A DNA stretch of 64,000 nt from an uncultured Chlorobiota bacterium (lineage in GTDB: Bacteria > Bacteroidota > Ignavibacteria > UBA10030 > UBA6906). The position numbers and the translations under genes are program-made. The stretch spans positions 1-64,000 of the forward strand of contig CAADGV010000012.1 of NCBI GenBank assembly GCA_900696645.1, given 5' to 3'. Below, in pieces: positions 1 to 64,000 of this stretch. The notes beneath the pieces were generated by a model. It ran no database searches, was not told the DNA's origin, and saw only the letters and a list, made by a program, of their open reading frames with translations. The first letter of the stretch is position 1, and every line of letters begins with the position of its first letter.

Positions 1-19
1 AGCCGGACCCACGGGAATG

Positions 20-50
20 GCGGAGTCCCAACCACTTGGGACTCCGCTTT
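20..50 (+). terminator. Intrinsic terminator-like hairpin at the left edge
   Basis: A 12-bp perfect stem (GCGGAGTCCCAA, positions 20-31, with its complement at 36-47) closes a 4-base loop and is followed by only three T residues on the plus strand. It probably ends a plus-strand gene lying outside the window, and also lies just beyond the 3' end of the minus-strand gene at 119. Confidence 0.55.
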
Positions 51-118
51 CGACCTCCATTCCTGTGGAATATGCCTCAAAAAACCTGTCTACTTTTGTC
101 ACCAGTGGTCATTTGAAC

Positions 119-2782
119 CTATCGCAACAACAAAAGCTTCTTTGTCTCTACGAAATCTCCGGCTTGCAAACGATAGAGATACACGCCGCTGGCCATTCTG
201 GCAGCGTCCCAAGCTACTCTATGAATGCCGGCAGAAACAGTTTCATTAATAAGAACTGCGATTTCTTGGCCGAGTGTGTTGTAGATTCTCAATGATGCGT
301 GCCCGGCTTTCGGTAAGGCAAATGCGATGACTGTGCTTGGATTGAAGGGATTGGGATAGTTTTGCCTCAATGTGTATGATGTCGGCTTTCCAAACGACCA
401 ATCGATTCGTGGAGTTGCTCCCTTATAGAGGATGGTACCGATTGGAATTGCACCATGAGGTATCAACTGTTGACTGTTTACCATTTCAGCAAGATCTTTT
501 GCACGCTCGTCATTTGCCGGATCTTGATCACCGAGCAAATAGGAAACGTAGGTCAACACGTCGCCTGCATTCCGGCCATCAGCCGACACAACAGTGTATT
601 GGCCAATCTTCTCGGATACGAGATTCAGCACGAATGACGCTAGATGCGCTCGCGCCCGCAAAAACATGGTGGCGTTTCCTTTCTGGCTCAGGACTGTCTG
701 CCAATCCGCAAAACTCTCCTTTCCGTTAAAGTATCCAAAATGCGGCGAGTAATGTTGATGAATGAGAGACACATACGCTGACAATTGCTGTGCAGTTTCT
801 TGGCCACTCCCTCGGCCGGTTACTTGTACATCAAATTGATGCTTCCAGTATCCAAATCCGCGTGCACTGTTTTCCAAAACCGTCGGTATGAGCTCAAAGT
901 CAACTCTGCTTTCCGCGCCTCCTGCCACGTTGACGTGTTTGGGATTCAGGTCAACGGAAAACCCCAAAGGCTCAATCAGCATGATATGGTAATCCCCGGC
1001 AGCAACATCACCAAACAAATATCTTCCATTGTTGTCCGTGGGAAACGGATCAAATGAATTGACAGGTAACCCCTGAGCGTCAAGGAGTTTGACGGTAACC
1101 CCTTGCAATGGTTGTCCGCCAGAGGTAACCGTTCCGGTGATCGAACCTGGAACAGCTATGGAACGCAATTCAAGCTTGCTTAGCACATTTGCAAAGAACG
1201 GAGGGATACTACTCCTCTGAAACACGTAAATCAAAAAGGGGTCTGACGGATCCTGTATCGAAGGTTCGTGTACAAAGGAAGCGGGTAGTTGACAATTCAA
1301 TGTCACCATCACATCATTCGAAATATCGTACTTAAAGAGATGTGCAGGTGATTCTTCGTCAGGAATGAAGTATATGGTGTTCTCCGCTTCAACATACCAT
1401 TTCTGGATTGCCAATACGACACGCCGGGCAGGATTAACGGCAGCTCGCTGCTGCACCACTTGTGTAACCGGATTGAAACGTTGCACGGGCGTGTGCCACC
1501 GAGCGGGGCTCCAGAAATAAATCCAACCGTCGGATGCAAGTGTGGGCGAAACCCACGTCGCGGGTTGAAGCATTTCTGCAACTCGTACGAGATCATTTGT
1601 GGTAGGATCGAATTCAAATATACCGGTCTGGTCAACTCCGGTATGACCTCCGAAGTAGTAGATCTTCCCATTTGCCGCGCAGTTGCCAAGATTCCATATA
1701 GCTGAAAAAGGAAAATGGGCCACTATGGTCGCAGCTCCGGCTGCGATATCGACTTTGATCAGTCCGTTTGTGCTACCCCATCCGTTTGAGTTACCTGCTG
1801 TGTGACCCGGTGGCAGATAGAACGCGTTCCCGATTCGGGCCGCTGTCACACCAGCATCGACATTGACATAGGGAAGACGGAAAGGCAGTTGACTCCATGT
1901 TCTGGACACAAGATCGAAAGTAAGAATTGCATCTGTGCCCTGAACGAGACTTGACCCGGTTGGAATTCTCACGCCAAAGACAAACACCTTGTTGTCGAAC
2001 ACTTCATTACCCGGGATGAACCAATGAAAAGTTGGATCTAGCGAAGCATCGATTGGCGTTACATCGACCGGCGTTTCACAGGTTCCTTGATGAGAACCGG
2101 AAGACAAATTGCTGATTTCGTTTTCCTGTAACGGTCTGTCGTAAATGACAATATCATCAACCTCTCCAACAAAACTTGACATCACAGTCACAAAATTTCC
2201 GATATATAAGGTTGTGCCGGCAGGGGTATTTAGGCTAAGGACTGAAGATGCGCTCAGAAGTCCGTTTATGAAGACTCGTCCAATCGCACCGTCATACGTA
2301 AAAGCGACGTGATGCCAGTTGTAGTTGGCAAGTATCGTCGTCGAAGCAATGTCATCCCCCCAGCCCCAGAATCCCGCAAGTTGACTGGGCTGATTTCCCA
2401 ATCCAAGAACAAGCGCAGACATTCGGCTGAGAGTATTCGGCGTGCCCCACCCGCAAAGGAATCTATTGCCAACGTCAAAATTGGAACTCCGAACCCACAT
2501 TGCTATTGTACGCGGACTATTCCCGATCGGCAAACCTACAGTAGGAGCAGTCAGATACCCTGTTGAATGGACTGCCACTGCAGCTGAAGGATTTCCAAAC
2601 CTGTCCGCCACAAAAGTGGGGTTGCCAACGGCACTTGCGTGATTTCCAATACCGCTTTGATCTAGCAGACCGTTGTTGAAAGGATAGTGCGCAACGAGAC
2701 CATTCGTGGGAACTTGAGCCAACGCTGTCATTACAAGCATTGCGCACAGGGAGAGGAACTGAGTTAATCGAGAGAGTGTCAT
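119..2782 (-). CDS. T9SS-secreted LamG / beta-propeller / carboxypeptidase-regulatory-like protein (D1)
   Basis: Large secreted protein of 887 aa. The first ~22 residues form a signal peptide ending ALAQ. Residues ~28-228 look like a LamG/concanavalin-type domain (LYIGNF, EVDDIVIYDRPL near its end). Residues ~235-535 read as Kelch-like beta-propeller blades. A carboxypeptidase regulatory-like beta-sandwich follows (GSITGTVTSGGQPLQGVTV, ~548-636), then a segment starting GFGYWKHQF whose function I do not know. Residues ~802-887 are a type A T9SS sorting domain (NYPNPFNPST, then GVYLYRL). The product should be exported by Sec, passed through the type IX system and anchored or released at the cell surface. 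A GGGGG ribosome-binding site precedes the ATG. It lies 185 bases downstream of, and parallel to, the Lon-like membrane protein gene; the right-hand copy of the locus has a propeller/T9SS gene in the same place. Ligand unknown. Confidence 0.85.
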   Translation of the reverse strand: MTLSRLTQFLSLCAMLVMTALAQVPTNGLVAHYPFNNGLLDQSGIGNHASAVGNPTFVADRFGNPSAAVAVHSTGYLTAPTVGLPIGNSPRTIAMWVRSSNFDVGNRFLCGWGTPNTLSRMSALVLGLGNQPSQLAGFWGWGDDIASTTILANYNWHHVAFTYDGAIGRVFINGLLSASSVLSLNTPAGTTLYIGNFVTVMSSFVGEVDDIVIYDRPLQENEISNLSSGSHQGTCETPVDVTPIDASLDPTFHWFIPGNEVFDNKVFVFGVRIPTGSSLVQGTDAILTFDLVSRTWSQLPFRLPYVNVDAGVTAARIGNAFYLPPGHTAGNSNGWGSTNGLIKVDIAAGAATIVAHFPFSAIWNLGNCAANGKIYYFGGHTGVDQTGIFEFDPTTNDLVRVAEMLQPATWVSPTLASDGWIYFWSPARWHTPVQRFNPVTQVVQQRAAVNPARRVVLAIQKWYVEAENTIYFIPDEESPAHLFKYDISNDVMVTLNCQLPASFVHEPSIQDPSDPFLIYVFQRSSIPPFFANVLSKLELRSIAVPGSITGTVTSGGQPLQGVTVKLLDAQGLPVNSFDPFPTDNNGRYLFGDVAAGDYHIMLIEPLGFSVDLNPKHVNVAGGAESRVDFELIPTVLENSARGFGYWKHQFDVQVTGRGSGQETAQQLSAYVSLIHQHYSPHFGYFNGKESFADWQTVLSQKGNATMFLRARAHLASFVLNLVSEKIGQYTVVSADGRNAGDVLTYVSYLLGDQDPANDERAKDLAEMVNSQQLIPHGAIPIGTILYKGATPRIDWSFGKPTSYTLRQNYPNPFNPSTVIAFALPKAGHASLRIYNTLGQEIAVLINETVSAGIHRVAWDAARMASGVYLYRLQAGDFVETKKLLLLR

Positions 2783-2967
2783 TCAGACCCCCAAGGTATG
2801 TGATGGATGAATGTGAGATGTGTCTCTCTAAATCTTCCTCCCGCTTCCAAATGGTTGCAGAAAACCTACGAAGAAAAATCTTTGAGAGGCCGTAGGGCTA
2901 CCCGGAGTGGGTACTGCAGAATTTCGAATGATACAAATTTGCGGTGAGATCTTGTGTGATCACAGGG

Positions 2968-5319
2968 CTATGGCGTAGTCGCCGCCCTTGCCTGCCACCC
3001 CTCCCCATCCCAATACAGCAACGTTTTCATGAACTGTTGCAGATATTCATTGCGGCCAAGGTCGGGGAGTTGTTTCTCTTTGAGGTGGTAGTCATACAGT
3101 GCATCGAAGTTGTCGCCGGATGTGATACCGATCGGTGTGAACTTGAAATCCATAATAAGATCAAAATCCGCGGAGACCTGTTCGTTGGGGGGACCGGTAA
3201 CACTGTATACGTCTGTGACAAGCAGACGAATCGACTGTTTTTCGGGTTCCACAGCAATCCACCTGCCCAGGTTGTACTTTGCCACGCGCTCATACAACGT
3301 TCCCAACACAGTCCGTGGAATTCTCACGTATGCTCTTTCCTTTGCCGGGGGGTATTCTGTAGGAATGTAGTCACCTGTTGTCGGTGAAACCCCGTTCATG
3401 TCACGGGGATCCAACACGACAAGACAGGCATTCTTGAATGCATTGTTCACTCCGCAAAGGAGTATCTCCTTGATGCCGTCCCCGTCAAGGTCCCACACCC
3501 GCATTCCTGCCAGATGGCCGAGGTGCAGATAGTGGCCAAGTTCCTTACCTGTTGAGGCATCCAGCCGGTATACGAGATTCGGGAAGGCAAGGTGCGCTGC
3601 CGATACGACCACCTCCAACCTGCCGTCGTTGTCGCAATCGTCGACGATCAACCTTTGTGCTATAAACTCCGGGCTGCTTACATCCGTGCTGCGGGGAAAG
3701 TCAAGTGTTTTTGAGGTGGAAAATGACCAGATGGAAGAATCTTTCCCGATCTTTCGGGCGTTGATGGTTGTCGCGCTTGATAAGCCTTCATGTGAAAACT
3801 GCGACAAGAAGATTTCGTTCTGACCGTCCCCGTCAACATCAGCAAATGCTATAGGCGGACCCCCCGGAAGTACACTTTTGAAGAAGTTTACGGTCCTCTC
3901 TCCCACATGCATCTCCTCTATCGTCTGATCGCTTTTGTTCTTGATCAGAACCACCTCTCCGCTGAATTCGCAGCCGACGGGATTCTTGTCGAGAGGGCCG
4001 TAGCCGAGCCTGAACACTGCAACAACGAGGGCAAGAAGAACAACGGCGGTAATCGGACGCCTCCGCTTCCAGACGCGGTGTACCGCATGTCGCGGCCAGG
4101 AAATCCTGACCGTTTCCGCTGTACGCCGGTCGTAGAATACTTCCCTCAGATGGCTCACACCGATCAGTGCGGGATTGCGGCGCGGATACTTCATCTGAAG
4201 CATCTCCACTGCTTCCTCGGCCAGTTGTAATTGCTGCTTTGGAACAACGAGGCATTCGGTTTTTGAAAAAAACACTGCGGCCACTTTTGCTGCAATTCCC
4301 TCCGGATCCACGGCCAAAACTTTCCCATCCGCATCAAGTACTCCCGTCAATGCGGCAGTCGGACGCATGTGAAGCCGCACTCTCTCGTATGCAAAGCGTA
4401 GTATGGCGGAATACACAAGTGCGGCAATGGCAAGACCTGCCGAACTCCCTTCATGCAACTCGTGTTTCCCTTCAATCACAACTTGTGCATTGATGAACGG
4501 GCCGGAAAGCCCCGGGCGGGCCTGCTGAGCGAACTTTCTCGCCGCAGCCGCGGCAAGGTCCACGCTGTAAGACGAATGTTCATCAACACCGTACACGGCT
4601 GCGTCTGTATGAACCTGATCGCGTTGCTCACTCGCTGAACCTAAAACGTTCAGCGATACTCGACGAAGTCCGCCAATCGCCTCTGACTGATCTGGATCGA
4701 AAATGCGTCGTTCAACAACGGGAACGAGAACCGATTCATCCCCCCGCCGGGAATTCTCGATGGACTGAATAAGTTCCGCAAGAAGTAGGTGTATGGAAGG
4801 AGCCGACTTTTCAGCTTGAGCAAGGGTATACCTCAATTGTCCCGGCAGAGGCAACTGTTCATTCGCCTGTAACGAAGCATACCAGGCACTTGCCTCGAAA
4901 CCGCCAAGCAGAGCAAGAGCTTTCTCGAGTTCGCCGACATAGACATACTGTCGTGCCGCGTCAAGTTGTAGTTGAAGCAACGCTTCGCTGAAACCATCCG
5001 GCAAAATATCGCTCTGAAGCGCTTCCGATATGCAAGCAAGTTTCCCATGCAGCGTGTGCAGCAACAAAGGATCTGTTCCGGCAAATTCCGCTTTTAAGAC
5101 AAACTCGGGGATATACTGCAAGATTTCCGTAGCGTACGTTTGGAACCAACCTGCATCATGGTCGGAAGTATCAAGAAATGCAGCGATTGAGAACAAACGC
5201 TGCCGGGCAGAGGCGGGAAATGAGAGGGTTGTGAGAAGTCGCTGGAATCTTCGCTCGGTTTCGACCGGGTCGGGTTTGGCAGCGTGATGACCTGTTCCTT
5301 TGGATGCGGGTGAATTCAT
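2968..5319 (-). CDS. Membrane protein with cytoplasmic Lon/S16-like protease domain and FG-GAP repeats (C1, dyad intact)
   Basis: 783 aa from the preferred ATG at 5319, which overlaps the stop of the upstream gene as ATGA; an in-frame ATG at 5367 is possible but would overlap by 52 bases. Residues ~1-200 are mainly helical and unassigned. A Lon-type proteolytic domain follows: GSSAGLA places the nucleophile at Ser293 and GIAAKVAAV places the general base at Lys345, aligning with GPSAG and LKEKL of Lon. There is no AAA+ ATPase domain. A basic stretch (WKRRRP) precedes one membrane helix at ~423-440, predicting N-inside topology. The outer part carries FG-GAP/VCBS-type acidic loops (DVDGDGQNE, CDNDGRLE, DLDGDGIKE). 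It is the third gene of a set behind a zinc-finger anti-sigma-like protein and an unknown protein. Inference: the extracytoplasmic propeller senses and the cytoplasmic protease acts on the neighbouring partner. No described protein of this layout is known to me. Confidence 0.75.
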   Translation of the reverse strand: MNSPASKGTGHHAAKPDPVETERRFQRLLTTLSFPASARQRLFSIAAFLDTSDHDAGWFQTYATEILQYIPEFVLKAEFAGTDPLLLHTLHGKLACISEALQSDILPDGFSEALLQLQLDAARQYVYVGELEKALALLGGFEASAWYASLQANEQLPLPGQLRYTLAQAEKSAPSIHLLLAELIQSIENSRRGDESVLVPVVERRIFDPDQSEAIGGLRRVSLNVLGSASEQRDQVHTDAAVYGVDEHSSYSVDLAAAAARKFAQQARPGLSGPFINAQVVIEGKHELHEGSSAGLAIAALVYSAILRFAYERVRLHMRPTAALTGVLDADGKVLAVDPEGIAAKVAAVFFSKTECLVVPKQQLQLAEEAVEMLQMKYPRRNPALIGVSHLREVFYDRRTAETVRISWPRHAVHRVWKRRRPITAVVLLALVVAVFRLGYGPLDKNPVGCEFSGEVVLIKNKSDQTIEEMHVGERTVNFFKSVLPGGPPIAFADVDGDGQNEIFLSQFSHEGLSSATTINARKIGKDSSIWSFSTSKTLDFPRSTDVSSPEFIAQRLIVDDCDNDGRLEVVVSAAHLAFPNLVYRLDASTGKELGHYLHLGHLAGMRVWDLDGDGIKEILLCGVNNAFKNACLVVLDPRDMNGVSPTTGDYIPTEYPPAKERAYVRIPRTVLGTLYERVAKYNLGRWIAVEPEKQSIRLLVTDVYSVTGPPNEQVSADFDLIMDFKFTPIGITSGDNFDALYDYHLKEKQLPDLGRNEYLQQFMKTLLYWDGEGWQARAATTP

Positions 5320-6164
5320 TGGTAGAGACAGATCCGGATCTCTGTGGCCGACCGATCCATCGCGCATCGGCCGGTACCGGATTCAAGATGGACGAGCACC
5401 TTGTGTCTGCCTGAAAAATCCACCAGCGCTCGTGTGTACTGTGAGGTTTCTGCGATAATGACGAGTTCCTCGCCTTCCACATACACCTGTACGGTTGTCA
5501 TTGCATCGACGCCGCTTATGCATACAAGTGGCCTTTCGTTGCTTGCTGACAGAAGCTTCTGTGGTGCTACAGGAAACTCCAGCACTTTCAGATGCAGCAC
5601 AGGCTTGAGCGTGTTCCACTCGGTATGCATCAACGAGTCATTCAACCCGACGACGACACTGCCGTTCTCATCCGTGACAAAATCACTCGCCAGTTCGGAA
5701 AAAGAGACGATGCTGTACGCCCCCTGGTCCATTTCCAAACTTTGAACGCTCAACCGGAGCGTTTCTGTTTTTTTGTCGTGCGTGACACGAAGAACCGTAT
5801 TCTCCGACTGCGATGCGTACGTGGCAATCGTGTGGAAACGGTACTTGTGTTGGGGCGTGGTCATCGCCGCAAGGACTGTTGTGTATTTGCTGCCTGCTGT
5901 CTCGGGCGACGGACCCGCGTGAAAAGGAACAAGCGGAATGACAGTCGCTGTCTTGAACATCTCTCCGATAAATTCGCCGATTTTCCCCTGATCCTCATAC
6001 GACAGCGAGTCCATCTCATCATGAATGGATTGCAGAAAGCTGAGTCTCTCCCTGCATGCAGGGCAGGCTGAGAGATGTTCTTCTATCGGACGTACTTCCT
6101 GACCTCCCATCGTATCGCGGTGGAGGATGAAGCGCTCGAGTATGTCTTCATGAATGTGTTTCAT
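5316..6164 (-). CDS. Soluble protein with N-terminal anti-sigma-type zinc-binding motif (B1)
   Basis: 282 aa. The N-terminus has the layout of zinc-binding anti-sigma (zf-HC2/ZAS) domains: His5, then His30-x3-Cys34-x2-Cys37 (EEHLSACPACRERL). The rest (~60-282) is beta-rich and shows no recognisable domain. I see no membrane helix, unlike most ZAS anti-sigma factors, so it is probably cytoplasmic. It is 47 bases behind the A1 gene and overlaps C1 by four bases (ATGA), so translational coupling with the Lon-like protein is likely. By context it is a candidate anti-sigma or adaptor that holds A1 and is a substrate or partner of C1; this is inference. The paralogue on the other side of the IS element (10567-11394) keeps the same zinc ligands. 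Confidence 0.7.
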   Translation of the reverse strand: MKHIHEDILERFILHRDTMGGQEVRPIEEHLSACPACRERLSFLQSIHDEMDSLSYEDQGKIGEFIGEMFKTATVIPLVPFHAGPSPETAGSKYTTVLAAMTTPQHKYRFHTIATYASQSENTVLRVTHDKKTETLRLSVQSLEMDQGAYSIVSFSELASDFVTDENGSVVVGLNDSLMHTEWNTLKPVLHLKVLEFPVAPQKLLSASNERPLVCISGVDAMTTVQVYVEGEELVIIAETSQYTRALVDFSGRHKVLVHLESGTGRCAMDRSATEIRICLYQ

Positions 6165-6211
6165 CGCACAAAAGTAAATTCCTCACGGTGATATGTGTTC
6201 GCGGAAAAAAT

Positions 6212-7222
6212 TCACAGTTCTCTCTTCATGCTGTCAAGAAATTGTCTTCGGGTAACCTTCATGAGATATTCAAGATAAACCCTGTGCACGGCCCGGTATG
6301 ATTCGGGCGACAGATCGCCCATATAGCGCGCAAGGTGTTCAAAGAACGAACCGTCCTGCCGGCTATCGTTGACAAACTCGTCATGGAGTATCGATTCAAC
6401 CGCCCGGAAGTACGCTTCATAGGTGTCTTCGCCGAGTTTTCCTTTCTCGACGTATGACGGCCTCATGGATGTCTTGACAGCAGCGATTGTCTCTGAGATT
6501 TGTCTGGCGACGTCATCTTCGCCTAATTCCTGACAATCCCGCTGGACTTCGGCGGAAATATCGCGCAGCCTGGAAAATACCGCTCGAACACTATGCGCCA
6601 GACCGAATAGCGGATACGAACGCCGGTATGTTGACTGCTCGGTAAACACGTTGCGCAAAGCTGTCAGGATTTCTTTAGTATTGGCAGATTGAGAAACCAC
6701 AGGCGAAATGAATGCTTCGAGAATTTCCGCTGGCATTACGGGTCGGTGGACTTCCTCAGGGAAACCCGCACAGAAGTGCAGCCACGTTACACTGCTTCTT
6801 GTTTCAAGGGAGATGGTAGAGTCTGACGCTGCCGCATCCTTGAGATTACGGATGATCTTGTGCAATCCCGGGTCAAGTTCACGGTATTGGCGATAGAGAT
6901 CCTGGGTAATTTTGCTGAACACAAGCCGCCTCGATAACGCCATCAACTCATCATCGCTGAGTGATGAGTAGTTCAGATTGATGTAGTACGTTTGCAGCTC
7001 GACAAATGCTCCGCGGGCATCACGGCAGAAAAGTTCTGTGATGCAATCAAAGGCAACATCTTCAAGGGGGATGCCGAACAGACCCGGGTTAAGACTGCCG
7101 GATGACGCTTTCTTGCGAAGGTAAACGATAGCAAACTTGTGGAACAATGCGATAAGGTCCCTGACAGCAGACTGGGAAGGACAATCGGAGACAACCGATG
7201 AAATGACTTCAAGCATGCGCAT
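6212..7222 (-). CDS. Unrecognised conserved protein, first gene of left set (A1; possibly sigma-like)
   Basis: 336 aa, soluble, helix-rich, and clearly related to the 339-aa product at 9512-10531 (shared DxAFDxIxELFxRDAxGxF near residue 60, IIRN near 125, QSTYRR near 200, a Y(V/I)xxGKL element near 265 and the KREL-type C-terminus). I do not recognise a catalytic motif. The segment from ~60 to ~130, with an acidic helix, an aromatic patch and ...IIRN, is reminiscent of sigma-70 region 2, and the next gene has an anti-sigma zinc motif. A very divergent sigma-like factor is therefore the best hypothesis, but the sequence alone does not prove it. It is the first gene of an operon-like series with B1 and C1. 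The start at 7222 lies within ~100 bases of the IS110 transposase stop, so its native promoter may have been replaced or trimmed by the insertion. Confidence 0.6.
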   Translation of the reverse strand: MRMLEVISSVVSDCPSQSAVRDLIALFHKFAIVYLRKKASSGSLNPGLFGIPLEDVAFDCITELFCRDARGAFVELQTYYINLNYSSLSDDELMALSRRLVFSKITQDLYRQYRELDPGLHKIIRNLKDAAASDSTISLETRSSVTWLHFCAGFPEEVHRPVMPAEILEAFISPVVSQSANTKEILTALRNVFTEQSTYRRSYPLFGLAHSVRAVFSRLRDISAEVQRDCQELGEDDVARQISETIAAVKTSMRPSYVEKGKLGEDTYEAYFRAVESILHDEFVNDSRQDGSFFEHLARYMGDLSPESYRAVHRVYLEYLMKVTRRQFLDSMKREL

Positions 7223-7288
7223 GAGAAGGCGCCAACCCCTGTGGACGATGATCTAATATAGGAAGTCGGACATCAATTCGCCACATGA

Positions 7289-7308
7289 ATCGCCACCCCG
7301 CAGGCGAT
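7289..7308 (-). terminator. Small hairpin just past the transposase stop
   Basis: ATCGCC at 7289-7294 pairs with GGCGAT at 7303-7308 around an 8-base loop. It sits 12 bases beyond the end of the transposase gene and may be the transposase terminator or part of the IS right end. There is no clear T-tract. Confidence 0.35.
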
Positions 7309-7319
7309 CCCTCAAGCTA

Positions 7320-8633
7320 CTAATGAACCACAGCTGGTTGAATAGTCATACCCAGTTTGCGAGCCTGTTTTTCAAGGTTATGGAGAAGATGTTGTTGATA
7401 GCGTTCCTGATAACGCTGCAGTCCTGTTTCAACAAAGTGGATGCCCTTGGTCATAATGTTGTAGAAAATAACGGCGAGTTTGCGAGCGACAGCTTTCATC
7501 GCTACGTAGGGGCCGCGTCGAGCTTTGACCCGACGGTAAAAAGCACCTAAGGCGAGGTGTTTGCTTTTGGCCACACTCTGCGCGGCAACACGAAAGATCT
7601 GTCCTACCCGGGTCACGGTTTTCCGATTGCGGCGTCGTGTGCTTTTGCCGGATTGTTGCATGTTGGGTGCCAGTCCCGCCCAGGCAACAAAATGCTTTTC
7701 GCTTGGCCAGGCGGTAAGGTCCGTTCCGATCTCAGCAGTTAACTGCAGCAACGAAAGGTCGGTGAGTCCTGCCATGGCAACAGGATTCTTCCCGCCTGTC
7801 ATCTTCATGAGCATCTCATGGAGATGATCCACGGCAAGCTTCTGATGAGGCTTGGCCGGGCTCTGCAGTGATGGTGTCGGCAAAGGCTGTGTAATGAGCG
7901 AGAGGAGCTTTTCGATCGCCTTGTCGCAGGCAAGAATCTGTTGCTGATAGAATTCCCAGCATTCCACGGCTTGGCGCAGTGCAAACAGGTGCTCTTCTCG
8001 ATAGTTACCATGAAGCGAGGCAAGAACCTCAGCATGTTTCTTTGCTGCAATTTGACAATCGAGCAACGTTACGAGGGTGTCCGGATTGTGTTCCCCGGCA
8101 ATGATCGCTTTCAGAATGCGCATGCCACTGACGCCGTTCAGCTTTGAGATCACATTATGCAGTTTGACATTCATGCGCTCCAATGCTTTTTGCATATGTT
8201 GGATATGTTGTGCTCCCATCGCGACATGCTCGCCCCGGAGGCGGACGTAACTGCGCAGACGCCGAATGGCGTCGGGAGGAATGAAGGAGGAACGCAGTAA
8301 TCCATGAGCGTGCAACTCTTGAAGCCATTGACAATCGGCGACATCGGTTTTCCTTCGGGAGAGACTCTTGACGTCGGCTGCATTGATCACGTACGCCTCG
8401 ATGCCGCTGGCTTCCAGCATGTCATAGAACGAAAGCCAATAGATGCCGGTTGCTTCCATCGCTACTGTGGTGATGCCATGCTCGCGCAAATAGACGATGG
8501 CTTCGTGGTACGATTGGGTGAACGTAGGAAAGGATTTGACCTCTTGACCGGAGATCCCGACGAAAATACGTTCACTCCCAATATCAATACCGGCAGCATG
8601 ATCACGGATCTTAACAATTGATTTCTTTGGCAT
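7320..8633 (-). CDS. IS110-family transposase (bridge-RNA-guided DEDD recombinase)
   Basis: 437 aa from an ATG at 8633 with GGAG eight bases upstream (a TTG at 8645 would add four residues). The N-terminal RuvC-like DEDD domain shows Asp17 (AGIDIGS), Glu60 (AMEATGIYW), Asp97 and Asp100 (KTDVADCQW). A central coiled coil follows. The C-terminal Tnp domain has GLTDLSLLQLTAEIG, AGLAP and the serine of QQSGKS (Ser328), the expected nucleophile of the family. Length is typical and the frame is intact, so the enzyme may be active. Family knowledge: IS110 recombinases insert and excise through an RNA made from the non-coding end of the element. Here the long non-coding stretch is on the 5' side (8634 upward), as in the IS110 rather than the IS1111 subgroup. 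The element lies exactly between two divergent paralogous gene sets. Confidence 0.92.
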   Translation of the reverse strand: MPKKSIVKIRDHAAGIDIGSERIFVGISGQEVKSFPTFTQSYHEAIVYLREHGITTVAMEATGIYWLSFYDMLEASGIEAYVINAADVKSLSRRKTDVADCQWLQELHAHGLLRSSFIPPDAIRRLRSYVRLRGEHVAMGAQHIQHMQKALERMNVKLHNVISKLNGVSGMRILKAIIAGEHNPDTLVTLLDCQIAAKKHAEVLASLHGNYREEHLFALRQAVECWEFYQQQILACDKAIEKLLSLITQPLPTPSLQSPAKPHQKLAVDHLHEMLMKMTGGKNPVAMAGLTDLSLLQLTAEIGTDLTAWPSEKHFVAWAGLAPNMQQSGKSTRRRNRKTVTRVGQIFRVAAQSVAKSKHLALGAFYRRVKARRGPYVAMKAVARKLAVIFYNIMTKGIHFVETGLQRYQERYQQHLLHNLEKQARKLGMTIQPAVVH

Positions 8634-8639
8634 AACACT

Positions 8640-8900
8640 CTCCAAGGTGAATGGTGATGGAATGGATGACTACCCCACGCACACCGAAGGTGAAATGGAA
8701 GAGTAAACTACTAAGCGGGATCAACCAGTCCATGAGACCAGATGTCACCAATTGACAAGTCACAAGCTTCGGAAACAATTCTCAACCACGAGCATACCGC
8801 ATCAAGGCTTAGGTCTGTTATTTTGCGCGCAGGTAAACCCATTTATGATGCATCCTTCGCAGTTCATTATCAACGACTAACTGCGGCAACGCCGCTGTAG
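8640..8900 (-). ncRNA. Candidate bridge RNA region of the IS110 element
   Basis: About 260 bases upstream of the transposase with no open frame on either strand. In the IS110 subgroup the left end between the element border and the transposase start is transcribed into the bridge RNA with target- and donor-binding loops. Position and orientation fit. I have not folded it, and no guide/target match is shown, so this is a positional prediction only. Confidence 0.4.
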
Positions 8901-8992
8901 GATTCTCAACCTCATCCTCATCCTGCTTCACCCTCTAAACCTAATCTCTTCGACACCAACGGCCACAGGCCCGGAGAGCAGGAACCGAGGCC

Positions 8993-9160
8993 ATGCTGTT
9001 TGCCATCAAACACGCGGCAACCACCGGACGCCTTTTCTCGATCGGGCAGAGCATGAGCAAAGGCGTGAACGCTAAGCGCATCACTGCTGAACAAGCCGAC
9101 AGGGTAAAGAAAGCGATTCAAGAACGAAACACGCAACTTGCCCAGCAGAAAGCGGCGTAG
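8993..9160 (+). CDS. Possible 55-aa gene remnant
   Basis: A 55-codon frame, Ala/Gln/Lys-rich, ending AQQKAA, with a helical tail (ITAEQADRVKKAIQERN). It is followed 10 bases later by an inverted repeat that could be its terminator. No clear ribosome-binding site and no family recognised. It may be the 3' end of a decayed gene or spurious. Confidence 0.2.
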   Translation: MLFAIKHAATTGRLFSIGQSMSKGVNAKRITAEQADRVKKAIQERNTQLAQQKAA

Positions 9161-9169
9161 TGCTACACA

Positions 9170-9200
9170 CATCCGGGCAGGAGGCAATCCCGCCTGGATG
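9170..9200. repeat. Imperfect inverted repeat
   Basis: Thirteen-base arms (CATCCGGGCAGGA and TCCCGCCTGGATG, 11 of 13 pairing) around a GGCAA loop. There is no T-tract. It could be a hairpin terminator for the remnant frame before it, or a fossil end of a mobile element. Confidence 0.45.
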
Positions 9201-9241
9201 TTCATGTTCATTGCATTCGCTTTCCTTGACACGTTGAAACT

Positions 9242-9262
9242 CATGTCCGTGATGCGGACATG
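9242..9262. repeat. Short perfect inverted repeat
   Basis: CATGTCCG and CGGACATG, eight perfect pairs around TGATG. Function unknown; it could be an operator for the right-hand set, although it lies 250 bases upstream of the A2 start. Confidence 0.4.
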
Positions 9263-9511
9263 ATGCGCTTTCTGCCGTTCGACAGCTTTTCGTTTCTGAA
9301 TAGGTGCGGACCAGGTCTCTAAGCCGAAATCGTTTCGTTTATGAGATGGCTCAACAAAGCGTCCTGCCCCAACAACTGAGTTCCCCGGTCCATCATCCCG
9401 TCTACCTTGCTTGTCCAATCAGCCTTTTGTATACTCTTCCTGTGGGGAGGACTTACCTGATACTATCCGGCGGCGAATGACCCACACGCATCGTACCTGT
9501 CTCCGGTCGGC

Positions 9512-10531
9512 ATGAACGACAATAATTTGCGCAACATTTTGTTCTCCGTGGCTCGCGGAAAACCGAACCGTTCCGACGTTTCGGCTCTGATTCGTGTGTG
9601 CCACGATATGGCCAGGGCTTATCTCCATGCGAAAACAAACTCCGGAAAATTCGATCCGTCACGGTTTGGACTGACAATCTCCGATTTTGCGTTCGATGCT
9701 ATTGCCGAGTTGTTCCGGCGCGATGCAAGCGGTACGTTCCTGGCACTCAAGGCGTTCATACAGCGGTTGCCGACTCCTGCTGACTTGTCAGAAGCCGCCG
9801 CAGAGAACGAACTGCGGCGCATCGTGTTCAGCAGCGTCAACCAACGGATCTTTCGCGAATACGGGTCGTACGATCCTTCACTCTCCAGAATCATTCGCAA
9901 CATCAAGCTCGCCGTCCGGCGACACCCGGCAGCCGCATCCTGTGAACGCTTCAATGAACTGATGATTGTCCCCAAAGAAACAACGGACTTTCTCGAAAGC
10001 CATCCGGCAATATCTCCCGAAATCCTCTCGCCCGAACTGAACCGCCGGATGCCGCAGAAGCCGAGCTTGAAGGATATGCTCACTGTACTCGTTGAAATCC
10101 TCAATGACCAATCGACGTACAGAAGGATGATTTCCGTTGTAGAGGCTGCAATTCTCTTCCGCACGGAGTATGCTTTGGGGTACGCCGCAGAACTTACACC
10201 ACAGACGGAGGAGGGTCTTTCCGTATCAGAACTGTCACGGTTCATTGATCAGGTTGTGCTCTCTCTTGAACAGCGTCACTCTGATTTTTATGTGTCACGG
10301 GGGAAGTTGAATGCGGACGAATACTCGGCACACATAAGTGCTGTGCGGCAGATTCTCACTTCCGAGTTTGTCTCGTGGGACGGAGATGCGAAAACGTATT
10401 ACCAGATAATGCAAGAGCGCATTTCCTCTCTGACACCTGATGAGTACAAAACGAAACACCGGATGATTCTCGAATATCTGGCGAAAACTGCACGGAAAGA
10501 GTTGGCCACACTCGTAAGAAAGGAGCTGTAG
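9512..10531 (+). CDS. Unrecognised conserved protein, first gene of right set (A2; possibly sigma-like)
   Basis: 339 aa, paralogue of the 6212-7222 product. Shared landmarks include DFAFDAIAELFRRDASGTF (~57-75), SRIIRNIK (~130), DQSTYRR (~205), a Y(V/I)xxGKL element and a C-terminus ending KEL. Helix-rich and soluble, with no enzyme motif seen. The region around 55-135 has the feel of sigma region 2, which together with the downstream zinc-finger gene suggests a divergent sigma-like or sigma-binding role; confidence in that is low. It leads a set with 10567 and 11466 in the same order as the left set but on the opposite strand. A TATACT box lies ~80 bases upstream. Confidence 0.6.
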   Translation: MNDNNLRNILFSVARGKPNRSDVSALIRVCHDMARAYLHAKTNSGKFDPSRFGLTISDFAFDAIAELFRRDASGTFLALKAFIQRLPTPADLSEAAAENELRRIVFSSVNQRIFREYGSYDPSLSRIIRNIKLAVRRHPAAASCERFNELMIVPKETTDFLESHPAISPEILSPELNRRMPQKPSLKDMLTVLVEILNDQSTYRRMISVVEAAILFRTEYALGYAAELTPQTEEGLSVSELSRFIDQVVLSLEQRHSDFYVSRGKLNADEYSAHISAVRQILTSEFVSWDGDAKTYYQIMQERISSLTPDEYKTKHRMILEYLAKTARKELATLVRKEL

Positions 10532-10566
10532 AATCTGCTGAACCACGAAAATGCAACGATGAGTAT

Positions 10567-11394
10567 ATGGGAGATATGAACGAGGGACATTATACTGAAG
10601 ACCAGTTGGCTGAATTTGCAAGAAGCGGCGGACACGAGGCGGACGAACATCTCGGTACATGCGCCGTATGCAGATCCCGATTTGAGTTTCTTGACGCATT
10701 CTACCGTTCGTACCGGCAGGAAAGCAAGGAACCTGCTTCAGACCAGCTTGACCGGTTCATTGCCCTGCATACAGTGCCGAATGTGATCGAACTGAAACCG
10801 TATGCGCCACTTCCCGACGTTCATGCCATGGGAGCGGGCGACCACATGCTTGTTCTGGCAGCGCAGGATAGCATCACGGATGAACTTCCAATCCGCACAG
10901 AGGCGACGTTTGCCAACAACGATCCGAACATACTCGTCCGTGCGGTGCGGGATGAGATACGAAAGAACTATACGATTCACGTCTTGTCCGAAGTTCAAGA
11001 AATCGCCGGTAACGTTATCGTATCGATCAAAGAGGCCGACGGGAACGTCATCACGCTTGTGACAACAAAAACCGGAATGGCAGCATGTGAACATCCGTCT
11101 CCCATTGCGTGGAAATCGAGTGTAGTGACGATCATGAAACCGTCAGCGGTCTTCCCGTTAGAGAATCTTGGCATAGGAGAAGGCAGGCTTGCCTCGGAGG
11201 GATTTATCCTTGAGGTGACAACGGACGGAAAACTGTGGAACTTCTCTCTTCCTAAACGATTCCCGGAGCCGATCACCCGGGCCGGAATTGTGAAGTCAGA
11301 CGGGAAATGCACGCTGAAAGATGTCATCTCTGGCAAGTTCACTCTTGATGTTCAGGAAGCCGAGGATGCAGTGGAGTTGAGATTGTTCAGCTGA
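10567..11394 (+). CDS. Soluble protein with N-terminal anti-sigma-type zinc-binding motif (B2)
   Basis: 275 aa. His8 and His28-x3-Cys32-x2-Cys35 (DEHLGTCAVCRSRF) reproduce the zf-HC2/ZAS motif of its left-hand paralogue. Residues ~70-275 are beta-rich, without a known domain and without a membrane helix. An in-frame ATG at 10576 is an alternative start. The gene is 35 bases behind A2 and 71 before C2, so co-transcription is likely. Candidate cytoplasmic anti-sigma or adaptor for A2 (inference from motif and order). Confidence 0.68.
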   Translation: MGDMNEGHYTEDQLAEFARSGGHEADEHLGTCAVCRSRFEFLDAFYRSYRQESKEPASDQLDRFIALHTVPNVIELKPYAPLPDVHAMGAGDHMLVLAAQDSITDELPIRTEATFANNDPNILVRAVRDEIRKNYTIHVLSEVQEIAGNVIVSIKEADGNVITLVTTKTGMAACEHPSPIAWKSSVVTIMKPSAVFPLENLGIGEGRLASEGFILEVTTDGKLWNFSLPKRFPEPITRAGIVKSDGKCTLKDVISGKFTLDVQEAEDAVELRLFS

Positions 11395-11465
11395 GTGGGG
11401 AAGACAGGGTCTCTCCGAAGTTCCAGCCCTGAACTAACATTCGTTACCCAAAGGCAATTCCTCCC

Positions 11466-13637
11466 ATGCCCGACCCTCTTCTCATCGAGCAGCAATACCA
11501 GATGCTAAAACAATCGTTGGGATTGCTCGCCAGCAGACGCATGAAGCTCCTCCGGATACTCCAGTTTGCCGAGCCGCTGTTGGAAAGCGACAATAGTTCA
11601 TTTCTTCCCGCCTATGCACAGGAACTTCAGCCCGGATTGACGGGCGCGATTCTTCGAACGGAACTTACCGGAACTCCGCTTCACTTCGTTGACCGTCTGC
11701 TTCGTTTACTCGACGTGATGCAATCACAGTACAGTGAGTTGGTTGACATGCCCGCATGCGCAATGGCTGCGCAACGTCTCACCACTTACCGTGATGAACT
11801 CACAGCCATCCTCCAATCTGCCGATGATGAAAATCTCGCTGAGAGGCGAGAGAATGTTGCTTCGGGTGTCGTGTGGATTCCCCTCGTGGAGCGGGAACCT
11901 CTCTTGCCGGGCATCAAACCGGAGTTCGGTTCTCTGCAGCGTCTGAAAGTTGAGGTTTCTTTCGCTCGCCGCCGCGGCGGTAAAGATGAGCTGGTTGTGG
12001 TGAACTTCAGCGACCGGACAGGCGCCGGGCAACAACTCCTCGGCCCTGCCCTCGAGGCGGCAAAGCATCTGCTCAAAGTTTTTACGCGAATTGACGTTCG
12101 GCAGGCACTCTCAATCCGGTGCTGGTTCTCAGATACAAATGTCGTTGTGGGAGAATCTCTGGAGGCCGGACTCGCAGCAGCGATATTCACCGAGCTTGTG
12201 CGCCTGTTTCAGTATCGCGAAGAGTATTTCCTCCGGGATGATCTTGCCATCACGGGCAAAGTGGATTCGTTGGGGCGCCTTGTTCCGGTAGATGAAGAAG
12301 GCCTGAGGTTGAAAGTGGAATCATGCTGTTACTCGCCGCTCAAATACCTTGTCGTGCCCAAGGAGCAGGAAGAAATCAGCACATCCTTCATTACAGCCGG
12401 GAACCTTCACATCATCGGCGCTTCAGATCTTTCGGAGATATTCTACAATCGCAGACTTACACATACAAAACATGTTTCTGCCATCAAGCAGACTGCCCGC
12501 AAGCTCTGGAAGCAGAGGCGGCCAATCGCAGTGATTACCTTTGCCGTTCTTTTGGTCGCTTTGGCAAAGTTGTGGTACGGGCCGATTAACCGGGAACCTA
12601 CTGCGATAGACTTCAATGGAGAGATGATGCTCTTCAAGAACAAGCATGGTGAAACTCTTGATGCATACGACCTCGGATGGAACCTCCCGCAATTCACACC
12701 TTTGGATCCTGTGAAGTATTTCATAGCGTTACTGGATGTTAATGAGGATGGACTGAAAGAAGCGATATGGATCCAGCCGGGATCACCTGATGGCAGCGGC
12801 TCGTGGATTGTTTGCTGCAAAACAATCCGGGAAGATACGCTACGTTGGAAAGTGTCACTCAGACGCAAGATTGTCTTTCCTCATCATGGGGAGATGTCGG
12901 AAGATTTCAGGGGCCGATTCATGTACGCAGGCGACTTCGATGCCGACGGCAAACCGGAAGTAGTCCTTGTTGCATTCCACGATCATTTCCCCTCTTACGT
13001 TGTGAAGCTTGATGCATCAACGGGGGAGACATTGTCCACGTACGTTCACGCGGGACATTTGTTGTACGGGGCCGTTACCGACCTTGACGCAGACGGCGTT
13101 CAAGATATTCTGATCAGCGGCATCAACAATGCCTACAACGAAGCATGTCTGATCGTGTTTGATGCGCGTTTCATACAGGGGCACGGGCCTGTTACGGAAA
13201 CCTATCGGGTGGAAGGCTTTGAGCCGGGCCCCGAACGCGTATACATTCTCTTCCCGAAGACTCTCGTGGGCAAAGCAGTCCCACGAGAGCGCCATAACAG
13301 GGGCGACAGGATTGACATTTACCCTGACACCAGAGAATTCCGCATCGGTATAAACGATCAGAGTGAGGATCAGCAATATTTGGGGAAGATATACGGACTG
13401 TTCGGATTTGACTTGGCTCCAAAATCCTTCACGACGGGCAGCGACTACGACGTATCCGCCGCCCGGCTTCTCTCCGAAGGTCGCATCCCCCTCTTCCCCG
13501 ACAAGGCGTACTTCGAGGAGTTCAAGAAGACGTTGCGTTACTGGGATGGGACGGGGTGGAGGAATGAGGTTGCGGCCAACAAGGGATACCTGCAAAAACT
13601 GAGGAAATTTGAAGTTGCCGTACCGAAAGGGAATTAG
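11466..13637 (+). CDS. Membrane protein with Lon/S16-like domain and FG-GAP repeats (C2, catalytic Ser replaced by Glu)
   Basis: 723 aa, same layout as C1: helical N-terminal part, Lon-like domain (~150-325), one membrane helix (~353-371) after KLWKQRRP, then FG-GAP/VCBS-type loops (DVNEDGLKE ~424, DFDADGKPE ~490, DLDADGVQD ~539). The Lys of the dyad is kept (GLRLKVES, Lys283), but the nucleophile position reads SLEAGLA, with Glu233 where C1 has the Ser of SSAG. The domain is therefore expected not to cleave, and may bind substrate instead, unless Ser231 or another residue takes over. The C-terminal halves of C1 and C2 are closely related (LDASTG, GHL, INNAY/VNNAF, then YWDGxGW at the end). 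A terminator follows 40 bases later. Third gene of the right-hand set. Confidence 0.75.
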   Translation: MPDPLLIEQQYQMLKQSLGLLASRRMKLLRILQFAEPLLESDNSSFLPAYAQELQPGLTGAILRTELTGTPLHFVDRLLRLLDVMQSQYSELVDMPACAMAAQRLTTYRDELTAILQSADDENLAERRENVASGVVWIPLVEREPLLPGIKPEFGSLQRLKVEVSFARRRGGKDELVVVNFSDRTGAGQQLLGPALEAAKHLLKVFTRIDVRQALSIRCWFSDTNVVVGESLEAGLAAAIFTELVRLFQYREEYFLRDDLAITGKVDSLGRLVPVDEEGLRLKVESCCYSPLKYLVVPKEQEEISTSFITAGNLHIIGASDLSEIFYNRRLTHTKHVSAIKQTARKLWKQRRPIAVITFAVLLVALAKLWYGPINREPTAIDFNGEMMLFKNKHGETLDAYDLGWNLPQFTPLDPVKYFIALLDVNEDGLKEAIWIQPGSPDGSGSWIVCCKTIREDTLRWKVSLRRKIVFPHHGEMSEDFRGRFMYAGDFDADGKPEVVLVAFHDHFPSYVVKLDASTGETLSTYVHAGHLLYGAVTDLDADGVQDILISGINNAYNEACLIVFDARFIQGHGPVTETYRVEGFEPGPERVYILFPKTLVGKAVPRERHNRGDRIDIYPDTREFRIGINDQSEDQQYLGKIYGLFGFDLAPKSFTTGSDYDVSAARLLSEGRIPLFPDKAYFEEFKKTLRYWDGTGWRNEVAANKGYLQKLRKFEVAVPKGN

Positions 13638-13676
13638 GGGGCGATAGAACTGCGTTAGACATACCTGCGTATGGAA

Positions 13677-13706
13677 AGCCGGACAAAAAATTGTTCGGCT
13701 TTTTTT
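13677..13706 (+). terminator. Intrinsic terminator after the right-hand A-B-C set
   Basis: GCCGGACAA and TTGTTCGGC pair (one G-T) around AAAA, followed by a run of seven T. It separates the membrane protein gene from the next secreted protein gene, so the latter needs its own promoter. Confidence 0.85.
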
Positions 13707-13779
13707 CTGCGGAGAACCTTCCTGCAATGATTCTGTTGTGTACCACCCACACAGCATTCACCATCACAAGGAGGTTTGT

Positions 13780-15087
13780 ATGAATTACTGGATCAAATTC
13801 TTCTCGTTTGTATTCAGCACTGCAGTTTGCCAGCAAGTACTGGCTCAGCCATTCCAATGGCAATCAACGACACCACTTCCGATTGCCAGATCATTCCACT
13901 ACAGCTTTGCCCACAATGGTAGAATGTATACGCTTGGTGGAGCCCAATTCGGAGGCGGACAGAATGGGTCAACGCATTTTGCGGAAATAAACCCGGATCA
14001 TACATTAGGGCCGTGGACGGTAACAACGAATCTCGGAAACGATTTGTATCAATTCGGAGGAGCATTTGATCCTGACAGCGCTTGGGTATATGTGGTTGGT
14101 GGCGTCACGCATGGCGGACCGCTGACCGGCAGCCAGTTTGCAAGAGTGCAAGGAAATGGTACTCTAAGCACATGGACGTCTACAACGGCAATGCCGAGTG
14201 GAAAGACCGGACAAGGAAGTTGCCTTTATCGCCGAGTTTTGTACCAAATTGGGGGGTATCTTTCAAACAGCACTTCGGTGTACTACGCATCGATATTGTC
14301 GAATGGCCATCTCTCTGCATGGCTCACGACTACCTCCTTGCCCGAACCATTGGCCTTCACGTACTGTGTGGCATTCAATGATCGGATGTATGTTTTTGGC
14401 GGGCACACAGGAACTACTGTAAGCAACAAAGTGTATTTTGCCCCCATCAATGCCAACGGCTCACTCGGCACATGGACAATGACAACTGCACTTCCTGATT
14501 CGTTACATGGAATTGCAGGATATGTGAGCGGGGACAGTATTACAATCACTGGTGGGGCAGGCGCGACAATAACCACATCTGCAATTTACCGGGCTAAGTT
14601 CCAGCCTAGTGGCGGCGTAGGCACGTGGACCTATGTTGGTGATCTCCCCGTACCCGCTGCGCAACATGAGATCGTCAAGACAGCTGCAAAAGTCTACACA
14701 CTTGGTGGCGAAAACCATATCTCTGGCTACTTAAACAGAGTGGCTTTCAATCCGCCAAATCCGAATGCAGTTGTTGATGGAAATTCTCGACAAACTCCCC
14801 CAAGAGACTTCTTAATTTCCCAAAACTACCCCAACCCCTTCAATCCGTCAACTACCATCGACTATCAACTACCAACGAACAGCCACGTTACTCTCAAGGT
14901 GTACGATGTGCTTGGCCGTGAAGTCGCCACAGTAATAAATGAGATACAAGAGGCAGGGCACAAGTCGGTGAAGTTCGATGCCGGCCCCCTGGCCAGCGGA
15001 ATCTACTTCTACAGGCTGTCCGTTCGGACTCCTTCGGGGCAAGCCGGACATCTTGTCGCAACTCGAAAGCTGATGGTTATCAAGTAG
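13780..15087 (+). CDS. T9SS-secreted Kelch-repeat beta-propeller protein (D2)
   Basis: 435 aa from the ATG at 13780, chosen because AAGGAGG lies six bases upstream; the in-frame ATG at 13738 lacks a site. Signal peptide of ~22 residues ending VLAQP. About six Kelch-type blades follow, each with a YxxGG or VFGG turn and a W-x(T/S)-x(T/S)-x-LP strand. The last ~85 residues are a type A T9SS sorting domain (QNYPNPFNPSTT, GIYFYRLS). Predicted to be exported and displayed at the surface; ligand unknown. It follows the right-hand Lon-like gene in the same orientation, as the LamG/propeller gene follows the left one, but a strong terminator separates it from that gene. Confidence 0.88.
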   Translation: MNYWIKFFSFVFSTAVCQQVLAQPFQWQSTTPLPIARSFHYSFAHNGRMYTLGGAQFGGGQNGSTHFAEINPDHTLGPWTVTTNLGNDLYQFGGAFDPDSAWVYVVGGVTHGGPLTGSQFARVQGNGTLSTWTSTTAMPSGKTGQGSCLYRRVLYQIGGYLSNSTSVYYASILSNGHLSAWLTTTSLPEPLAFTYCVAFNDRMYVFGGHTGTTVSNKVYFAPINANGSLGTWTMTTALPDSLHGIAGYVSGDSITITGGAGATITTSAIYRAKFQPSGGVGTWTYVGDLPVPAAQHEIVKTAAKVYTLGGENHISGYLNRVAFNPPNPNAVVDGNSRQTPPRDFLISQNYPNPFNPSTTIDYQLPTNSHVTLKVYDVLGREVATVINEIQEAGHKSVKFDAGPLASGIYFYRLSVRTPSGQAGHLVATRKLMVIK

Positions 15088-15565
15088 TTTCATCTTTAAC
15101 TCTAAGAGTTTCCAGGAGAAGGCAAGCCTCCGGTCTTGCCTTCATTTTTGACCTCGAGCAGCCCGTCAAAAAAATCTTCTCGATAGAAGTATTCACTTCT
15201 CTTTTCTCCCTGAAATTCTTATACTCTTTCAGAGGACGCTGATCATATTTCGGGAGAAATACGATGAACGCCCTCTTTCTGTTTCTCTGCCGCCTGGCAA
15301 CATCCCCACTCAAACACCATCCTGCCGAAACCGTCCGGCTCCGATGTCAAAGAGGAAACGGACCTGCGTCTGTGTTACTGCCCGATCCGGTAACCGCGCT
15401 CTGATGCAAGAGAACGAGCGGCATAGGGCAATCACGCATCCTTGCACTTCAGCCGGGCAGTCGCCGCCCTCCATCAAGACTCCTTCAACACAGTTATGAT
15501 CTGAAATTCGTATCTTTCTGGCGGTGACTTTTCCTAAATGATTCGCGTTTTTCCCAGGAGATGAA
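15088..15565. other. 478-base intergenic region
   Basis: Holds the terminator at 15119-15149 and otherwise nothing convincing. A 46-codon plus frame starts at 15263 after GGGAG, but it has no recognisable features. The minus frames across the region resemble no family. Confidence 0.5.
15119..15149 (+). terminator. Intrinsic terminator after the Kelch protein gene
   Basis: AAGGCAAG (15119-15126) pairs with CTTGCCTT (15135-15142) around an 8-base loop, followed by CATTTTT. Confidence 0.75.
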
Positions 15566-16672
15566 ATGCGCATAACTGAAATCTCTGTCTTCCGTGTCGA
15601 ACTTCCCCTGCATGAAGGAAGCTATAACTGGTCCGGCGGCAACACGGTTGCGGTCTTTGATACAACCATCGTAGCCGTGAAGACCGATGCCGGGATCACC
15701 GGGTACGGCGAGATCTGTCCTCTTGGTCCCGCGTACCTCCCTGCCTATGCCAGCGGCGCACGCACCGGCATTGCCGAACTGGCTCCACGCCTGATTGGGA
15801 TGGATCCCACACAGCTTGGACGTATCAATCGGAGCATGGATGAGGCCATGCGCGGCCATTCGTACGTTAAGTCAGCTCTCGATATGGCTTGCTGGGACAT
15901 TCTGGGCAAGGCCAGTGGACAATCCCTTGCTACACTCCTGGGGGGCACGTACGGAAAAGACTTCGCGCTGTATCGTGCGATTTCGCAGGATACACCTTCG
16001 GCGATGGCTGCGAGTGTCGCCAAGTACCGCTCCCAGGGCTATGCCAAGTTTCAACTCAAGGTTGGCGGAGACCCGGTGACGGACATCGAACGCATACGCG
16101 CCTGCGCCCAGCAACTCGAAACCGGCAACGTATTGATCGCCGATGCGAATACCGGATGGAGGCAACACGAAGCGATCCGGGTTGCGGATGCAGTGCGAGA
16201 TGTGGATGTGTATCTCGAGCAACCCTGTATGAGCTACGAGGAATGTCTGGCGGTCCGGCGTCATACAAATCGGCCGTTCGTGCTGGATGAAGTCATTGAC
16301 GACCTGCGAATGATAGTGCGCCTCGTCAACGACCAGGCGGCAGATGTGGTAAACCTGAAGATCTCGAAGGTGGGCGGGCTCACCAAAGCGCGGGAGATTC
16401 GTGACCTGTGCGTATCGCTGGGTATTGCCATGACAATCGAAGATACGTGGGGCGGCGACATTGTAACGGCCGCGATCGCAGCACTGGCACACAGCACACC
16501 GCCTGAGTTTCTCTTTTCGTCAACAGATTTCAATAGCTACGTAACCGTGAGTATCGCTGAAGGTGCACCGCAACGAAAAAACGGTCGTATGGCCGCATCA
16601 GCACAACCCGGACTTGGTATCCGGCCGCGGATGGAAGTACTGGGCCAACCGGTCTTCACTTCGAAAAGTTGA
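15566..16672 (+). CDS. Enolase-superfamily dehydratase, probably cis-3-hydroxy-L-proline dehydratase
   Basis: 368 aa, the usual length for the mandelate racemase/muconate lactonizing subgroup. The capping domain is N-terminal and the barrel carries the three Mg ligands Asp193 (DANTGW), Glu218 (EQP) and Asp241 (LDE). Lys165 (KFQLKVGG) and Lys265 (KISKVGG) are placed as the acid/base pair. Signatures [38 protein letters not shown] and STDFNSYV are those I associate with cis-3-hydroxyproline dehydratases, which turn the amino acid into delta-1-pyrroline-2-carboxylate. Another acid-sugar or cyclic amino acid substrate cannot be excluded. A weak AGGAGA site precedes the ATG. No proline-catabolism partner is adjacent. 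Confidence 0.8.
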
Positions 16673-17259
<587 letters not shown>

Positions 17260-17745
17260 ATGAAACTCTCAATTCACGACGCAAGCAGGAGTTGCATTCT
17301 GTTTTTCATGCTGCCCGCCGCAGTATTGTGCGGATGCCGGCAAGAACCGAACTACTCCAAGGAACTGAAACCTCTGGTCGACAAATACAATGAGGTGTGG
17401 CAATCCGGAAATGTCGAGGAGTTGGACGCCATCTTCGATCCGGCGTTCGTAAGGCATTCGGATATCGCGACTTCTGTTGAAGGGCTTGAGAATCTGAAGA
17501 CACTGATCACAGATTTCCGGGCAGCGTATCCGGACATGAAGATAGTCTCTCTCGATGAAGTCTACTCAAAGGATAGATTTGCGGGACGCTGGACATTGTC
17601 AGCCGCAGGAGCGGGCATTCAGGTGTGGGGAGTGAACATTATCCATTTCAAGAATGGCAAAATCAGTGAAGAATGGGATGCGTATGACAACCTGCTGTTC
17701 ATGGCACAGCGGGGATATACCATCATGCCTCCGGGACAATTCTGA
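17260..17745 (+). CDS. SnoaL-like lipoprotein
   Basis: 161 aa. A short basic N-terminus, hydrophobic core and lipobox (AVLCGC) indicate a lipoprotein signal peptide with Cys as residue 24-26. The mature part is a SnoaL/NTF2-like cone fold: YNEVWQSGNVEELDAIFDPAFVRH, the strand GRWTLSAAG, and FKNGKISEEWDAYDN near the end, a hallmark of the ester-cyclase group. Members include polyketide cyclases and many uncharacterised binding proteins, so the activity is not predictable. AAAGGGA precedes the ATG. Single gene, closed by a strong terminator. Confidence 0.8.
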   Translation: MKLSIHDASRSCILFFMLPAAVLCGCRQEPNYSKELKPLVDKYNEVWQSGNVEELDAIFDPAFVRHSDIATSVEGLENLKTLITDFRAAYPDMKIVSLDEVYSKDRFAGRWTLSAAGAGIQVWGVNIIHFKNGKISEEWDAYDNLLFMAQRGYTIMPPGQF

Positions 17746-17763
17746 GCAGACGAATCGTCAATC

Positions 17764-17798
17764 AAAAAGGCGGAGAGGGTTTCTCCGCCTTTTTTTTC
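17764..17798. terminator. Bidirectional terminator between convergent genes
   Basis: AAAAAGGCGGAGA pairs with TTCTCCGCCTTTTT around a GGGT-type loop, with A- and T-runs on either side. It serves both the lipoprotein gene (plus) and pntB (minus). Confidence 0.93.
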
Positions 17799-17816
17799 TA
17801 CAGTGATCCGCTTTCT

Positions 17817-19220
17817 CTACTTCTTCAACACCTGCACAAGGTTCGTCACAACGGATTTCGCGTCGCCGAACACCATCATGGTTTTCTTCTCATAGAAAAG
17901 ATCATTGTCCTCCCCGGCAAAACCGGGATTCAAACTCCGCTTCACTACCATCGTCGTGCGGGCGTAGTCGACGTTCAGTATTGGCATTCCGTAAAGGGGG
18001 CTGCTCTTTTTTGTACGGGCCGCGGGATTGACAACGTCATTTGCTCCGATGATAAGCGCTACGTCTGTATTCTGAAAATCATCATTAATTTGATCCATCT
18101 CCAACAACAAATCATACGGCACATTGGCTTCGGCCAGTAGCACGTTCATGTGTCCGGGCATGCGGCCTGCAACGGGATGAATGGCATAGCGGACAGTGGC
18201 ACCGCGACTGATGAGAATGCTCGCCAACTCCTGCAACACATGCTGAGCCTGAGCAACTGCAAGTCCGTACCCCGGCACAATAATAACCGACTGCGCATTC
18301 TCAAGCATGAACGCTGCATCTTCCGGGGTGTAACGAACGACTGTCCGTTGTTCGGTCGCAGCAGTTTCACCCGCCGCATAGTCAACGCCAACGCCCGCAA
18401 AAAGAACGTTCCCAAGTGAACGGTTCATCGCCTTGCACATAATGCTGGTAAGGATGAAGCCTGACGCACCGACAAGTGTACCCGTGATAATGAGGGCATT
18501 ATTCGAGAGAACGAAACCTGTCATTGCCGCAGCGAGTCCCGAGTAGGAGTTGAGCAAGGAAATCACCACAGGCATGTCCGCCCCGCCGATGGGAATAACG
18601 GACGTAACGCCAAGAATTGCGGCGATAGCTATGATGATTATGAGAAAGAGCCATAATGATGGATCGAGAACAAAAAGAACGCCCAACACAATTGCGCCCA
18701 GCAACATTGCTGCGTTGATTTGTTTCTGCATCGCATAGAGAATCGGGGCGCCGCGCATGATCCCTTGCAGTTTTGCAAATGCTATCAGACTTCCCGTGAA
18801 CGTGACGGTACCGATGAGCAAGCTCAGAACGAGCGTAGCAAGAACATCGTAAGAGACATTTGCACCCGTCCATACTGTCAGACTTGCATCGCCCGACAAA
18901 CGCATGTATTCGGCAAATGCAACGAGCGTTGAAGCGCCACCACCAAATCCGTTGAGCAAACCAACCATTTGCGGCATCGCCGTCATTTGTACACGTTTTG
19001 CCAGCAAGAGACCGATACCGCCACCAACAACCAATCCGATAAGAATAAATGTGAAATCGATGATTGCCTTATCGAGCAGTGTCACGACGATGGCGATGAG
19101 CATGCCCACTGCCCCAAGCAGGTTACCGCGACGAGCGGTTTTGGGAGAACTCAACAGCTTGAGTCCCATAATAAACAGAACAGCCGAAACAAGATAAGCG
19201 AGGTAGATGAGTTCTTTCAT
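17817..19220 (-). CDS. pntB: NAD(P) transhydrogenase subunit beta
   Basis: 467 aa. The N-terminal ~270 residues are membrane helices (domain II part, including GGGIGLLLAKRVQMTAMPQMV). The C-terminal ~180 residues are the NADP(H)-binding domain III (PGYGLAVAQAQHVLQEL, GRMPGHMNVLLAEA, GANDVVNPAA, NVDYARTTMVVKRS). It couples hydride transfer between NADH and NADP+ to proton movement across the inner membrane, supplying NADPH. Last gene of pntAA-pntAB-pntB, five bases behind pntAB. Length and motifs complete. Confidence 0.97.
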   Translation of the reverse strand: MKELIYLAYLVSAVLFIMGLKLLSSPKTARRGNLLGAVGMLIAIVVTLLDKAIIDFTFILIGLVVGGGIGLLLAKRVQMTAMPQMVGLLNGFGGGASTLVAFAEYMRLSGDASLTVWTGANVSYDVLATLVLSLLIGTVTFTGSLIAFAKLQGIMRGAPILYAMQKQINAAMLLGAIVLGVLFVLDPSLWLFLIIIIAIAAILGVTSVIPIGGADMPVVISLLNSYSGLAAAMTGFVLSNNALIITGTLVGASGFILTSIMCKAMNRSLGNVLFAGVGVDYAAGETAATEQRTVVRYTPEDAAFMLENAQSVIIVPGYGLAVAQAQHVLQELASILISRGATVRYAIHPVAGRMPGHMNVLLAEANVPYDLLLEMDQINDDFQNTDVALIIGANDVVNPAARTKKSSPLYGMPILNVDYARTTMVVKRSLNPGFAGEDNDLFYEKKTMMVFGDAKSVVTNLVQVLKK

Positions 19221-19225
19221 GTCGG

Positions 19226-19540
19226 TTACTCCGCTTTCTTGATCTGTTTCGATTTCGATGTATCCTGCTTGAACATGCCCAACATACGGTCGGTGACCAT
19301 GAACCCGCCCACAACATTGATCATGGCAAAGATAACGGCGATCATGCCGAGAATGACGCTCAGTCCGCCGTGCCCTTCACCAGCGGCAATCAGCGATCCA
19401 ACAACGGTGATACCGGAGATCGCATTGGAGCCGGACATGAGGGGCGTATGCAACAGCGGCGGTACCTTACTGATCACTTCAAACCCGACGAATGCGGCGA
19501 GCACGAAGACGTAAATTGAAACCATCAAAGTTTCTGTCAT
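19226..19540 (-). CDS. pntAB: NAD(P) transhydrogenase subunit alpha part 2 (membrane segment)
   Basis: 104 aa with three hydrophobic helices (YVFVLAAFVGFEVI, SGITVVGSLIAAG, LSVILGMIAVIFAMINVVGGF). In split transhydrogenases this short subunit supplies the membrane helices that are fused to PntA in E. coli. It overlaps pntAA by four bases (ATGA) and is five bases before pntB. Confidence 0.95.
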   Translation of the reverse strand: MTETLMVSIYVFVLAAFVGFEVISKVPPLLHTPLMSGSNAISGITVVGSLIAAGEGHGGLSVILGMIAVIFAMINVVGGFMVTDRMLGMFKQDTSKSKQIKKAE

Positions 19541-20679
19541 TGTTCAGAACCTCCCTGTAGTGCATTGCGAACTGATTCATTGGTTATTTCTCCGTTCCGT
19601 GTGATGCAGGCGCCCTTCACAATCTCATCGTTGAAATCCGGGGTTGCATCAACTTTGGGATACAACAGCTTGAAGAGATTGAAGACGTTCTTCGAGTACA
19701 TCAAGCTTGCGTCAACCGGAATCGTTGCGGGAAGATTGACAGCGCCGATGATTGTCACGCCGTTCTTTTCGACTGTCTTTCCCGGCTCGGTCAATTCACA
19801 ATTACCCCCCTGCTCGGCCGCGAGGTCAACAACAACGGAACCGGGCTTCAACTGTGTCATCATCTCTCTTGTAATCAGAATCGGAGCCTTCTTGCCGAAC
19901 ACCTGGGCTGTTGTAATGACGATATTGGTTTTGGAAAATCGTGCAGCCAGCGTGGCGCGCTGCTTCTTGAGGAATTCTTCAGACGCCGCTTTGGCATAGC
20001 CGCCGGCCGTTTCAAGATCTTCCGCTCCTTCAATCTCGATGAACGCCGCGCCAAGACTCTTCACCTGTTCCTTGACAGCGGCACGAACATCGAACGCTTC
20101 GACTTTTGCTCCGAGTCTGCGCGCTGTCGCAATAGCCTGCAACCCTGCAACACCTGCGCCGAGAATCATCACTGTCGCCGGAGGCACTGTCCCGGCCGCC
20201 GTCATGAGCAACGGAAACATCTTGCCAATGTTGTCGGCGGCAAGCAGAACGGCTTTGTAGCCGGCGATGGTCGCCATTGAACTGAGCGCATCCATGCTTT
20301 GCGCACGGGTGATGCGGGGAACGTATTCCATGGAAAATGCAGTGACGTTTCTTTTCGCAAGCGCACGAATTGCCTTCGGATTCGATGCGGGCGCCAGAAA
20401 ACCGATGCAACTTGCGCCTTCTTTCATAGCCGCCGCCTCGTCGGCAGTCGGTGGTTGGACTTTCAACACCATCTCGGCTTCGCCGAAAAGCGATTTCGCG
20501 TTCTTTGCGATGCGGGCTCCGGCGGTGGTATACTGTGCATCGTCATGCGATGCGCCGTCACCGGCGCCTGCCTCAATCACAACCTCATGCTTGTCGCGTA
20601 CAAGCATGCTGACAAGTTGGGGTATGAGGGCAACGCGTGTTTCGCCTTTCAGAGTTTCTTTGGGAACTCCGATAATCAT
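19537..20679 (-). CDS. pntAA: NAD(P) transhydrogenase subunit alpha part 1 (NAD-binding)
   Basis: 380 aa, alanine dehydrogenase/PNT fold. MIIGVPKETLKGETRVAL opens the N-terminal domain; GAGVAGLQAIATARRLGA (~175) is the Rossmann NAD(H) site; VVDLAAEQGGNCE and GAVNLPATIPVDAS are PNT signatures. It lacks the membrane helices, which are in the next gene. First gene of the operon; the upstream 240 bases are shared with the divergent aldehyde dehydrogenase gene. Confidence 0.96.
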   Translation of the reverse strand: MIIGVPKETLKGETRVALIPQLVSMLVRDKHEVVIEAGAGDGASHDDAQYTTAGARIAKNAKSLFGEAEMVLKVQPPTADEAAAMKEGASCIGFLAPASNPKAIRALAKRNVTAFSMEYVPRITRAQSMDALSSMATIAGYKAVLLAADNIGKMFPLLMTAAGTVPPATVMILGAGVAGLQAIATARRLGAKVEAFDVRAAVKEQVKSLGAAFIEIEGAEDLETAGGYAKAASEEFLKKQRATLAARFSKTNIVITTAQVFGKKAPILITREMMTQLKPGSVVVDLAAEQGGNCELTEPGKTVEKNGVTIIGAVNLPATIPVDASLMYSKNVFNLFKLLYPKVDATPDFNDEIVKGACITRNGEITNESVRNALQGGSEQ

Positions 20680-20922
20680 TGATGCGTATCCTTTCGGTAA
20701 GTAATGAGCGGAAGGGAACTGATGTTGTACAAAAGTATGAATTTGAACAATGAACTACAATCTGCATCTTACGTGCCACTTGTCCATTGCGAAGAGCCGA
20801 TAAATTGGCAAATCTTCACTGCTTCTTGTCCTATTCCTGACAACCCTTCCTATTTTTGCGAAGAGCAGAAAGTGAACAGTGATTTTTCTATTATTAGAAT
20901 AGCTCTACAAAGGAGAACGCCG

Positions 20923-22290
20923 ATGTCATTCAAATCCATCAACCCCGCCACAGGGGAATTGATCCGTACATACGAAGCACATTCTGAACCATACATTCAG
21001 CAACGTCTCGAAACAGCGAACGCGGCGCAGCACGCGTGGCGCAGTGAAGGCTTCGCAAAGCGGACAGGATTTCTGCAAGCTGCGGCTTCCGTTCTCCGTT
21101 CTCGCAAGGAGGATTATGCCAGGCTGATGGCACTTGAAATGGGCAAGCCCGTTTTACAGGGAGTTGTAGAGGTCGAAAAATGTGCATGGGTTTGCGAGTA
21201 CTATGCGGAGAATGCGGAAACATTTCTCTCACAAGAAATCATGCCGACGGATGCAACAAAGAGCTTTGTCACATTCCAGCCGCTCGGCATTCTGCTCGCG
21301 ATCATGCCGTGGAATTTTCCCTTCTGGCAGGTATTTCGCGCCGCAGCCCCTGCATTGATGGCCGGAAATGCGGTGGTGTTGAAACATGCATCAAACGTTT
21401 CGGGTTGCGCCTTGGAGATTGAGAAGATTTTCCGTAATGCAGGATTGCCGGAAGGATTGTTCACAACATTTCTACTCGAATCAAACCGGGTCAGTTCACT
21501 CATCGAACACCCGTTTGTCAAAGCCGTGACGATTACAGGGAGCACGACGGCAGGAAAAGCTGTCGCCGCAAAAGCCGGAGAGATGCTGAAGAAAACCGTG
21601 CTCGAACTCGGCGGCAGCGATCCCTATGTTGTCCTTGAAGATGCTGATCTCGAACACGCCGTCGCAACCTGTGTTGCATCCCGACTCATCAACAACGGTG
21701 AAAGCTGTATTGCTGCGAAGCGATTCATCGTTGTCGAATCGTTGAAGAAAGGATTCGAAGAGATGTTTATTGAGAAGATGAAGTCACAAAAGCTTGGCGA
21801 CCCGCTTGATCCGACCGTGACTGTTGGCCCGATGGCACGGCCCGATTTGCGGGATGAATTGCATGAACAAGTCCGCACGAGTATCGGGAAGGGCGCATTA
21901 CTTCTTTGCGGCGGAGAAATCCCCGACAGCAATGGCGCATTCTATCCGCCAACCGTTCTGACGAATGTGAAGAAGGGAATGCCCGCATACGACGAAGAAC
22001 TCTTCGGCCCCGTCGCCGCCATCATTGGGGCAAAGGATGAGGCTGATGCGATTCGGATTGCAAACGATTCCGTCTTCGGGCTTGGCGCTGCCGTGTTCAC
22101 ACAAGATGTAAAGAGGGGCGAGAGAATTGCAGCGGAAGAGCTTGAGGCAGGTTGTTGTTTTGTGAACGGAATGGTAAAATCCGACCCGCGGCTTCCATTC
22201 GGCGGCATCAAGGAATCAGGCTACGGGCGGGAACTTGGATTGTTCGGCATTCGCGAGTTTGTAAATGTAAAGACGGTGTGGGTGAAATGA
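20923..22290 (+). CDS. NAD(P)-dependent aldehyde dehydrogenase, succinate-semialdehyde dehydrogenase type
   Basis: 455 aa from the ATG at 20923, preceded by AGGAGAA; the frame is open 73 codons further upstream without a site. The catalytic Cys is in NNGESCIAAKR and the general base Glu in LELGGSDPYVVLEDAD. PWNFPFWQVFRAAAPALMAGNAV is the cofactor-binding segment, and LPFGGIKESGYGRELG is the family C-terminal signature. The closest group by these motifs is the YneI/Sad succinate-semialdehyde dehydrogenases, which oxidise succinate semialdehyde to succinate, but related aldehydes are possible. Cytosolic, single gene. Confidence 0.88.
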   Translation: MSFKSINPATGELIRTYEAHSEPYIQQRLETANAAQHAWRSEGFAKRTGFLQAAASVLRSRKEDYARLMALEMGKPVLQGVVEVEKCAWVCEYYAENAETFLSQEIMPTDATKSFVTFQPLGILLAIMPWNFPFWQVFRAAAPALMAGNAVVLKHASNVSGCALEIEKIFRNAGLPEGLFTTFLLESNRVSSLIEHPFVKAVTITGSTTAGKAVAAKAGEMLKKTVLELGGSDPYVVLEDADLEHAVATCVASRLINNGESCIAAKRFIVVESLKKGFEEMFIEKMKSQKLGDPLDPTVTVGPMARPDLRDELHEQVRTSIGKGALLLCGGEIPDSNGAFYPPTVLTNVKKGMPAYDEELFGPVAAIIGAKDEADAIRIANDSVFGLGAAVFTQDVKRGERIAAEELEAGCCFVNGMVKSDPRLPFGGIKESGYGRELGLFGIREFVNVKTVWVK

Positions 22291-22337
22291 GACACACGTT
22301 ACGAAGAACCTTACCACCAGCATAGCGGTACTCGAGC

Positions 22338-22568
22338 ATGCCCAAGATCATCAAATCCCCGGTCCTAAGCAGTCGGCAAGCATACTATCGCAAGAACCGC
22401 AAACGTCTTCTGGAAGAAGCGAACCGTCGGTACCATCAAGACCCCGCGTATAAAAAAGCAACACAGGATCGTGCACGATTGCGCTACCACCATGATCCCG
22501 AGTATGCACGCAGAACCAGCGAACGCGCGAAGAAAAGGTATAGAATCCTAAAAAAAGGGAAGAAGTAA
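22338..22568 (+). CDS. Small very basic protein of unknown function
   Basis: 76 aa, about one third Lys/Arg, with two to three imperfect repeats of the form Y-H-x-D-P-x-Y followed by a basic helix (RRYHQDPAYKKATQDRARL; RYHHDPEYARRTSERAKKRY). Likely nucleic-acid-binding. Similar R/K-rich repeats occur in small proteins near phage and HNH-type genes, but no such genes are adjacent. It lacks a clear ribosome-binding site. Lies between the aldehyde dehydrogenase gene and a broken nucleotidyltransferase gene. Confidence 0.5.
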   Translation: MPKIIKSPVLSSRQAYYRKNRKRLLEEANRRYHQDPAYKKATQDRARLRYHHDPEYARRTSERAKKRYRILKKGKK

Positions 22569-22584
22569 CAAACCTTCAATACTT

Positions 22585-22818
22585 TCAATTCCACAAAATC
22601 CGCTTTCCCATCCTCAGAATCTCCTCTACGAACGGATTGTCCGGGATGAAGTCCTCTGTTTTGAAAGGATGGATTTCAATATCAGTTGAGCTCTTCAGCA
22701 TGAATTTTATCAGGCTCTTGACATCATCAAAGCGATCGCCGAGGAAATCATCTGAGACGATAGCAACGTCGATGTCGCTGTATTCACGCGGCATTCCCTG
22801 AGCGTATGAACCAAAGAG
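22585..22818 (-). pseudogene. Truncated minimal nucleotidyltransferase (MNT-type)
   Basis: Reading from 22818 the frame gives LFGSYAQGMPREYSDIDVAIVSDDF, the G-S-x-x-x-G...D-x-D core of MNT/KNTase-like nucleotidyltransferases, and continues to a stop at 22585. Directly before LFGS, at 22819-22821, is an in-frame TAG, so the N-terminal helix of the fold is missing. The only ATG (22794) starts inside the core and would lose the GS motif. I therefore call it a remnant. MNT proteins normally pair with a HEPN partner; none is present. Confidence 0.65.
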
Positions 22819-22856
22819 CTATAGATGTCATCTGCATAGCGAGTCGAAACAGGGAA

Positions 22857-24275
22857 TCAGTGCCTCTTCTTCGGCGTGTAGAGATTCGTCGCATCGCCAT
22901 AAAACGCGTGTGCCGCTTCCATCACCGTTTCAGAAAGCGTCGGGTGAGCGTGGATGGTTTCCGCAAGATCACGTACAGTTGCGCCCATTTCAATGGCTAC
23001 GACACCTTCGGCAATCAACTCGCCCGCATGCGCCCCAACCATTCCGACACCCAGCAGGCGCTCGGTCTCCGGCTCGACAACGAGCTTCGTCAGGCCGTCG
23101 GTTCGATCAAACGTCACCGCCCGTCCCGAGGCCGACCACGGGAACTTTGAGATTTCGACTTTGATGCCGCGTTGTTTTGCTTCTCCCTCTGTTAATCCAG
23201 CCCACGCAACTTCAGGGTCGGTGAACACCACGGCAGGGACGATGATTTCCTTCTTTGTCACATTCTCACCGAGAATGGCATCGACGGCAATGCGCGCTTC
23301 CTTCGATGCTTTGTGTGCAAGAAGAACACCGCCGGCAATATCGCCGATCGCGTAAATCATCGGATCATCGGTTTGGAGCTTGTCGTTCACACGAACGAAA
23401 CCCTTCTCGTCCTTTTGCACTCTCGTGTTCTCAAGTCCAAGATCGCTGCTGTTCGGCACACGCCCGACCGAGACGAGTACGCGGTCGTACAGTTCTTCCA
23501 TCTCCTTCCCGTTATATTCCATCTGAACCCTGATCTGTTTCTTGTACGTGGCCATCTTCAGCACTTTGGCTTTCAGGCGGATTTCTTTGAACGCCTTCTC
23601 CGCTTTCTTAATCACCGGACGGATCAAATCCGGGTCGGCGCCCGTGAGAATCTGATCGAGCGCCTCGACAAGAACAATGCTGCTTCCTAACGTTGCGTAC
23701 ACGGTGCTGAGTTCCATACCGATGTACCCACCGCCGACGACAAGGAGGTTCTTCGGCACTTCCTCCACTTCAAGAGCTTCGGTTGAAGTCATGATGCGCT
23801 TGTTGCCGAGGTCGAACGCCGGAGGCATTGCCGGATGCGAACCTGTCGCAATGATCGCCTTGTCGTAGGTAACAAACTTCTGGCCTTGTTTCGTTTCGAC
23901 GCGCAGGGTCTTCGAGTCCTCAAAGTACCCGCGGCCGTACATCACTTCAACGCCGCGGCTCTTTGCCAGCGTTGCAATGCCGCCGGTGAGTTTGCCGACG
24001 ACGGAATTCTTCCATGCACGCATCTTGTTCAAATCGAGTTTCGCTTTATTGAACGAGATGCCGCGGAAATCGGATTCCTGTGCTTCTTGAATCAGTTTTG
24101 CAGCGTGAAGATACGCTTTCGAAGGAATGCAGCCGACGTTCAAACACACACCGCCAAGGACATCATCCTTCTCGACCATAATCACCTTCTTGCCGCGGTC
24201 AGCCGCATAGAAAGCGGCAGCGTGTCCGCCGGGACCCGAGCCAATGACAACGATGTCAGTTTTGGTTGATTTCAT
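22857..24275 (-). CDS. lpd: Dihydrolipoyl dehydrogenase (E3)
   Basis: 472 aa. FAD site GSGPGGHAAAFYA (~12-24); redox-active disulfide Cys44-Cys49 (GGVCLNVGCIPSK); NAD site VVGGGYIGMELSTVYATLG; AIGDIAGG FAD ribose site; and the catalytic His444-Glu449 pair (HAHPTLSE). It reoxidises dihydrolipoyl groups of the E2 cores with NAD+. Upstream on the same strand lie aceF, a GxxExxY gene and aceE, so it serves pyruvate dehydrogenase. The 71-base gap to aceF holds an inverted repeat. Confidence 0.97.
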   Translation of the reverse strand: MKSTKTDIVVIGSGPGGHAAAFYAADRGKKVIMVEKDDVLGGVCLNVGCIPSKAYLHAAKLIQEAQESDFRGISFNKAKLDLNKMRAWKNSVVGKLTGGIATLAKSRGVEVMYGRGYFEDSKTLRVETKQGQKFVTYDKAIIATGSHPAMPPAFDLGNKRIMTSTEALEVEEVPKNLLVVGGGYIGMELSTVYATLGSSIVLVEALDQILTGADPDLIRPVIKKAEKAFKEIRLKAKVLKMATYKKQIRVQMEYNGKEMEELYDRVLVSVGRVPNSSDLGLENTRVQKDEKGFVRVNDKLQTDDPMIYAIGDIAGGVLLAHKASKEARIAVDAILGENVTKKEIIVPAVVFTDPEVAWAGLTEGEAKQRGIKVEISKFPWSASGRAVTFDRTDGLTKLVVEPETERLLGVGMVGAHAGELIAEGVVAIEMGATVRDLAETIHAHPTLSETVMEAAHAFYGDATNLYTPKKRH

Positions 24276-24298
24276 GAATATCCTCTTGTTTCAAAAGA

Positions 24299-24352
24299 AG
24301 ACCACCAAGACGCGAAGACACGAAGAGCCTCTTTGTGTCTTTGTGGTTAGAT
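24299..24352. repeat. Inverted repeat of the ACCAAGACACGAAGA type between lpd and aceF
   Basis: A left arm ACCACCAAGACGCGAAGACA and a right arm TGTGTCTTTGTGGTT fold on each other. The right arm contains the aceF stop codon (TAA at 24347-24349), so the repeat abuts the coding sequence. It belongs with the other short tandem-motif inverted repeats of this locus. Confidence 0.75.
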
Positions 24353-25654
24353 TTTCACCTGTTTCTCTGAAAAGTCCTGCATTGCCTGCACAAAGTCGGT
24401 TATGAACCGGGCAGCATTTGCGCCGTCTATGACACGGTGATCGTATGACAGTCCGAGCGGCACAATCATCCGTTGCTGTATTTTCTTGTCCTTCACAACT
24501 GCTTGCAGCGAACCGCGGCCAACACCGAGGATCGCCACCTCGGGCTTGTTGATGATGGGAGTGAAATGCGCACCCCCGATGCCGCCTTGATTCGAAATCG
24601 TGAATGTGCCTCCCTGCATTTCCTCGAGCGATACTTTGCGTTGCCGAGTACGTTCGGCAATATCCTGCAATTCAATCGAAAGTTCGAGCATGCTTTTCTT
24701 ATCAACGTCACGAATCACCGGCACTATCAATCCCTGTTCGGTATCAACGGCAATGCCGAGATTGTAGTAATTCTTGTATACGATCTGTTCCGTCGCTTCA
24801 TCCATGCTGGCGTTGAAGATGGGATGTTTCTTCAGTGTTTCCACTACCGCCTTCATGATGAAGGGAGTGAGTGTGAGATTTGCTTTCTTCCTCTCGTACG
24901 CCTTCTGAAACTTCTTTCTCAGAGCAAGAACATCTGTAATGTCAACATTGTCAAACTGCGTAATGTGAGGGATGGACGTCCACGACTCCGTCATTTTGTT
25001 GCTGATAGCTTTGCGGAGTTGTGTCATCTTCTTCTTTTCGACACTTCCCCATTTCGAGAAGTCAATGCTCACGGGGGCCGGCTTGGGAGTTGTTGCAGCG
25101 GGCGCCGCCGCTTTTGGCTGGGTGCCGAGAGTTTGCAGCCGTTGTATGTATGCACGTACGTCTGTTAACACGATTCGTCCGCCGTTGCCGCTTCCGCGAA
25201 TACGGCTGAGATCGAGCCCGATGTCGCGGGCCATCTTGCGAATGGAAGGCGAGGCCGGAGGCGGAAACCCGCTCGCCGACTTCACCGGTTCTTCCATCAT
25301 CATCGGCATCATTGCAGGAACAGATTCTTCCGCAACAGCGACAGGCTCTTCGGCGGGGCTTTCCGGTTCAGTTGATTCGTGTGCAGGGACGTTCAATTGA
25401 ACGTCTCTACTCTGTGATGCTTCACCCTCCGCAACGGAAAAGATCAGAGTCCCAACCTTTATCTCGTCGCCGTCTTTCACATAGATTTTTGAGATCGTTC
25501 CGCTGACCGGACTCGGAATCGAGGCAACGGCCTTTTCGCTTTCGAGTTCAAGAACGGATTGATCTTTCTTTACTGTGTCGCCTTCTTTCACAAAGATTGT
25601 CGAAACGGTGCCGCTGTCTGCGCCTTCACCGAGTCGTGGCAAACGTACATCCAT
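24347..25654 (-). CDS. aceF: Dihydrolipoamide acetyltransferase (E2 of pyruvate dehydrogenase)
   Basis: 435 aa. One lipoyl domain at 1-75 with the lipoylated Lys41 (ELESEKAVASIPSP), an Ala/Pro/Glu-rich linker, a peripheral-subunit-binding domain at ~130-170 (SPSIRKMARDIGLDLSRI), a second linker, and the catalytic core ending in DHRVIDG with His406 and Asp410. It transfers acetyl groups from E1 to CoA and forms the core of the complex. Together with lpd (downstream) and aceE (upstream) it gives a complete complex; lipoate is supplied by the ligase encoded at 29039. Confidence 0.96.
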   Translation of the reverse strand: MDVRLPRLGEGADSGTVSTIFVKEGDTVKKDQSVLELESEKAVASIPSPVSGTISKIYVKDGDEIKVGTLIFSVAEGEASQSRDVQLNVPAHESTEPESPAEEPVAVAEESVPAMMPMMMEEPVKSASGFPPPASPSIRKMARDIGLDLSRIRGSGNGGRIVLTDVRAYIQRLQTLGTQPKAAAPAATTPKPAPVSIDFSKWGSVEKKKMTQLRKAISNKMTESWTSIPHITQFDNVDITDVLALRKKFQKAYERKKANLTLTPFIMKAVVETLKKHPIFNASMDEATEQIVYKNYYNLGIAVDTEQGLIVPVIRDVDKKSMLELSIELQDIAERTRQRKVSLEEMQGGTFTISNQGGIGGAHFTPIINKPEVAILGVGRGSLQAVVKDKKIQQRMIVPLGLSYDHRVIDGANAARFITDFVQAMQDFSEKQVKI

Positions 25655-25676
25655 TTAGCATTCCTTTCGATTCAAA

Positions 25677-25712
25677 AAACCGCCACGGAGTCACCGAGCC
25701 ACAGAGACAAAT
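25677..25712. repeat. CACGGAG/CACAGAG repeat, left flank of the GxxExxY gene
   Basis: Reads CCACGGAGTCACCGAG followed by CCACAGAGAC on the plus strand, a tandem of an ~8-base CAC(A/G)GAG unit. It lies between the aceF start (25654) and the GxxExxY stop (25716) and is an inverted copy of the repeat at 26112-26140. Confidence 0.8.
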
Positions 25713-25715
25713 CTC

Positions 25716-26108
25716 TCATAGAATTAACCTCTTGATTCCGTTGGTTAGTATGCGATTGTTAAAGTTGATGAGAAGCCCAACCTTCTTTCCAGTTACTTTC
25801 AGATATGTGAGAACTTGCGCCTCGAATATCGGATCGAATCTCTCGACGCTTTTCAGTTCAACGACAACCTTCTCCCCGACAACAAGATCGATCCGGTAGT
25901 CTCCAATATTTCGTCCTTTGTAGAGAATCGGGAAAGAGATCTGTCGCTTGTAGGAAATTCCTTCGTCCTCAAATTCAATGCAAAGCGCCGACTCATATGT
26001 ACTTTCGAGGAGACCGGGTCCAAGATTCCGATGAACCTCAATTGCGCAGCCTATTATCTGCTCCGTGAGTTTATTGATTGCTTCGAGCGACTCATCCTGC
26101 GGATTCAT
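25716..26108 (-). CDS. GxxExxY protein (PD-(D/E)xK-like)
   Basis: 130 aa. The family motif is at 32-38 (GLLESTY) in the first half, and Asp74, Glu84 and Lys86 (DLVV...VVELKS) fit a PD-(D/E)xK nuclease core. The cellular role of the family is not established. The gene is wedged between E2 and E1 of pyruvate dehydrogenase but has nothing to do with that enzyme. Its start and stop codons are 3-8 bases from inverted copies of a CACAGAG-type repeat, and its only ribosome-binding-like bases (AGAGAG) are part of the repeat. That points to an inserted unit. Confidence 0.88.
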   Translation of the reverse strand: MNPQDESLEAINKLTEQIIGCAIEVHRNLGPGLLESTYESALCIEFEDEGISYKRQISFPILYKGRNIGDYRIDLVVGEKVVVELKSVERFDPIFEAQVLTYLKVTGKKVGLLINFNNRILTNGIKRLIL

Positions 26109-26111
26109 ACA

Positions 26112-26141
26112 ACTCTCTGTGCCTCCGTGCCTCTGTGGCTA
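26112..26141. repeat. CACAGAG repeat, right flank of the GxxExxY gene
   Basis: On the minus strand reads GCCACAGAGGCACGGAGG and then CACAGAGAG, an inverted copy of 25677-25712. It contains the aceE stop codon (TAG, 26139-26141) at one end and stops three bases before the GxxExxY start codon at the other. Confidence 0.8.
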
Positions 26142-28835
26142 CACAAGCAGGGGAAACGCCTTCTCCGGATCGACACCCAGATCCTTGATTGCCTTCTCAA
26201 CAACCTTCCTTGTCACCAATCCTTTTTGAGAAAGCTGATACAACGTAGCAATCACAATCGATTCCGCATCAATTTCGAAGAAGCGACGCAGTTGCTTGCG
26301 CGTATCACTGCGACCAAATCCGTCGGTGCCGAGCGACATAAGTCCGCCGGGAACCCACGGGGCAATCTGGTCAGCAACGATTTTCATGTAGTCGGAGACT
26401 GCGACAAACACGCCGTGTTCTTTTTCGAGAATATGTTCGAGATAGGATTTCTTCGGTGTTTCCGTTGGGTGCAGCATATTCCATCGTTTTGCGTTAAGCG
26501 CTTCGTTCCGCAATCGTTTGTAACTTGTGGCACTCCACACATCGGCCGAAACATCATAGTGTTCGGCAAGAATCTCCTGCGCACGCAGCGCCTCGCGCAT
26601 AATCGGGCCGCTGCCGAACAGATGCGCTTTGTGCTTCATCTTCTTCTCACCAACTTTGAATTTGTACAAGCCGTTCAGAATTCCCTGTTCAACACCCAAC
26701 GGCATCGGCGGCATCGTATAATTTTCGTTGTAGAGCGTGATGTAGTACCAGATTCTTTCGTTGTCGGCATACATCCTTTTCAATCCATCCCAAATGATGA
26801 CGGCTATCTCATACGCGAACGCGGGATCATAGCACAACAGATTGGGAATCGTGCTTGCAAGGAGATGACTGTGCCCGTCTTCATGCTGCAAACCTTCGCC
26901 GTTCAGCGTTGTACGCCCGGCGGTTGCACCGCACAGGAATCCTTTCGCCATCATGTCGCCGGCAGCCCACGCCTGATCGCCGATGCGCTGGAAACCGAAC
27001 ATTGAATAGTACACGTAGAAGGGAATCATGTTCACGCCGTGCGAAGCATACGAAGTTGCCGCGGCAATAAACGATGCCATCGAACCGGCTTCCGTGATTC
27101 CTTCTTCAAGGATTTGTCCGTCGGTTGCCTCGTGATAGTAGAGCAGCGTTTCGCTGTCAACGGGCTTGTATAATTGTCCCTTCGGAGAATAGATGCCGAC
27201 TTCACGGAACATCGGGTCCATGCCGAACGTACGCGCTTCGTCGGGGATAATGGGAACAACGTGTTTGCCGATTTTTTTATTGCGCAGCAACGAGCCGAGC
27301 AAACGAACAAACGCCATCGTTGTGGAAACTTCAAAGCGCTCCGAGCCTTTCAGGAATTCACCAAAGTCCGCAAGTGATGGAACTTCGAGGGGCGCAGCTT
27401 TCTCCGATCTGACAGGAAGAAATCCGCCCAATGCCTTTCGGCGGGCAAGAAGGTATTTTGTTTCAGGGCTATCCTCAGCAGGACGATAGAACGGGGTATC
27501 CACAACATCCTCGTCGCTGATCGGGATTTCAAATCGCTGCCGGAATTCGCGCAGTTCCTTCTCATTCATCTTTTTCTGTTGATGGGTGACGTTCCGCCCT
27601 TCACCGCTTTCACCCAACCCGTACCCCTTCACCGTTTTCGCGAGAATAACAGTCGGCTGGCCTTTATGATTCATCGCTGCGTGATATGCAGCATACACTT
27701 TCAGCGGATCGTGGCCGCCGCGCTTCATCTTGCGGATTTGTTCATCGGTAAGATGATTGACGAGTTCGAGCAGTTCGGGATACTTGCCGAAAAACTGTTT
27801 CCGCGTATAGCTTCCCGGCTCAACGGTGTATTTCTGGAATTCGCCATCGACTATCTCCGCAGCACGCTTGGCAATCAGGCCTGTCTTGTCCTTCCTAAAC
27901 AAGGCGTCCCACTCCGATCCCCAAATCACCTTTATCACATTCCACCCCGCTCCGCGGAATGCCGATTCGAGTTCCTGAATGATCTTGCCGTTCCCGCGTA
28001 CGGGTCCGTCGAGGCGCTGCAGATTGCAGTTCACAACCCACGTTAAATTGTCCAACGCCTCGCCCGAGGCGATTCGCAGCGCGCCCAACGCTTCCGGCTC
28101 ATCCATTTCACCATCACCCAAAAACGCCCAGACGTGCGGCTCTTCTCCCTTGATGATGTCGCGGGCTTTGAGATAACGATTGAATCGTGCTTGATAGATT
28201 GAGTTGATGGGGCCGAGTCCCATCGAAACAGTCGGAAACTGCCAGAACTCCGGCATAAGATAAGGATGAGGGTACGACGTGATGCCGCCGCCTTCGGCAA
28301 GATCCTGACGGAAGTTGTGCAGGAATGGCGCATCTATTCTTCGCTCAAGATAGGCGCGGGCGTAAATGCCCGGCGATGCGTGCCCTTGAATGAAAACCAT
28401 GTCGGCGGGCGTCTCACCCTCGCCGCCGCGGAAGAAATGATTGAACCCGACTTCATACAGCGTCGCGCTTGATGCATACGTGGAAATGTGTCCGCCGAGT
28501 CCGCTGTGCAAACGGTTTGCCTTCACCACCATTGCCATTGCATTCCAGCGGATGTAGCTTTTGATCCGCCGCTCAAGCTCACGGTCGCCGGGATACGGCG
28601 GCTCTTCTTCGGGCGGAATCGTATTCACATACGGCGTGCTTGTCGTTTGCGGCATACGAACTCCGGAATCCCGCAACCGGTCAATCAAGCGGTTCAGTAC
28701 AGCGGGCGCCTGTTCCGATTGCTTGTTTTTTAACATATATTCGAAGAAGAACTCCAGCGAGTCCAACATGCGCTGGCTTTCGTCTTCGACGGCATCGGTG
28801 CCGTTACCGTTGCGAAGCTTCCCGTCCGTTTCCAC
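26139..28835 (-). CDS. aceE: Pyruvate dehydrogenase E1 component, homodimeric type
   Basis: 898 aa from a GTG at 28835 with AGCAGGAAC upstream; the frame is open 44 codons further but that stretch has no E1 similarity, and 898 is near the ~887 aa of E. coli AceE. The thiamine diphosphate motif is GDGEMDEPEALGAL...NCN. Other signatures are FIQGHASPGIYARAYLE, GEGRNVTHQQKKM, YYHEATDGQILEEGITEAG and GLQHEDGHSHL. It decarboxylates pyruvate and acetylates the lipoyl arm of E2. First gene of the lpd-ward operon, though a repeat-bracketed gene separates it from aceF. Confidence 0.95.
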   Translation of the reverse strand: METDGKLRNGNGTDAVEDESQRMLDSLEFFFEYMLKNKQSEQAPAVLNRLIDRLRDSGVRMPQTTSTPYVNTIPPEEEPPYPGDRELERRIKSYIRWNAMAMVVKANRLHSGLGGHISTYASSATLYEVGFNHFFRGGEGETPADMVFIQGHASPGIYARAYLERRIDAPFLHNFRQDLAEGGGITSYPHPYLMPEFWQFPTVSMGLGPINSIYQARFNRYLKARDIIKGEEPHVWAFLGDGEMDEPEALGALRIASGEALDNLTWVVNCNLQRLDGPVRGNGKIIQELESAFRGAGWNVIKVIWGSEWDALFRKDKTGLIAKRAAEIVDGEFQKYTVEPGSYTRKQFFGKYPELLELVNHLTDEQIRKMKRGGHDPLKVYAAYHAAMNHKGQPTVILAKTVKGYGLGESGEGRNVTHQQKKMNEKELREFRQRFEIPISDEDVVDTPFYRPAEDSPETKYLLARRKALGGFLPVRSEKAAPLEVPSLADFGEFLKGSERFEVSTTMAFVRLLGSLLRNKKIGKHVVPIIPDEARTFGMDPMFREVGIYSPKGQLYKPVDSETLLYYHEATDGQILEEGITEAGSMASFIAAATSYASHGVNMIPFYVYYSMFGFQRIGDQAWAAGDMMAKGFLCGATAGRTTLNGEGLQHEDGHSHLLASTIPNLLCYDPAFAYEIAVIIWDGLKRMYADNERIWYYITLYNENYTMPPMPLGVEQGILNGLYKFKVGEKKMKHKAHLFGSGPIMREALRAQEILAEHYDVSADVWSATSYKRLRNEALNAKRWNMLHPTETPKKSYLEHILEKEHGVFVAVSDYMKIVADQIAPWVPGGLMSLGTDGFGRSDTRKQLRRFFEIDAESIVIATLYQLSQKGLVTRKVVEKAIKDLGVDPEKAFPLLV

Positions 28836-28943
28836 GTTCCTGCTCTCTGATTTTGAATGAACTGGCGTCAAAATAGGTCGTTTTCTTAAGGAAAATGCGT
28901 TTTTAATATAAACAAAAATGGAAAGAGAATCACACAGGAGGTT

Positions 28944-29033
28944 CGTGCCACAGAGGCACGGGGTCACAGAGGGTAAATCGTGAAAAAAATCAGACTGAAT
29001 CTCTGTGACTCAGTGTCTCAGTGGCAATTCTTC
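28944..29033. repeat. CACAGAG inverted-repeat pair without an internal gene
   Basis: The left arm (28951 on, GCCACAGAGGCACGGGGTCA) and the right arm (to 29033, inverse of GCCACTGAGACACTGAGTCA) match at about 20 of 25 positions and flank ~30 A-rich bases. Same repeat family as the pair around the GxxExxY gene, here empty. It fills the space between the divergent aceE and lipoate ligase genes and ends six bases before the latter. Confidence 0.75.
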
Positions 29034-29038
29034 TTTGA

Positions 29039-29779
29039 ATGTTTTTGGATAACCACACAGTGAAACTTCTCGACTACGCATTCTCATCGCCTGAAGAAAA
29101 TCTTGCCTGCGACGAAGCGCTTCTCGATACGTTGGAGGGTGAATATGAAAACGAAGTTCTTCGTTTGTGGGGATCTCAACAACACTTCGTCGTTCTCGGC
29201 TCATCCAACAAAGTCCATCAGGAAGTATTTGTTGAAGAATGCGAAGCGGATGGCATTTCGATTCTCCGCCGACACAGCGGCGGCGGAACAGTGCTGCAAG
29301 GGCCGGGCTGTTTGAACTTCTCCCTCATTCTCAGAATCCATCCCGGCGGCCCGACACGGAATATCACCGATACGACGCGCTACATCATGCAGCGTCATGC
29401 CGATGCTCTCTCGACTCTTCTTGGAGAAAAAGTTGAGATGATGGGAAGCAGCGACTTGACGATTGCGGGAAGGAAGTTCTCGGGGAACGCGCAGCGGAGG
29501 AAACTGAAAGCAGTTCTGTTTCACGGAACGTTCTTGCTTGACTTCGATCTTTCGTTGATCGGGAAATACCTGAAAATACCAACGAAACAGCCCGAATACA
29601 GAAACCAACGAAGCCACCCGGACTTCGTCTGCAATATCAACTGCAACCCCTCAGATTTGAAACAGACTTTGAAGTCTCTCTGGAATGCGGACACGCCTCT
29701 CGAAACAATCCCCACCGGTGTCGTGAAGAAATTGGTGGAGGAAAAGTATTCGAAGAGGGAATGGAAATTTAAACTCTGA
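29039..29779 (+). CDS. Lipoate-protein ligase
   Basis: 246 aa, biotin/lipoate ligase fold: ENLACDEALL at the N-terminus, the binding loop RRHSGGGTVLQGPGCLNFSL (~78-97), and the lysine region AGRKFSGNAQRRK (~150) followed by HGTFLLDFD. It attaches lipoate (or octanoate) to the E2 lysine; an octanoyltransferase of the LipM kind is an alternative. Divergent from the pyruvate dehydrogenase genes, a sensible functional neighbour. Confidence 0.88.
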   Translation: MFLDNHTVKLLDYAFSSPEENLACDEALLDTLEGEYENEVLRLWGSQQHFVVLGSSNKVHQEVFVEECEADGISILRRHSGGGTVLQGPGCLNFSLILRIHPGGPTRNITDTTRYIMQRHADALSTLLGEKVEMMGSSDLTIAGRKFSGNAQRRKLKAVLFHGTFLLDFDLSLIGKYLKIPTKQPEYRNQRSHPDFVCNINCNPSDLKQTLKSLWNADTPLETIPTGVVKKLVEEKYSKREWKFKL

Positions 29780-29849
29780 CCTTGAAGAGGCTTCGCCGAA
29801 GAGTTTTGCATTCTGCGACGAAGCCCTTTCAGTTTCTCCACAATTTCCG

Positions 29850-30596
29850 CTACGCCTCGACCTGTTCCCCCATGCCGAGCAACTCCTTTTCGAGATCAAT
29901 CGCCTTCGGGAAGAGGATGTTGTTTTCAAGATGAACATGCTGATGCAAATCCAGTTCAAACTGTTGAAGCTCCTGATAGCTGACACGATACGTCGTGCAG
30001 GCATCTTCGGGATAGGTGTAGTTTGCGCTGAGCGAGCGGATAGCATACATCTCGGCGCCTGCGGCCTGATGTTCAGCTTCCATCATCCTGATGGGGTTTT
30101 GCGCCGTACCGAAGGGCGGACGGTGGGCGGCAACACCATGTCGTTTTGCTTTGACAAGGGCAATGATGTAGGGAAAGAGAATATTCTCCTCCTTCATCAT
30201 GTGGCTTTGCATTTCGCCAGCGACAATGTGGAAATGCCGGGCGATCTCCACAACTTCAGGATGGTTCGCGCCATGCACGGTTGCCACCTTTTGGGTGTGC
30301 GCAAAGATGACCGGGAGGGCCTCACGAACGTACTTGTGATGAACATTGATGATGTACTGAACCAGTTCATCCAACGGCCATTCAGTGAATTTCGGCATTG
30401 TGTCCCGGCCGGCGTTTCCTAATTGTTCAAGTTCGGTGAACACAACTCGTGCGTCCACGTTTCGCTGGGCGCAGGCTCGTTCAATTGTGATGCCGCCGTT
30501 GCAGCAAAAGTCAAGCGAGTGTTTCTCGAAAATAGCCGCAGCACGGAAATCTTCCGTGACAATGGACTTGATCGTGGCGTTACGAATGTCGTGCAT
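29850..30596 (-). CDS. Iron-sulfur cluster repair di-iron protein (RIC/YtfE/ScdA family)
   Basis: 248 aa. The N-terminal ScdA domain has the Cys31-Cys32 pair (HSLDFCCNGG); the hemerythrin-like domain supplies His and Glu ligands (HHKYVREALP, HGANHPE, HMMKEENILFPYI, EHQAAGAEM, LHQHVHLENNILFP). Members repair nitric-oxide or oxidant damaged Fe-S clusters in the cytosol. It overlaps the end of the Crp/Fnr regulator gene upstream by 17 bases, so both respond together, probably to nitrosative stress or low oxygen. Confidence 0.92.
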   Translation of the reverse strand: MHDIRNATIKSIVTEDFRAAAIFEKHSLDFCCNGGITIERACAQRNVDARVVFTELEQLGNAGRDTMPKFTEWPLDELVQYIINVHHKYVREALPVIFAHTQKVATVHGANHPEVVEIARHFHIVAGEMQSHMMKEENILFPYIIALVKAKRHGVAAHRPPFGTAQNPIRMMEAEHQAAGAEMYAIRSLSANYTYPEDACTTYRVSYQELQQFELDLHQHVHLENNILFPKAIDLEKELLGMGEQVEA

Positions 30597-31227
30597 GTCG
30601 TTTCTCCTTCCGGGTGATGTTGGTTATGTTCCAGAAAATCTTTCCTTTGTCACCGAGCGAGAGCATGTTCTTCTGTTCCATCCTTTTAATTGTGCGGATG
30701 ACCGTCTCAACCCGAAGCCCCGTCATATCCGCAAGCTGTTGGCGGGTAAACGGGACTTTGAACAGTTGACCCTGCTTGAGATGTTTTTCGTTCTTGAGAA
30801 AGTACTCGATCAGCGTTCTCAATCTGTGCTCGGCTTCTTCAACGGCAATTTCCGTCAGCATGATGGATTTGTAAATCAATCTGCCGCTCAGCACTTGCGT
30901 CAGTTTGAGGTGGAGATCGAAATTCTCGCGCAGTAATTCTTTGAACACGTCGAAGGGACATTTCCACACTTCGCTGTCCGTAACAGCAACTGCGGATGCA
31001 GGGTACGGCAAATGGTTGAACAACGGCGGTTCCCCGAAACTTTGTCCGTCAGTGAAATATCCCTGAACAAATTCCCGCCCCTCCTCGTTATAGTTCACCA
31101 TTTTGACCGTTCCCGAACGGACAATCAGAAAATTCAGCGCTTGGTCTCCCTGATGAAAGAGGAGTTCCCCTTTTTTCAGCTTGACAATAACAGCCTTGTA
31201 TTTCCTGAGAATCGCGTCCGAAATCAT
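30580..31227 (-). CDS. Crp/Fnr-family transcriptional regulator
   Basis: 215 aa from the ATG at 31227, which has TAGGAG six bases upstream; the ATG at 31287 has no site. The cyclic-nucleotide-binding-like beta-roll is at ~10-110 (FHQGDQALNFLIVRSGTVKM), followed by a dimer helix and a winged helix (FTRQQLADMTGLRVETVIRTIKRMEQ). It lacks the cysteine cluster of oxygen-sensing FNR, so a DNR- or NO-type sensor is plausible. Next gene is the RIC repair protein, overlapping by 17 bases. A 20-bp palindrome ~80 bases upstream may be its own operator. Confidence 0.9.
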   Translation of the reverse strand: MISDAILRKYKAVIVKLKKGELLFHQGDQALNFLIVRSGTVKMVNYNEEGREFVQGYFTDGQSFGEPPLFNHLPYPASAVAVTDSEVWKCPFDVFKELLRENFDLHLKLTQVLSGRLIYKSIMLTEIAVEEAEHRLRTLIEYFLKNEKHLKQGQLFKVPFTRQQLADMTGLRVETVIRTIKRMEQKNMLSLGDKGKIFWNITNITRKEKRHARHS

Positions 31228-31303
31228 TTCCGCTCCTACCGGTGACGAAGGAAGCTGTTTTGTCTTCCTCTTGTGATAAGCTACCATGATTCAGAAAGAG
31301 TTG

Positions 31304-31323
31304 TTTATGATATAGCTCATAAA
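31304..31323. promoter_or_regulatory. CRP/FNR-type palindrome upstream of the regulator gene
   Basis: TTTATGA, six bases, then TCATAAA: a perfect 7-bp dyad with the N6 spacing and TGA/TCA inner ends of CRP-family sites (compare TGTGA-N6-TCACA). It is centred about 86 bases before the regulator's preferred start, between it and the divergent cytochrome c gene. Binding is inferred. Confidence 0.5.
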
Positions 31324-31521
31324 AGTAGGCGAAAATGTCAATAATTCCCTTGCCGGATCGGTAATTTGCCTTGATACTTTGCGCCAAGTTCAATAGCTTG
31401 TTGCCGGCTTCGCCTCCTGTTCCCGTGACCTGCCGGGAATTTTTGTAGTTAACAATTCCGTACGAACAATACAAATCCAACCAATCAACTCACGTATGTA
31501 TCACCATCTCAGGAGGTTTCC

Positions 31522-32520
31522 ATGAACAAAGCTGTAAAAATCATCGGCATCGCGTTGGGAGTGATTGTACTTGTGCTTGCAGGGGCGGTCGGGTATTTCA
31601 ATCTCAGTTATCCTGATGTAGATCCGGCGCCGAACATCACGGTAGAGCGTACTCCCGAGAGAATAGCGCGGGGAGAATACCTTGCCAATTATGTTACGGT
31701 GTGCATTGATTGCCATTCGACGCGCGATTGGAGCAAGTTTGCCGGGCCGGTTATGCCCGGGACTGAGGGGAAGGGTGGCGAGGAATTCAATGAACAGATC
31801 GGAGGCGTACCGGGATCAGTTTTCAGCAGCAACATTACTCCCGCAGGCATAGCCGGATACAGCGACGGCGAGTTGTTGCGGACATTTACAACGGGAGTGA
31901 CGCGGGAGAACCGCGCATTGTTCCCGATTATGCCGTATCCTTCGTATCATCAGTTGTCGGAGGAGGATGCCTATTCAATCGTGGCATACATCCGCAGTCT
32001 TCCGCCCATAGAAAACACGGTGGGCGAATCGAAACTGAACTTCCCGCTCAACTTCATTGTGAAGACAATTCCGCTGAAGTCGTACACGCCAAAACCCGCT
32101 CCGGACAGAAACAACGAAGTGGAATACGGCCGCTACATGGCTACAATAGCTGCATGCGGTGATTGTCATACGCCGGCAGAGAAGGGTGAACCGATACCGG
32201 GGATGGATTTTGCCGGCGGGTTTTCGTTCATGTTTCCGGGCGGCGTTGTCAAGTCTCTGAACATTACGCCCGATGAAGAAACAGGTATCGGGTTGTGGAC
32301 TAAGGAGGATTTTGTAGCCCGTTTCAAAGCGTTTGCGGATTCGTCGTCACAGAACATCCCGGTGGAAATGCATGAGTTCAACACTCCAATGTCCTGGATT
32401 ATGTACGCCGGAATGACGGATGACGATCTCGGCGCCATCTACACATATCTGAGAACACTAAAGCCGGTAAAGAACCAAGTCGAGAAGTTCACGCCTCATC
32501 AGCAGGCGGCGGGCAAATAG
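31522..32520 (+). CDS. Membrane-anchored dihaem cytochrome c
   Basis: 332 aa. An N-terminal hydrophobic anchor (5-25) is followed by two haem-binding motifs, CIDCH at 61-65 and CGDCH at 212-216. Each motif starts a class I cytochrome c domain, with Met ligand candidates in NTPMSW and LFPIMPYPSYH. ARGEYLANYV and YGRYMATIA precede the haem sites symmetrically, as in dihaem subunits of alcohol/aldehyde dehydrogenase-type electron chains. No dehydrogenase partner is adjacent, so the donor is unknown. AGGAGG precedes the ATG. Confidence 0.9.
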   Translation: MNKAVKIIGIALGVIVLVLAGAVGYFNLSYPDVDPAPNITVERTPERIARGEYLANYVTVCIDCHSTRDWSKFAGPVMPGTEGKGGEEFNEQIGGVPGSVFSSNITPAGIAGYSDGELLRTFTTGVTRENRALFPIMPYPSYHQLSEEDAYSIVAYIRSLPPIENTVGESKLNFPLNFIVKTIPLKSYTPKPAPDRNNEVEYGRYMATIAACGDCHTPAEKGEPIPGMDFAGGFSFMFPGGVVKSLNITPDEETGIGLWTKEDFVARFKAFADSSSQNIPVEMHEFNTPMSWIMYAGMTDDDLGAIYTYLRTLKPVKNQVEKFTPHQQAAGK

Positions 32521-32569
32521 GAAGCGGCGTACTTCAATTGAATTTCTTTCAACATCTGTGTACTTTGAC

Positions 32570-32602
32570 GGCGTCCTCATTCGGGGACGCCTTCTTGTTT
32601 TG
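32570..32602 (+). terminator. Intrinsic terminator after the cytochrome c gene
   Basis: GGCGTCC (32570-32576) pairs with GGACGCC (32585-32591) around an 8-base loop, followed by TTCTTGTTTT. Confidence 0.8.
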
Positions 32603-32616
32603 ATATCAACCGGATT

Positions 32617-33558
32617 ATGCAAGCAACCGAATCAACCTCAACCGCCGAAAAACTCGAACGCCTGCGTGTTGCATCTCTCGACGAAATTCTCGGTGTTCCA
32701 TTCAAAGTGCTGGACGACGGTTTCGTTCGCGTCATCGACTACATGGGCTCCGACGAATCCATCGTGCAGGCGGCTCGCGTGTCATACGGCAAAGGGACGA
32801 AGAAAGTCCACGAGGATCGCGGCCTCATCCGCTACCTGATGCGGCATTGGCACACAACACCATTCGAGATGTGTGAACTCAAACTGCATGTCCGCGTACC
32901 GATGGATTGCTGGCGCCAATGGATCAGGCACCGGATGGCAAACGTGAACGAGTATTCCACACGCTACTCTGTTGCCATTGATGCGACACAAACAACAGCC
33001 CCCGATGAATGGCGTTTGCAAGCGCAGGGAAACCGCCAGGGAAGCGCAGGTTTTCTTGATCCTGAAACAGGCGGCAGGCTTACCGATGAAGAGCGCAGAC
33101 TTCAGGAGGAATCACGGCGCATCTACGAAGAACGCCTTGCAAAGGGTGTCGCCCGCGAGCAGGCACGAAAAGATCTTCCCCTCTCCACCTATACAGAAGC
33201 GTACTGGAAAATCGATCTTCACAATCTCTTTCACTTCCTTCATCTGCGGATGGACGACCACGCCCAGTACGAAATCCGTAAGTACTCCGAAGTGATCGGA
33301 TACGATATCGTAAGCAAGTGGTGCCCGATTGCATGGCAGGCGTTTCTTGATTACCGCTTCAAGGCAAAGAGCTTCTCAAGTATTGAGTTTGAGATTGTCA
33401 AGCACATTGCCGCCGGAAACCCTGACGCCGCGATTTCCACGGCAATTTCACTCGGGCTTTTGCCGGCAGACCGGAAAGAACTGAAACGCAACCGTGAGCG
33501 TGAGGAGCTTGAGGAGAAACTCGAGCAGATGAATCTCCCCATCCCTTGGCGAACATAA
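32617..33558 (+). CDS. thyX: FAD-dependent thymidylate synthase
   Basis: 313 aa. The ThyX signature RHRMANVNEYSTR is at 104-116. KIDLHNLFHFLHLRMDDHAQYEIR is the second conserved block. The enzyme makes dTMP from dUMP with methylene-tetrahydrofolate and FAD/NADPH. It is longer than the ~220 aa bacterial minimum because of an internal extension (residues ~120-200) and a charged C-terminal tail. Ten bases upstream of folA in the same direction. Confidence 0.96.
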   Translation: MQATESTSTAEKLERLRVASLDEILGVPFKVLDDGFVRVIDYMGSDESIVQAARVSYGKGTKKVHEDRGLIRYLMRHWHTTPFEMCELKLHVRVPMDCWRQWIRHRMANVNEYSTRYSVAIDATQTTAPDEWRLQAQGNRQGSAGFLDPETGGRLTDEERRLQEESRRIYEERLAKGVAREQARKDLPLSTYTEAYWKIDLHNLFHFLHLRMDDHAQYEIRKYSEVIGYDIVSKWCPIAWQAFLDYRFKAKSFSSIEFEIVKHIAAGNPDAAISTAISLGLLPADRKELKRNREREELEEKLEQMNLPIPWRT

Positions 33559-33567
33559 CCCGCCGAC

Positions 33568-34035
33568 ATGAAGCTTGCCATCATCGCCGCCATCGGGAAG
33601 AATCGTGTAATCGGAAGAGACGGCAAGATGCCGTGGCACATCCCTGAAGATCTGCAACGCTTCAAGCAACTCACCAGCGGAGGTATTGTTCTGATGGGAC
33701 GAAAGACCTTCGAAACAATTGGCAAGCCTCTCCCCAACCGCCGCAATGTTGTGGTCAGTTCAACGCCGATTCCCGGTGTTGAAACATACTCTTCCATCGA
33801 AAATGCGTTGAATGTGCTCGCCAATGAAGGGCGGGTGTTCATTATTGGCGGCGGACAAATATTCGCGCACTTTCTCGGTCGGGCTGATGAATTGTTCCTT
33901 ACACTCGTAGATGCAGCACCTGAGGGAGATACGTTCTTTCCGCTGTATGAAGAGTTGCTTGCTACCCGCTTCCACTCCACTCACACCGAACAGCACGCGG
34001 GGTTTACGTTTGCCGATTATGTGCGGAATGAATGA
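33568..34035 (+). CDS. folA: Dihydrofolate reductase
   Basis: 155 aa. IIAAIGKNRVIGRDGKMPW opens the fold; Glu27 (IPEDLQRF) is the acid residue. MGRKTFETIGKPLPNRRNVV is the NADPH/folate block, and FIIGGGQIF the second cofactor loop. Reduces dihydrofolate to tetrahydrofolate. Co-transcribed with thyX, although ThyX itself releases tetrahydrofolate rather than dihydrofolate. Confidence 0.96.
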   Translation: MKLAIIAAIGKNRVIGRDGKMPWHIPEDLQRFKQLTSGGIVLMGRKTFETIGKPLPNRRNVVVSSTPIPGVETYSSIENALNVLANEGRVFIIGGGQIFAHFLGRADELFLTLVDAAPEGDTFFPLYEELLATRFHSTHTEQHAGFTFADYVRNE

Positions 34036-34127
34036 CGCCTGCTCCAATTCTCAAGCCTTGCCTTCCGTCTACCATTTCGCTACATTGAAAAGGGCAAATA
34101 ATCTCTCTCTGTTCTTTACAATCCTCG

Positions 34128-34913
34128 ATGCACGCACTGACCGTTAATCAAATCTCCTTCAATTACCGGGACGGAATCCCGACGCTCCGTGATGTTTCAT
34201 TTCATGTAGAGAAAGGCGAGTTTTTTAGTCTTGCCGGACCAAACGGCTCGGGCAAATCAACGCTGTTGCGGCTGCTCGATCGTATCTACGTCCCCCGAAG
34301 TGGTACCATCCTCCTCGACAACAAGAACCTGACAGAGTACCCGCGTTCCGAACTGGCGCGACGCATTGCCTTCGTGCCGCAGGATACGGCTGTGCAGTTT
34401 CCTTTTACTGTTCTTGAGTTGGTGTTGATGGGACGCTCACCGCACAGCCGCGGAGCAATGTTTGAAAGTGAACACGACCGGACGGTTGCACTCGAGATGC
34501 TGGAACGAACCGATACCGGGCATTTGGCTCATCATCCCGTCACCATGCTCTCCGGCGGAGAGCGCCAGCGTGTCGTGATTGCGCGGGCGCTTGCGCAACA
34601 ACCGGAAATACTGCTGTTGGATGAACCGAATGCCCATCTCGACATTGCCCATCAGCTTGAGATTTTTACGATCATCAAGAAGCTGAATGAGGAAAGCGGA
34701 CTGACGGTTGTTTCGGTGTCGCACGACTTGAATCTGGCCGGAGCGTACAGCAACCGCATCGGCATGCTGGTGTGCGGATCGCTCGCCGCGTTGGGAACGC
34801 CGGGCGACGTTCTGACTGAGGCAAATATTCGCTCGGTCTTTCAAACAAATGTACTCGTGGATCGTCACCCGGCCACACAATCGCCGCGGGTCACACTACT
34901 CACCTCACAATAG
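34128..34913 (+). CDS. ABC transporter ATPase, FecE/BtuD type, without partners nearby
   Basis: 261 aa. Walker A GPNGSGKST (37-45), Q-loop VPQDTAV, signature LSGGERQRV, Walker B ILLLDEPNAHLD and the switch His in VSVSHDLN. The spacing and the FTVLELVLMGRSPH segment are typical of ATPases for iron-siderophore, haem or cobalamin import (FecCD-type permeases). No permease or binding protein is in the window, so the substrate is open. Confidence 0.88.
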   Translation: MHALTVNQISFNYRDGIPTLRDVSFHVEKGEFFSLAGPNGSGKSTLLRLLDRIYVPRSGTILLDNKNLTEYPRSELARRIAFVPQDTAVQFPFTVLELVLMGRSPHSRGAMFESEHDRTVALEMLERTDTGHLAHHPVTMLSGGERQRVVIARALAQQPEILLLDEPNAHLDIAHQLEIFTIIKKLNEESGLTVVSVSHDLNLAGAYSNRIGMLVCGSLAALGTPGDVLTEANIRSVFQTNVLVDRHPATQSPRVTLLTSQ

Positions 34914-34929
34914 AAAACGGAATACGATA

Positions 34930-36048
34930 ATGTCTATCTTCACACACGTTCAACAACACGATCATGAGCAAGTAGTATTCTGCTCGGACAAGCCGTCGGG
35001 ACTGAAGGCAATCATTGCTATTCATAACACGAATCTCGGACCCGCGTTGGGCGGTACCCGCATGTGGATGTACGCCACCGATGAGGAAGCGCTGACGGAT
35101 GTTCTCAGGCTCTCGCGCGGCATGACGTACAAGGCATCGGTTGCCGGATTGAATTTGGGTGGCGGCAAAGCCGTCATCATCGGCGATCCGAACAAACAGA
35201 AGACGGAAGCGATGTTCCGTGCTTTCGGAAGATTTGTTGAAGGATTGGCCGGGCGCTACATCACCGCGGAGGATGTCGGAACGGCCGTCCGGGATATGGA
35301 ATACGTCCGGATGGAAACAAAGTACGTTACCGGCATCGATCTCGCTCTCGGCGGCAGCGGCGATCCTTCACCTGTTACTGCCTACGGCGTGTATATGGGA
35401 ATGAAAGCCTGCATGAAGGAATTGACGGGCAGCGACTCCCTCACGAACAAGAAAGTTGCCGTTCAGGGTGCCGGAAACGTCGGACAATTTGTCTGCGAAC
35501 ATCTTACGAAAGAGGGGGCCCGGGTGTTCGTAAGCGACATTTTCCCGGACAAAGCGAAACGTGTTGCCGCCGAAGTGAAGGCGGAAGTTGTTGCTCCGGA
35601 GAAGATTTATGAAGTGGATGCCGATATCTTTTGCCCGTGTGCCCTCGGCGCAATCGTGAATGACGACACGATTCCGAAATTCAAATTCAAGATCATCGCC
35701 GGCGGAGCGAATAACCAGCTCGCCGACGAGCAGAAACACGGACGCATGCTCATTGAGAGAGGAATTTTGTACGCCCCGGATTATGCCATCAATGCCGGCG
35801 GACTCATCAACGTGTACAACGAATTGGAAGGCTATTCGCAGGAACGCGCTTTGCAGCAGGCCAGCGGCATTTACGATACAATTCTCAATATCTTCTCCAT
35901 CTCGAAAAACGAGAATATTCCCACGTATGAGGCATCCAACAGACTTGCAGAACAGCGCATTGCCTCTATCAGCAGAATGAAGTCCATCTACGCCGGCAAA
36001 TCGCAGTTTGTCGGGCGGTTGGGTGAAAACGATTTTGGCAAACGATAA
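34930..36048 (+). CDS. Leucine dehydrogenase (Glu/Leu/Phe/Val dehydrogenase family)
   Basis: 372 aa from the ATG at 34930, 16 bases behind the ABC gene; an in-frame start inside that gene is less likely. Lys68 (MTYKAS) and Lys80 (GGGKAVIIGD) are the substrate and catalytic lysines; VQGAGNVGQF is the NAD site; PCALGAIVND and GGANNQL follow. It deaminates branched-chain amino acids to 2-oxo acids with NAD+, or runs in reverse. NusB follows two bases later. Confidence 0.92.
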   Translation: MSIFTHVQQHDHEQVVFCSDKPSGLKAIIAIHNTNLGPALGGTRMWMYATDEEALTDVLRLSRGMTYKASVAGLNLGGGKAVIIGDPNKQKTEAMFRAFGRFVEGLAGRYITAEDVGTAVRDMEYVRMETKYVTGIDLALGGSGDPSPVTAYGVYMGMKACMKELTGSDSLTNKKVAVQGAGNVGQFVCEHLTKEGARVFVSDIFPDKAKRVAAEVKAEVVAPEKIYEVDADIFCPCALGAIVNDDTIPKFKFKIIAGGANNQLADEQKHGRMLIERGILYAPDYAINAGGLINVYNELEGYSQERALQQASGIYDTILNIFSISKNENIPTYEASNRLAEQRIASISRMKSIYAGKSQFVGRLGENDFGKR

Positions 36049-36050
36049 TT

Positions 36051-36554
36051 ATGGAAAACAGAAACGTCCGGCGGCGGATTATCCGCGAGAAGGTTATGCA
36101 GGCATTGTACGCGCACGAAATCGCCAAAGATCCGCCCGAGCACGTAATCAAGCATGTTCTCGTTGGACTTGAAAAGAACAAAGACGCTCACGCATTCGCC
36201 AAGCAACTGGTTATTGCCACCATTACCCACGCGGCAGATATCGACAAAGTCATCCGGTCGAAAGTTGCCAATTGGGATTTCAAACGTATTGCTCTGATCG
36301 ATCGCCTCATTCTCCGCATGGCGATTTGCGAGTTATTGTACTTCAAGGATATTCCCCCCAAAGTTTCGATGAACGAAGCTATCGAGCTTGCGAAACTGTT
36401 CAGCACGGAAAAGAGCGGGCAATTCGTCAATGGCATACTCGATGCCGTACTTGAGGATCTCCGCACGACGGGCGGCTATACAAAAGCCGGACGCGGCTTG
36501 TTTGAGGGCGATGGCCCGCGCGCAAACAGATCGAAGCAGGCAAAAACCTCATAG
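36051..36554 (+). CDS. nusB: Transcription antitermination factor NusB
   Basis: 167 aa, all-helical: RRIIREKVMQALYAHEIAK at the N-terminus, then WDFKRIALIDRLILRMAICELLY and the family signature PKVSMNEAIELAKLFSTEKSGQFVNGILDAV. It joins the antitermination complex on rRNA transcripts. The C-terminal ~25 residues are a basic extension of unknown use. Two bases after the dehydrogenase gene. Confidence 0.95.
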   Translation: MENRNVRRRIIREKVMQALYAHEIAKDPPEHVIKHVLVGLEKNKDAHAFAKQLVIATITHAADIDKVIRSKVANWDFKRIALIDRLILRMAICELLYFKDIPPKVSMNEAIELAKLFSTEKSGQFVNGILDAVLEDLRTTGGYTKAGRGLFEGDGPRANRSKQAKTS

Positions 36555-36563
36555 TCGCGCATC

Positions 36564-37928
36564 ATGCCTCCCGATTCCGGCGGGTCTGCAACCACATCGC
36601 TCCCCTTTCTTGAGAAACTCGGCCTTCACCGGCGCGATCTGCGCGCATGGGCAATGTACGATTGGGCGAACTCGGCATTTGTTCTCGTCATCGTCACGGC
36701 TGTGTTTCCGATTTATTTTCAATCGGTCGCGGCAGAGGGGCTAAGTCCCGACGAGGCAACTGCGCGCTTCAGTTGGGCAACAACGATAGCGCTCGCAATT
36801 GCTGCGGCACTCTCACCTGCATTAGGCGCTGTAGCGGACTTTCGTGCCGTTCGAAAGAAATTACTCGCCGCAACGGCGGGGCTTGGCGTTGTTGCTACTG
36901 CGGGAATGTTCTTTCTTCAATCAGGCGACTGGTTGGCTGCACTCGTCCTGTTCATTCTCGGCAATATCGGCCTTTCGCTCAGCTTCGTTTTCTACGATTC
37001 ACTTCTTCCCCATATAGCGAACAACGATGAAATGGATCGTGTCTCCTCCGGCGGTTATGCACTTGGATATTTCGGCTCCGGCCTTCTGCTCGTTCTGAAT
37101 CTTGCCTGGATTCAAAAACCCGAATGGTTCGGAATTCCGGATCCGGCGACTGCAACGCGCCTGACATTTCTGAGTGTCGCAATCTGGTGGGCAGTCTTCT
37201 CCATTCCTCTGTTTCGTCGCGTGGCGGAGCCGCCCCGCAGCATCGAAGCCGATGAAACTCCTGCATCAAGCGCTATTCATGCAACCTTCAGCAGGCTTCT
37301 CGAAACATTGCGCGACCTGAAGAGTCTGTACGGCCAGGCATTTCTTGCGCTTCTCGCGATGCTTGTCTACAATAACGGCATCGGAACAATAATCCGTATG
37401 GCGGCTATCTATGCAGCAGCGATAAATATCCCTCAAGAACATATTATCATTGCTATCGTGCTCGTCCAATTTGTCGGAATTCCGTTCTCGTTTCTTTTCG
37501 GCGGTCTCGCAGATAGAATCGGCGCCAAATGGGCTGTCATGATCGGGCTGGCGGTGTACGGCGTAACAGGCATTGTTGCGTATAGAATGGAATCAACAGC
37601 GGAGTTTTATATTCTCGCGCTGCTTATCGCCACTGTGCAAGGAGGCACACAAGCGCTCAGCAGGTCGCTGTTCGCATCCCTCATCCCGAAGCACAAAACA
37701 TCCGAGTTGTTCGGGTTCTTTTCCGTCTTTGAAAAAGGATCGGGTATTCTCGGGCCGCTGATATTCAGTCTCGCCATCGCTATCACGGGGTCAACGCGCG
37801 ACGCAGTTCTCTCCGTGATTCCCTTCTTTATTCTCGGGGCGGCACTTCTCGGCTTCGTGAATGTCGCTGAAGGACGCAACGCTGCCCGATTCGCCGAGGA
37901 AAAGCTTCTCCGCAGGCCGACAGCCTGA
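36564..37928 (+). CDS. MFS transporter of the UMF1 (Atg22-like) family
   Basis: 454 aa with about 12 membrane helices. DLRAWAMYDWANSAFVLVI is the signature start of UMF1 proteins; SLSFVFYDSLLPHIA and GYALGYFGSGLLL follow. GGLADRIGAKWAV is the MFS loop, and QGGTQALSRSLFASLIP the second one. Inner-membrane exporter of unknown substrate. Nine bases behind nusB. Confidence 0.92.
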   Translation: MPPDSGGSATTSLPFLEKLGLHRRDLRAWAMYDWANSAFVLVIVTAVFPIYFQSVAAEGLSPDEATARFSWATTIALAIAAALSPALGAVADFRAVRKKLLAATAGLGVVATAGMFFLQSGDWLAALVLFILGNIGLSLSFVFYDSLLPHIANNDEMDRVSSGGYALGYFGSGLLLVLNLAWIQKPEWFGIPDPATATRLTFLSVAIWWAVFSIPLFRRVAEPPRSIEADETPASSAIHATFSRLLETLRDLKSLYGQAFLALLAMLVYNNGIGTIIRMAAIYAAAINIPQEHIIIAIVLVQFVGIPFSFLFGGLADRIGAKWAVMIGLAVYGVTGIVAYRMESTAEFYILALLIATVQGGTQALSRSLFASLIPKHKTSELFGFFSVFEKGSGILGPLIFSLAIAITGSTRDAVLSVIPFFILGAALLGFVNVAEGRNAARFAEEKLLRRPTA

Positions 37929-38081
37929 TTCCTGTGTTTCGCCTTCATTTACTTTGCGTGACCTTTTTGTTAGATTTGTGGTGAGATAGCAGCATCACAT
38001 CAATGCTTTGTCACTCCTGCAGATAAGAAAGATGTCGGCTTCGCAATATGTTCAGTCACCCAACCGGTGAGCAGCCCTGAT

Positions 38082-38810
38082 ATGGCAACATTTTTTATTT
38101 CCGACGTCCATCTCGGACTTGGAAGCAGGGAGAAAGAGAAAGCAAAAGAAGACCGCCTGCTGGCGTTTTTGAAAGGAATCTTCCAGGCAACAGATACGTT
38201 GGTGATAGTCGGTGACCTGTTTGATTTCTGGTTCGAATACAAAACCGTTATCCCGAAGGGATTTCACAGAACATTGACCGCACTCCAGGAATTTACAGAT
38301 GCGGGAAAGACGATTCACTATCTGGCAGGCAATCACGATTTCTGGATGCATGACTATTTTGCGGATGAACTCGGGATTATCACACATCTCAAGGAATTCG
38401 AAATGCGGGCAAACGGAAAGCGAATCTACCTGCATCACGGCGACGGGCTTGCGGACAACGATCTTGGCTACAGGCTGATCAAGCCCGTGCTGCGCAACAG
38501 GCTGAATATCTGGCTCTACCGTTGGCTTCACCCGGATATCGGCGTAAGGCTGGCAAAGGGTTCATCTCGTACGAGTCGCGAATATACATCTCATAAAGAC
38601 TACGGCGAAGAAACAGGAATGATCCGTGAAGCAACAAAGAAAATCGGGGAAGGGTTTGATATTGTGATTATGGGACACAGGCACAAACCGAACATGCTCG
38701 CCATCAATCACGGAACGTATATCAACTTGGGAGATTGGATCGCGCACAACACGTACGCCGAGCTCTCCGGCGGTGTTATTGAATTGAAAACATGGAAGCA
38801 GGGCTCTTAA
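38082..38810 (+). CDS. UDP-2,3-diacylglucosamine diphosphatase (LpxH-like metallophosphoesterase)
   Basis: 242 aa from ATG 38082 (a GTG at 38067 is possible). Metal-binding motifs of calcineurin-like phosphoesterases appear in order: ISDVHLG, GDLFDFW, GNHDFW, HHGDGL and GHRHKP. The FDFW and NHDFW forms plus length match LpxH, which cleaves UDP-2,3-diacylglucosamine in lipid A synthesis on the cytosolic face. Three bases before the penicillin-binding protein gene: an envelope pair. Confidence 0.88.
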   Translation: MATFFISDVHLGLGSREKEKAKEDRLLAFLKGIFQATDTLVIVGDLFDFWFEYKTVIPKGFHRTLTALQEFTDAGKTIHYLAGNHDFWMHDYFADELGIITHLKEFEMRANGKRIYLHHGDGLADNDLGYRLIKPVLRNRLNIWLYRWLHPDIGVRLAKGSSRTSREYTSHKDYGEETGMIREATKKIGEGFDIVIMGHRHKPNMLAINHGTYINLGDWIAHNTYAELSGGVIELKTWKQGS

Positions 38811-38813
38811 TAG

Positions 38814-41105
38814 ATGGCAGACAATTCACCTCAAGATCTTGACCGGTGGTTTAACGACCCCGAGTATCGAAGACAGAGCATGAAGAAACGCAAGTCGTGG
38901 TTTTCCTGGAAAACCTGGCTTGGGCTTGGTTCTGTTTTCACGGTGCTGTTTGCCCTGTTTGTGTGGTATCTGTTCACCGGGCTTCCCTCGCTTGAACGCA
39001 TTGAGAACCCCAAGCCCGAGTTGGCTACGAAAGTCTACTCCGCCGACGGTGAAGTGCTTGACCAGTTCTTCATCAAGAACCGCTCGCAAGTTTCGCTCAA
39101 GGAACTCCCGCCAACCGTCGTCAATGCACTGATTGCCACCGAGGATATCGGATTCTACAATCATTGGGGAGTTGACCTGATCCGTTTCATGAAGGCAATG
39201 GTCAAGAATTTCATCTCTCTCAAATTTACCCGCGGCGAGGGCGCAAGCACCATCACGATGCAGCTTTCCCGGAATCTCTATCTCGGCAAAGACGACCGCA
39301 ATGCGGTTGACAAAGCTGTGAGGAAAATCAGGGAGTTCATCACGTCCGTACAGCTTGAACGACGATTCACGAAAGACGAGATTCTCGAATTCTACTTCAA
39401 TGTTGTGTATTTCGGCAGATCATCGTACGGTATTTCATCCGCTTCACAAGTGTTTTTCGGAAAACCTCCGGCGGAATTATCCGTCACGCAGGCAGCAACG
39501 CTCATCGGGATTTTAAAAGGTCCCTCCTTCTATGACCCGATCAGACATCCGGCCCGTGCAACCTCGCGGCGCAATGTGGTTCTGTCGCAAATGGAGAAAT
39601 ACGGTTTCATCAGCTCTGAAGAGGCGGGAAGTGCAAAAGGCGAACTTCTCACCATCAAATCGGAAGAGGAAATTTTGTCGACAGGGATAGCACCGCACTT
39701 TGTTGAACACATACGGCAAAGAATGGTGCAGAAGGCTGTCAAGCACAATTTTGATCTGTATCGCGACGGACTGAACGTGTATACAACGCTCAATGCACGT
39801 ATGCAGCGATATGCAAATCAGGCAGTCGAAGAACATCTGTCGGAGTACCAGAAAAAGTTCGACAAACTATGGGACTGGAAGAAACACAAGGATGTCTTGC
39901 AGAACGTTATCGAGCTTGCAATCCTTACTTCGCCGGAATACCGCCGGGCAGACTCGAACCGGGAACGCGACAGCATTGCCAAGGCACTGCGTACCAACTC
40001 CGCGTGGGTTGATTCGACGGCGAAGATTGCCAAGCAGATCGAGGTCGGATTTGTTGCCATCGATCCGAAGACAGGGAATATTCTGGCGATGGTGGGCGGA
40101 TCGAACTACAAGAATTTCAAATACGGTCTCAATCACGTCACTCAGATCAAGCGACAGGTTGGCTCATCCTTCAAGCCGTTTGTGTACACGGTCGCGATTG
40201 ACAACGGCTACCCCCCAACCTACGAACTGCTGAACCAGCCCGTTACGCTCATCATGCCCGACGGCCAACGCTGGACACCAGCAAACGACAACAGGGAATT
40301 CGGCGGCAAGATGACAATTCGTGAAGGGCTGAAGAAATCCGTCAACCTTCTCGCCGTTCGGGCTATAATGGAAATCTCCCCGAAGACGCAAGTGATTCAG
40401 TACGCGAAGAGAATGGGAATTACCTCAACGTTGTATCCGTATGAATCGTTGGCTCTCGGTGCTGCAGAGATTTCACCTCTTGAGATGACGTCGGCGTTCG
40501 GCGTTTTCGCCAATCGCGGTATCCGGGTTGAACCTATGTCAATCCTCAGGATTGAGGATAAGAACGGTAACCTCATCGAAGAAACAACCAACGACAAGCG
40601 GGAAGTGTTGAGCGAGGAAACGGCGTTCATCATGACGACAATGCTCCAAGGCGTTGTCGATGAGGGAACAGCAACGCGCATCCGCAATTTCTATCATCTT
40701 CCTGCTGCAGGCAAAACCGGCACAACCAACGATTACACCGATGCATGGTTTGTCGGATACACTCCGCAGATTGTTGCAGGTGTATGGGTAGGGTTCGACA
40801 ATAAGACAGTCCGTTTTACAAACGCAGACGGACAAGGTGGCCGCGCAGCAGCCCCGATATGGGGTCGCTTCATGAAATACGTGTATGCAGACAAAACCAT
40901 CAACATGCCGCTCGAGTATTTTGTGCAGCCGCCAACCGTGACGAAGGATTCAGTGTGTAGTGAGACAAAACAGCTTGCAACACAATTCTGTCCCGCAAAG
41001 TATGCGGAGTATTTTGTAAGTAGAATGCGGCCGGACAGTTGCGCAATTCACACACATGCGCATTGGAGGGATTTCGAGGAGAGACGGGGAACCATCAACT
41101 ACTAA
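38814..41105 (+). CDS. Class A penicillin-binding protein (PBP1A type)
   Basis: 763 aa. A short basic cytoplasmic start, then one membrane helix (~34-56). The GT51 glycosyltransferase domain has TEDIGFYNHWGVD, GASTITMQLSRNLYL and KDEILEFYFNVVYFG. The transpeptidase domain has the SxxK nucleophile at Ser451 (SSFK), SVN in KKSVNLL, and KTGT at 634-637. It polymerises and cross-links peptidoglycan in the periplasm. Ends with a Cys-containing tail. Confidence 0.95.
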   Translation: MADNSPQDLDRWFNDPEYRRQSMKKRKSWFSWKTWLGLGSVFTVLFALFVWYLFTGLPSLERIENPKPELATKVYSADGEVLDQFFIKNRSQVSLKELPPTVVNALIATEDIGFYNHWGVDLIRFMKAMVKNFISLKFTRGEGASTITMQLSRNLYLGKDDRNAVDKAVRKIREFITSVQLERRFTKDEILEFYFNVVYFGRSSYGISSASQVFFGKPPAELSVTQAATLIGILKGPSFYDPIRHPARATSRRNVVLSQMEKYGFISSEEAGSAKGELLTIKSEEEILSTGIAPHFVEHIRQRMVQKAVKHNFDLYRDGLNVYTTLNARMQRYANQAVEEHLSEYQKKFDKLWDWKKHKDVLQNVIELAILTSPEYRRADSNRERDSIAKALRTNSAWVDSTAKIAKQIEVGFVAIDPKTGNILAMVGGSNYKNFKYGLNHVTQIKRQVGSSFKPFVYTVAIDNGYPPTYELLNQPVTLIMPDGQRWTPANDNREFGGKMTIREGLKKSVNLLAVRAIMEISPKTQVIQYAKRMGITSTLYPYESLALGAAEISPLEMTSAFGVFANRGIRVEPMSILRIEDKNGNLIEETTNDKREVLSEETAFIMTTMLQGVVDEGTATRIRNFYHLPAAGKTGTTNDYTDAWFVGYTPQIVAGVWVGFDNKTVRFTNADGQGGRAAAPIWGRFMKYVYADKTINMPLEYFVQPPTVTKDSVCSETKQLATQFCPAKYAEYFVSRMRPDSCAIHTHAHWRDFEERRGTINY

Positions 41106-41110
41106 AACAG

Positions 41111-41133
41111 AAAATGCCCCTCCGGGCATTCCC
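41111..41133. terminator. Hairpin after the penicillin-binding protein gene
   Basis: AATGCCC (41113-41119) and GGGCATT (41124-41130) form a perfect 7-bp stem with a CTCC loop. The T-tract is missing, so termination may be weak or factor-assisted. Confidence 0.5.
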
Positions 41134-41167
41134 TGCTCACAACAATTGCCAGCACCACGCCTACACG

Positions 41168-41308
41168 TTATTCCACCCGTAAATCGCGCTCGAAAATGTC
41201 GTCATCGTCAGGGTCGGTTTCTCGAATCGGCTCTCGCCTCGTCTTCTCGATCAGCAACAGCGGCACCGATGCCAGCGCAAGCAAAGCAAAAAACTTGAAA
41301 AACTTCAT
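41168..41308 (-). CDS. 46-aa membrane-anchored small protein with acidic tail
   Basis: Starts MKFFKFFALLALASVPLLLIEK at an ATG with GGGAG eight bases upstream; the frame upstream of it is low-complexity and unlikely to be translated. One hydrophobic helix is followed by a basic knuckle (KTRREP) and an acidic tail (DPDDDDIFERD). The layout, including the VPLLL/IPLLL exit of the helix and the acidic end, recalls the 55-aa protein at 47143-47310. Function unknown. Confidence 0.5.
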   Translation of the reverse strand: MKFFKFFALLALASVPLLLIEKTRREPIRETDPDDDDIFERDLRVE

Positions 41309-41595
41309 GTTGTTTCTCCCACCGTGAGAAATATTGTTGTTGTTATCGCGCTGAATCAATGTAACAGGACATCAAGGGTGTTGTCGTGACTCTAAACACA
41401 TGGCGTTGAGATAGTCACGCCTTCCCTGTGCTTCACCGGATTGCCGGACATCCCGGAAACTCCTTCCTCCCCGTCAGCAAATGGAGGAAATCCATTGCAT
41501 ATCCCTCCAACATCTATCCAAATGATCGCTTTGCCTGTAAAAATATACGGAAGGGAGGGTGGATTGCAAACACGCGACGCTAATTTAACACACAC

Positions 41596-43800
41596 TTAAT
41601 TCGAAATATCCTGCTGCATCAACAAATCACGAAAGCCTGAATTGTTGCGAAGTCTGGCCAGGTCGAGATCAAGCACTCGCGCCGCAAGGAATCTCTTGTT
41701 CATCGCCTTAACGAGATACCGCGCAGCATCGGAAGATTGATTCCGCTGCAGAGCGTGGAGTCGTGCCGCATCATAAAGGACGTAAACATCCGATGGCGAG
41801 AGTGCAAGGGCCTTCGCATTACTCGCTAATCCATCGGCAAAGCGGCCGAGCCTGGTGAATACAAGTCCGCGATAGGAATGCGCTGTGGCAGCATTGGGAC
41901 GCACTTTGAGCGTATCATCGATCAATTGGAGTGCCTGAAGAAATGCTTTCTCCCACTCGGCTCTGGATTTGCCGGCAAGTTGATACATGCGTCCGAGATC
42001 GTACTGAGCAATGAAACTACCGGGATCTTCCGATATCCGGCTTTTCAGAATATCAATAGCTCGCTCGTGCTGGTTCGTGCCAACCAACGCAACGAGGTAC
42101 TCATCAGAATGTGAGTTTGACTTGCGGTCGGAATGAAACTCGAGTTCGCGAAGGGCATCCCCGGCATTATTGTTCATCAGGTGGATTGTGGCAAGCATCA
42201 AGTGTGAAGAGTACGCACGCGGGTCCCTCTCTACGAGTGTCTGTCCGGCTTTCACAGCATCGACATTTCTGCCCGTCCGAAGATAGGCAAGAGCGAGCCA
42301 TCGTTGTGTCTCAATATCGCTTGCAGCGATTTGCGCAGACTGTTCAAGCCGGCTGACTGCTTGCTGAAAATCCGACTTGAAGAAATCAATCACTCCCCAC
42401 AAACGATACACCTCGGATGATCCTCCACCCATATTGAGAGCCCTATGCAGACTCTGCTGTGCAGCCTCAAGGTGCGGTGAGGTCGCCTCTTGTTGAGATG
42501 CATGAATGAGAATGTGTGTCCACCCGAGTAACGCTTCGGCATAAGGAAATGTCGGATCAAGGCTCCGGACGCGGGAAAGCGCCGAGGCAATCGAATCGAG
42601 CGGCACGCTGCGGGGTTCACGCAGCAACGAACGTCCAAGCAAGTAACTTTGGTACGCTTCGGCGTTTACCGACGAGGTCATGAACGCGGCCTGCATTTCC
42701 TTTGCGTCGGCATCAATCGCGTTGGCAATTCTCGAAGCAACACCGCTGCACCACACAGGTAATTCGTCGTGCATGGTGCCGGATGAGTATTCCAACACGC
42801 GCTTCTTTTTTGCAGTCTCGATCAGTGTAAGGTCAATGTTGGTACCTCCACCGGTTCCTGCAATACTCCATTGCACAACATAGTCCGCGCCCAACAGGCG
42901 TGCAGTAGCAATATCATCAACGCCGCGTATTGCCCGTGACGTATTGGAGGAAAATACTCGCACGGAGCGCAAGTGGGAAAGGTGGAGAAGGAGTTCTTCG
43001 GTAAGGCCATCGGCGATATATGCCTCGCTATGCGCTACATTAGGCGGAAGAACGAGCAGCCCGACCGTCGGTGGAAAATATGCAACCCGAACTTGATTGA
43101 GAACCACAAGCGCCGTAGCAATACAGAGCAGGCCAACCAGCGAAATCCCAAGAAGTGACAGCGCTCGCAACGCGGGGGAACGCTTCTCCTTTCTGACCTC
43201 GCCTGATTCGGTTGGCACGGATTCTCCTGTTTCGTTCACCACATCACCTGTGATTTGAGGATCAACAGGATCCCGTGCGGCCCTCACGATGTTCAACGGC
43301 GGCAGTTCTTCTTTCTTCTTCTCTTCCTCTCTTCGTCGATGCTCTTCGCGGAGAAGTCGTTCAGACAGGTTCTTTGCTTTATGGATTTCGTCGCGCAATG
43401 CACCGGCTTCTGCATGGCTCGCTTCCAGCGTTGCAACGCGGTCGAGGTCACGAAGCGCATGATCGTAGTCTTCACGCTCATATTTCGATCGGGCTGAAAG
43501 GAGAAGGTCCGCTATACGTTCATACTTAGCGGATTCGTCTTCTCGTGTCGGAGGGATGTTCTTATTGCCGAAGGCAACTTCGTCCAGCGCCTGAAGTTCT
43601 GGATACCCGGCAAGCGCCGATTGTTCAATTGTTGATTCAAGGTCGGAGCCGGAGGGCGCCTCTTCTATGGACGAAAGGCTTTGGGATAGTCGTGCTTCTT
43701 CGGCTTCAATCCTCGCGAGTTCGGCGGCCTCCGCCCGTTGCCGGATTTCCTCGAGGAGAGTTGTCCTATCCAAAATATCATTTCTTTCGTTGAAACCCAT
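41596..43800 (-). CDS. Membrane protein with coiled coil, TolB-like N-domain fold and TPR repeats
   Basis: 734 aa. The N-terminal ~25-40 and ~95-175 are charged coiled-coil segments. One membrane helix lies at ~212-235 (LLGISLVGLLCIATALVVL). A TolB-N/FlgO-like domain follows (IADGLTEELLLHLSHLRSVRVFS, LLGADYVVQWSI, DLTLIETAKKKRV), and then six or more TPR units to the end. This order (cytoplasmic N-part, helix, TolB-like domain, TPRs) is common in CadC/adenylate-cyclase-type and kinase-linked sensors of this group, here without a catalytic or DNA-binding N-domain. Probably a scaffold or assembly factor at the inner membrane. Confidence 0.7.
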   Translation of the reverse strand: MGFNERNDILDRTTLLEEIRQRAEAAELARIEAEEARLSQSLSSIEEAPSGSDLESTIEQSALAGYPELQALDEVAFGNKNIPPTREDESAKYERIADLLLSARSKYEREDYDHALRDLDRVATLEASHAEAGALRDEIHKAKNLSERLLREEHRRREEEKKKEELPPLNIVRAARDPVDPQITGDVVNETGESVPTESGEVRKEKRSPALRALSLLGISLVGLLCIATALVVLNQVRVAYFPPTVGLLVLPPNVAHSEAYIADGLTEELLLHLSHLRSVRVFSSNTSRAIRGVDDIATARLLGADYVVQWSIAGTGGGTNIDLTLIETAKKKRVLEYSSGTMHDELPVWCSGVASRIANAIDADAKEMQAAFMTSSVNAEAYQSYLLGRSLLREPRSVPLDSIASALSRVRSLDPTFPYAEALLGWTHILIHASQQEATSPHLEAAQQSLHRALNMGGGSSEVYRLWGVIDFFKSDFQQAVSRLEQSAQIAASDIETQRWLALAYLRTGRNVDAVKAGQTLVERDPRAYSSHLMLATIHLMNNNAGDALRELEFHSDRKSNSHSDEYLVALVGTNQHERAIDILKSRISEDPGSFIAQYDLGRMYQLAGKSRAEWEKAFLQALQLIDDTLKVRPNAATAHSYRGLVFTRLGRFADGLASNAKALALSPSDVYVLYDAARLHALQRNQSSDAARYLVKAMNKRFLAARVLDLDLARLRNNSGFRDLLMQQDISN

Positions 43801-43888
43801 TCCCTCTACACCGGAGCGCGATTCTTCGATGATTCTCGAACATATGCCATCGTATGGATTATCGGAAAAAGGCTCTTGATTCTTCAGG

Positions 43889-44416
43889 CTATCTGCCTTG
43901 CGAATCAGCTAGAATGACGAGGAGGTCTTCTTCCATTGAAGTTTTGGGGGATTCCACAATCCGGCCAACCTCAATGCCGTGTTTCAAGAAAATGAAGGTA
44001 GGCACCAATCTGATGTCATATTGTTCTGTGACGCCGTCGTCGCTCGTTTTCGTGCGATCAACGCCATAGAATTTGATGCGAGAAGAGGGAATGGAGGCGA
44101 GATCAGCAATCTTGAGGAACCGGGCTACCTCACGCTTACTGTCGCCGCACCACGTACCGAGTACAACAACAACGTCAACCCCTTGGTGCAGCGCCTGAAT
44201 CATCTGAATAAAATTCCCATCGACCTGATATGCATCGTAGTACTCCTGAAATCTTGGATAGTCGGGCTGCATGAAATCTTCGCGCACAGCCCACCCCAAC
44301 ACCATTCTCTCCGACGTTGTTGGCGGTTTCTCCGCTTGTTTTGTTGAACAGCCTGCCAGCAACAGCACAATGAGTATTCCGGATAATCGTCCCATTTGTA
44401 TTCGGCGATGTATTTT
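43889..44416 (-). CDS. Thioredoxin-fold lipoprotein with a single active-site Cys
   Basis: 175 aa from the ATG at 44416 (MKIHRRIQMG); an ATG 21 bases further in is possible. Lipobox LLLAGC. The thioredoxin-like domain has VVVVLGTWCGDSKREVARF, where the usual CxxC reads C-G-D-S, and the cis-Pro loop RLVPTFIFLK. Without the second Cys it cannot form the normal disulfide; a monothiol, peroxiredoxin-like or purely structural role is possible. Periplasmic by its signal. Confidence 0.75.
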   Translation of the reverse strand, partial: KIHRRIQMGRLSGILIVLLLAGCSTKQAEKPPTTSERMVLGWAVREDFMQPDYPRFQEYYDAYQVDGNFIQMIQALHQGVDVVVVLGTWCGDSKREVARFLKIADLASIPSSRIKFYGVDRTKTSDDGVTEQYDIRLVPTFIFLKHGIEVGRIVESPKTSMEEDLLVILADSQGR

Positions 44417-44498
44417 CATTTGTGAATCAAGTATATTATGTCCCCGTTTAAGGTACCAACTCACGTGATGAAACACAATGCAAAGAAAGGGTCAGACA

Positions 44499-44906
44499 AT
44501 GCCTGAAGCATTGGACAGACGCTACGATGTCCAGGACATCTCATCTATTGATGTCCATGCACTCGAAACCTTCCCCTACGAGTATCCCGGAAAGGACATC
44601 GTGATCAATATAGACACGGATGAATTTACGGCTGTTTGCCCATGGTCCGGGCTTCCCGATTTCGCTACAGTAAGGATTGATTACATCCCGGGCAGGTCGC
44701 TTATCGAACTGCGTTCCCTCAAATACTATCTTCTTTCATACAGAAATGTCGGCATATACCAGGAACATCTTGTCAACCGGATTCTGGAAGATCTTGTGAA
44801 ATGCTGCAAACCAAAATGGATGAAGGTGGTAGCGGACTACAAGGTTCGAGGCGGAATTCATACGATTGCGAGCCGTGAATATTCAGCAAAGAAGAGACGT
44901 TCGTAG
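44499..44906 (+). CDS. queF: 7-cyano-7-deazaguanine reductase
   Basis: 135 aa from the ATG at 44499 (GAAAGGG upstream). The type I QueF signature is present: EFTAVCPWSGLPDFATVRI with the nucleophilic Cys, ELRSLKYYLLSYRNVGIYQEH with the substrate and NADPH residues. It reduces preQ0 to preQ1 in queuosine synthesis. Followed after five bases by the precursor transporter gene. Confidence 0.96.
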   Translation: MPEALDRRYDVQDISSIDVHALETFPYEYPGKDIVINIDTDEFTAVCPWSGLPDFATVRIDYIPGRSLIELRSLKYYLLSYRNVGIYQEHLVNRILEDLVKCCKPKWMKVVADYKVRGGIHTIASREYSAKKRRS

Positions 44907-44911
44907 ACTGT

Positions 44912-45511
44912 ATGTTCAACACGTTCCTTATAGCCCTGTATGTGTCCTGCGACCTGATTGCAAACGTCACCGCTTCGAAACCCGTCACGGTGTTTGGTTT
45001 CACGGCGCCTGCCGGGGTGTTCATTTATGCGGCGACATTCACTCTTGTTGATCTCATCAACGAACGCCTTGGCAAGAAAGGAGCGCGGCATGTTGTGTAT
45101 GCGGCGTTTGCGGCAAACATACTACTCGCAGCCTACACATTGCTTGTAGTTCATCTCCCCTCGCCGGACTTCTACACACATCAAACGGCGTTTGCGGCAA
45201 CCCTCGGATCAACGCCACGGATTGTTGTTGCCAGCCTTGTTGCATTCATTGTCAGTTCGCTTATTGACGTCGAGATTTTTGCGTGGTGGAAGGAGAAGAT
45301 TGGACGGCACAAATGGGCAAGAGTGCTTACAAGCAATACAGTCTCAACATTCGTGGATAGTGTTGTTTTTGTCGGGATAGCGTTTGCCGGTGTATTGCCG
45401 CTTGTTTCCCTAATTGCGGGCCAATATGTTATGAAGATGGGAATAACAATAGTAAGCATTCCGCTCATTTACCTCGTTCGTCGACAAGCGGCAACAGCAA
45501 GAAACGATTAG
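44912..45511 (+). CDS. Queuosine precursor transporter (YhhQ/VUT family)
   Basis: 199 aa, about six membrane helices. CDLIANVTASKPV and TLVDLINERLGKKGAR are the family blocks, with LTSNTVSTFVDSVVFVGIAF later. Homologues import preQ0 or preQ1. The pairing with queF suggests that preQ0 is taken up and reduced. Four-base overlap with the convergent amidase gene. Confidence 0.92.
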   Translation: MFNTFLIALYVSCDLIANVTASKPVTVFGFTAPAGVFIYAATFTLVDLINERLGKKGARHVVYAAFAANILLAAYTLLVVHLPSPDFYTHQTAFAATLGSTPRIVVASLVAFIVSSLIDVEIFAWWKEKIGRHKWARVLTSNTVSTFVDSVVFVGIAFAGVLPLVSLIAGQYVMKMGITIVSIPLIYLVRRQAATARND

Positions 45512-46278
45512 CGGAGCCTGGCTTTCAGGAAAACTGCATCCGTTAAGTTGTTATGCAACCGCCTTGAGGAATCGAGCCGGGAGATATCAAGCGAGAATGT
45601 ATGCAACGCCTTTCCTTTGGCCGTTCTGCTCGAGAAGATCAACCTGCCCAGCGGGTCGAACGCATATGAATATCCGCCTTCTGTATCGCAGGCATTGCAT
45701 CCTACAATAAACATCTGGTTTTCAATCGCCCGTGCTTTCAGCAATGCCTGCCACGCATCGTCCCGCACTTTCGGCCAACGGGCCGGAACAAACAGAATCT
45801 GCAAACCATTGAGTGCCAACGCCCGGATTAATTCCGGAAAGCGCAAGTCATAGCAGATCACCACACCTGCATGTAGTCTTCCGTGCCGTGTTGAAATCCG
45901 AAACGTGGATGTATCAAGCTTTCCGGGTCCAAAGAATTTCGTGTCGCCCGCCGGTTTGAACAGATGAATCTTGTCGTAGCGATGAATGATTCTACCGCGG
46001 TGGAATACGAGAGAGGTGTTGGTTGGACGTAACGTTCCTTCACCGAGGAACAGACTGCCGGCAATGATCGTACATTGTGTCTGTTTCGACAGGTTCCTCA
46101 GCGAAGAAATTAGTGGATCCGCGAGATGATGCGGGGATTTGCCTTCAGCGAGAGAACGATATCCTCCATCCATCAGTTCCGGAAAAAGAACAACATCAAC
46201 AGATGTAAGTTGTGCAGCGAAGCGGGCGTTGCGAAGCGCATCGGCGTCAAAGCAAAGACCCGCACGCAATGTACTCAT
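45508..46278 (-). CDS. Carbon-nitrogen hydrolase (nitrilase superfamily, amidase)
   Basis: 256 aa. The Glu34-Lys103-Cys142 triad sits in FPELMDGGY, YDKIHLF and VVICYDLRFPEL. The LRFPEL and RAIENQMFIVGCN motifs resemble the omega-amidase/YafV and predicted carbon-nitrogen hydrolase branch, acting on small amides such as 2-oxoglutaramate. Lies six bases behind a cold-shock gene. Confidence 0.88.
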   Translation of the reverse strand: MSTLRAGLCFDADALRNARFAAQLTSVDVVLFPELMDGGYRSLAEGKSPHHLADPLISSLRNLSKQTQCTIIAGSLFLGEGTLRPTNTSLVFHRGRIIHRYDKIHLFKPAGDTKFFGPGKLDTSTFRISTRHGRLHAGVVICYDLRFPELIRALALNGLQILFVPARWPKVRDDAWQALLKARAIENQMFIVGCNACDTEGGYSYAFDPLGRLIFSSRTAKGKALHTFSLDISRLDSSRRLHNNLTDAVFLKARLR

Positions 46279-46284
46279 GCGATC

Positions 46285-46485
46285 TTACTTGCGGGCAATA
46301 TTGATGGCTCGTTTGCCTTTTTGCTCGTTCTTCACATCAAATTCGACGAGGTCTCCCTGTCGCAGTTGATCCCGGAAACCGGTCTCTTTCACATTGCTCT
46401 GGTGAAAGAAGATATCCTCGCCTCCGTTCACCGTGATGAAACCAAACCCCTTTGTTGCGTTAAAAAACTTTACAGTGCCTTCCAT
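46285..46485 (-). CDS. Cold-shock protein (first copy)
   Basis: 66 aa from the ATG at 46485, with GGAAGG upstream. RNP1 KGFGFI and RNP2 DIFFHQ are intact; starts MEGTVKFFNATKGFGFI. Single-stranded RNA/DNA-binding OB fold. Six bases before the amidase gene, an unusual operon neighbour. A terminator-like hairpin separates it from the second copy. Confidence 0.93.
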   Translation of the reverse strand: MEGTVKFFNATKGFGFITVNGGEDIFFHQSNVKETGFRDQLRQGDLVEFDVKNEQKGKRAINIARK

Positions 46486-46504
46486 GCGAAATCCTTCCTT
46501 GTGT

Positions 46505-46560
46505 ACTAAAAGAAAAAAACAGAAAGCCCCAATCCCGATGGTTCGGGACCAGGGCCGCAA
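46505..46560 (-). terminator. Terminator between the two cold-shock genes
   Basis: On the minus strand TCCCGA-ACCA-TCGGGA, extended by outer CCC/GGG pairs, is followed by TTTCTGTTTTTTT. Confidence 0.65.
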
Positions 46561-46579
46561 ATTACAGATTGTAACGAAG

Positions 46580-46780
46580 TCAGACCTTGCTCACGTTGGA
46601 TGCCTGCAATCCTTTCGGCCCCTTTTCAACATCGAACTGAACCTTGTCCCCCTCGTTCAGCGTTTTGTAGCCATCACCAACGATGGCTTTGTAGTGGACG
46701 AATACATCTTCGCCCGTTTCGCGTTGAATGAAGCCGAAACCCTTGGCTCCGTTAAACCACTTAACTGTTCCTTTTTCCAT
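46580..46780 (-). CDS. Cold-shock protein (second copy)
   Basis: 66 aa, [19 protein letters not shown] with RNP1 KGFGFI and RNP2 DVFVHY. GGATTG lies upstream as a possible ribosome-binding site. Closer to classical CspA than the first copy (KWFN). Predicted RNA chaperone. A 270-base non-coding leader precedes it. Confidence 0.95.
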
Positions 46781-47142
46781 CGGAACAATCCTTTCAGAAA
46801 AGTCCTACAAGCGTACGGCTGAGCCGCCCTGATCGGGCACCAGAATAATTTGCCTCTTAATAGCCAACAGCTCTGGTAGCGGGTGTCCACACTCAACTAT
46901 CACCGCTGTTACGTCCTCTGCCGAATATTCGTACGAACTTCGCTGCAGCAACGGAACCATTAAAAGTGCAATAACGGTGTACTGTTGTTTGCGCTACCAA
47001 GATAGGATTTTGAAAGCCGAATTGCAAGCCCATTTTTTGCGGCATTCTAAAGGAAAAGGGTGGAACGTATCGCCTCGTTCCACCCTTTCGTCTAAACCGG
47101 TCTCCCCATCCCACCGAGGGAGAACCTCAACCACTCAGCTTT
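46781..47142. other. 362-base region upstream of the cold-shock gene
   Basis: No gene seen. It must hold the cold-shock promoter and possibly a long leader of the kind known from cspA, plus the terminator hairpin at 47055-47088 that closes the small-gene pair. Confidence 0.5.
47055..47088 (-). terminator. Strong hairpin closing the two small genes
   Basis: AAAGGGTGGAAC (47055-47066) and GTTCCACCCTTT (47077-47088) form a perfect 12-bp stem; on the minus strand it ends CCCTTTTCCTTT. Confidence 0.8.
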
Positions 47143-47310
47143 TCACTCCGTGAAGAAATCATCCACATCGTAACGGAAATTCGAGTCCAGTTGTTGCGGG
47201 GTTCTTGGCGGTTGTACCGAACTCACAAGCACGGTCGCCTTCCTGCTGCTGAGCAGGAGGGGTATAGCAACCAAAACACCAAGGAATGCTGATAGAGCTA
47301 CTGCTTTCAT
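47143..47310 (-). CDS. 55-aa membrane-anchored small protein
   Basis: Not recognised. MKAVALSAFLGVLVAIPLLL forms one hydrophobic helix, then SSRK and a Pro/Gln-rich, finally acidic and aromatic tail (YDVDDFFTE). AAGGTG lies eight bases before the ATG. It starts 15 bases after the stop of the 49-aa gene and is followed by a strong hairpin, so the two form a tiny operon. Layout resembles the 46-aa protein at 41168-41308. Confidence 0.5.
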   Translation of the reverse strand: MKAVALSAFLGVLVAIPLLLSSRKATVLVSSVQPPRTPQQLDSNFRYDVDDFFTE

Positions 47311-47325
47311 CGTCGTCGCACCTTA

Positions 47326-47475
47326 TTATTGAATGCACATGAACACTTCGTCGCTCAAGATGCAGCTGTACGTCAGCGCGTACCAGGCCTGCACGTCAAT
47401 TTCTTCCATCAGGATCATCTCCAGAAACTCCCGTTCACCTTTGGAGAGCTGTCCGAACCGATATGATTTCTTCAT
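47326..47475 (-). CDS. 49-aa small protein, unknown
   Basis: From the internal ATG at 47475: MKKSYRFGQLSKGEREFLE, then an acidic amphipathic helix (MILMEEIDVQAWYALTYS) and CILSDEVFMCIQ. Soluble, no family known to me. The upstream Met (47517) lacks a ribosome-binding site. First of two small genes reading away from the aldolase gene. Confidence 0.45.
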   Translation of the reverse strand: MKKSYRFGQLSKGEREFLEMILMEEIDVQAWYALTYSCILSDEVFMCIQ

Positions 47476-47815
47476 GGCGTACCCCGCTTTGCTATGTCGT
47501 GTTTTTGCTGCCACCACTCTTTTGTACGAAAGGTGTGCCAGAAAAGATTCCCACTATTTCAACACATCCTGAATGACTTGCGAGCACATTCATGGACAGA
47601 GGTGGTACTTTTTGCCTATTCTTGTGGACAAGAAGAGGAAAAAAGTACATTCGGCTGCCTGGTTATGATCATCACATGGACGATATTTCTTCTTTCAACT
47701 CTATGAGATTTTTCCTATTATTGTGTCCGAAGCGACAACGTTTCCTCCCCTGTTCATTACCAAAATCGAACTCGACAGATTCTTACTTATCAATTCAATG
47801 TAGGAGAACTATCCC
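47476..47815. other. 340-base divergent promoter region of the small genes and fbaB
   Basis: No gene seen. Contains the long palindrome at 47605-47648. AGGAGAA just before 47816 is the aldolase ribosome-binding site. Confidence 0.5.
47605..47648. repeat. Long near-perfect palindrome
   Basis: Two 21-base arms, the left beginning GTACTTTTTGCC and the right ending AAAAAAGTAC, pair at 19 of 21 positions around a 2-base GG centre. A/T-rich, no following T-tract on one strand, so not a normal terminator. It could extrude as a cruciform, bind a dimeric regulator, or be a processed RNA hairpin. Confidence 0.8.
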
Positions 47816-48886
47816 ATGATGAAAGAAATTGAACAGCTCTTGGGGGCAGATGCAAAAGGCCTGCTGGAACACCAATGCAAAACAATCCCGAAAGAATCAC
47901 TTCACCTGCCGGGGCCGGATTTTGTAGACCGCGTGTGGATGCCAAGCGACAGGAAGTCGGGGGTGTTGCGCAATATTCAACAGCTGTACAACCACGGGCG
48001 CCTTGCCGGAACTGGTTACCTTTCGATTCTTCCGGTCGATCAAGGCATTGAGCATTCAGCCGGAGCCTCGTTCGCCCCAAACCCGATCTACTTCGACCCC
48101 GAGAATATTGTAAAACTTGCAATCGAGGGTGGATGCAACGCTGTTGCCTCAACCTTCGGAGTGCTCGGTTCGGTTTCGCGCAAATACGCCCACAAGATTC
48201 CGTTCATTGCGAAGATCAACCACAACGAATTTCTTTCCTACCCCAATTCCTACGACCAGATCATGTTCGGGGATGTCGATATGGCGTTTGAAATGGGGTG
48301 CGTTGCCGTAGGGGCTACCATCTACTTCGGATCTGATGAGTCGAAGCGCCAGATTCAGGAAGTCAGTGCAGCCTTCAAGTACGCGCACGAACTCGGAATG
48401 ATGACAATCCTCTGGTGTTATCTCCGCAACCCCGCCTTCAAGACAAAGGAAAAAGACTATCACGTCTCGGCCGATTTGACAGGGCAGGCGAACCATCTCG
48501 GCGTAACAATCGAAGCCGACATCATCAAACAGAAACTGCCCGAGAATAACGGCGGCTACAATGCGCTGAACACGAAAGAAAATCCATACGGCAAAACCAA
48601 CAAGAAGGTGTACAGCGACCTCAGCAGCGACCATCCGATTGATTTGACGCGGTATCAAGTTGCCAATTGTTATATGGGACGATCCGGCTTGATCAACTCC
48701 GGCGGTGCTTCGTCCGGCGAAAGCGACATCGCGGAAGCCGCAAGAACTGCCGTGATCAACAAACGGGCTGGCGGCATGGGGCTGATTTCGGGCCGGAAGG
48801 CATTTCAGCGACCAATGGCGGAAGGAGTCAAAATCCTGAATACAATTCAGGATGTCTATCTCGCAAAGGAAATCACAGTCGCATAA
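47816..48886 (+). CDS. fbaB: Class I fructose-bisphosphate aldolase (FbaB/DhnA family)
   Basis: 356 aa. [21 protein letters not shown] is the phosphate/substrate region. [16 protein letters not shown] and [21 protein letters not shown] follow, and a C-terminal [15 protein letters not shown] and [11 protein letters not shown] supply the second phosphate site. Schiff-base aldolase of glycolysis and gluconeogenesis. AGGAGAA eight bases upstream. Confidence 0.93.
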
Positions 48887-48909
48887 CAACGCATACGCAT
48901 TTGCAGGAA

Positions 48910-48935
48910 GGCGCCTTCGTTTTCGGCGAGGCGCC
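48910..48935. terminator. Hairpin after fbaB
   Basis: GGCGCCT (48910-48916) and AGGCGCC (48929-48935) form a 7-bp stem; the inner bases can pair further. No T-tract. Confidence 0.45.
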
Positions 48936-49030
48936 ACTCTTGCACCCTGACTTGCATTCCTGTTCGAATTCAAGTATCCTACTCTCACACATTCCGGCTG
49001 TACTCATGTATCACACTCCGGGGAGTTAGT

Positions 49031-50140
49031 ATGGCAAAGCCCTCACCTGTTGCACACTCGAAATCAGCGAAACCCTCGTCTCTCGACCCGCTCATTGAAA
49101 AGCTGAATTCATTCTCGGCAGACAACTACTGGGATCTGGGAAAATTCCTTGTCGAGAAAGTCATCCCCGCTGCATTGAAAGAAGGAATTTTCGGCGAACA
49201 GATTCTCAAGCGAATGGCAGACGTTCCGGGCTTCAAGTTCCCCTATCACATGTTGAAGCAATGTCAGATGTTCTACACCTACTATCCCGACGTTGAGAAA
49301 CGCCCTCTACCCGAAATCTTCTACTTCGAACTTGCAACAAAAGTCGATGAAAGCCGCAAGCGGACGGAGTATGAGAAGATGGCAATCTCACATAAGTGGA
49401 CGATCTCCGACTTGCAGAAAAAGATACGTGAAGATGAACTTGTCCGGCGGGAAGACGAAAAAACACGTTTCGGTTTTGACTTGAAAGAACGGAATGTCTG
49501 GTCGTTCGACACACCCGATCCGCGTTTCGGCAAATCGGGATACAAAGGTCGTTTACCCGGACAGGTGATTGCCAATGCGCTGTTCTATTACACTGAACCC
49601 GGCTGGTTCATCGTTGACCCGATGGCCGGAAGCGGCACAACAGGCGATGTTATAGGATCGATCCCGTATTTTGGGAATCGTACAATAAAGATGTACGATA
49701 TCGAGCCGTCGGATGAACGCATTCAGCGGGCGAATATTTTGCAGACGGGCATTCCCGAGCAATCCGGCACGGTTGACTATGTTTTCCTCGATCCTCCTTC
49801 GGATTTCTATCCGAAAGCCGGAGATTCCGATTTTTCCGTCAGCGCTGCAAGAGCAGAAACCATGATGAAGCTGAAGACAATTGCCCGCGAAGGCGTCCGG
49901 ATCTTGAAATCGAAGGGAAGACTTTCCATTGTTGTTGAGCCGACGGTCGGCAATTTCGGGTTCATTGATTTTCCGTTTGAAGTGGCTTCCGTTATGAAGG
50001 AACTTGCGATGAAACCGGTGGGGAAAGTGTACCTGCCGCGACGCGGAGACTCTGCAAAAGTGCGTGCGCACACATCAACTGAAGGGCCGAAGCCGATGAC
50101 CAGCGAATGCCGCGAGTTGCTTACGTTTGAAAAGCCTTAG
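49031..50140 (+). CDS. Orphan N6/N4-type DNA methyltransferase with N-terminal helical domain
   Basis: 369 aa. The C-terminal half is a Rossmann methyltransferase of the beta-type motif order. Motif I is read as DPMAGSGTT at 196-204 (SAM site), and DPPSDFY at 254-260 takes the catalytic (D/N/S)PP(Y/F) position, here with Ser after DPP. The N-terminal ~150 residues ([14 protein letters not shown], then [17 protein letters not shown]) resemble the helical DUF1016/YhcG N-domain found in nuclease-related proteins. No restriction enzyme gene is nearby. GGGGAG precedes the ATG. Altered (D/N/S)PP tail and missing specificity domain make the target uncertain; an RNA substrate is possible. Confidence 0.65.
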
Positions 50141-50160
50141 AAACAGAGAGAGAGAGCATT

Positions 50161-50451
50161 ATGGCCGAACGAAAGAAACTCTCCGACGAGGAAATTCAGG
50201 CTTCTGTTTCTTCTTTGCCGGGATGGAGTATCCGGAATGCCAAGCTGCACAAGGAATTTACATTCAGGAACTTTGTTGAAGCTTTCGGCTTCATGTCACG
50301 TGTTGCGCTGATTGCCGAAGGTATGAACCACCATCCCGAATGGTTCAATGTGTACAACAAAGTGGTGATGGATTTGACGACGCACGATGCAGGCGGCATC
50401 AGCAATCTGGATTTCGAATTTGCGGGGAAAGTGGAGAAAATGCTGCAATAA
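50161..50451 (+). CDS. Pterin-4a-carbinolamine dehydratase
   Basis: 96 aa with the active-site pattern [20 protein letters not shown] then THDAGGIS. Recycles 4a-hydroxy-tetrahydrobiopterin or acts as a small co-regulator (DCoH). No aromatic amino acid hydroxylase gene is in the window. Twenty bases behind the methyltransferase gene. Confidence 0.93.
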
Positions 50452-50455
50452 CCGG

Positions 50456-50477
50456 AGAGGGGGGAACATCCCCCTCT
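50456..50477. terminator. Hairpin between convergent genes
   Basis: AGAGGGGG (50456-50463) and CCCCCTCT (50470-50477) pair around a short loop; weak T-rich tail (TAAGTTTTAG). Confidence 0.65.
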
Positions 50478-50487
50478 GTGATAAGTT

Positions 50488-50865
50488 TTAGGGATGTACT
50501 TGGCACGCTTCCAGCACATTGCCATCGGGATCAAAGAACTGGAAGAAAACCACAATCCCATCGTCTATCAGCTCGCTCACCGCTACTCCCCGCTTTTCCA
50601 ACACATCACGTGCGTGTGCCGCATTTTCTGTCCGGAAGATTGGAAACGGCGTCGCTGCCGTGTTGATCTGAATAGCCGCGTTTGTTTGCCAAAGCGTCAA
50701 GCTTGGCGGCGTGCCGGTATCAAGTACCACAAGCCGCTGTTCGGGACTATACCACAAAACACCAAATCCCAGCTTGTCGCTATACCACAACTTCGACCGC
50801 TCGATATTCGAAACGCGCAGAAGAATAGTATCTATCCCTTGCAGCGGTTTGGGGTCTGCTGCCAT
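50488..50865 (-). CDS. VOC/glyoxalase-family protein
   Basis: 125 aa, two beta-alpha-beta-beta-beta units. IDTILLRVSNIERSKLWYSDKLGF starts the first; FFQFFDPDGNVLEACQVHP ends the second, with a metal-site Glu. Activity (glyoxalase, dioxygenase, resistance protein) cannot be told from sequence. Two bases behind the lipoprotein gene. Confidence 0.85.
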   Translation of the reverse strand: MAADPKPLQGIDTILLRVSNIERSKLWYSDKLGFGVLWYSPEQRLVVLDTGTPPSLTLWQTNAAIQINTAATPFPIFRTENAAHARDVLEKRGVAVSELIDDGIVVFFQFFDPDGNVLEACQVHP

Positions 50866-50867
50866 GC

Positions 50868-51464
50868 TTACTTCTGGAGAGACTGTACCAAGGCATTGAA
50901 ATCCTTCTCCGCTTCGGCGATGGTTTTCACCGGGCCGGTCAGTTTGAAAAATACTGATCCTTCCGGGCCTCCGACAATCGCGCCAAGCAATCTGTACTTT
51001 TCGAACTTCCCGCTTGATTGCATCATCGGGCCGCCGGGCGCAAGATACGTTCCGTCAATCTGCACCAATTCCACCTTCATGCCGTTCACCTCTTTCGAGG
51101 ATTGCTTCGGCTTGCCATTCTCAAACTGATTCACCCAACGGTCGATGTTCATCTGCACGTCGCCGCCTTGTCCGCTCCCGAAATAGAACACCCCGCATTC
51201 ACCGCCTTCAGTATCCCCGGTTGCGGCCGGAATAGCATACGTTGCAACTCTCATGGGCTTCTGGGATCCTTCACTCCAGCGCTCCGGAACGGTCCAACTC
51301 ACACCGGCAACCGAAGTTGCGCTTGTCACGCCAATGTCTGGGTGACCGCTTGGCAGTTGCTGCTGTATTTGCAAATCACGCGGTGCCTCGGTTTGCGATT
51401 TCTTGTCGTTGCAGCCGGCGAGCAACATACCTGCGGCGGCAATTAGGATGATGAAGCGACTCAT
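50868..51464 (-). CDS. Lipoprotein of unknown function
   Basis: 198 aa. MSRFIILIAAAGMLLAGC is a clean lipoprotein signal with the lipidated Cys18. The mature part is Gly-rich beta (VSWTVPERWSEG, ECGVFYFGSGQGG, FFKLTGPVKTIAEAEKDF) and looks like a domain found in uncharacterised periplasmic proteins of this group. Likely co-transcribed with the VOC gene. Confidence 0.75.
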   Translation of the reverse strand: MSRFIILIAAAGMLLAGCNDKKSQTEAPRDLQIQQQLPSGHPDIGVTSATSVAGVSWTVPERWSEGSQKPMRVATYAIPAATGDTEGGECGVFYFGSGQGGDVQMNIDRWVNQFENGKPKQSSKEVNGMKVELVQIDGTYLAPGGPMMQSSGKFEKYRLLGAIVGGPEGSVFFKLTGPVKTIAEAEKDFNALVQSLQK

Positions 51465-51727
51465 AGTACAATCCTTGGAGATATTGTTGGGGAAATGTGA
51501 TTACGAAGTGTAGCAATGATAGCGGATTTCGTGTTTTCAAGCAAGCGGATGAAGAGAATTTCAGAAAGCCCGCGAAGTGAAGTGCATCACTCTCCTGCGC
51601 CTGCATGTTGAATGGGCAGGTCGATTTATCTACATTCGAACAGTGCACGATTCGCAAATCAGGTCAAGGCACGCGGATTGTTGCCAACCTCGACTGTGTT
51701 CGCACAACCACGCAAGAGGAATCTTCC

Positions 51728-54700
51728 ATGCAAAAGTCCGTACCCCGCAGGCGTTCCCTTCTCACCGTTGTGTACGTACTCATCATTACCTGTATTCTGC
51801 TCGTCGATCTTCGTGAGCCGCTTGCCTTCGCAATCTGGCCCCTCTATGTTCTTCCTTTGTTTCTTGCACGGTTCCACCTGGGGAGAAGGCTCTCCCTGCT
51901 GCTCGCGCTTCTTTCCTCCTTCTTCATCGCAATTGCATTCTTTGCTTCGCCGATGCAAGAGGCTGCCTCCTGCGATATGGTGAACCGTGCACTCGGTTGC
52001 GCTATTCTCTGGTTCATCGCGGGTTCGGGAATCGGACTGAACACGCGTGAAAAATCGGGAGACGAAACTGTACCGCCTGCACCGGATTCATACGACTGGA
52101 CGGTTGTTCGCATTGTAGCAACATACCTAATTGTCGGCGGCATTTGGATCCTGGCCTCCGATCAAATGCTCGGCTCGCTTGTTTCTAATCCGGAGAGACT
52201 TATCGAACTTTCCCAGACAAAAGGATGGGTCTTTGTGCTATTCACGGGCACGCTTCTCTACGTACTGTTGCAGCGGTATGTTTCGTCCCGCAAGCAGATC
52301 GAGAACGACCTCCGTCGAAACCAGGAACGCGTAAATCAGATTACCGGAGCTACACCTTCTCTGATTCTCGAAATCAACCGGCAAGGCCGGATTGTGTTTG
52401 CAAACAGAATGAATGATGAAACAACTCCGTTCCGTCACATCAACAGCGAGTTTGCCTCGTGGTTTCCCGAACACCGGCGGGAATTTTTCAGGAACCTGAT
52501 TGAGGAGGTTTTTCTAACGGAAACTTCGCAATCGGCTGACTTGGAAATTCCGGCTCCCGGTGGAACCTTGCAAACATACGCCGCCGTCTTCACGCCTCTC
52601 CGCACAGCAGACAGCGTTTCAAGCGTCCTCGTAACGGCAACCGATATCACAAGAAGAAAACAGGCCGAGGATTCTCTGAAGGAAAGCGAGGAACGCTACC
52701 GGTTGCTGTTCGCCAACAGCCTTGATGCCGTTCTCTTGTCCTCTCCTGATGGCCGCATTCACGCGGCAAACGCCGCCGCCTGTGCCATGTTCGGATACAC
52801 GGAAGACGAGTTCCGTCAAGCGGGAAGGCAGGGCATCCTCGATGAATCAGACGTTCTTGTTATCGACGCACTGCACCAACGCAATACCACAGGCAAGTTC
52901 AAAGGTGAGCTGACATTCTTAGCAAAGGACGGGAGACGAATCCCGTGTGAAGTCTCCACCACCATATTCCCTGCAACGGAAGGTGAAGAACGTTCCAGTT
53001 GGATTATCAGGGATATTGAGGAACGGCGACGGCTGGAAGATGCTGTGCGGCAAAGCGAAGAACGGCTGCGCCTTGCACTTTCAGCTGCAAACCAGGGTTT
53101 GTTTGATCTGAACATCGTAACGGGTGATGCCATCGTCAATGAGAATTACGCTTCGATGCTCGGCTACGATCTTGGTGAATTTCATGAGACAAACGCAAAC
53201 TGGATCAGCAGGCTTCATCCCGACGATTTCGAACGCGTGACGGCAACCTACAAGGCGTACGTTGCAGGCGAAATCCCGGAGTACAGCGTTGATTTTCGTC
53301 AGAGGACGAAAACCGGTGAATGGAAGTGGATTCTCTCCGTCGGGAGAATTGTCGAATATGACGTTGAAGGCAGGCCGTTGCGCATGCTCGGCACACATGT
53401 GGATATCACGGACCGGAAAGCCAACGAAGAAAACCTTCTCAAGCTGAATCGCATCTACTCGTTCATCAGTCAGGTCAATCAGGCTATTGGCAAAGCGTCG
53501 ACGCGGGAGAAGCTGTTTGAGAATGTATGCAGAACTGCTGTCCGGTTCGGCAAGTTCCGAATGGCATGGCTCGGAGTCGTCGATGAACAGAACAATGTTG
53601 TTCCTGTAGCGCACGACGGCGCAGAGAATGGTTATCTTACTGCTATCAAGAAAATTGTCGTCGAAGACGCCCCCGGGGGAAGAGGACCTACGGGCCGGGC
53701 ACTCCGGCTGGGAAAGTCCCAATTCTCCAACGATATTGCCGCTGATCCTCTCATGTCACCCTGGCGCGATGAGGCTCTGCGCCGCGGATATCGTTCGTCA
53801 ATTGCATTGCCGCTTCGTGTAAACGATCAGCTTATCGGATCTTTGAATTTGTATGCCGGAGAACTGAATTTCTTTACACCTGACGAAATCAGTTTGCTCG
53901 AAACCGTCGCGAACGACATCTCAACTGCAATCACAAAATTGCAGCAAGAAGAAGTCCGCAAGCAAGCAGAGGAACAAATTCTGTTTCAGGCACGCTTGCT
54001 CAACACAGTCGGACAAGCGGTTATTGCAACGACTTTGGACGGGACAATCACCTACTGGAACAAGGCTGCCGAACTGCTGTACGGCTGGCCTGCTGCGGAG
54101 GCCACAGGACGAAATATTCTGCAGACTATAGTACCTGAATCATCCGTGCATAACGCTGAAGTTATTCTGAACGCGTTAGCGCAAGGTGCCACTTGGTCGG
54201 GTGAGTTTCTTGTCAGACGCCGCGATGGAACTACGTTTCCCGCAATGGTCAGCAACTCTCCTATCTCTGATCAAAACGGAAACCTTGTCGGTGTCATCGG
54301 CATCTCGACGGATATTACGGAACGGAAGCAAGTCATCGAGGATTTGCGAAAATCACATGAACGGTTCCAGATCCTCTCGAACGCAACAAATGATGCGATT
54401 TGGGATTGGGATATTCAAGCAGACAGAATATGGTGGAATGAAGCCTTCTACAAGCTGTACGGTTACGAGCGTGATGCAGTTTCAAAGATTGCAATCTGGG
54501 AACGTGCCGTTCATCCTGACGATCGTGAACGCGTGACGGCAACATTCAGAGCGGCGCTGGAATATCGGGTCGACACGTGGTCGGAGGAGTACCGTTTTCT
54601 TCACGCTGATGGTACATACGGGTATGTTGTTGACCGCGGATTTCTCGTTCGAAACGATGAAGGCAAGCCTGTCCGCATGATCGGATCGATGCTTGACATT

Positions 54701-55837
54701 ACTTCGTTGAAACTCGCGGAACTTGATCAACGGTTCCTTGCGGAAGAACGGAGCCGGCTCGTCAAGCAGCTTCAGCTTCAATTCGACCGGATGCCGATCG
54801 GGTATGCGCTCTTGAATGAGCAGTTTAGAATTACTGAATGGAATCCGAGTTGCGAGCGTATCTTCGGATATTCCCGGGCGGAGGTTATCGGCAAACTCCC
54901 GTATGATTTTGTTATTCCCCCTTCAGCAAGGGATTTTGTGCAACACTTTGTCGAGAAGTTGAAGCAATCCAATCAGACTCTGAGCGCAATCAACGAAAAC
55001 ATCACAAAAGACGGCAGAACAATCCTTTGCGAGTGGTTCGATACGCCGCTCAGAGATGAGCATGGCGCCTACACCGGGATGATGGCCATGGTGCAGGATG
55101 TTACTGAACGTAAGAAAGCTGAGGAGGCCCTCGTCCGTTCCAATGAACGGTTGCGGCATCTGTCGGAACACCTGCGCTCGGTACGGGAAGCCGAACAGAA
55201 GCGGATTTCCCTCGAAGTTCATGATGAACTTGGCCAGCAACTGACGGCAATGAAAATCGAAGCAGCGATGGTTGAGAAGGCTGCTCTCCGCATCGACAAG
55301 CAAATCAACAGCGGACCTATTCTGGACCACCTGCACGGACTGGAGAACATCATCGACACCGCGATTGGAACAGTCAGGCGGATTGCGACCGAGCTCCGCC
55401 CGGGCGTGCTTGACAGGCTTGGTCCTGTGGAGGCGCTGGAGTGGCAGGCACAGGAATTTCAGAAGCGAACCGGAATCGTCTGCATGTTCCACTCCGATGC
55501 CTCCCCCGATAACGTTGATGAGGACACTGCCACAACACTGTTCCGCGTGTTCCAGGAAACACTTACCAACGTTGCACGCCATTCAGAAGCGTCGAATGTG
55601 CGGGCGCTGCTCACTGAGCGTGATGGTTTTCTGGAGCTTCAGGTTATCGACAACGGCCGCGGAATCAGTGCCGAAGAGATTGCCAACACAACGTCTCTCG
55701 GCCTTCTCGGAATATCGGAGCGGGCCCGTATGTTGGGCGGAACCGCATCCATACACGGCACTGCGGGTCGGGGAACCACTGTAACCATACGGCTGCCTCT
55801 TGTCGGATCTCCACATCATCGTACAACACGCTCATGA
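51728..55837 (+). CDS. Membrane multi-PAS/GAF histidine kinase, NarX-type (HisKA_3)
   Basis: 1369 aa from the ATG at 51728 (GAGGAA upstream); the frame runs 41 codons further without support. Five or six membrane helices occupy ~10-190. Then three PAS domains (RNQERVNQIT, KESEERYRLLF, QSEERLRLALS starts), a GAF domain (KLFENVCRTAVRFGKFRMAW), three more PAS domains, and a HisKA_3/HATPase core with the phospho-His1165 (LEVHDELGQQL) and the N-box ETLTNVARHSE. It overlaps the NarL-type regulator by four bases, so the pair works together. Many PAS domains imply several internal signals, possibly redox or haem. Ligands unknown. Confidence 0.9.
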   Translation: MQKSVPRRRSLLTVVYVLIITCILLVDLREPLAFAIWPLYVLPLFLARFHLGRRLSLLLALLSSFFIAIAFFASPMQEAASCDMVNRALGCAILWFIAGSGIGLNTREKSGDETVPPAPDSYDWTVVRIVATYLIVGGIWILASDQMLGSLVSNPERLIELSQTKGWVFVLFTGTLLYVLLQRYVSSRKQIENDLRRNQERVNQITGATPSLILEINRQGRIVFANRMNDETTPFRHINSEFASWFPEHRREFFRNLIEEVFLTETSQSADLEIPAPGGTLQTYAAVFTPLRTADSVSSVLVTATDITRRKQAEDSLKESEERYRLLFANSLDAVLLSSPDGRIHAANAAACAMFGYTEDEFRQAGRQGILDESDVLVIDALHQRNTTGKFKGELTFLAKDGRRIPCEVSTTIFPATEGEERSSWIIRDIEERRRLEDAVRQSEERLRLALSAANQGLFDLNIVTGDAIVNENYASMLGYDLGEFHETNANWISRLHPDDFERVTATYKAYVAGEIPEYSVDFRQRTKTGEWKWILSVGRIVEYDVEGRPLRMLGTHVDITDRKANEENLLKLNRIYSFISQVNQAIGKASTREKLFENVCRTAVRFGKFRMAWLGVVDEQNNVVPVAHDGAENGYLTAIKKIVVEDAPGGRGPTGRALRLGKSQFSNDIAADPLMSPWRDEALRRGYRSSIALPLRVNDQLIGSLNLYAGELNFFTPDEISLLETVANDISTAITKLQQEEVRKQAEEQILFQARLLNTVGQAVIATTLDGTITYWNKAAELLYGWPAAEATGRNILQTIVPESSVHNAEVILNALAQGATWSGEFLVRRRDGTTFPAMVSNSPISDQNGNLVGVIGISTDITERKQVIEDLRKSHERFQILSNATNDAIWDWDIQADRIWWNEAFYKLYGYERDAVSKIAIWERAVHPDDRERVTATFRAALEYRVDTWSEEYRFLHADGTYGYVVDRGFLVRNDEGKPVRMIGSMLDITSLKLAELDQRFLAEERSRLVKQLQLQFDRMPIGYALLNEQFRITEWNPSCERIFGYSRAEVIGKLPYDFVIPPSARDFVQHFVEKLKQSNQTLSAINENITKDGRTILCEWFDTPLRDEHGAYTGMMAMVQDVTERKKAEEALVRSNERLRHLSEHLRSVREAEQKRISLEVHDELGQQLTAMKIEAAMVEKAALRIDKQINSGPILDHLHGLENIIDTAIGTVRRIATELRPGVLDRLGPVEALEWQAQEFQKRTGIVCMFHSDASPDNVDEDTATTLFRVFQETLTNVARHSEASNVRALLTERDGFLELQVIDNGRGISAEEIANTTSLGLLGISERARMLGGTASIHGTAGRGTTVTIRLPLVGSPHHRTTRS

Positions 55838-56466
55838 TTCGCATACTTATTGCCGATGACCACGCAATGGTGCGTGAAGGACTCAAGAAAACGCTTGGCG
55901 AAGAGCCCGACATGTGTGTTGTCGGAGAGGCGAAGGATGCACGCGAAGTTCTCTCGCTTGCTCGTGACGTTCCCGCCGATGTTCTTGTTCTCGATATTTC
56001 CATGCCGGGCGAAAGCGGACTGTCGATCTTGCACGATCTTTCAAAGACTGCAAGGCACTTACACGTTCTTATTCTCAGCATGCACCCCGAGGAACGATTT
56101 GCCGTCCGCGCATTGAAGGAGGGCGCATCCGGTTATCTGACAAAAGAATCCGCTCCGCACGAGCTTGCCATGGCAATCAGAAAAATTGCCTCCGGCCGGA
56201 AATACATCAGCACAGGGTTGGCAGAAAAACTGGCCGACGGATTGCAAGCGGGCACCACTGCGCTACCGCACGAACTCTTGTCAGAGCGCGAATATGAAGT
56301 GTTTCTACAGATTGCCTCAGGCAGGTCTGTAAGTGATGTTGCAAACGCCCTTTCATTAAGCGTTCCTACTATCAGTACACATCGCAGGCGTATTCTGGAG
56401 AAGATGCACCTTCGCACGAATGCTGAGATTATCCAGTATGCGTATGCCAACAAGCTGATCCATTAG
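55834..56466 (+). CDS. NarL/FixJ-type response regulator
   Basis: 210 aa. Receiver domain with Asp54 (VLVLDISMPG), acidic pocket IADDH and conserved Lys in YLTKES. A C-terminal LuxR-type helix-turn-helix (LLSEREYEVFLQIASGRSVSDVA...TISTHRRRILEKM) binds DNA. Cognate of the preceding kinase by overlap (ATGA). Confidence 0.94.
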   Translation: MIRILIADDHAMVREGLKKTLGEEPDMCVVGEAKDAREVLSLARDVPADVLVLDISMPGESGLSILHDLSKTARHLHVLILSMHPEERFAVRALKEGASGYLTKESAPHELAMAIRKIASGRKYISTGLAEKLADGLQAGTTALPHELLSEREYEVFLQIASGRSVSDVANALSLSVPTISTHRRRILEKMHLRTNAEIIQYAYANKLIH

Positions 56467-56681
56467 CGGAAAGCATGCCCGGTTTCGCTGTAACCAGAGT
56501 ACGTACTTAGCAGCATCGGGCAAGTCCATTCTGCCAAATCGTCATCAGCGATATCGCTGTCAGCGGTATGATGATCTGTAAATCATACTCCCGACTATGC
56601 CTGCCACGACTCCCGTTCACTATCTTTCCGGTACATCTTTCTGCCGTGCGGCAGAAAGTCAAAGTTCGTAATGGGGGAACG

Positions 56682-59555
56682 ATGTCAATAACAATTTTGA
56701 ATACTCATGCTGCGCCGCAGGTGGAGGCAAACCGTTCCGGGCCCCTTGACATCATGAGCAGGGATCGTCTTGAGCGCATCCTGCATTACATGCACGATAT
56801 TGTCGGCGAAGTGGATCTTACCGGAATGTTCCTGTATGCAAGTCCGTCATACAAAACCGTGCTGGGATACGAGCCGAAGGAACTTCTTGGCCGTTCGATC
56901 TTCGAGTTTGTCCACGGCGATGATGTATGCTCAGCTCTGATCACGTTTGACAACGCCATCAAAACCAAATCTTCCGGGAGAGTTCAGGTCCGTTGCCGCA
57001 AAGCCGACGGTGAGTACATCTGGATGGAAGCCACCGGCAATGCAATCGTGAATGCAGACGGTGAAGTTACGGGAGTGGTATTCAGCGGTCGCGACATGAC
57101 GGAGCGTGTTCTTGCCGGGAAGAGTGTCGCCCACAATCATGCCCTGCTCCAGGCTATCCTTGAAAGCAGCGATTCGGCGGTGTTTTCGGTTGACAACAGC
57201 CATTGCTACACCTCCTTTAATAAGGTTCACGCCGCGCTCATGCACGAGTTATACGGTGCGGATATCAGCCTCGAAAGAAGCATATTTGATTTCATGCCGG
57301 ATGATTCTCTGACGTCCCAATTCAAGAAGCATCTGGAGGGAGCGTTGCAAGGGGAGTGTTCTTCGATTGACCTGTGGCATGAACGAGAGAGCAGATGCTT
57401 TCAATGCACGCTTACTCCTATCCGGAACAGTGCGGGAGATGTCTTCGGAGCCGCTGTGTTTGCGCGGGATATCACTCAGCAACATCAGACCCAAAGAGAA
57501 ACTCAAGAACAAAAACAATTTCTGGAAACACTGCTCGACGTGATCCCGATTCCGGTATTCTATAAAAATCTTGAAGGCACATACCTCGGTGTCAATAAAG
57601 CTTTTCAACGGATGACAGGGCAAACCCGCGAACAACTTCTTGCAAGTACGGTCGCCGATTTTACTCCGGAGAGTGAAAGCAGGGTTCACCTGCAAGAAGA
57701 CAAAGAGGTTCACGCGAATCGCCAACCCAGCGTATATCATATTCCGTTTAGAGACGATTCCGGAAAAGTGCATCAACTGATCGTGCACAAGGCACCGTAC
57801 TTCGACCTCAGTGGCAATCTCGCAGGTGTCGTCGGCGTCTCGATGGACGTAACAGAACTGAAAAGTGCTCACGACAAGTTGAACGCCATTGTGTCGCAAA
57901 AAGATCTCCTTCTGAAAGAAACCACGCGACAGCGTGCTTACTTCCAGCAACTGTTCGAGGCATCTCCCGATGCTATTGCAATTGTCGGACGGGAGGGTTT
58001 TTTGGTCGATATCAACCGGGCATTCACGGAAATGTTCCACTACCGGCCCGATGAGGTTCGCGGCCGAAGACTTGAAGATTTGGTTATCCCTCCCGGATTC
58101 CCCAAAGACTCAATCAAACAGGTAGCGCTGAAAGGCGAGGTGGTTCACAGCGAAACGCAGCGGATGAGAAAGGACGGCTCGCAGTTCACTGCATCAGTTG
58201 TTGTATCGCCTATTTTGTTGAATGAAAAAACCGTCGGGCTCTATGCGGTTTACAGAGATATCTCTGCCCGGAAAGCTGCCGAGGCCCGGCTACACCAGCT
58301 ATCTGTCGCGGTAGAGCAAAGTCCTGCTTCCATTGTCATTACCGATACGTCCGGAACAATACAGTATGTGAACAAGAAGTTCACTGATGTAACCGGCTAC
58401 ACATTCGCGGAAGCTGTCGGCCAGAATCCACGCATACTCAAATCTGGTGAAAGCGATGATACCGTTTATAAGAAGTTATGGGAGACCATCACGGCAGGGG
58501 GTGAATGGATAGGGGAGTTTCATAACAAAACCAAGTTCGGTGAGCTGTACTGGGAGCTGGCTCATATTAGCGGCATCAAAGACGAGAACGGCGTTGTGAC
58601 AAGCTTTCTTGCAGTCAAGGAAGATATTACCAGGCAGAAGCATGTCGAACAGCTCCGCGTGCATCTTGAGCGTGAGCTTCGCTCGCGCAACGAGGAATTG
58701 GAGAAGACGCTTGCGGAAATGAAGCGCATTCAGGAAGGCCTTATCCAATCGGAGAAGATGGCATCCATCGGTTTGCTGACAGCCGGCATCGCGCATGAGA
58801 TTAACAATCCTCTTGCATTCGTTTCGAGCAATCTGAACCGTTTCAAAGAATACTTCGAGGATGTGAGCGCATTGTTGGATGGTTGGCGGGAACTCGGCAA
58901 GACCCTCCCCGCCGACGGGGCTGCTGCACAGCCGCTTGCAGAATTGCGTTCGAAGGAGGAGCAGATTGATCTCGACTTCGTGAAAGAAGATTTCGGCACG
59001 TTGATGCAGCACTCGCGTTCGGGCGCCGATCGGATCAAGTCAATAGTGGAACAGCTCCGCGGCTTCTCGCATATGAGCGATGCCGTTGGCAGCGCTGCCG
59101 ATATCAACAAGGCGCTTGAAGATTCCGTGACGCTGTCTTGGAATGAAATCAAGTACAAAGCAACAGTGAACAAAGAGTATGGGGAAATTCCGCCGGTGTC
59201 GTGCAACCTTGGCGAGTTGAAGCAGGTGTTCGTCAATCTTCTCGTCAACGCAGCGCATGCTGTTGAACCGATGGGCTTGATCACGCTGCGAACGTCGGTG
59301 TGTGATGATTACGTGGTGGTTGAAATTACCGACACAGGATGCGGCATACCGGCGGAGAATCTCCCCAGAATTTTCGACCCCTTCTTCACGACAAAACCTG
59401 TCGGGAAGGGAACGGGGCTGGGCCTGTGGATTTCAGCCACAATCATACAAAAACATGCCGGAACGATATCCGTGAAAAGCACGGTCGGAGCCGGATCTAC
59501 ATTCACGATCCGTCTGCCATATCGGGAGAAGGGAAAAGGAGAGAAAGCGGAATGA
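56682..59555 (+). CDS. Soluble five-PAS histidine kinase (NtrB-like core)
   Basis: 957 aa from the ATG at 56682 (GGGGGAA upstream). No membrane helix. Five PAS domains in a row (VGEVDLTGMFLYASPSYK; SAVFSVDNSHCYTSFNKV; IPVFYKNLEGTYLGVNKAF; IAIVGREGFLVDINRAF; IVITDTSGTIQYVNKKF), a coiled coil, then HisKA with His705 (GIAHEINNPLAF) and HATPase (NAAHAVEP, DTGCGIP, GKGTGLGLWIS). The last PAS keeps the NPRILKSG motif seen in redox and aromatic-ligand PAS domains. Overlaps the receiver-HDOD gene by four bases. Confidence 0.92.
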   Translation: MSITILNTHAAPQVEANRSGPLDIMSRDRLERILHYMHDIVGEVDLTGMFLYASPSYKTVLGYEPKELLGRSIFEFVHGDDVCSALITFDNAIKTKSSGRVQVRCRKADGEYIWMEATGNAIVNADGEVTGVVFSGRDMTERVLAGKSVAHNHALLQAILESSDSAVFSVDNSHCYTSFNKVHAALMHELYGADISLERSIFDFMPDDSLTSQFKKHLEGALQGECSSIDLWHERESRCFQCTLTPIRNSAGDVFGAAVFARDITQQHQTQRETQEQKQFLETLLDVIPIPVFYKNLEGTYLGVNKAFQRMTGQTREQLLASTVADFTPESESRVHLQEDKEVHANRQPSVYHIPFRDDSGKVHQLIVHKAPYFDLSGNLAGVVGVSMDVTELKSAHDKLNAIVSQKDLLLKETTRQRAYFQQLFEASPDAIAIVGREGFLVDINRAFTEMFHYRPDEVRGRRLEDLVIPPGFPKDSIKQVALKGEVVHSETQRMRKDGSQFTASVVVSPILLNEKTVGLYAVYRDISARKAAEARLHQLSVAVEQSPASIVITDTSGTIQYVNKKFTDVTGYTFAEAVGQNPRILKSGESDDTVYKKLWETITAGGEWIGEFHNKTKFGELYWELAHISGIKDENGVVTSFLAVKEDITRQKHVEQLRVHLERELRSRNEELEKTLAEMKRIQEGLIQSEKMASIGLLTAGIAHEINNPLAFVSSNLNRFKEYFEDVSALLDGWRELGKTLPADGAAAQPLAELRSKEEQIDLDFVKEDFGTLMQHSRSGADRIKSIVEQLRGFSHMSDAVGSAADINKALEDSVTLSWNEIKYKATVNKEYGEIPPVSCNLGELKQVFVNLLVNAAHAVEPMGLITLRTSVCDDYVVVEITDTGCGIPAENLPRIFDPFFTTKPVGKGTGLGLWISATIIQKHAGTISVKSTVGAGSTFTIRLPYREKGKGEKAE

Positions 59556-60730
59556 GTGAAGCGCTGACAGCCGGAACTTCCGGGTATTCGCCACCGTCGG
59601 TTGTGGTGATTGATGATGAACCTGCTATTCTTGCCGCAGTGACAAGTCTGCTGCGCCGCCAGAAGCTTGCGGTTCGAACATTTGATTCCGGGGTTGAGGC
59701 GCTCGACTATCTCAACTTGAACCCGGCCAACATTATCATGTCGGATATGCGGATGCCCGACGTTTCCGGAAGCGAATTGTTGACAAAGGCGGCGGCCATC
59801 AACCCTGACAGCATTCGTATTATGATGACCGGCTACGAGGACAAGGATGTCATTTTTGATGCCATCAACAACGGCATTGCCCAATACTACATTTTCAAAC
59901 CATGGGACGACGGCGCTCTTCGCGAAACCATTACCGATGCAATTCGCGTACAAAGCGAACTCGTCAACCTCCGGCTCAAAGAGGGATTGAAGTCGCTTAC
60001 CGCTCTTCCGTCGCCCACAAAGTTCCAGACCGGGTTATGGGAAGTGCTGGCAAAGCCGGATGCAACTGCGCATGACCTTGCCCGGCAGATCGAAGGAAGC
60101 CCGGCTCTCGTCGCAAGATTACTGCGTTCGGCAAACTCGGTGTATTTCGGCTCCCGACAAAAAATCAGTTCAGTGCTTGATGCAATCCGGATGATCGGGA
60201 CGGCCAATGTCGCGGCAATGGCGCTTGCCGTGGAGTCGTTCGGTTCGGTATGTCAATGCTCCAAGGTCGAGCTGACTGCGGAGATCGATGTGATTTGGGA
60301 TCAGGCTTTGCGACGCGCCGGGCTTGCCAAAACCATCGCAGCATCATGGGAGGGTTTCGAGCAATCGCATTCCATCAATATTGCCGCCCTGCTGCAGGAG
60401 ATAGGCATGGTTGTTCAACTCTGCACAAAGCCGGAGAAGTATGCGCGTTATCGCGCCTCGATAGTCGACGGTACTATGCCCCGGCATGTTGTCGAGCGGG
60501 AGATCTTCGGCGTAACGCATGACATCGTCGGCGAGGCTGTTCTCGAGTTCTGGAACTTCCCGAAAACAATCAGCTCTGCCGTTGGCCGCCATCACGGGAA
60601 TGCGCAGGGCGACGATGTGGCAACAATTCTGCAAATAGCAAATGTTCTCGACAACGAATACGACGCGTCCCCCCACGATCCGTCCCTCGACGGGCTGATC
60701 GATGAGTGGAGAACACGAATCCAACACTAA
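59552..60730 (+). CDS. Receiver-HDOD response regulator
   Basis: 392 aa. Receiver with Asp65 (IIMSDMRMPD) and DDE pocket; residues ~145-390 are an HDOD domain (LPSPTKFQTGLWEVLAKPD, SPALVARLLRSANSVYFG, SVLDAIRMIGTANVAAMAL), a non-catalytic HD relative common in signalling hubs. Target of the preceding kinase. Output is probably a protein interaction rather than DNA binding. Confidence 0.92.
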   Translation: MSEALTAGTSGYSPPSVVVIDDEPAILAAVTSLLRRQKLAVRTFDSGVEALDYLNLNPANIIMSDMRMPDVSGSELLTKAAAINPDSIRIMMTGYEDKDVIFDAINNGIAQYYIFKPWDDGALRETITDAIRVQSELVNLRLKEGLKSLTALPSPTKFQTGLWEVLAKPDATAHDLARQIEGSPALVARLLRSANSVYFGSRQKISSVLDAIRMIGTANVAAMALAVESFGSVCQCSKVELTAEIDVIWDQALRRAGLAKTIAASWEGFEQSHSINIAALLQEIGMVVQLCTKPEKYARYRASIVDGTMPRHVVEREIFGVTHDIVGEAVLEFWNFPKTISSAVGRHHGNAQGDDVATILQIANVLDNEYDASPHDPSLDGLIDEWRTRIQH

Positions 60731-60748
60731 ACACATGGCGCGACACGT

Positions 60749-61966
60749 ATGACTGAATCAACAACAACATCATTCACCCCCAATCGCAAAGTACTGTATG
60801 TGGATGACGAAGCACATTTGCTCTCGTCATTTGCCTCGCTTCTCAGAAAAGAACGGGTTGAGACTCTTGTACTGCAGGATTCCCAGAAGATCGAGAGCGT
60901 TCTCCTTGAACACGGGCCATTCGCCGCTGTGTTTTCAGACCAGCGCATGCCCCTCGTGGATGGGGTGGCGGTGTTGGAGAAGGTGGCCAGATTCCATCCC
61001 GACACAGTCCGTATTCTTGTGACAGGCTATGCGGACTATGCGGACACCATCCGCGCAATCAACGTGGGCGGCATCAGTCACTTCATCGCAAAGCCGTGGA
61101 AGGATGATGAACTGCGCAAATTGGTCGGCGATATGATCACGAAGTTCAATCTTGCAAAGGAAAATGCATTCCTTCTCGATGAGATCAAGAAAGCCAACGC
61201 CGGCCTTCAGGAATTGTTGGACGGTACGGTAACCGGCACGGTTCAAATCCTCCGCGATATGCTCACGTACGGGCATCCTTCGGCTTCGTCGCAAGTCGAA
61301 CGCATACGCAAACTCGGCCTGGCGTTTCTGGAGATGAGTCCCGACATTTCTGCACCGGAACAATGGGAAATACGGCAAGCCCTCAACCTCTTCAATTTTG
61401 GCATCGCATTGCTTCCGCCGACTTCCGCAAGAAGGGAAACAATCCCGTCAACCCCTGAAACGCGAAACCACACAACAGTTGCCGCCGAACTTCTCAAAGA
61501 CATTCCGCGCTTTGAAGGCATTGCCCGCATTATTCTCCTGCAGCACAAGAATTTCGATGGCACCGGCTCTCCTGCCGACGTTGCTGTTGCCGGGAAAACC
61601 ATCCCCCTCGGATCCCGCTTGCTTCATATTCTGCTTGATCTGGATGTTGCCTTGATTGCACGCAAGAACGGACGAGCAGTATTGGAAACCATGAGCCGCT
61701 TGCCTTCAAAATACGACACCGAAATAATTGCCCGCATGTTGGGTGTTGCGCCTTCATACCAGGAGCCTGAACTGCCGCAAGAGACGACATGCAGTGTTCA
61801 CGAATTTCGCCCCGGCATGATCGTATTGGAAGATATCGCCACACAAAGCGGCAAACTCTTGCTCAAGTCGGGATTCAGTCTGACGGAAACGAGCCTGAAA
61901 ATCCTCCTGCAATGGCACAACAGCGACCCCGTTTCAGGAGAATTTCGTGTACGACTGAGCGCGTAA
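60749..61966 (+). CDS. Receiver fused to a degenerate HD-GYP domain
   Basis: 405 aa. Receiver with Asp64 (AVFSDQRMPLVDG) and VDDE. The C-terminal part follows HD-GYP spacing (IPLGSRLLHIL after FDGTGSP at 269-275), but the HD pair reads Phe215-Asn216 in LFNFG and GYP reads GSP. The metal site for c-di-GMP hydrolysis is therefore lost. Likely a receptor or regulatory relic. Eighteen bases behind the HDOD gene. Confidence 0.82.
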   Translation: MTESTTTSFTPNRKVLYVDDEAHLLSSFASLLRKERVETLVLQDSQKIESVLLEHGPFAAVFSDQRMPLVDGVAVLEKVARFHPDTVRILVTGYADYADTIRAINVGGISHFIAKPWKDDELRKLVGDMITKFNLAKENAFLLDEIKKANAGLQELLDGTVTGTVQILRDMLTYGHPSASSQVERIRKLGLAFLEMSPDISAPEQWEIRQALNLFNFGIALLPPTSARRETIPSTPETRNHTTVAAELLKDIPRFEGIARIILLQHKNFDGTGSPADVAVAGKTIPLGSRLLHILLDLDVALIARKNGRAVLETMSRLPSKYDTEIIARMLGVAPSYQEPELPQETTCSVHEFRPGMIVLEDIATQSGKLLLKSGFSLTETSLKILLQWHNSDPVSGEFRVRLSA

Positions 61967-62200
61967 TTCCGTCGTAGTTTGTTCGTAATCACTGTTGTGA
62001 CTTCACGTGGGATTTCGGCTTGCAATCCCTCATGAAAGCGCGTATCTTGAAACAGAAGCAACGCTCTCTACTTTCCTTTCGTTCTTTACATTCCCAACGC
62101 ATCACGATTCCCGTTTTGCTCTTTCGCCGTGCGCAAGATTGCGGCGAAGTGTCTTCTTGCGTCCGGAAACAAAGAATAACCAGAGAGAGATGATCACATC

Positions 62201-62230
62201 ATGGTCAAATTCAACAAGCCAAATCTATGA
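62201..62230 (+). other. Nine-codon frame overlapping the start of the sulfur amino acid gene
   Basis: Encodes MVKFNKPNL; its TGA overlaps the ATG of the next gene (ATGA). A leader peptide for translational coupling is possible, but the frame is short enough to be chance, and it contains no Met/Cys run. Confidence 0.25.
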
Positions 62231-63465
62231 AGAAGTCCACGAAAGCAATTCACGCAGGATTGCCGCACAACTCCCGCTACGGCGAAGTGTCGGTGCCGAT
62301 TTATCAAAGTTCAACGTTCTCCTTTCCGTCGGCTGAAGATGGCGCTGCACGTTTTTCCGGAAACCAGTCCGGCTACATCTATACTCGCATGGGGAACCCG
62401 ACTATCACCGCGCTTGAGGAGAACGTCGCTGCACTTGAAAATGGCCATAAAGGGATGGCAACCGCGACGGGCATGGCGGCAATCAGCACGGTGTTTCTTG
62501 CTCTGCTTGAGAAGGGATCGCATATCGTTAGCAGTGATTGCGTGTACGGCCCGACGCGCGTGATTCTTGAGACTGCGTTTGCAAAATTCGGCGTCGCATC
62601 CACGTTTGTCGATTCATCAGACCTCACACAAATCGAAAAGGCAATCCGCCCGAGTACACGCATTGTCTTCATCGAAACGCCGGCGAACCCCACGATGAAA
62701 ATCTCCGATCTTGCCGGCACAGCGCGCATAGCGCATAAGAACGGATGCGTGTTTGTCGTTGACAACACCTTTGCCAGTCCGTATCTCCAACGCCCGTTTG
62801 AACATGGAACTGACGTTATTGTTCACAGCCTGACGAAGTTCATCAACGGTCACAGTGATGTCGTCGGCGGAATGATCGTCACGCGGGATGAATCAATGTA
62901 CAAGAACATCAAGCCTGTGCTGAATCAATTCGGCGGAACGATGGATCCCCACCAGGCGTGGTTGGTGTTACGCGGTGTCCGGACGTTACATCTGCGCGTG
63001 GAACGTGCACAGGAAAATGCAATGAAACTTGCGCGCTTCCTCGAAAGCCACCCCATGGTGGATTGGGTTCTGTATCCCGGTCTGCCGAATCATCCCCAGC
63101 ACGACATCGCGGCGAGGCAGATGGACGGTTTCGGCAGCATGATTGCCATTGGCGTGAAGGGTGGATTGGATGGCGGTAAGATTGTGATGAACAGCGTTCG
63201 ACTGTTCACACTTGCTGTTTCCCTCGGCGGTGTTGAATCGCTGATAGAACATCCTGCATCAATGACGCATGCCTCTGTATCCAAAGCTGAACGGGAACTC
63301 GCAGGCATCTCCGACGAACTGGTGCGCATCTCCGTCGGATGTGAGGATGTGGGTGACTTGCAGGAGGATTTGGACAATGCTCTGAATGCCATCTCTGCAA
63401 CGCTCAATCCCTTCCCGCTGGAAAGAACAGACGAGGAACATCCACTGTTCGAGGAAAATCGGTAG
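62227..63465 (+). CDS. Trans-sulfuration PLP enzyme (cystathionine gamma-synthase / methionine gamma-lyase family)
   Basis: 412 aa. PLP Lys204 in HSLTKFINGHSDVVGG; SGYIYTRMGNPT and GHKGMATATGMAAIS in the N-terminal half; SSDCVYGPTRVI and FIETPANPTM bind cofactor; LGGVESLIEHPASMTHAS closes the active site. The family includes cystathionine synthases and lyases, O-acetylhomoserine sulfhydrylase and methionine lyase; the sequence does not separate them reliably. Cytosolic, single gene. Confidence 0.9.
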   Translation: MKKSTKAIHAGLPHNSRYGEVSVPIYQSSTFSFPSAEDGAARFSGNQSGYIYTRMGNPTITALEENVAALENGHKGMATATGMAAISTVFLALLEKGSHIVSSDCVYGPTRVILETAFAKFGVASTFVDSSDLTQIEKAIRPSTRIVFIETPANPTMKISDLAGTARIAHKNGCVFVVDNTFASPYLQRPFEHGTDVIVHSLTKFINGHSDVVGGMIVTRDESMYKNIKPVLNQFGGTMDPHQAWLVLRGVRTLHLRVERAQENAMKLARFLESHPMVDWVLYPGLPNHPQHDIAARQMDGFGSMIAIGVKGGLDGGKIVMNSVRLFTLAVSLGGVESLIEHPASMTHASVSKAERELAGISDELVRISVGCEDVGDLQEDLDNALNAISATLNPFPLERTDEEHPLFEENR

Positions 63466-63519
63466 AAGGTCGGTTACATTGCCGAACGAAATTTTCACAC
63501 ACTTCTATCATTTAACGTA

Positions 63520-63544
63520 CGAGAGAGCCTGACGGGCTCTCTCG
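63520..63544. terminator. Hairpin between convergent genes at the right edge
   Basis: CGAGAGAGCC (63520-63529) and GGGCTCTCTCG pair around TGAC, followed by ATGTTT; weak T-tract. Confidence 0.65.
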
Positions 63545-63567
63545 ATGTTTACACAGCACAACTTGCC

Positions 63568-64000
63568 TCAGAAGGCGCTGACAAATCCCGCGCTAATTTT
63601 GTTTGCCTTCGCAACAAAATCATATGTGTATTCGCCGATGAGGCGTATGTTCCGCGCAGGCAGGAAGCTGAAGTGCCCGGTTGCAGAGTGATACTTGTAG
63701 TTTCCGGGGAGGATCTCCACCCAGTTGTAAAGCGCGGCGGCATACCAACGGCTTTTGTCGCCATCGGGGGAATAGATCAACTCACCGAATGCGCCGCGGG
63801 TTTTCGTTTTTCGTCCTGCGTTCATGAACGCAGGATCTGTATCCTGACGTTCTACGTATTGCACATTCAACTCAACATGTTCTGTCGCAAGTGTCACGTC
63901 GGGCCCAACCATCCAAAGGGAATTCACTTTGCCGAATCTCTCTTCCTTCCCTGCATAACCAAATCCGCCTATCCGCACATAATCGGATACTTCTTGCGAC
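63568..64000 (-). CDS. 3' part of an outer membrane beta-barrel protein gene, cut by the window edge
   Basis: At least 143 codons, open to position 64000 on the minus strand (the V in front of RIGGFGYAG is an internal codon, not a start). Alternating polar/aromatic strands (YAAALYNWVEIL, YHSATGHFSFLPARNIRLI, YTYDFVAKANKI) and a C-terminal Phe (GFVSAF) indicate the last strands of a barrel with the BAM signal. Specific family not recognisable from this part. Confidence 0.75.
   Translation of the reverse strand, partial: SQEVSDYVRIGGFGYAGKEERFGKVNSLWMVGPDVTLATEHVELNVQYVERQDTDPAFMNAGRKTKTRGAFGELIYSPDGDKSRWYAAALYNWVEILPGNYKYHSATGHFSFLPARNIRLIGEYTYDFVAKANKISAGFVSAF

Follow-up and report, generated by a model that had tools for sequence, protein, structure and literature searches.

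A candidate transmembrane signalling system in Bacteroidota composed of an FG-GAP/Lon sensor-protease, an anti-sigma protein and a putative, highly divergent sigma-like factor

The first 64,000 nucleotides of contig CAADGV010000012.1 (GenBank assembly GCA_900696645.1, from an uncultured Chlorobiota bacterium), hereafter called the window, carry two gene sets that lie on opposite strands with an IS110-family transposase gene between them (Table 1). In the original prediction, made from the DNA sequence alone, these were described as mirror-image sets A-B-C-D with pairwise similarity throughout, and the open reading frame positions given there were confirmed. C1 likely starts at the ATG at position 5319, which overlaps the B1 stop codon as ATGA, rather than at 5367.

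Table 1. Features of the two gene sets and the intervening transposase (window positions)
Feature	Position	Strand	Remarks
D1, T9SS-tailed secreted LamG/kelch protein	119..2782	-	
C1, membrane sensor-protease, 783 aa from ATG at 5319	2968..5319	-	ORF extends to 5367
C1 FG-GAP propeller region, predicted outside	2998..3960	-	
C1 transmembrane helix	4000..4053	-	KRRR at N-terminal (inner) side
C1 Lon (S16) active-site stretch	4285..4443	-	Ser 4441-4443, Thr 4345-4347, Lys 4285-4287
C1 dyad residues S309 and K361		-	
B1, soluble anti-sigma-like protein, 282 aa	5316..6164	-	N-terminal zinc anti-sigma domain and apparently beta-rich C-terminal domain
B1 zinc motif Hx3Cx2C (H30, C34, C37)	6054..6077	-	
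A1, putative sigma-like factor, 336 aa	6212..7222	-	residues 1-116: predicted sigma region 2-like helical domain
IS110-family transposase	7320..8645	-	
A2, putative sigma-like factor, 339 aa	9512..10531	+	
B2, soluble anti-sigma-like protein, 275 aa	10567..11394	+	
B2 zinc motif Hx3Cx2C (H28, C32, C35)	10648..10671	+	
C2, membrane sensor-protease, 723 aa	11466..13637	+	
C2 Lon active-site stretch	12156..12314	+	Ser 12156-12158, Thr 12252-12254, Lys 12312-12314
C2 transmembrane helix	12525..12578	+	
C2 FG-GAP propeller region, predicted outside	12618..13580	+	
D2, T9SS-tailed secreted kelch protein	13780..15087	+	ATG start; GTG start at 13738

The predicted pairing holds for A, B and C, which are homologous and occur in identical order in both sets: A1 and A2 share 31% identity over their full length (E = 5e-49), B1 and B2 27% across the N-terminal 164 aa (E = 2e-11), and C1 and C2 33% over 492 aa (E = 8e-77). 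It does not hold for D, since D1 and D2 have in common only a T9SS sorting tail (46%, 95 aa) and scraps of kelch repeat, and there is therefore no D orthologue. D was rejected as a fourth member on this ground; as T9SS cargo, it is of a type that recurs next to the unit but lies outside the core.

The A gene was found in 32 of 60 relatives and, among 392 Bacteroidota genomes sampled, in 55; at most A loci it adjoins either B and C or a protein in which anti-sigma and FG-GAP parts are fused. A is present in each of the 23 genomes with a C match, and fused-partner profile matches are present in 31 of the 32 A-positive relatives (Fisher p = 1.4e-13). C is present in most genomes with a short B, often directly upstream in the order C-A-B. 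At most loci of the Ignavibacteria type, the gene after A encodes a single fused protein consisting of an anti-sigma domain, a membrane helix and an FG-GAP propeller, a fusion that ties the parts of the system together. A search with a degenerate pattern derived from an 11-row A alignment returned 21 loci, all in Bacteroidota-type records, and a search for A on plasmids found none. The A-B-C unit recurs without IS110 in many Bacteroidota; the outcome named in the original prediction as a refutation, absence of A-B-C co-occurrence in other genomes or a match of A and B to housekeeping families, was looked for and did not occur.

Class-I anti-sigma factors have an N-terminal domain of approximately 100 aa in which Hx3Cx2C is frequent (PMC7406223). 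Judged by the zinc motif and profile match, B carries such a domain at its N-terminus, and so does the fused partner. The sequences compared had been trimmed to the surroundings of the zinc motif, a choice that makes a match more likely. The B N-terminal profile aligned to anti-sigma proteins of the same genome in hhalign at 96% (E = 2.4e-9), and the fused partner matched the same set at E = 7.6e-9 with a score of 49, compared to 16 or less for shuffled-column decoys; the B N-terminal profile and the fused partner matched each other at 99% (E = 2.6e-18). The H, C and C of the motif do not vary among 26 fused partners. There are zinc-less B lineages, and zinc-less members are also known among class-I anti-sigma factors. 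Six zf-HC2 proteins of this genome are encoded near sigma70_r2 genes, whereas B1 and the fused partner of a third A copy, also zf-HC2 proteins, adjoin A instead. We infer that B binds and inhibits A as its anti-sigma factor.

C crosses the membrane once, with an FG-GAP propeller predicted to lie outside and a Lon (S16) protease domain inside. Its profile matches the archaeal Lon protease domain (E = 1.2e-7), and the Ser-Lys dyad of the S16 domain is present: Ser, Thr and Lys of the Lon site are invariant in all 32 full-length C homologues, and the invariance of the dyad at low overall identity indicates selection for catalysis. An apparent lack of the catalytic serine in C2 was an artefact of a two-sequence alignment, and the residue is found in both C1 and C2 when 24 sequences are aligned. 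Lys/Arg residues before the membrane helix outnumber those after it in 24 of 24 C proteins, in keeping with a positive-inside topology; the fused proteins show the charge pattern expected of a propeller on the outside less clearly (35 of 52). The 24 C proteins gave no match to an AAA+ ATPase domain and so differ from the ATP-dependent proteases LonA and LonB, and no SAVED domain was matched in C, the FG-GAP propeller being in its place.

We propose that A-B-C would constitute a three-part transmembrane system conveying an outside signal to transcription, in which A would be a sigma-like factor for transcription initiation, though a highly divergent one, B a cytoplasmic anti-sigma factor of class-I type directed at A, and C an inner-membrane protein with a periplasmic propeller and a cytoplasmic Ser-Lys protease in its N-terminal half. 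At rest A would be held by B. A signal acting on the propeller would change the assembly of C and switch on the Lon domain, which would cut B, perhaps via the B C-terminal domain, and A would then move to RNA polymerase; the likely outputs would include neighbouring T9SS-secreted surface proteins. At most Ignavibacteria-type loci the same logic may operate in two proteins, A and the Lon-less fused protein. Binding, cleavage, signal and transcription are the steps we infer; the topology, the invariant dyad and the anti-sigma domain of B support the earlier suggestion of an outside-sensing C that frees A by acting on B in the cytoplasm, and most of the tests made agree with it. We give the whole model a probability of approximately two-thirds. 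Within it, cleavage of B by the Lon domain of C is probably what frees A. The fused partners work without a Lon domain, and Lon proteolysis is therefore not the sole way of freeing A. The Lon-like domain might instead serve as a docking platform, or cut A or another substrate, with A freed by a conformational change as presumably occurs in the fused form, which has no Lon domain. We regard this explanation as unlikely, although the strongest of the competitors, because the dyad is invariant across the full-length C proteins and because most of the lineages examined pair a separate B with Lon-type C, the Lon domain being absent from the fused form.

By sequence, A had no profile match in Pfam, NCBIfam, PADLOC or PDB, no sigma model was among the Pfam families listed for 49 A members at E ≤ 1, no similarity to regions 2 and 4 of sigma70/ECF factors was detected, and in hhalign the match of A to this genome's own sigma proteins stayed within the range of shuffled-decoy scores. 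The structure predicted for A has a pLDDT of 91.7 over the full length and 93.4 in the N-terminal domain. In structural alignment of that domain, the best 4 of 282 chains are sigma factors (Z 5.5-6.3, values of 5-7 for A being in the middling range on the tool's own scale), the next row outside these four reaches Z 4.4, and the SigE domain superimposes on it with 78 of 78 residues at 2.8 Å. The top three matches of whole A are also sigma factors. Foldseek comparison of A with PDB and viral structures gave nothing significant, and no shared promoter motif was found in the regions upstream of A genes. On the basis of predicted structure and gene context, A appears to be a sigma-like factor whose divergence puts it beyond the reach of sequence searches. 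It might instead be another DNA- or RNA-polymerase-binding regulator, such as an antiterminator-like or TFIIB-like factor, held by a partner derived from an anti-sigma protein, with B and C acting as in the model above. Such a regulator would agree with the missing sigma signal in the A sequence and with the A C-terminal half, which aligns with the lambda Q antiterminator (4mo1; Z 6.7, rmsd 3.7, 95 residues) and with TFIIB-type factors. Where a DNA-binding helix-turn-helix of sigma region 4 was looked for, in residues 234-336, the structural alignments were with helical factors, lambda Q among them. We consider such a regulator improbable, somewhat more so than a Lon domain that spares B, since the best structural matches of the N-terminal domain are all sigma factors and since the partner is of the class-I anti-sigma type, the known targets of which are sigma factors (PMC7406223).

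That the two sets arose by chance or by IS110-driven duplication without special function, as the position of the element between them might suggest, is already refuted by the genome survey, in which dozens of genomes have the unit, in several gene orders, but no IS110 with it, and A1 and A2 are old, separate lineages. A1 and A2 belong to different subclades, both well supported and both containing further relatives from other genomes, which also rules out a recent inverted duplication. The predicted IS110 element is real, but it is not part of the unit and was rejected as its organiser, its transposase being absent from approximately 100 other A loci in an equal scan. D1 and D2 are a possible output of the A-B-C module: the next downstream gene is T9SS-tailed in 14 of 70 cases versus 29 of 625 elsewhere (p = 2e-5, unmatched for operon position and taxon).

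The original prediction could match the unit to no described system. A partial match does exist, the CalpL/CalpT/CalpS system of type III CRISPR loci, consisting of a Lon-SAVED protease, an anti-sigma factor and an ECF sigma factor (PMC11417357, PMC12751052), in which the sensor-bearing Lon protease CalpL cleaves CalpT and so frees CalpS (PMC11417357). This is the closest known system, and CalpL was the sole relevant one found in the literature on FG-GAP or Lon proteins with anti-sigma factors. The three-part logic of a sensor-bearing Lon-type protease, an anti-sigma factor and a sigma factor is alike, with the Lon and anti-sigma parts present in A-B-C and the sigma part indicated only by predicted fold. 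The sensor differs: in C an FG-GAP propeller on the periplasmic side of a membrane helix, in CalpL a cA4-binding SAVED domain; A is not recognisable by sequence as an ECF sigma factor like CalpS, and no CRISPR/cas genes were noticed among the window ORFs read. LonB is inserted in the membrane, and LonC has no ATPase activity (PMC3391209); C resembles these in its dyad and its match to the archaeal Lon protease domain, and differs in having no detected AAA+ domain and a protease domain that precedes the membrane helix and propeller.

In RpoE/RseA and SigW/RsiW, an ECF sigma factor is held by a membrane-bound class-I anti-sigma factor and released by regulated intramembrane proteolysis. The cytoplasmic N-terminal anti-sigma domain, often with Hx3Cx2C and encoded beside its target, is shared with these systems, and the fused form is also like them in its single membrane helix and outward-facing sensor domain. 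In contrast, A does not belong to the sigma70 family by sequence, and in the split form the anti-sigma protein is soluble and the membrane protein has its own Lon protease. A broader claim, that A founds a new transcription initiation factor family undetectable by sequence and that a one-protein FG-GAP/Lon sensor-protease directly destroys the anti-factor across the membrane, a mechanism widespread in Bacteroidota that would replace regulated intramembrane proteolysis by a single step, is put forward tentatively, at slightly less than even chances.

If the proposed model is true, approximately one in seven sampled Bacteroidota genomes would hold a sigma-like factor missed by annotation, with its own route from the outside to transcription, and the Calp-type logic of a sensor-Lon protease that cuts an anti-sigma factor would extend beyond CRISPR immunity to envelope sensing. 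It also suggests a search target wherever no sigma gene can be recognised next to an anti-sigma domain, and the split form with the protease and the fused form without it would provide a natural pair for studying the evolution of such circuits.

The set of genes A (a putative sigma-like factor), B (a soluble anti-sigma-like protein) and C (a membrane protein with Lon (S16) and FG-GAP parts) is a real, conserved signalling module. In a search with a profile of the A pair, A was found in 32 of 60 relatives, and a third A copy of the same genome is located on a different contig; a 49-member alignment detected A in 55 of 392 sampled Bacteroidota genomes. Ignavibacteria, Melioribacter, Balneolaceae, and Rhodothermaceae are among the named records with A. 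When gene neighbourhoods were read, three arrangements were found at the A loci. In the first (the window and several further lineages), A is followed by B and then C. The second, most frequent in this order, is A followed by one fused protein of ~470-500 aa, which has an N-terminus of the zinc anti-sigma type, a membrane helix around residue 105-120, and also FG-GAP repeats (in the fused-type partners at loci L217 and L070 the FG-GAP part is duplicated, giving ~820-860 aa). In the third, A precedes a short B (~175 aa), and C is either directly upstream (C-A-B) or at another genome site. The fused-partner profile matches 31 of the 32 A-positive genomes among the 60 relatives (Fisher p 1.4e-13), a near-perfect co-occurrence, and since this profile also picks up C via the common FG-GAP part, the test spans both arrangements. 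In a sample of 198 genomes, C was matched in 23, and each of these also contains A. The original prediction of a recurring unit was thus upheld: A, B, and C are found together in many genomes, and none of the remaining A loci carries IS110.

Locations of the features described (window coordinates unless a genome:contig handle is given)
Feature	Location	Strand	Remark
A1-B1-C1-D1	7222 to 119	minus	
B1/C1 overlap (ATGA)	C1 start taken as 5319	minus	a sign that translation of the two may be coupled
IS110 transposase gene	7320-8645		
IS110 transposase to A2	8646-9511		~870 bases, no convincing gene
A2-B2-C2-D2	9512 to 15087	plus	
Two long PAS-domain sensor kinases, then two response-regulator/HD-type proteins	51605-61966		read from translations only; a separate signalling cluster
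Four C paralogues with a single A downstream of them (one relative)	G383:C24:10044-23499	one strand	as though multiple sensors served one A
L216, nearly full-length C	G141:C14:386000-396000		Lon dyad intact; no A or B recognised adjoining
L091, weak match to C residues 1-70 only	G000:C21 (own genome), ~7673-8204		relic or chance
L165, three A genes in ~15 kb	G235:C2		C-like protein between; no B recognised

The positions of all eight ORFs of the two sets were confirmed, and the IS110 transposase between the sets is genuine, the sole one detected in this genome. The claimed pairwise similarity was borne out for A (31% identity, full length), B (27%, N-terminal part), and C (33%), which are homologous, but not for D1 and D2, which have nothing in common beyond kelch scraps and a T9SS tail. 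A phylogeny of 104 A proteins places those accompanied by B and C in a single clade, supported by an ultrafast bootstrap of 95 and an SH-aLRT of 82, that includes no fused-type member. A fresh inverted duplication of the sets was rejected, since A1 and A2 fall in separate subclades of this clade, each with relatives from other genomes; the window therefore holds two modules of old, separate lineages that face each other.

No membrane helix is present in B (36 of 36). Ignavibacteria-type B sequences have Hx3Cx2C in the N-terminal domain, and others lack the zinc ligands there; class-I anti-sigma domains are known in both zinc and zinc-less forms (PMC7406223). In profile comparisons, B and the fused partner matched anti-sigma proteins encoded in this genome (E values of 2.4e-9 and 7.6e-9), far exceeding shuffled decoys, as well as each other (E 2.6e-18), with scores partly built in by cutting the segments around the zinc motif. 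Six of this genome's zf-HC2 proteins lie near recognised sigma genes, while B1 and the fused partner of the third A copy adjoin A instead, so that A occupies the expected place of a sigma gene. B also has a C-terminal domain, judged by eye to be beta-rich, that has no known relative. This domain is seen in lineages with Lon-type C and is absent from the fused form; we suspect that it is the protease-facing part.

The Lon domain is located in the N-terminal half of C (24-sequence profile, archaeal Lon protease matched at E 1.2e-7), and no AAA+ domain was found in C. Few alignment columns are invariant; they include the dyad Ser and Lys and a neighbouring Thr, all three of which are kept in 32 of 32 full-length C proteins, distant ones included. 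The membrane helix following the Lon domain is more positively charged on its N-terminal side (24/24), which predicts a Lon domain inside and an FG-GAP propeller outside; when hydropathy was scanned by a simple method, 18 proteins showed one helix and 6 a second candidate.

No family was recognised for A in the searched libraries. Structure prediction gave models of high confidence (pLDDT 91.7 for the entire protein and 93.4 for residues 1-135), on which Foldseek alone was uninformative. When the N-terminal domain was compared with 282 chains by a structural aligner, ranks 1-4 all went to sigma factors: three are whole sigma factors (SigH, SigI1, and SigB by entry titles) and the fourth is the SigE N-terminal domain, aligned over all 78 residues at 2.8 A; the next row has Z 4.4 and rmsd >9. 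Whole A again gave sigma factors as the top three matches. Because the aligner's guidance rates the Z values of the sigma matches as middling, and profiles compared directly against sigma sequences gave no match, we propose that A is a putative factor working like a sigma factor and do not claim it as a sigma70 family member.

The proposed mechanism, in which C senses outside and acts on B inside to free A, is well supported in outline. In the most economical reading, B would hold A until the C propeller senses something outside; the Lon domain of C would then be switched on and cut B, and A would be freed. A precedent for such sensor-Lon cleavage of an anti-sigma factor is CalpL/CalpT/CalpS, where the anti-sigma factor is cleaved by a Lon protease that bears a SAVED sensor, which frees an ECF sigma (PMC11417357, PMC12751052). 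Release of A from the fused form would have to differ, perhaps through conformational change or other proteases. T9SS-tailed genes are enriched directly downstream of the unit (14/70 vs 29/625, p 2e-5), which makes D1, D2, and other secreted surface proteins plausible outputs of the module; no common promoter motif was found. The parts of the module are of known kinds, A excepted, and the nature of A is its most interesting question.
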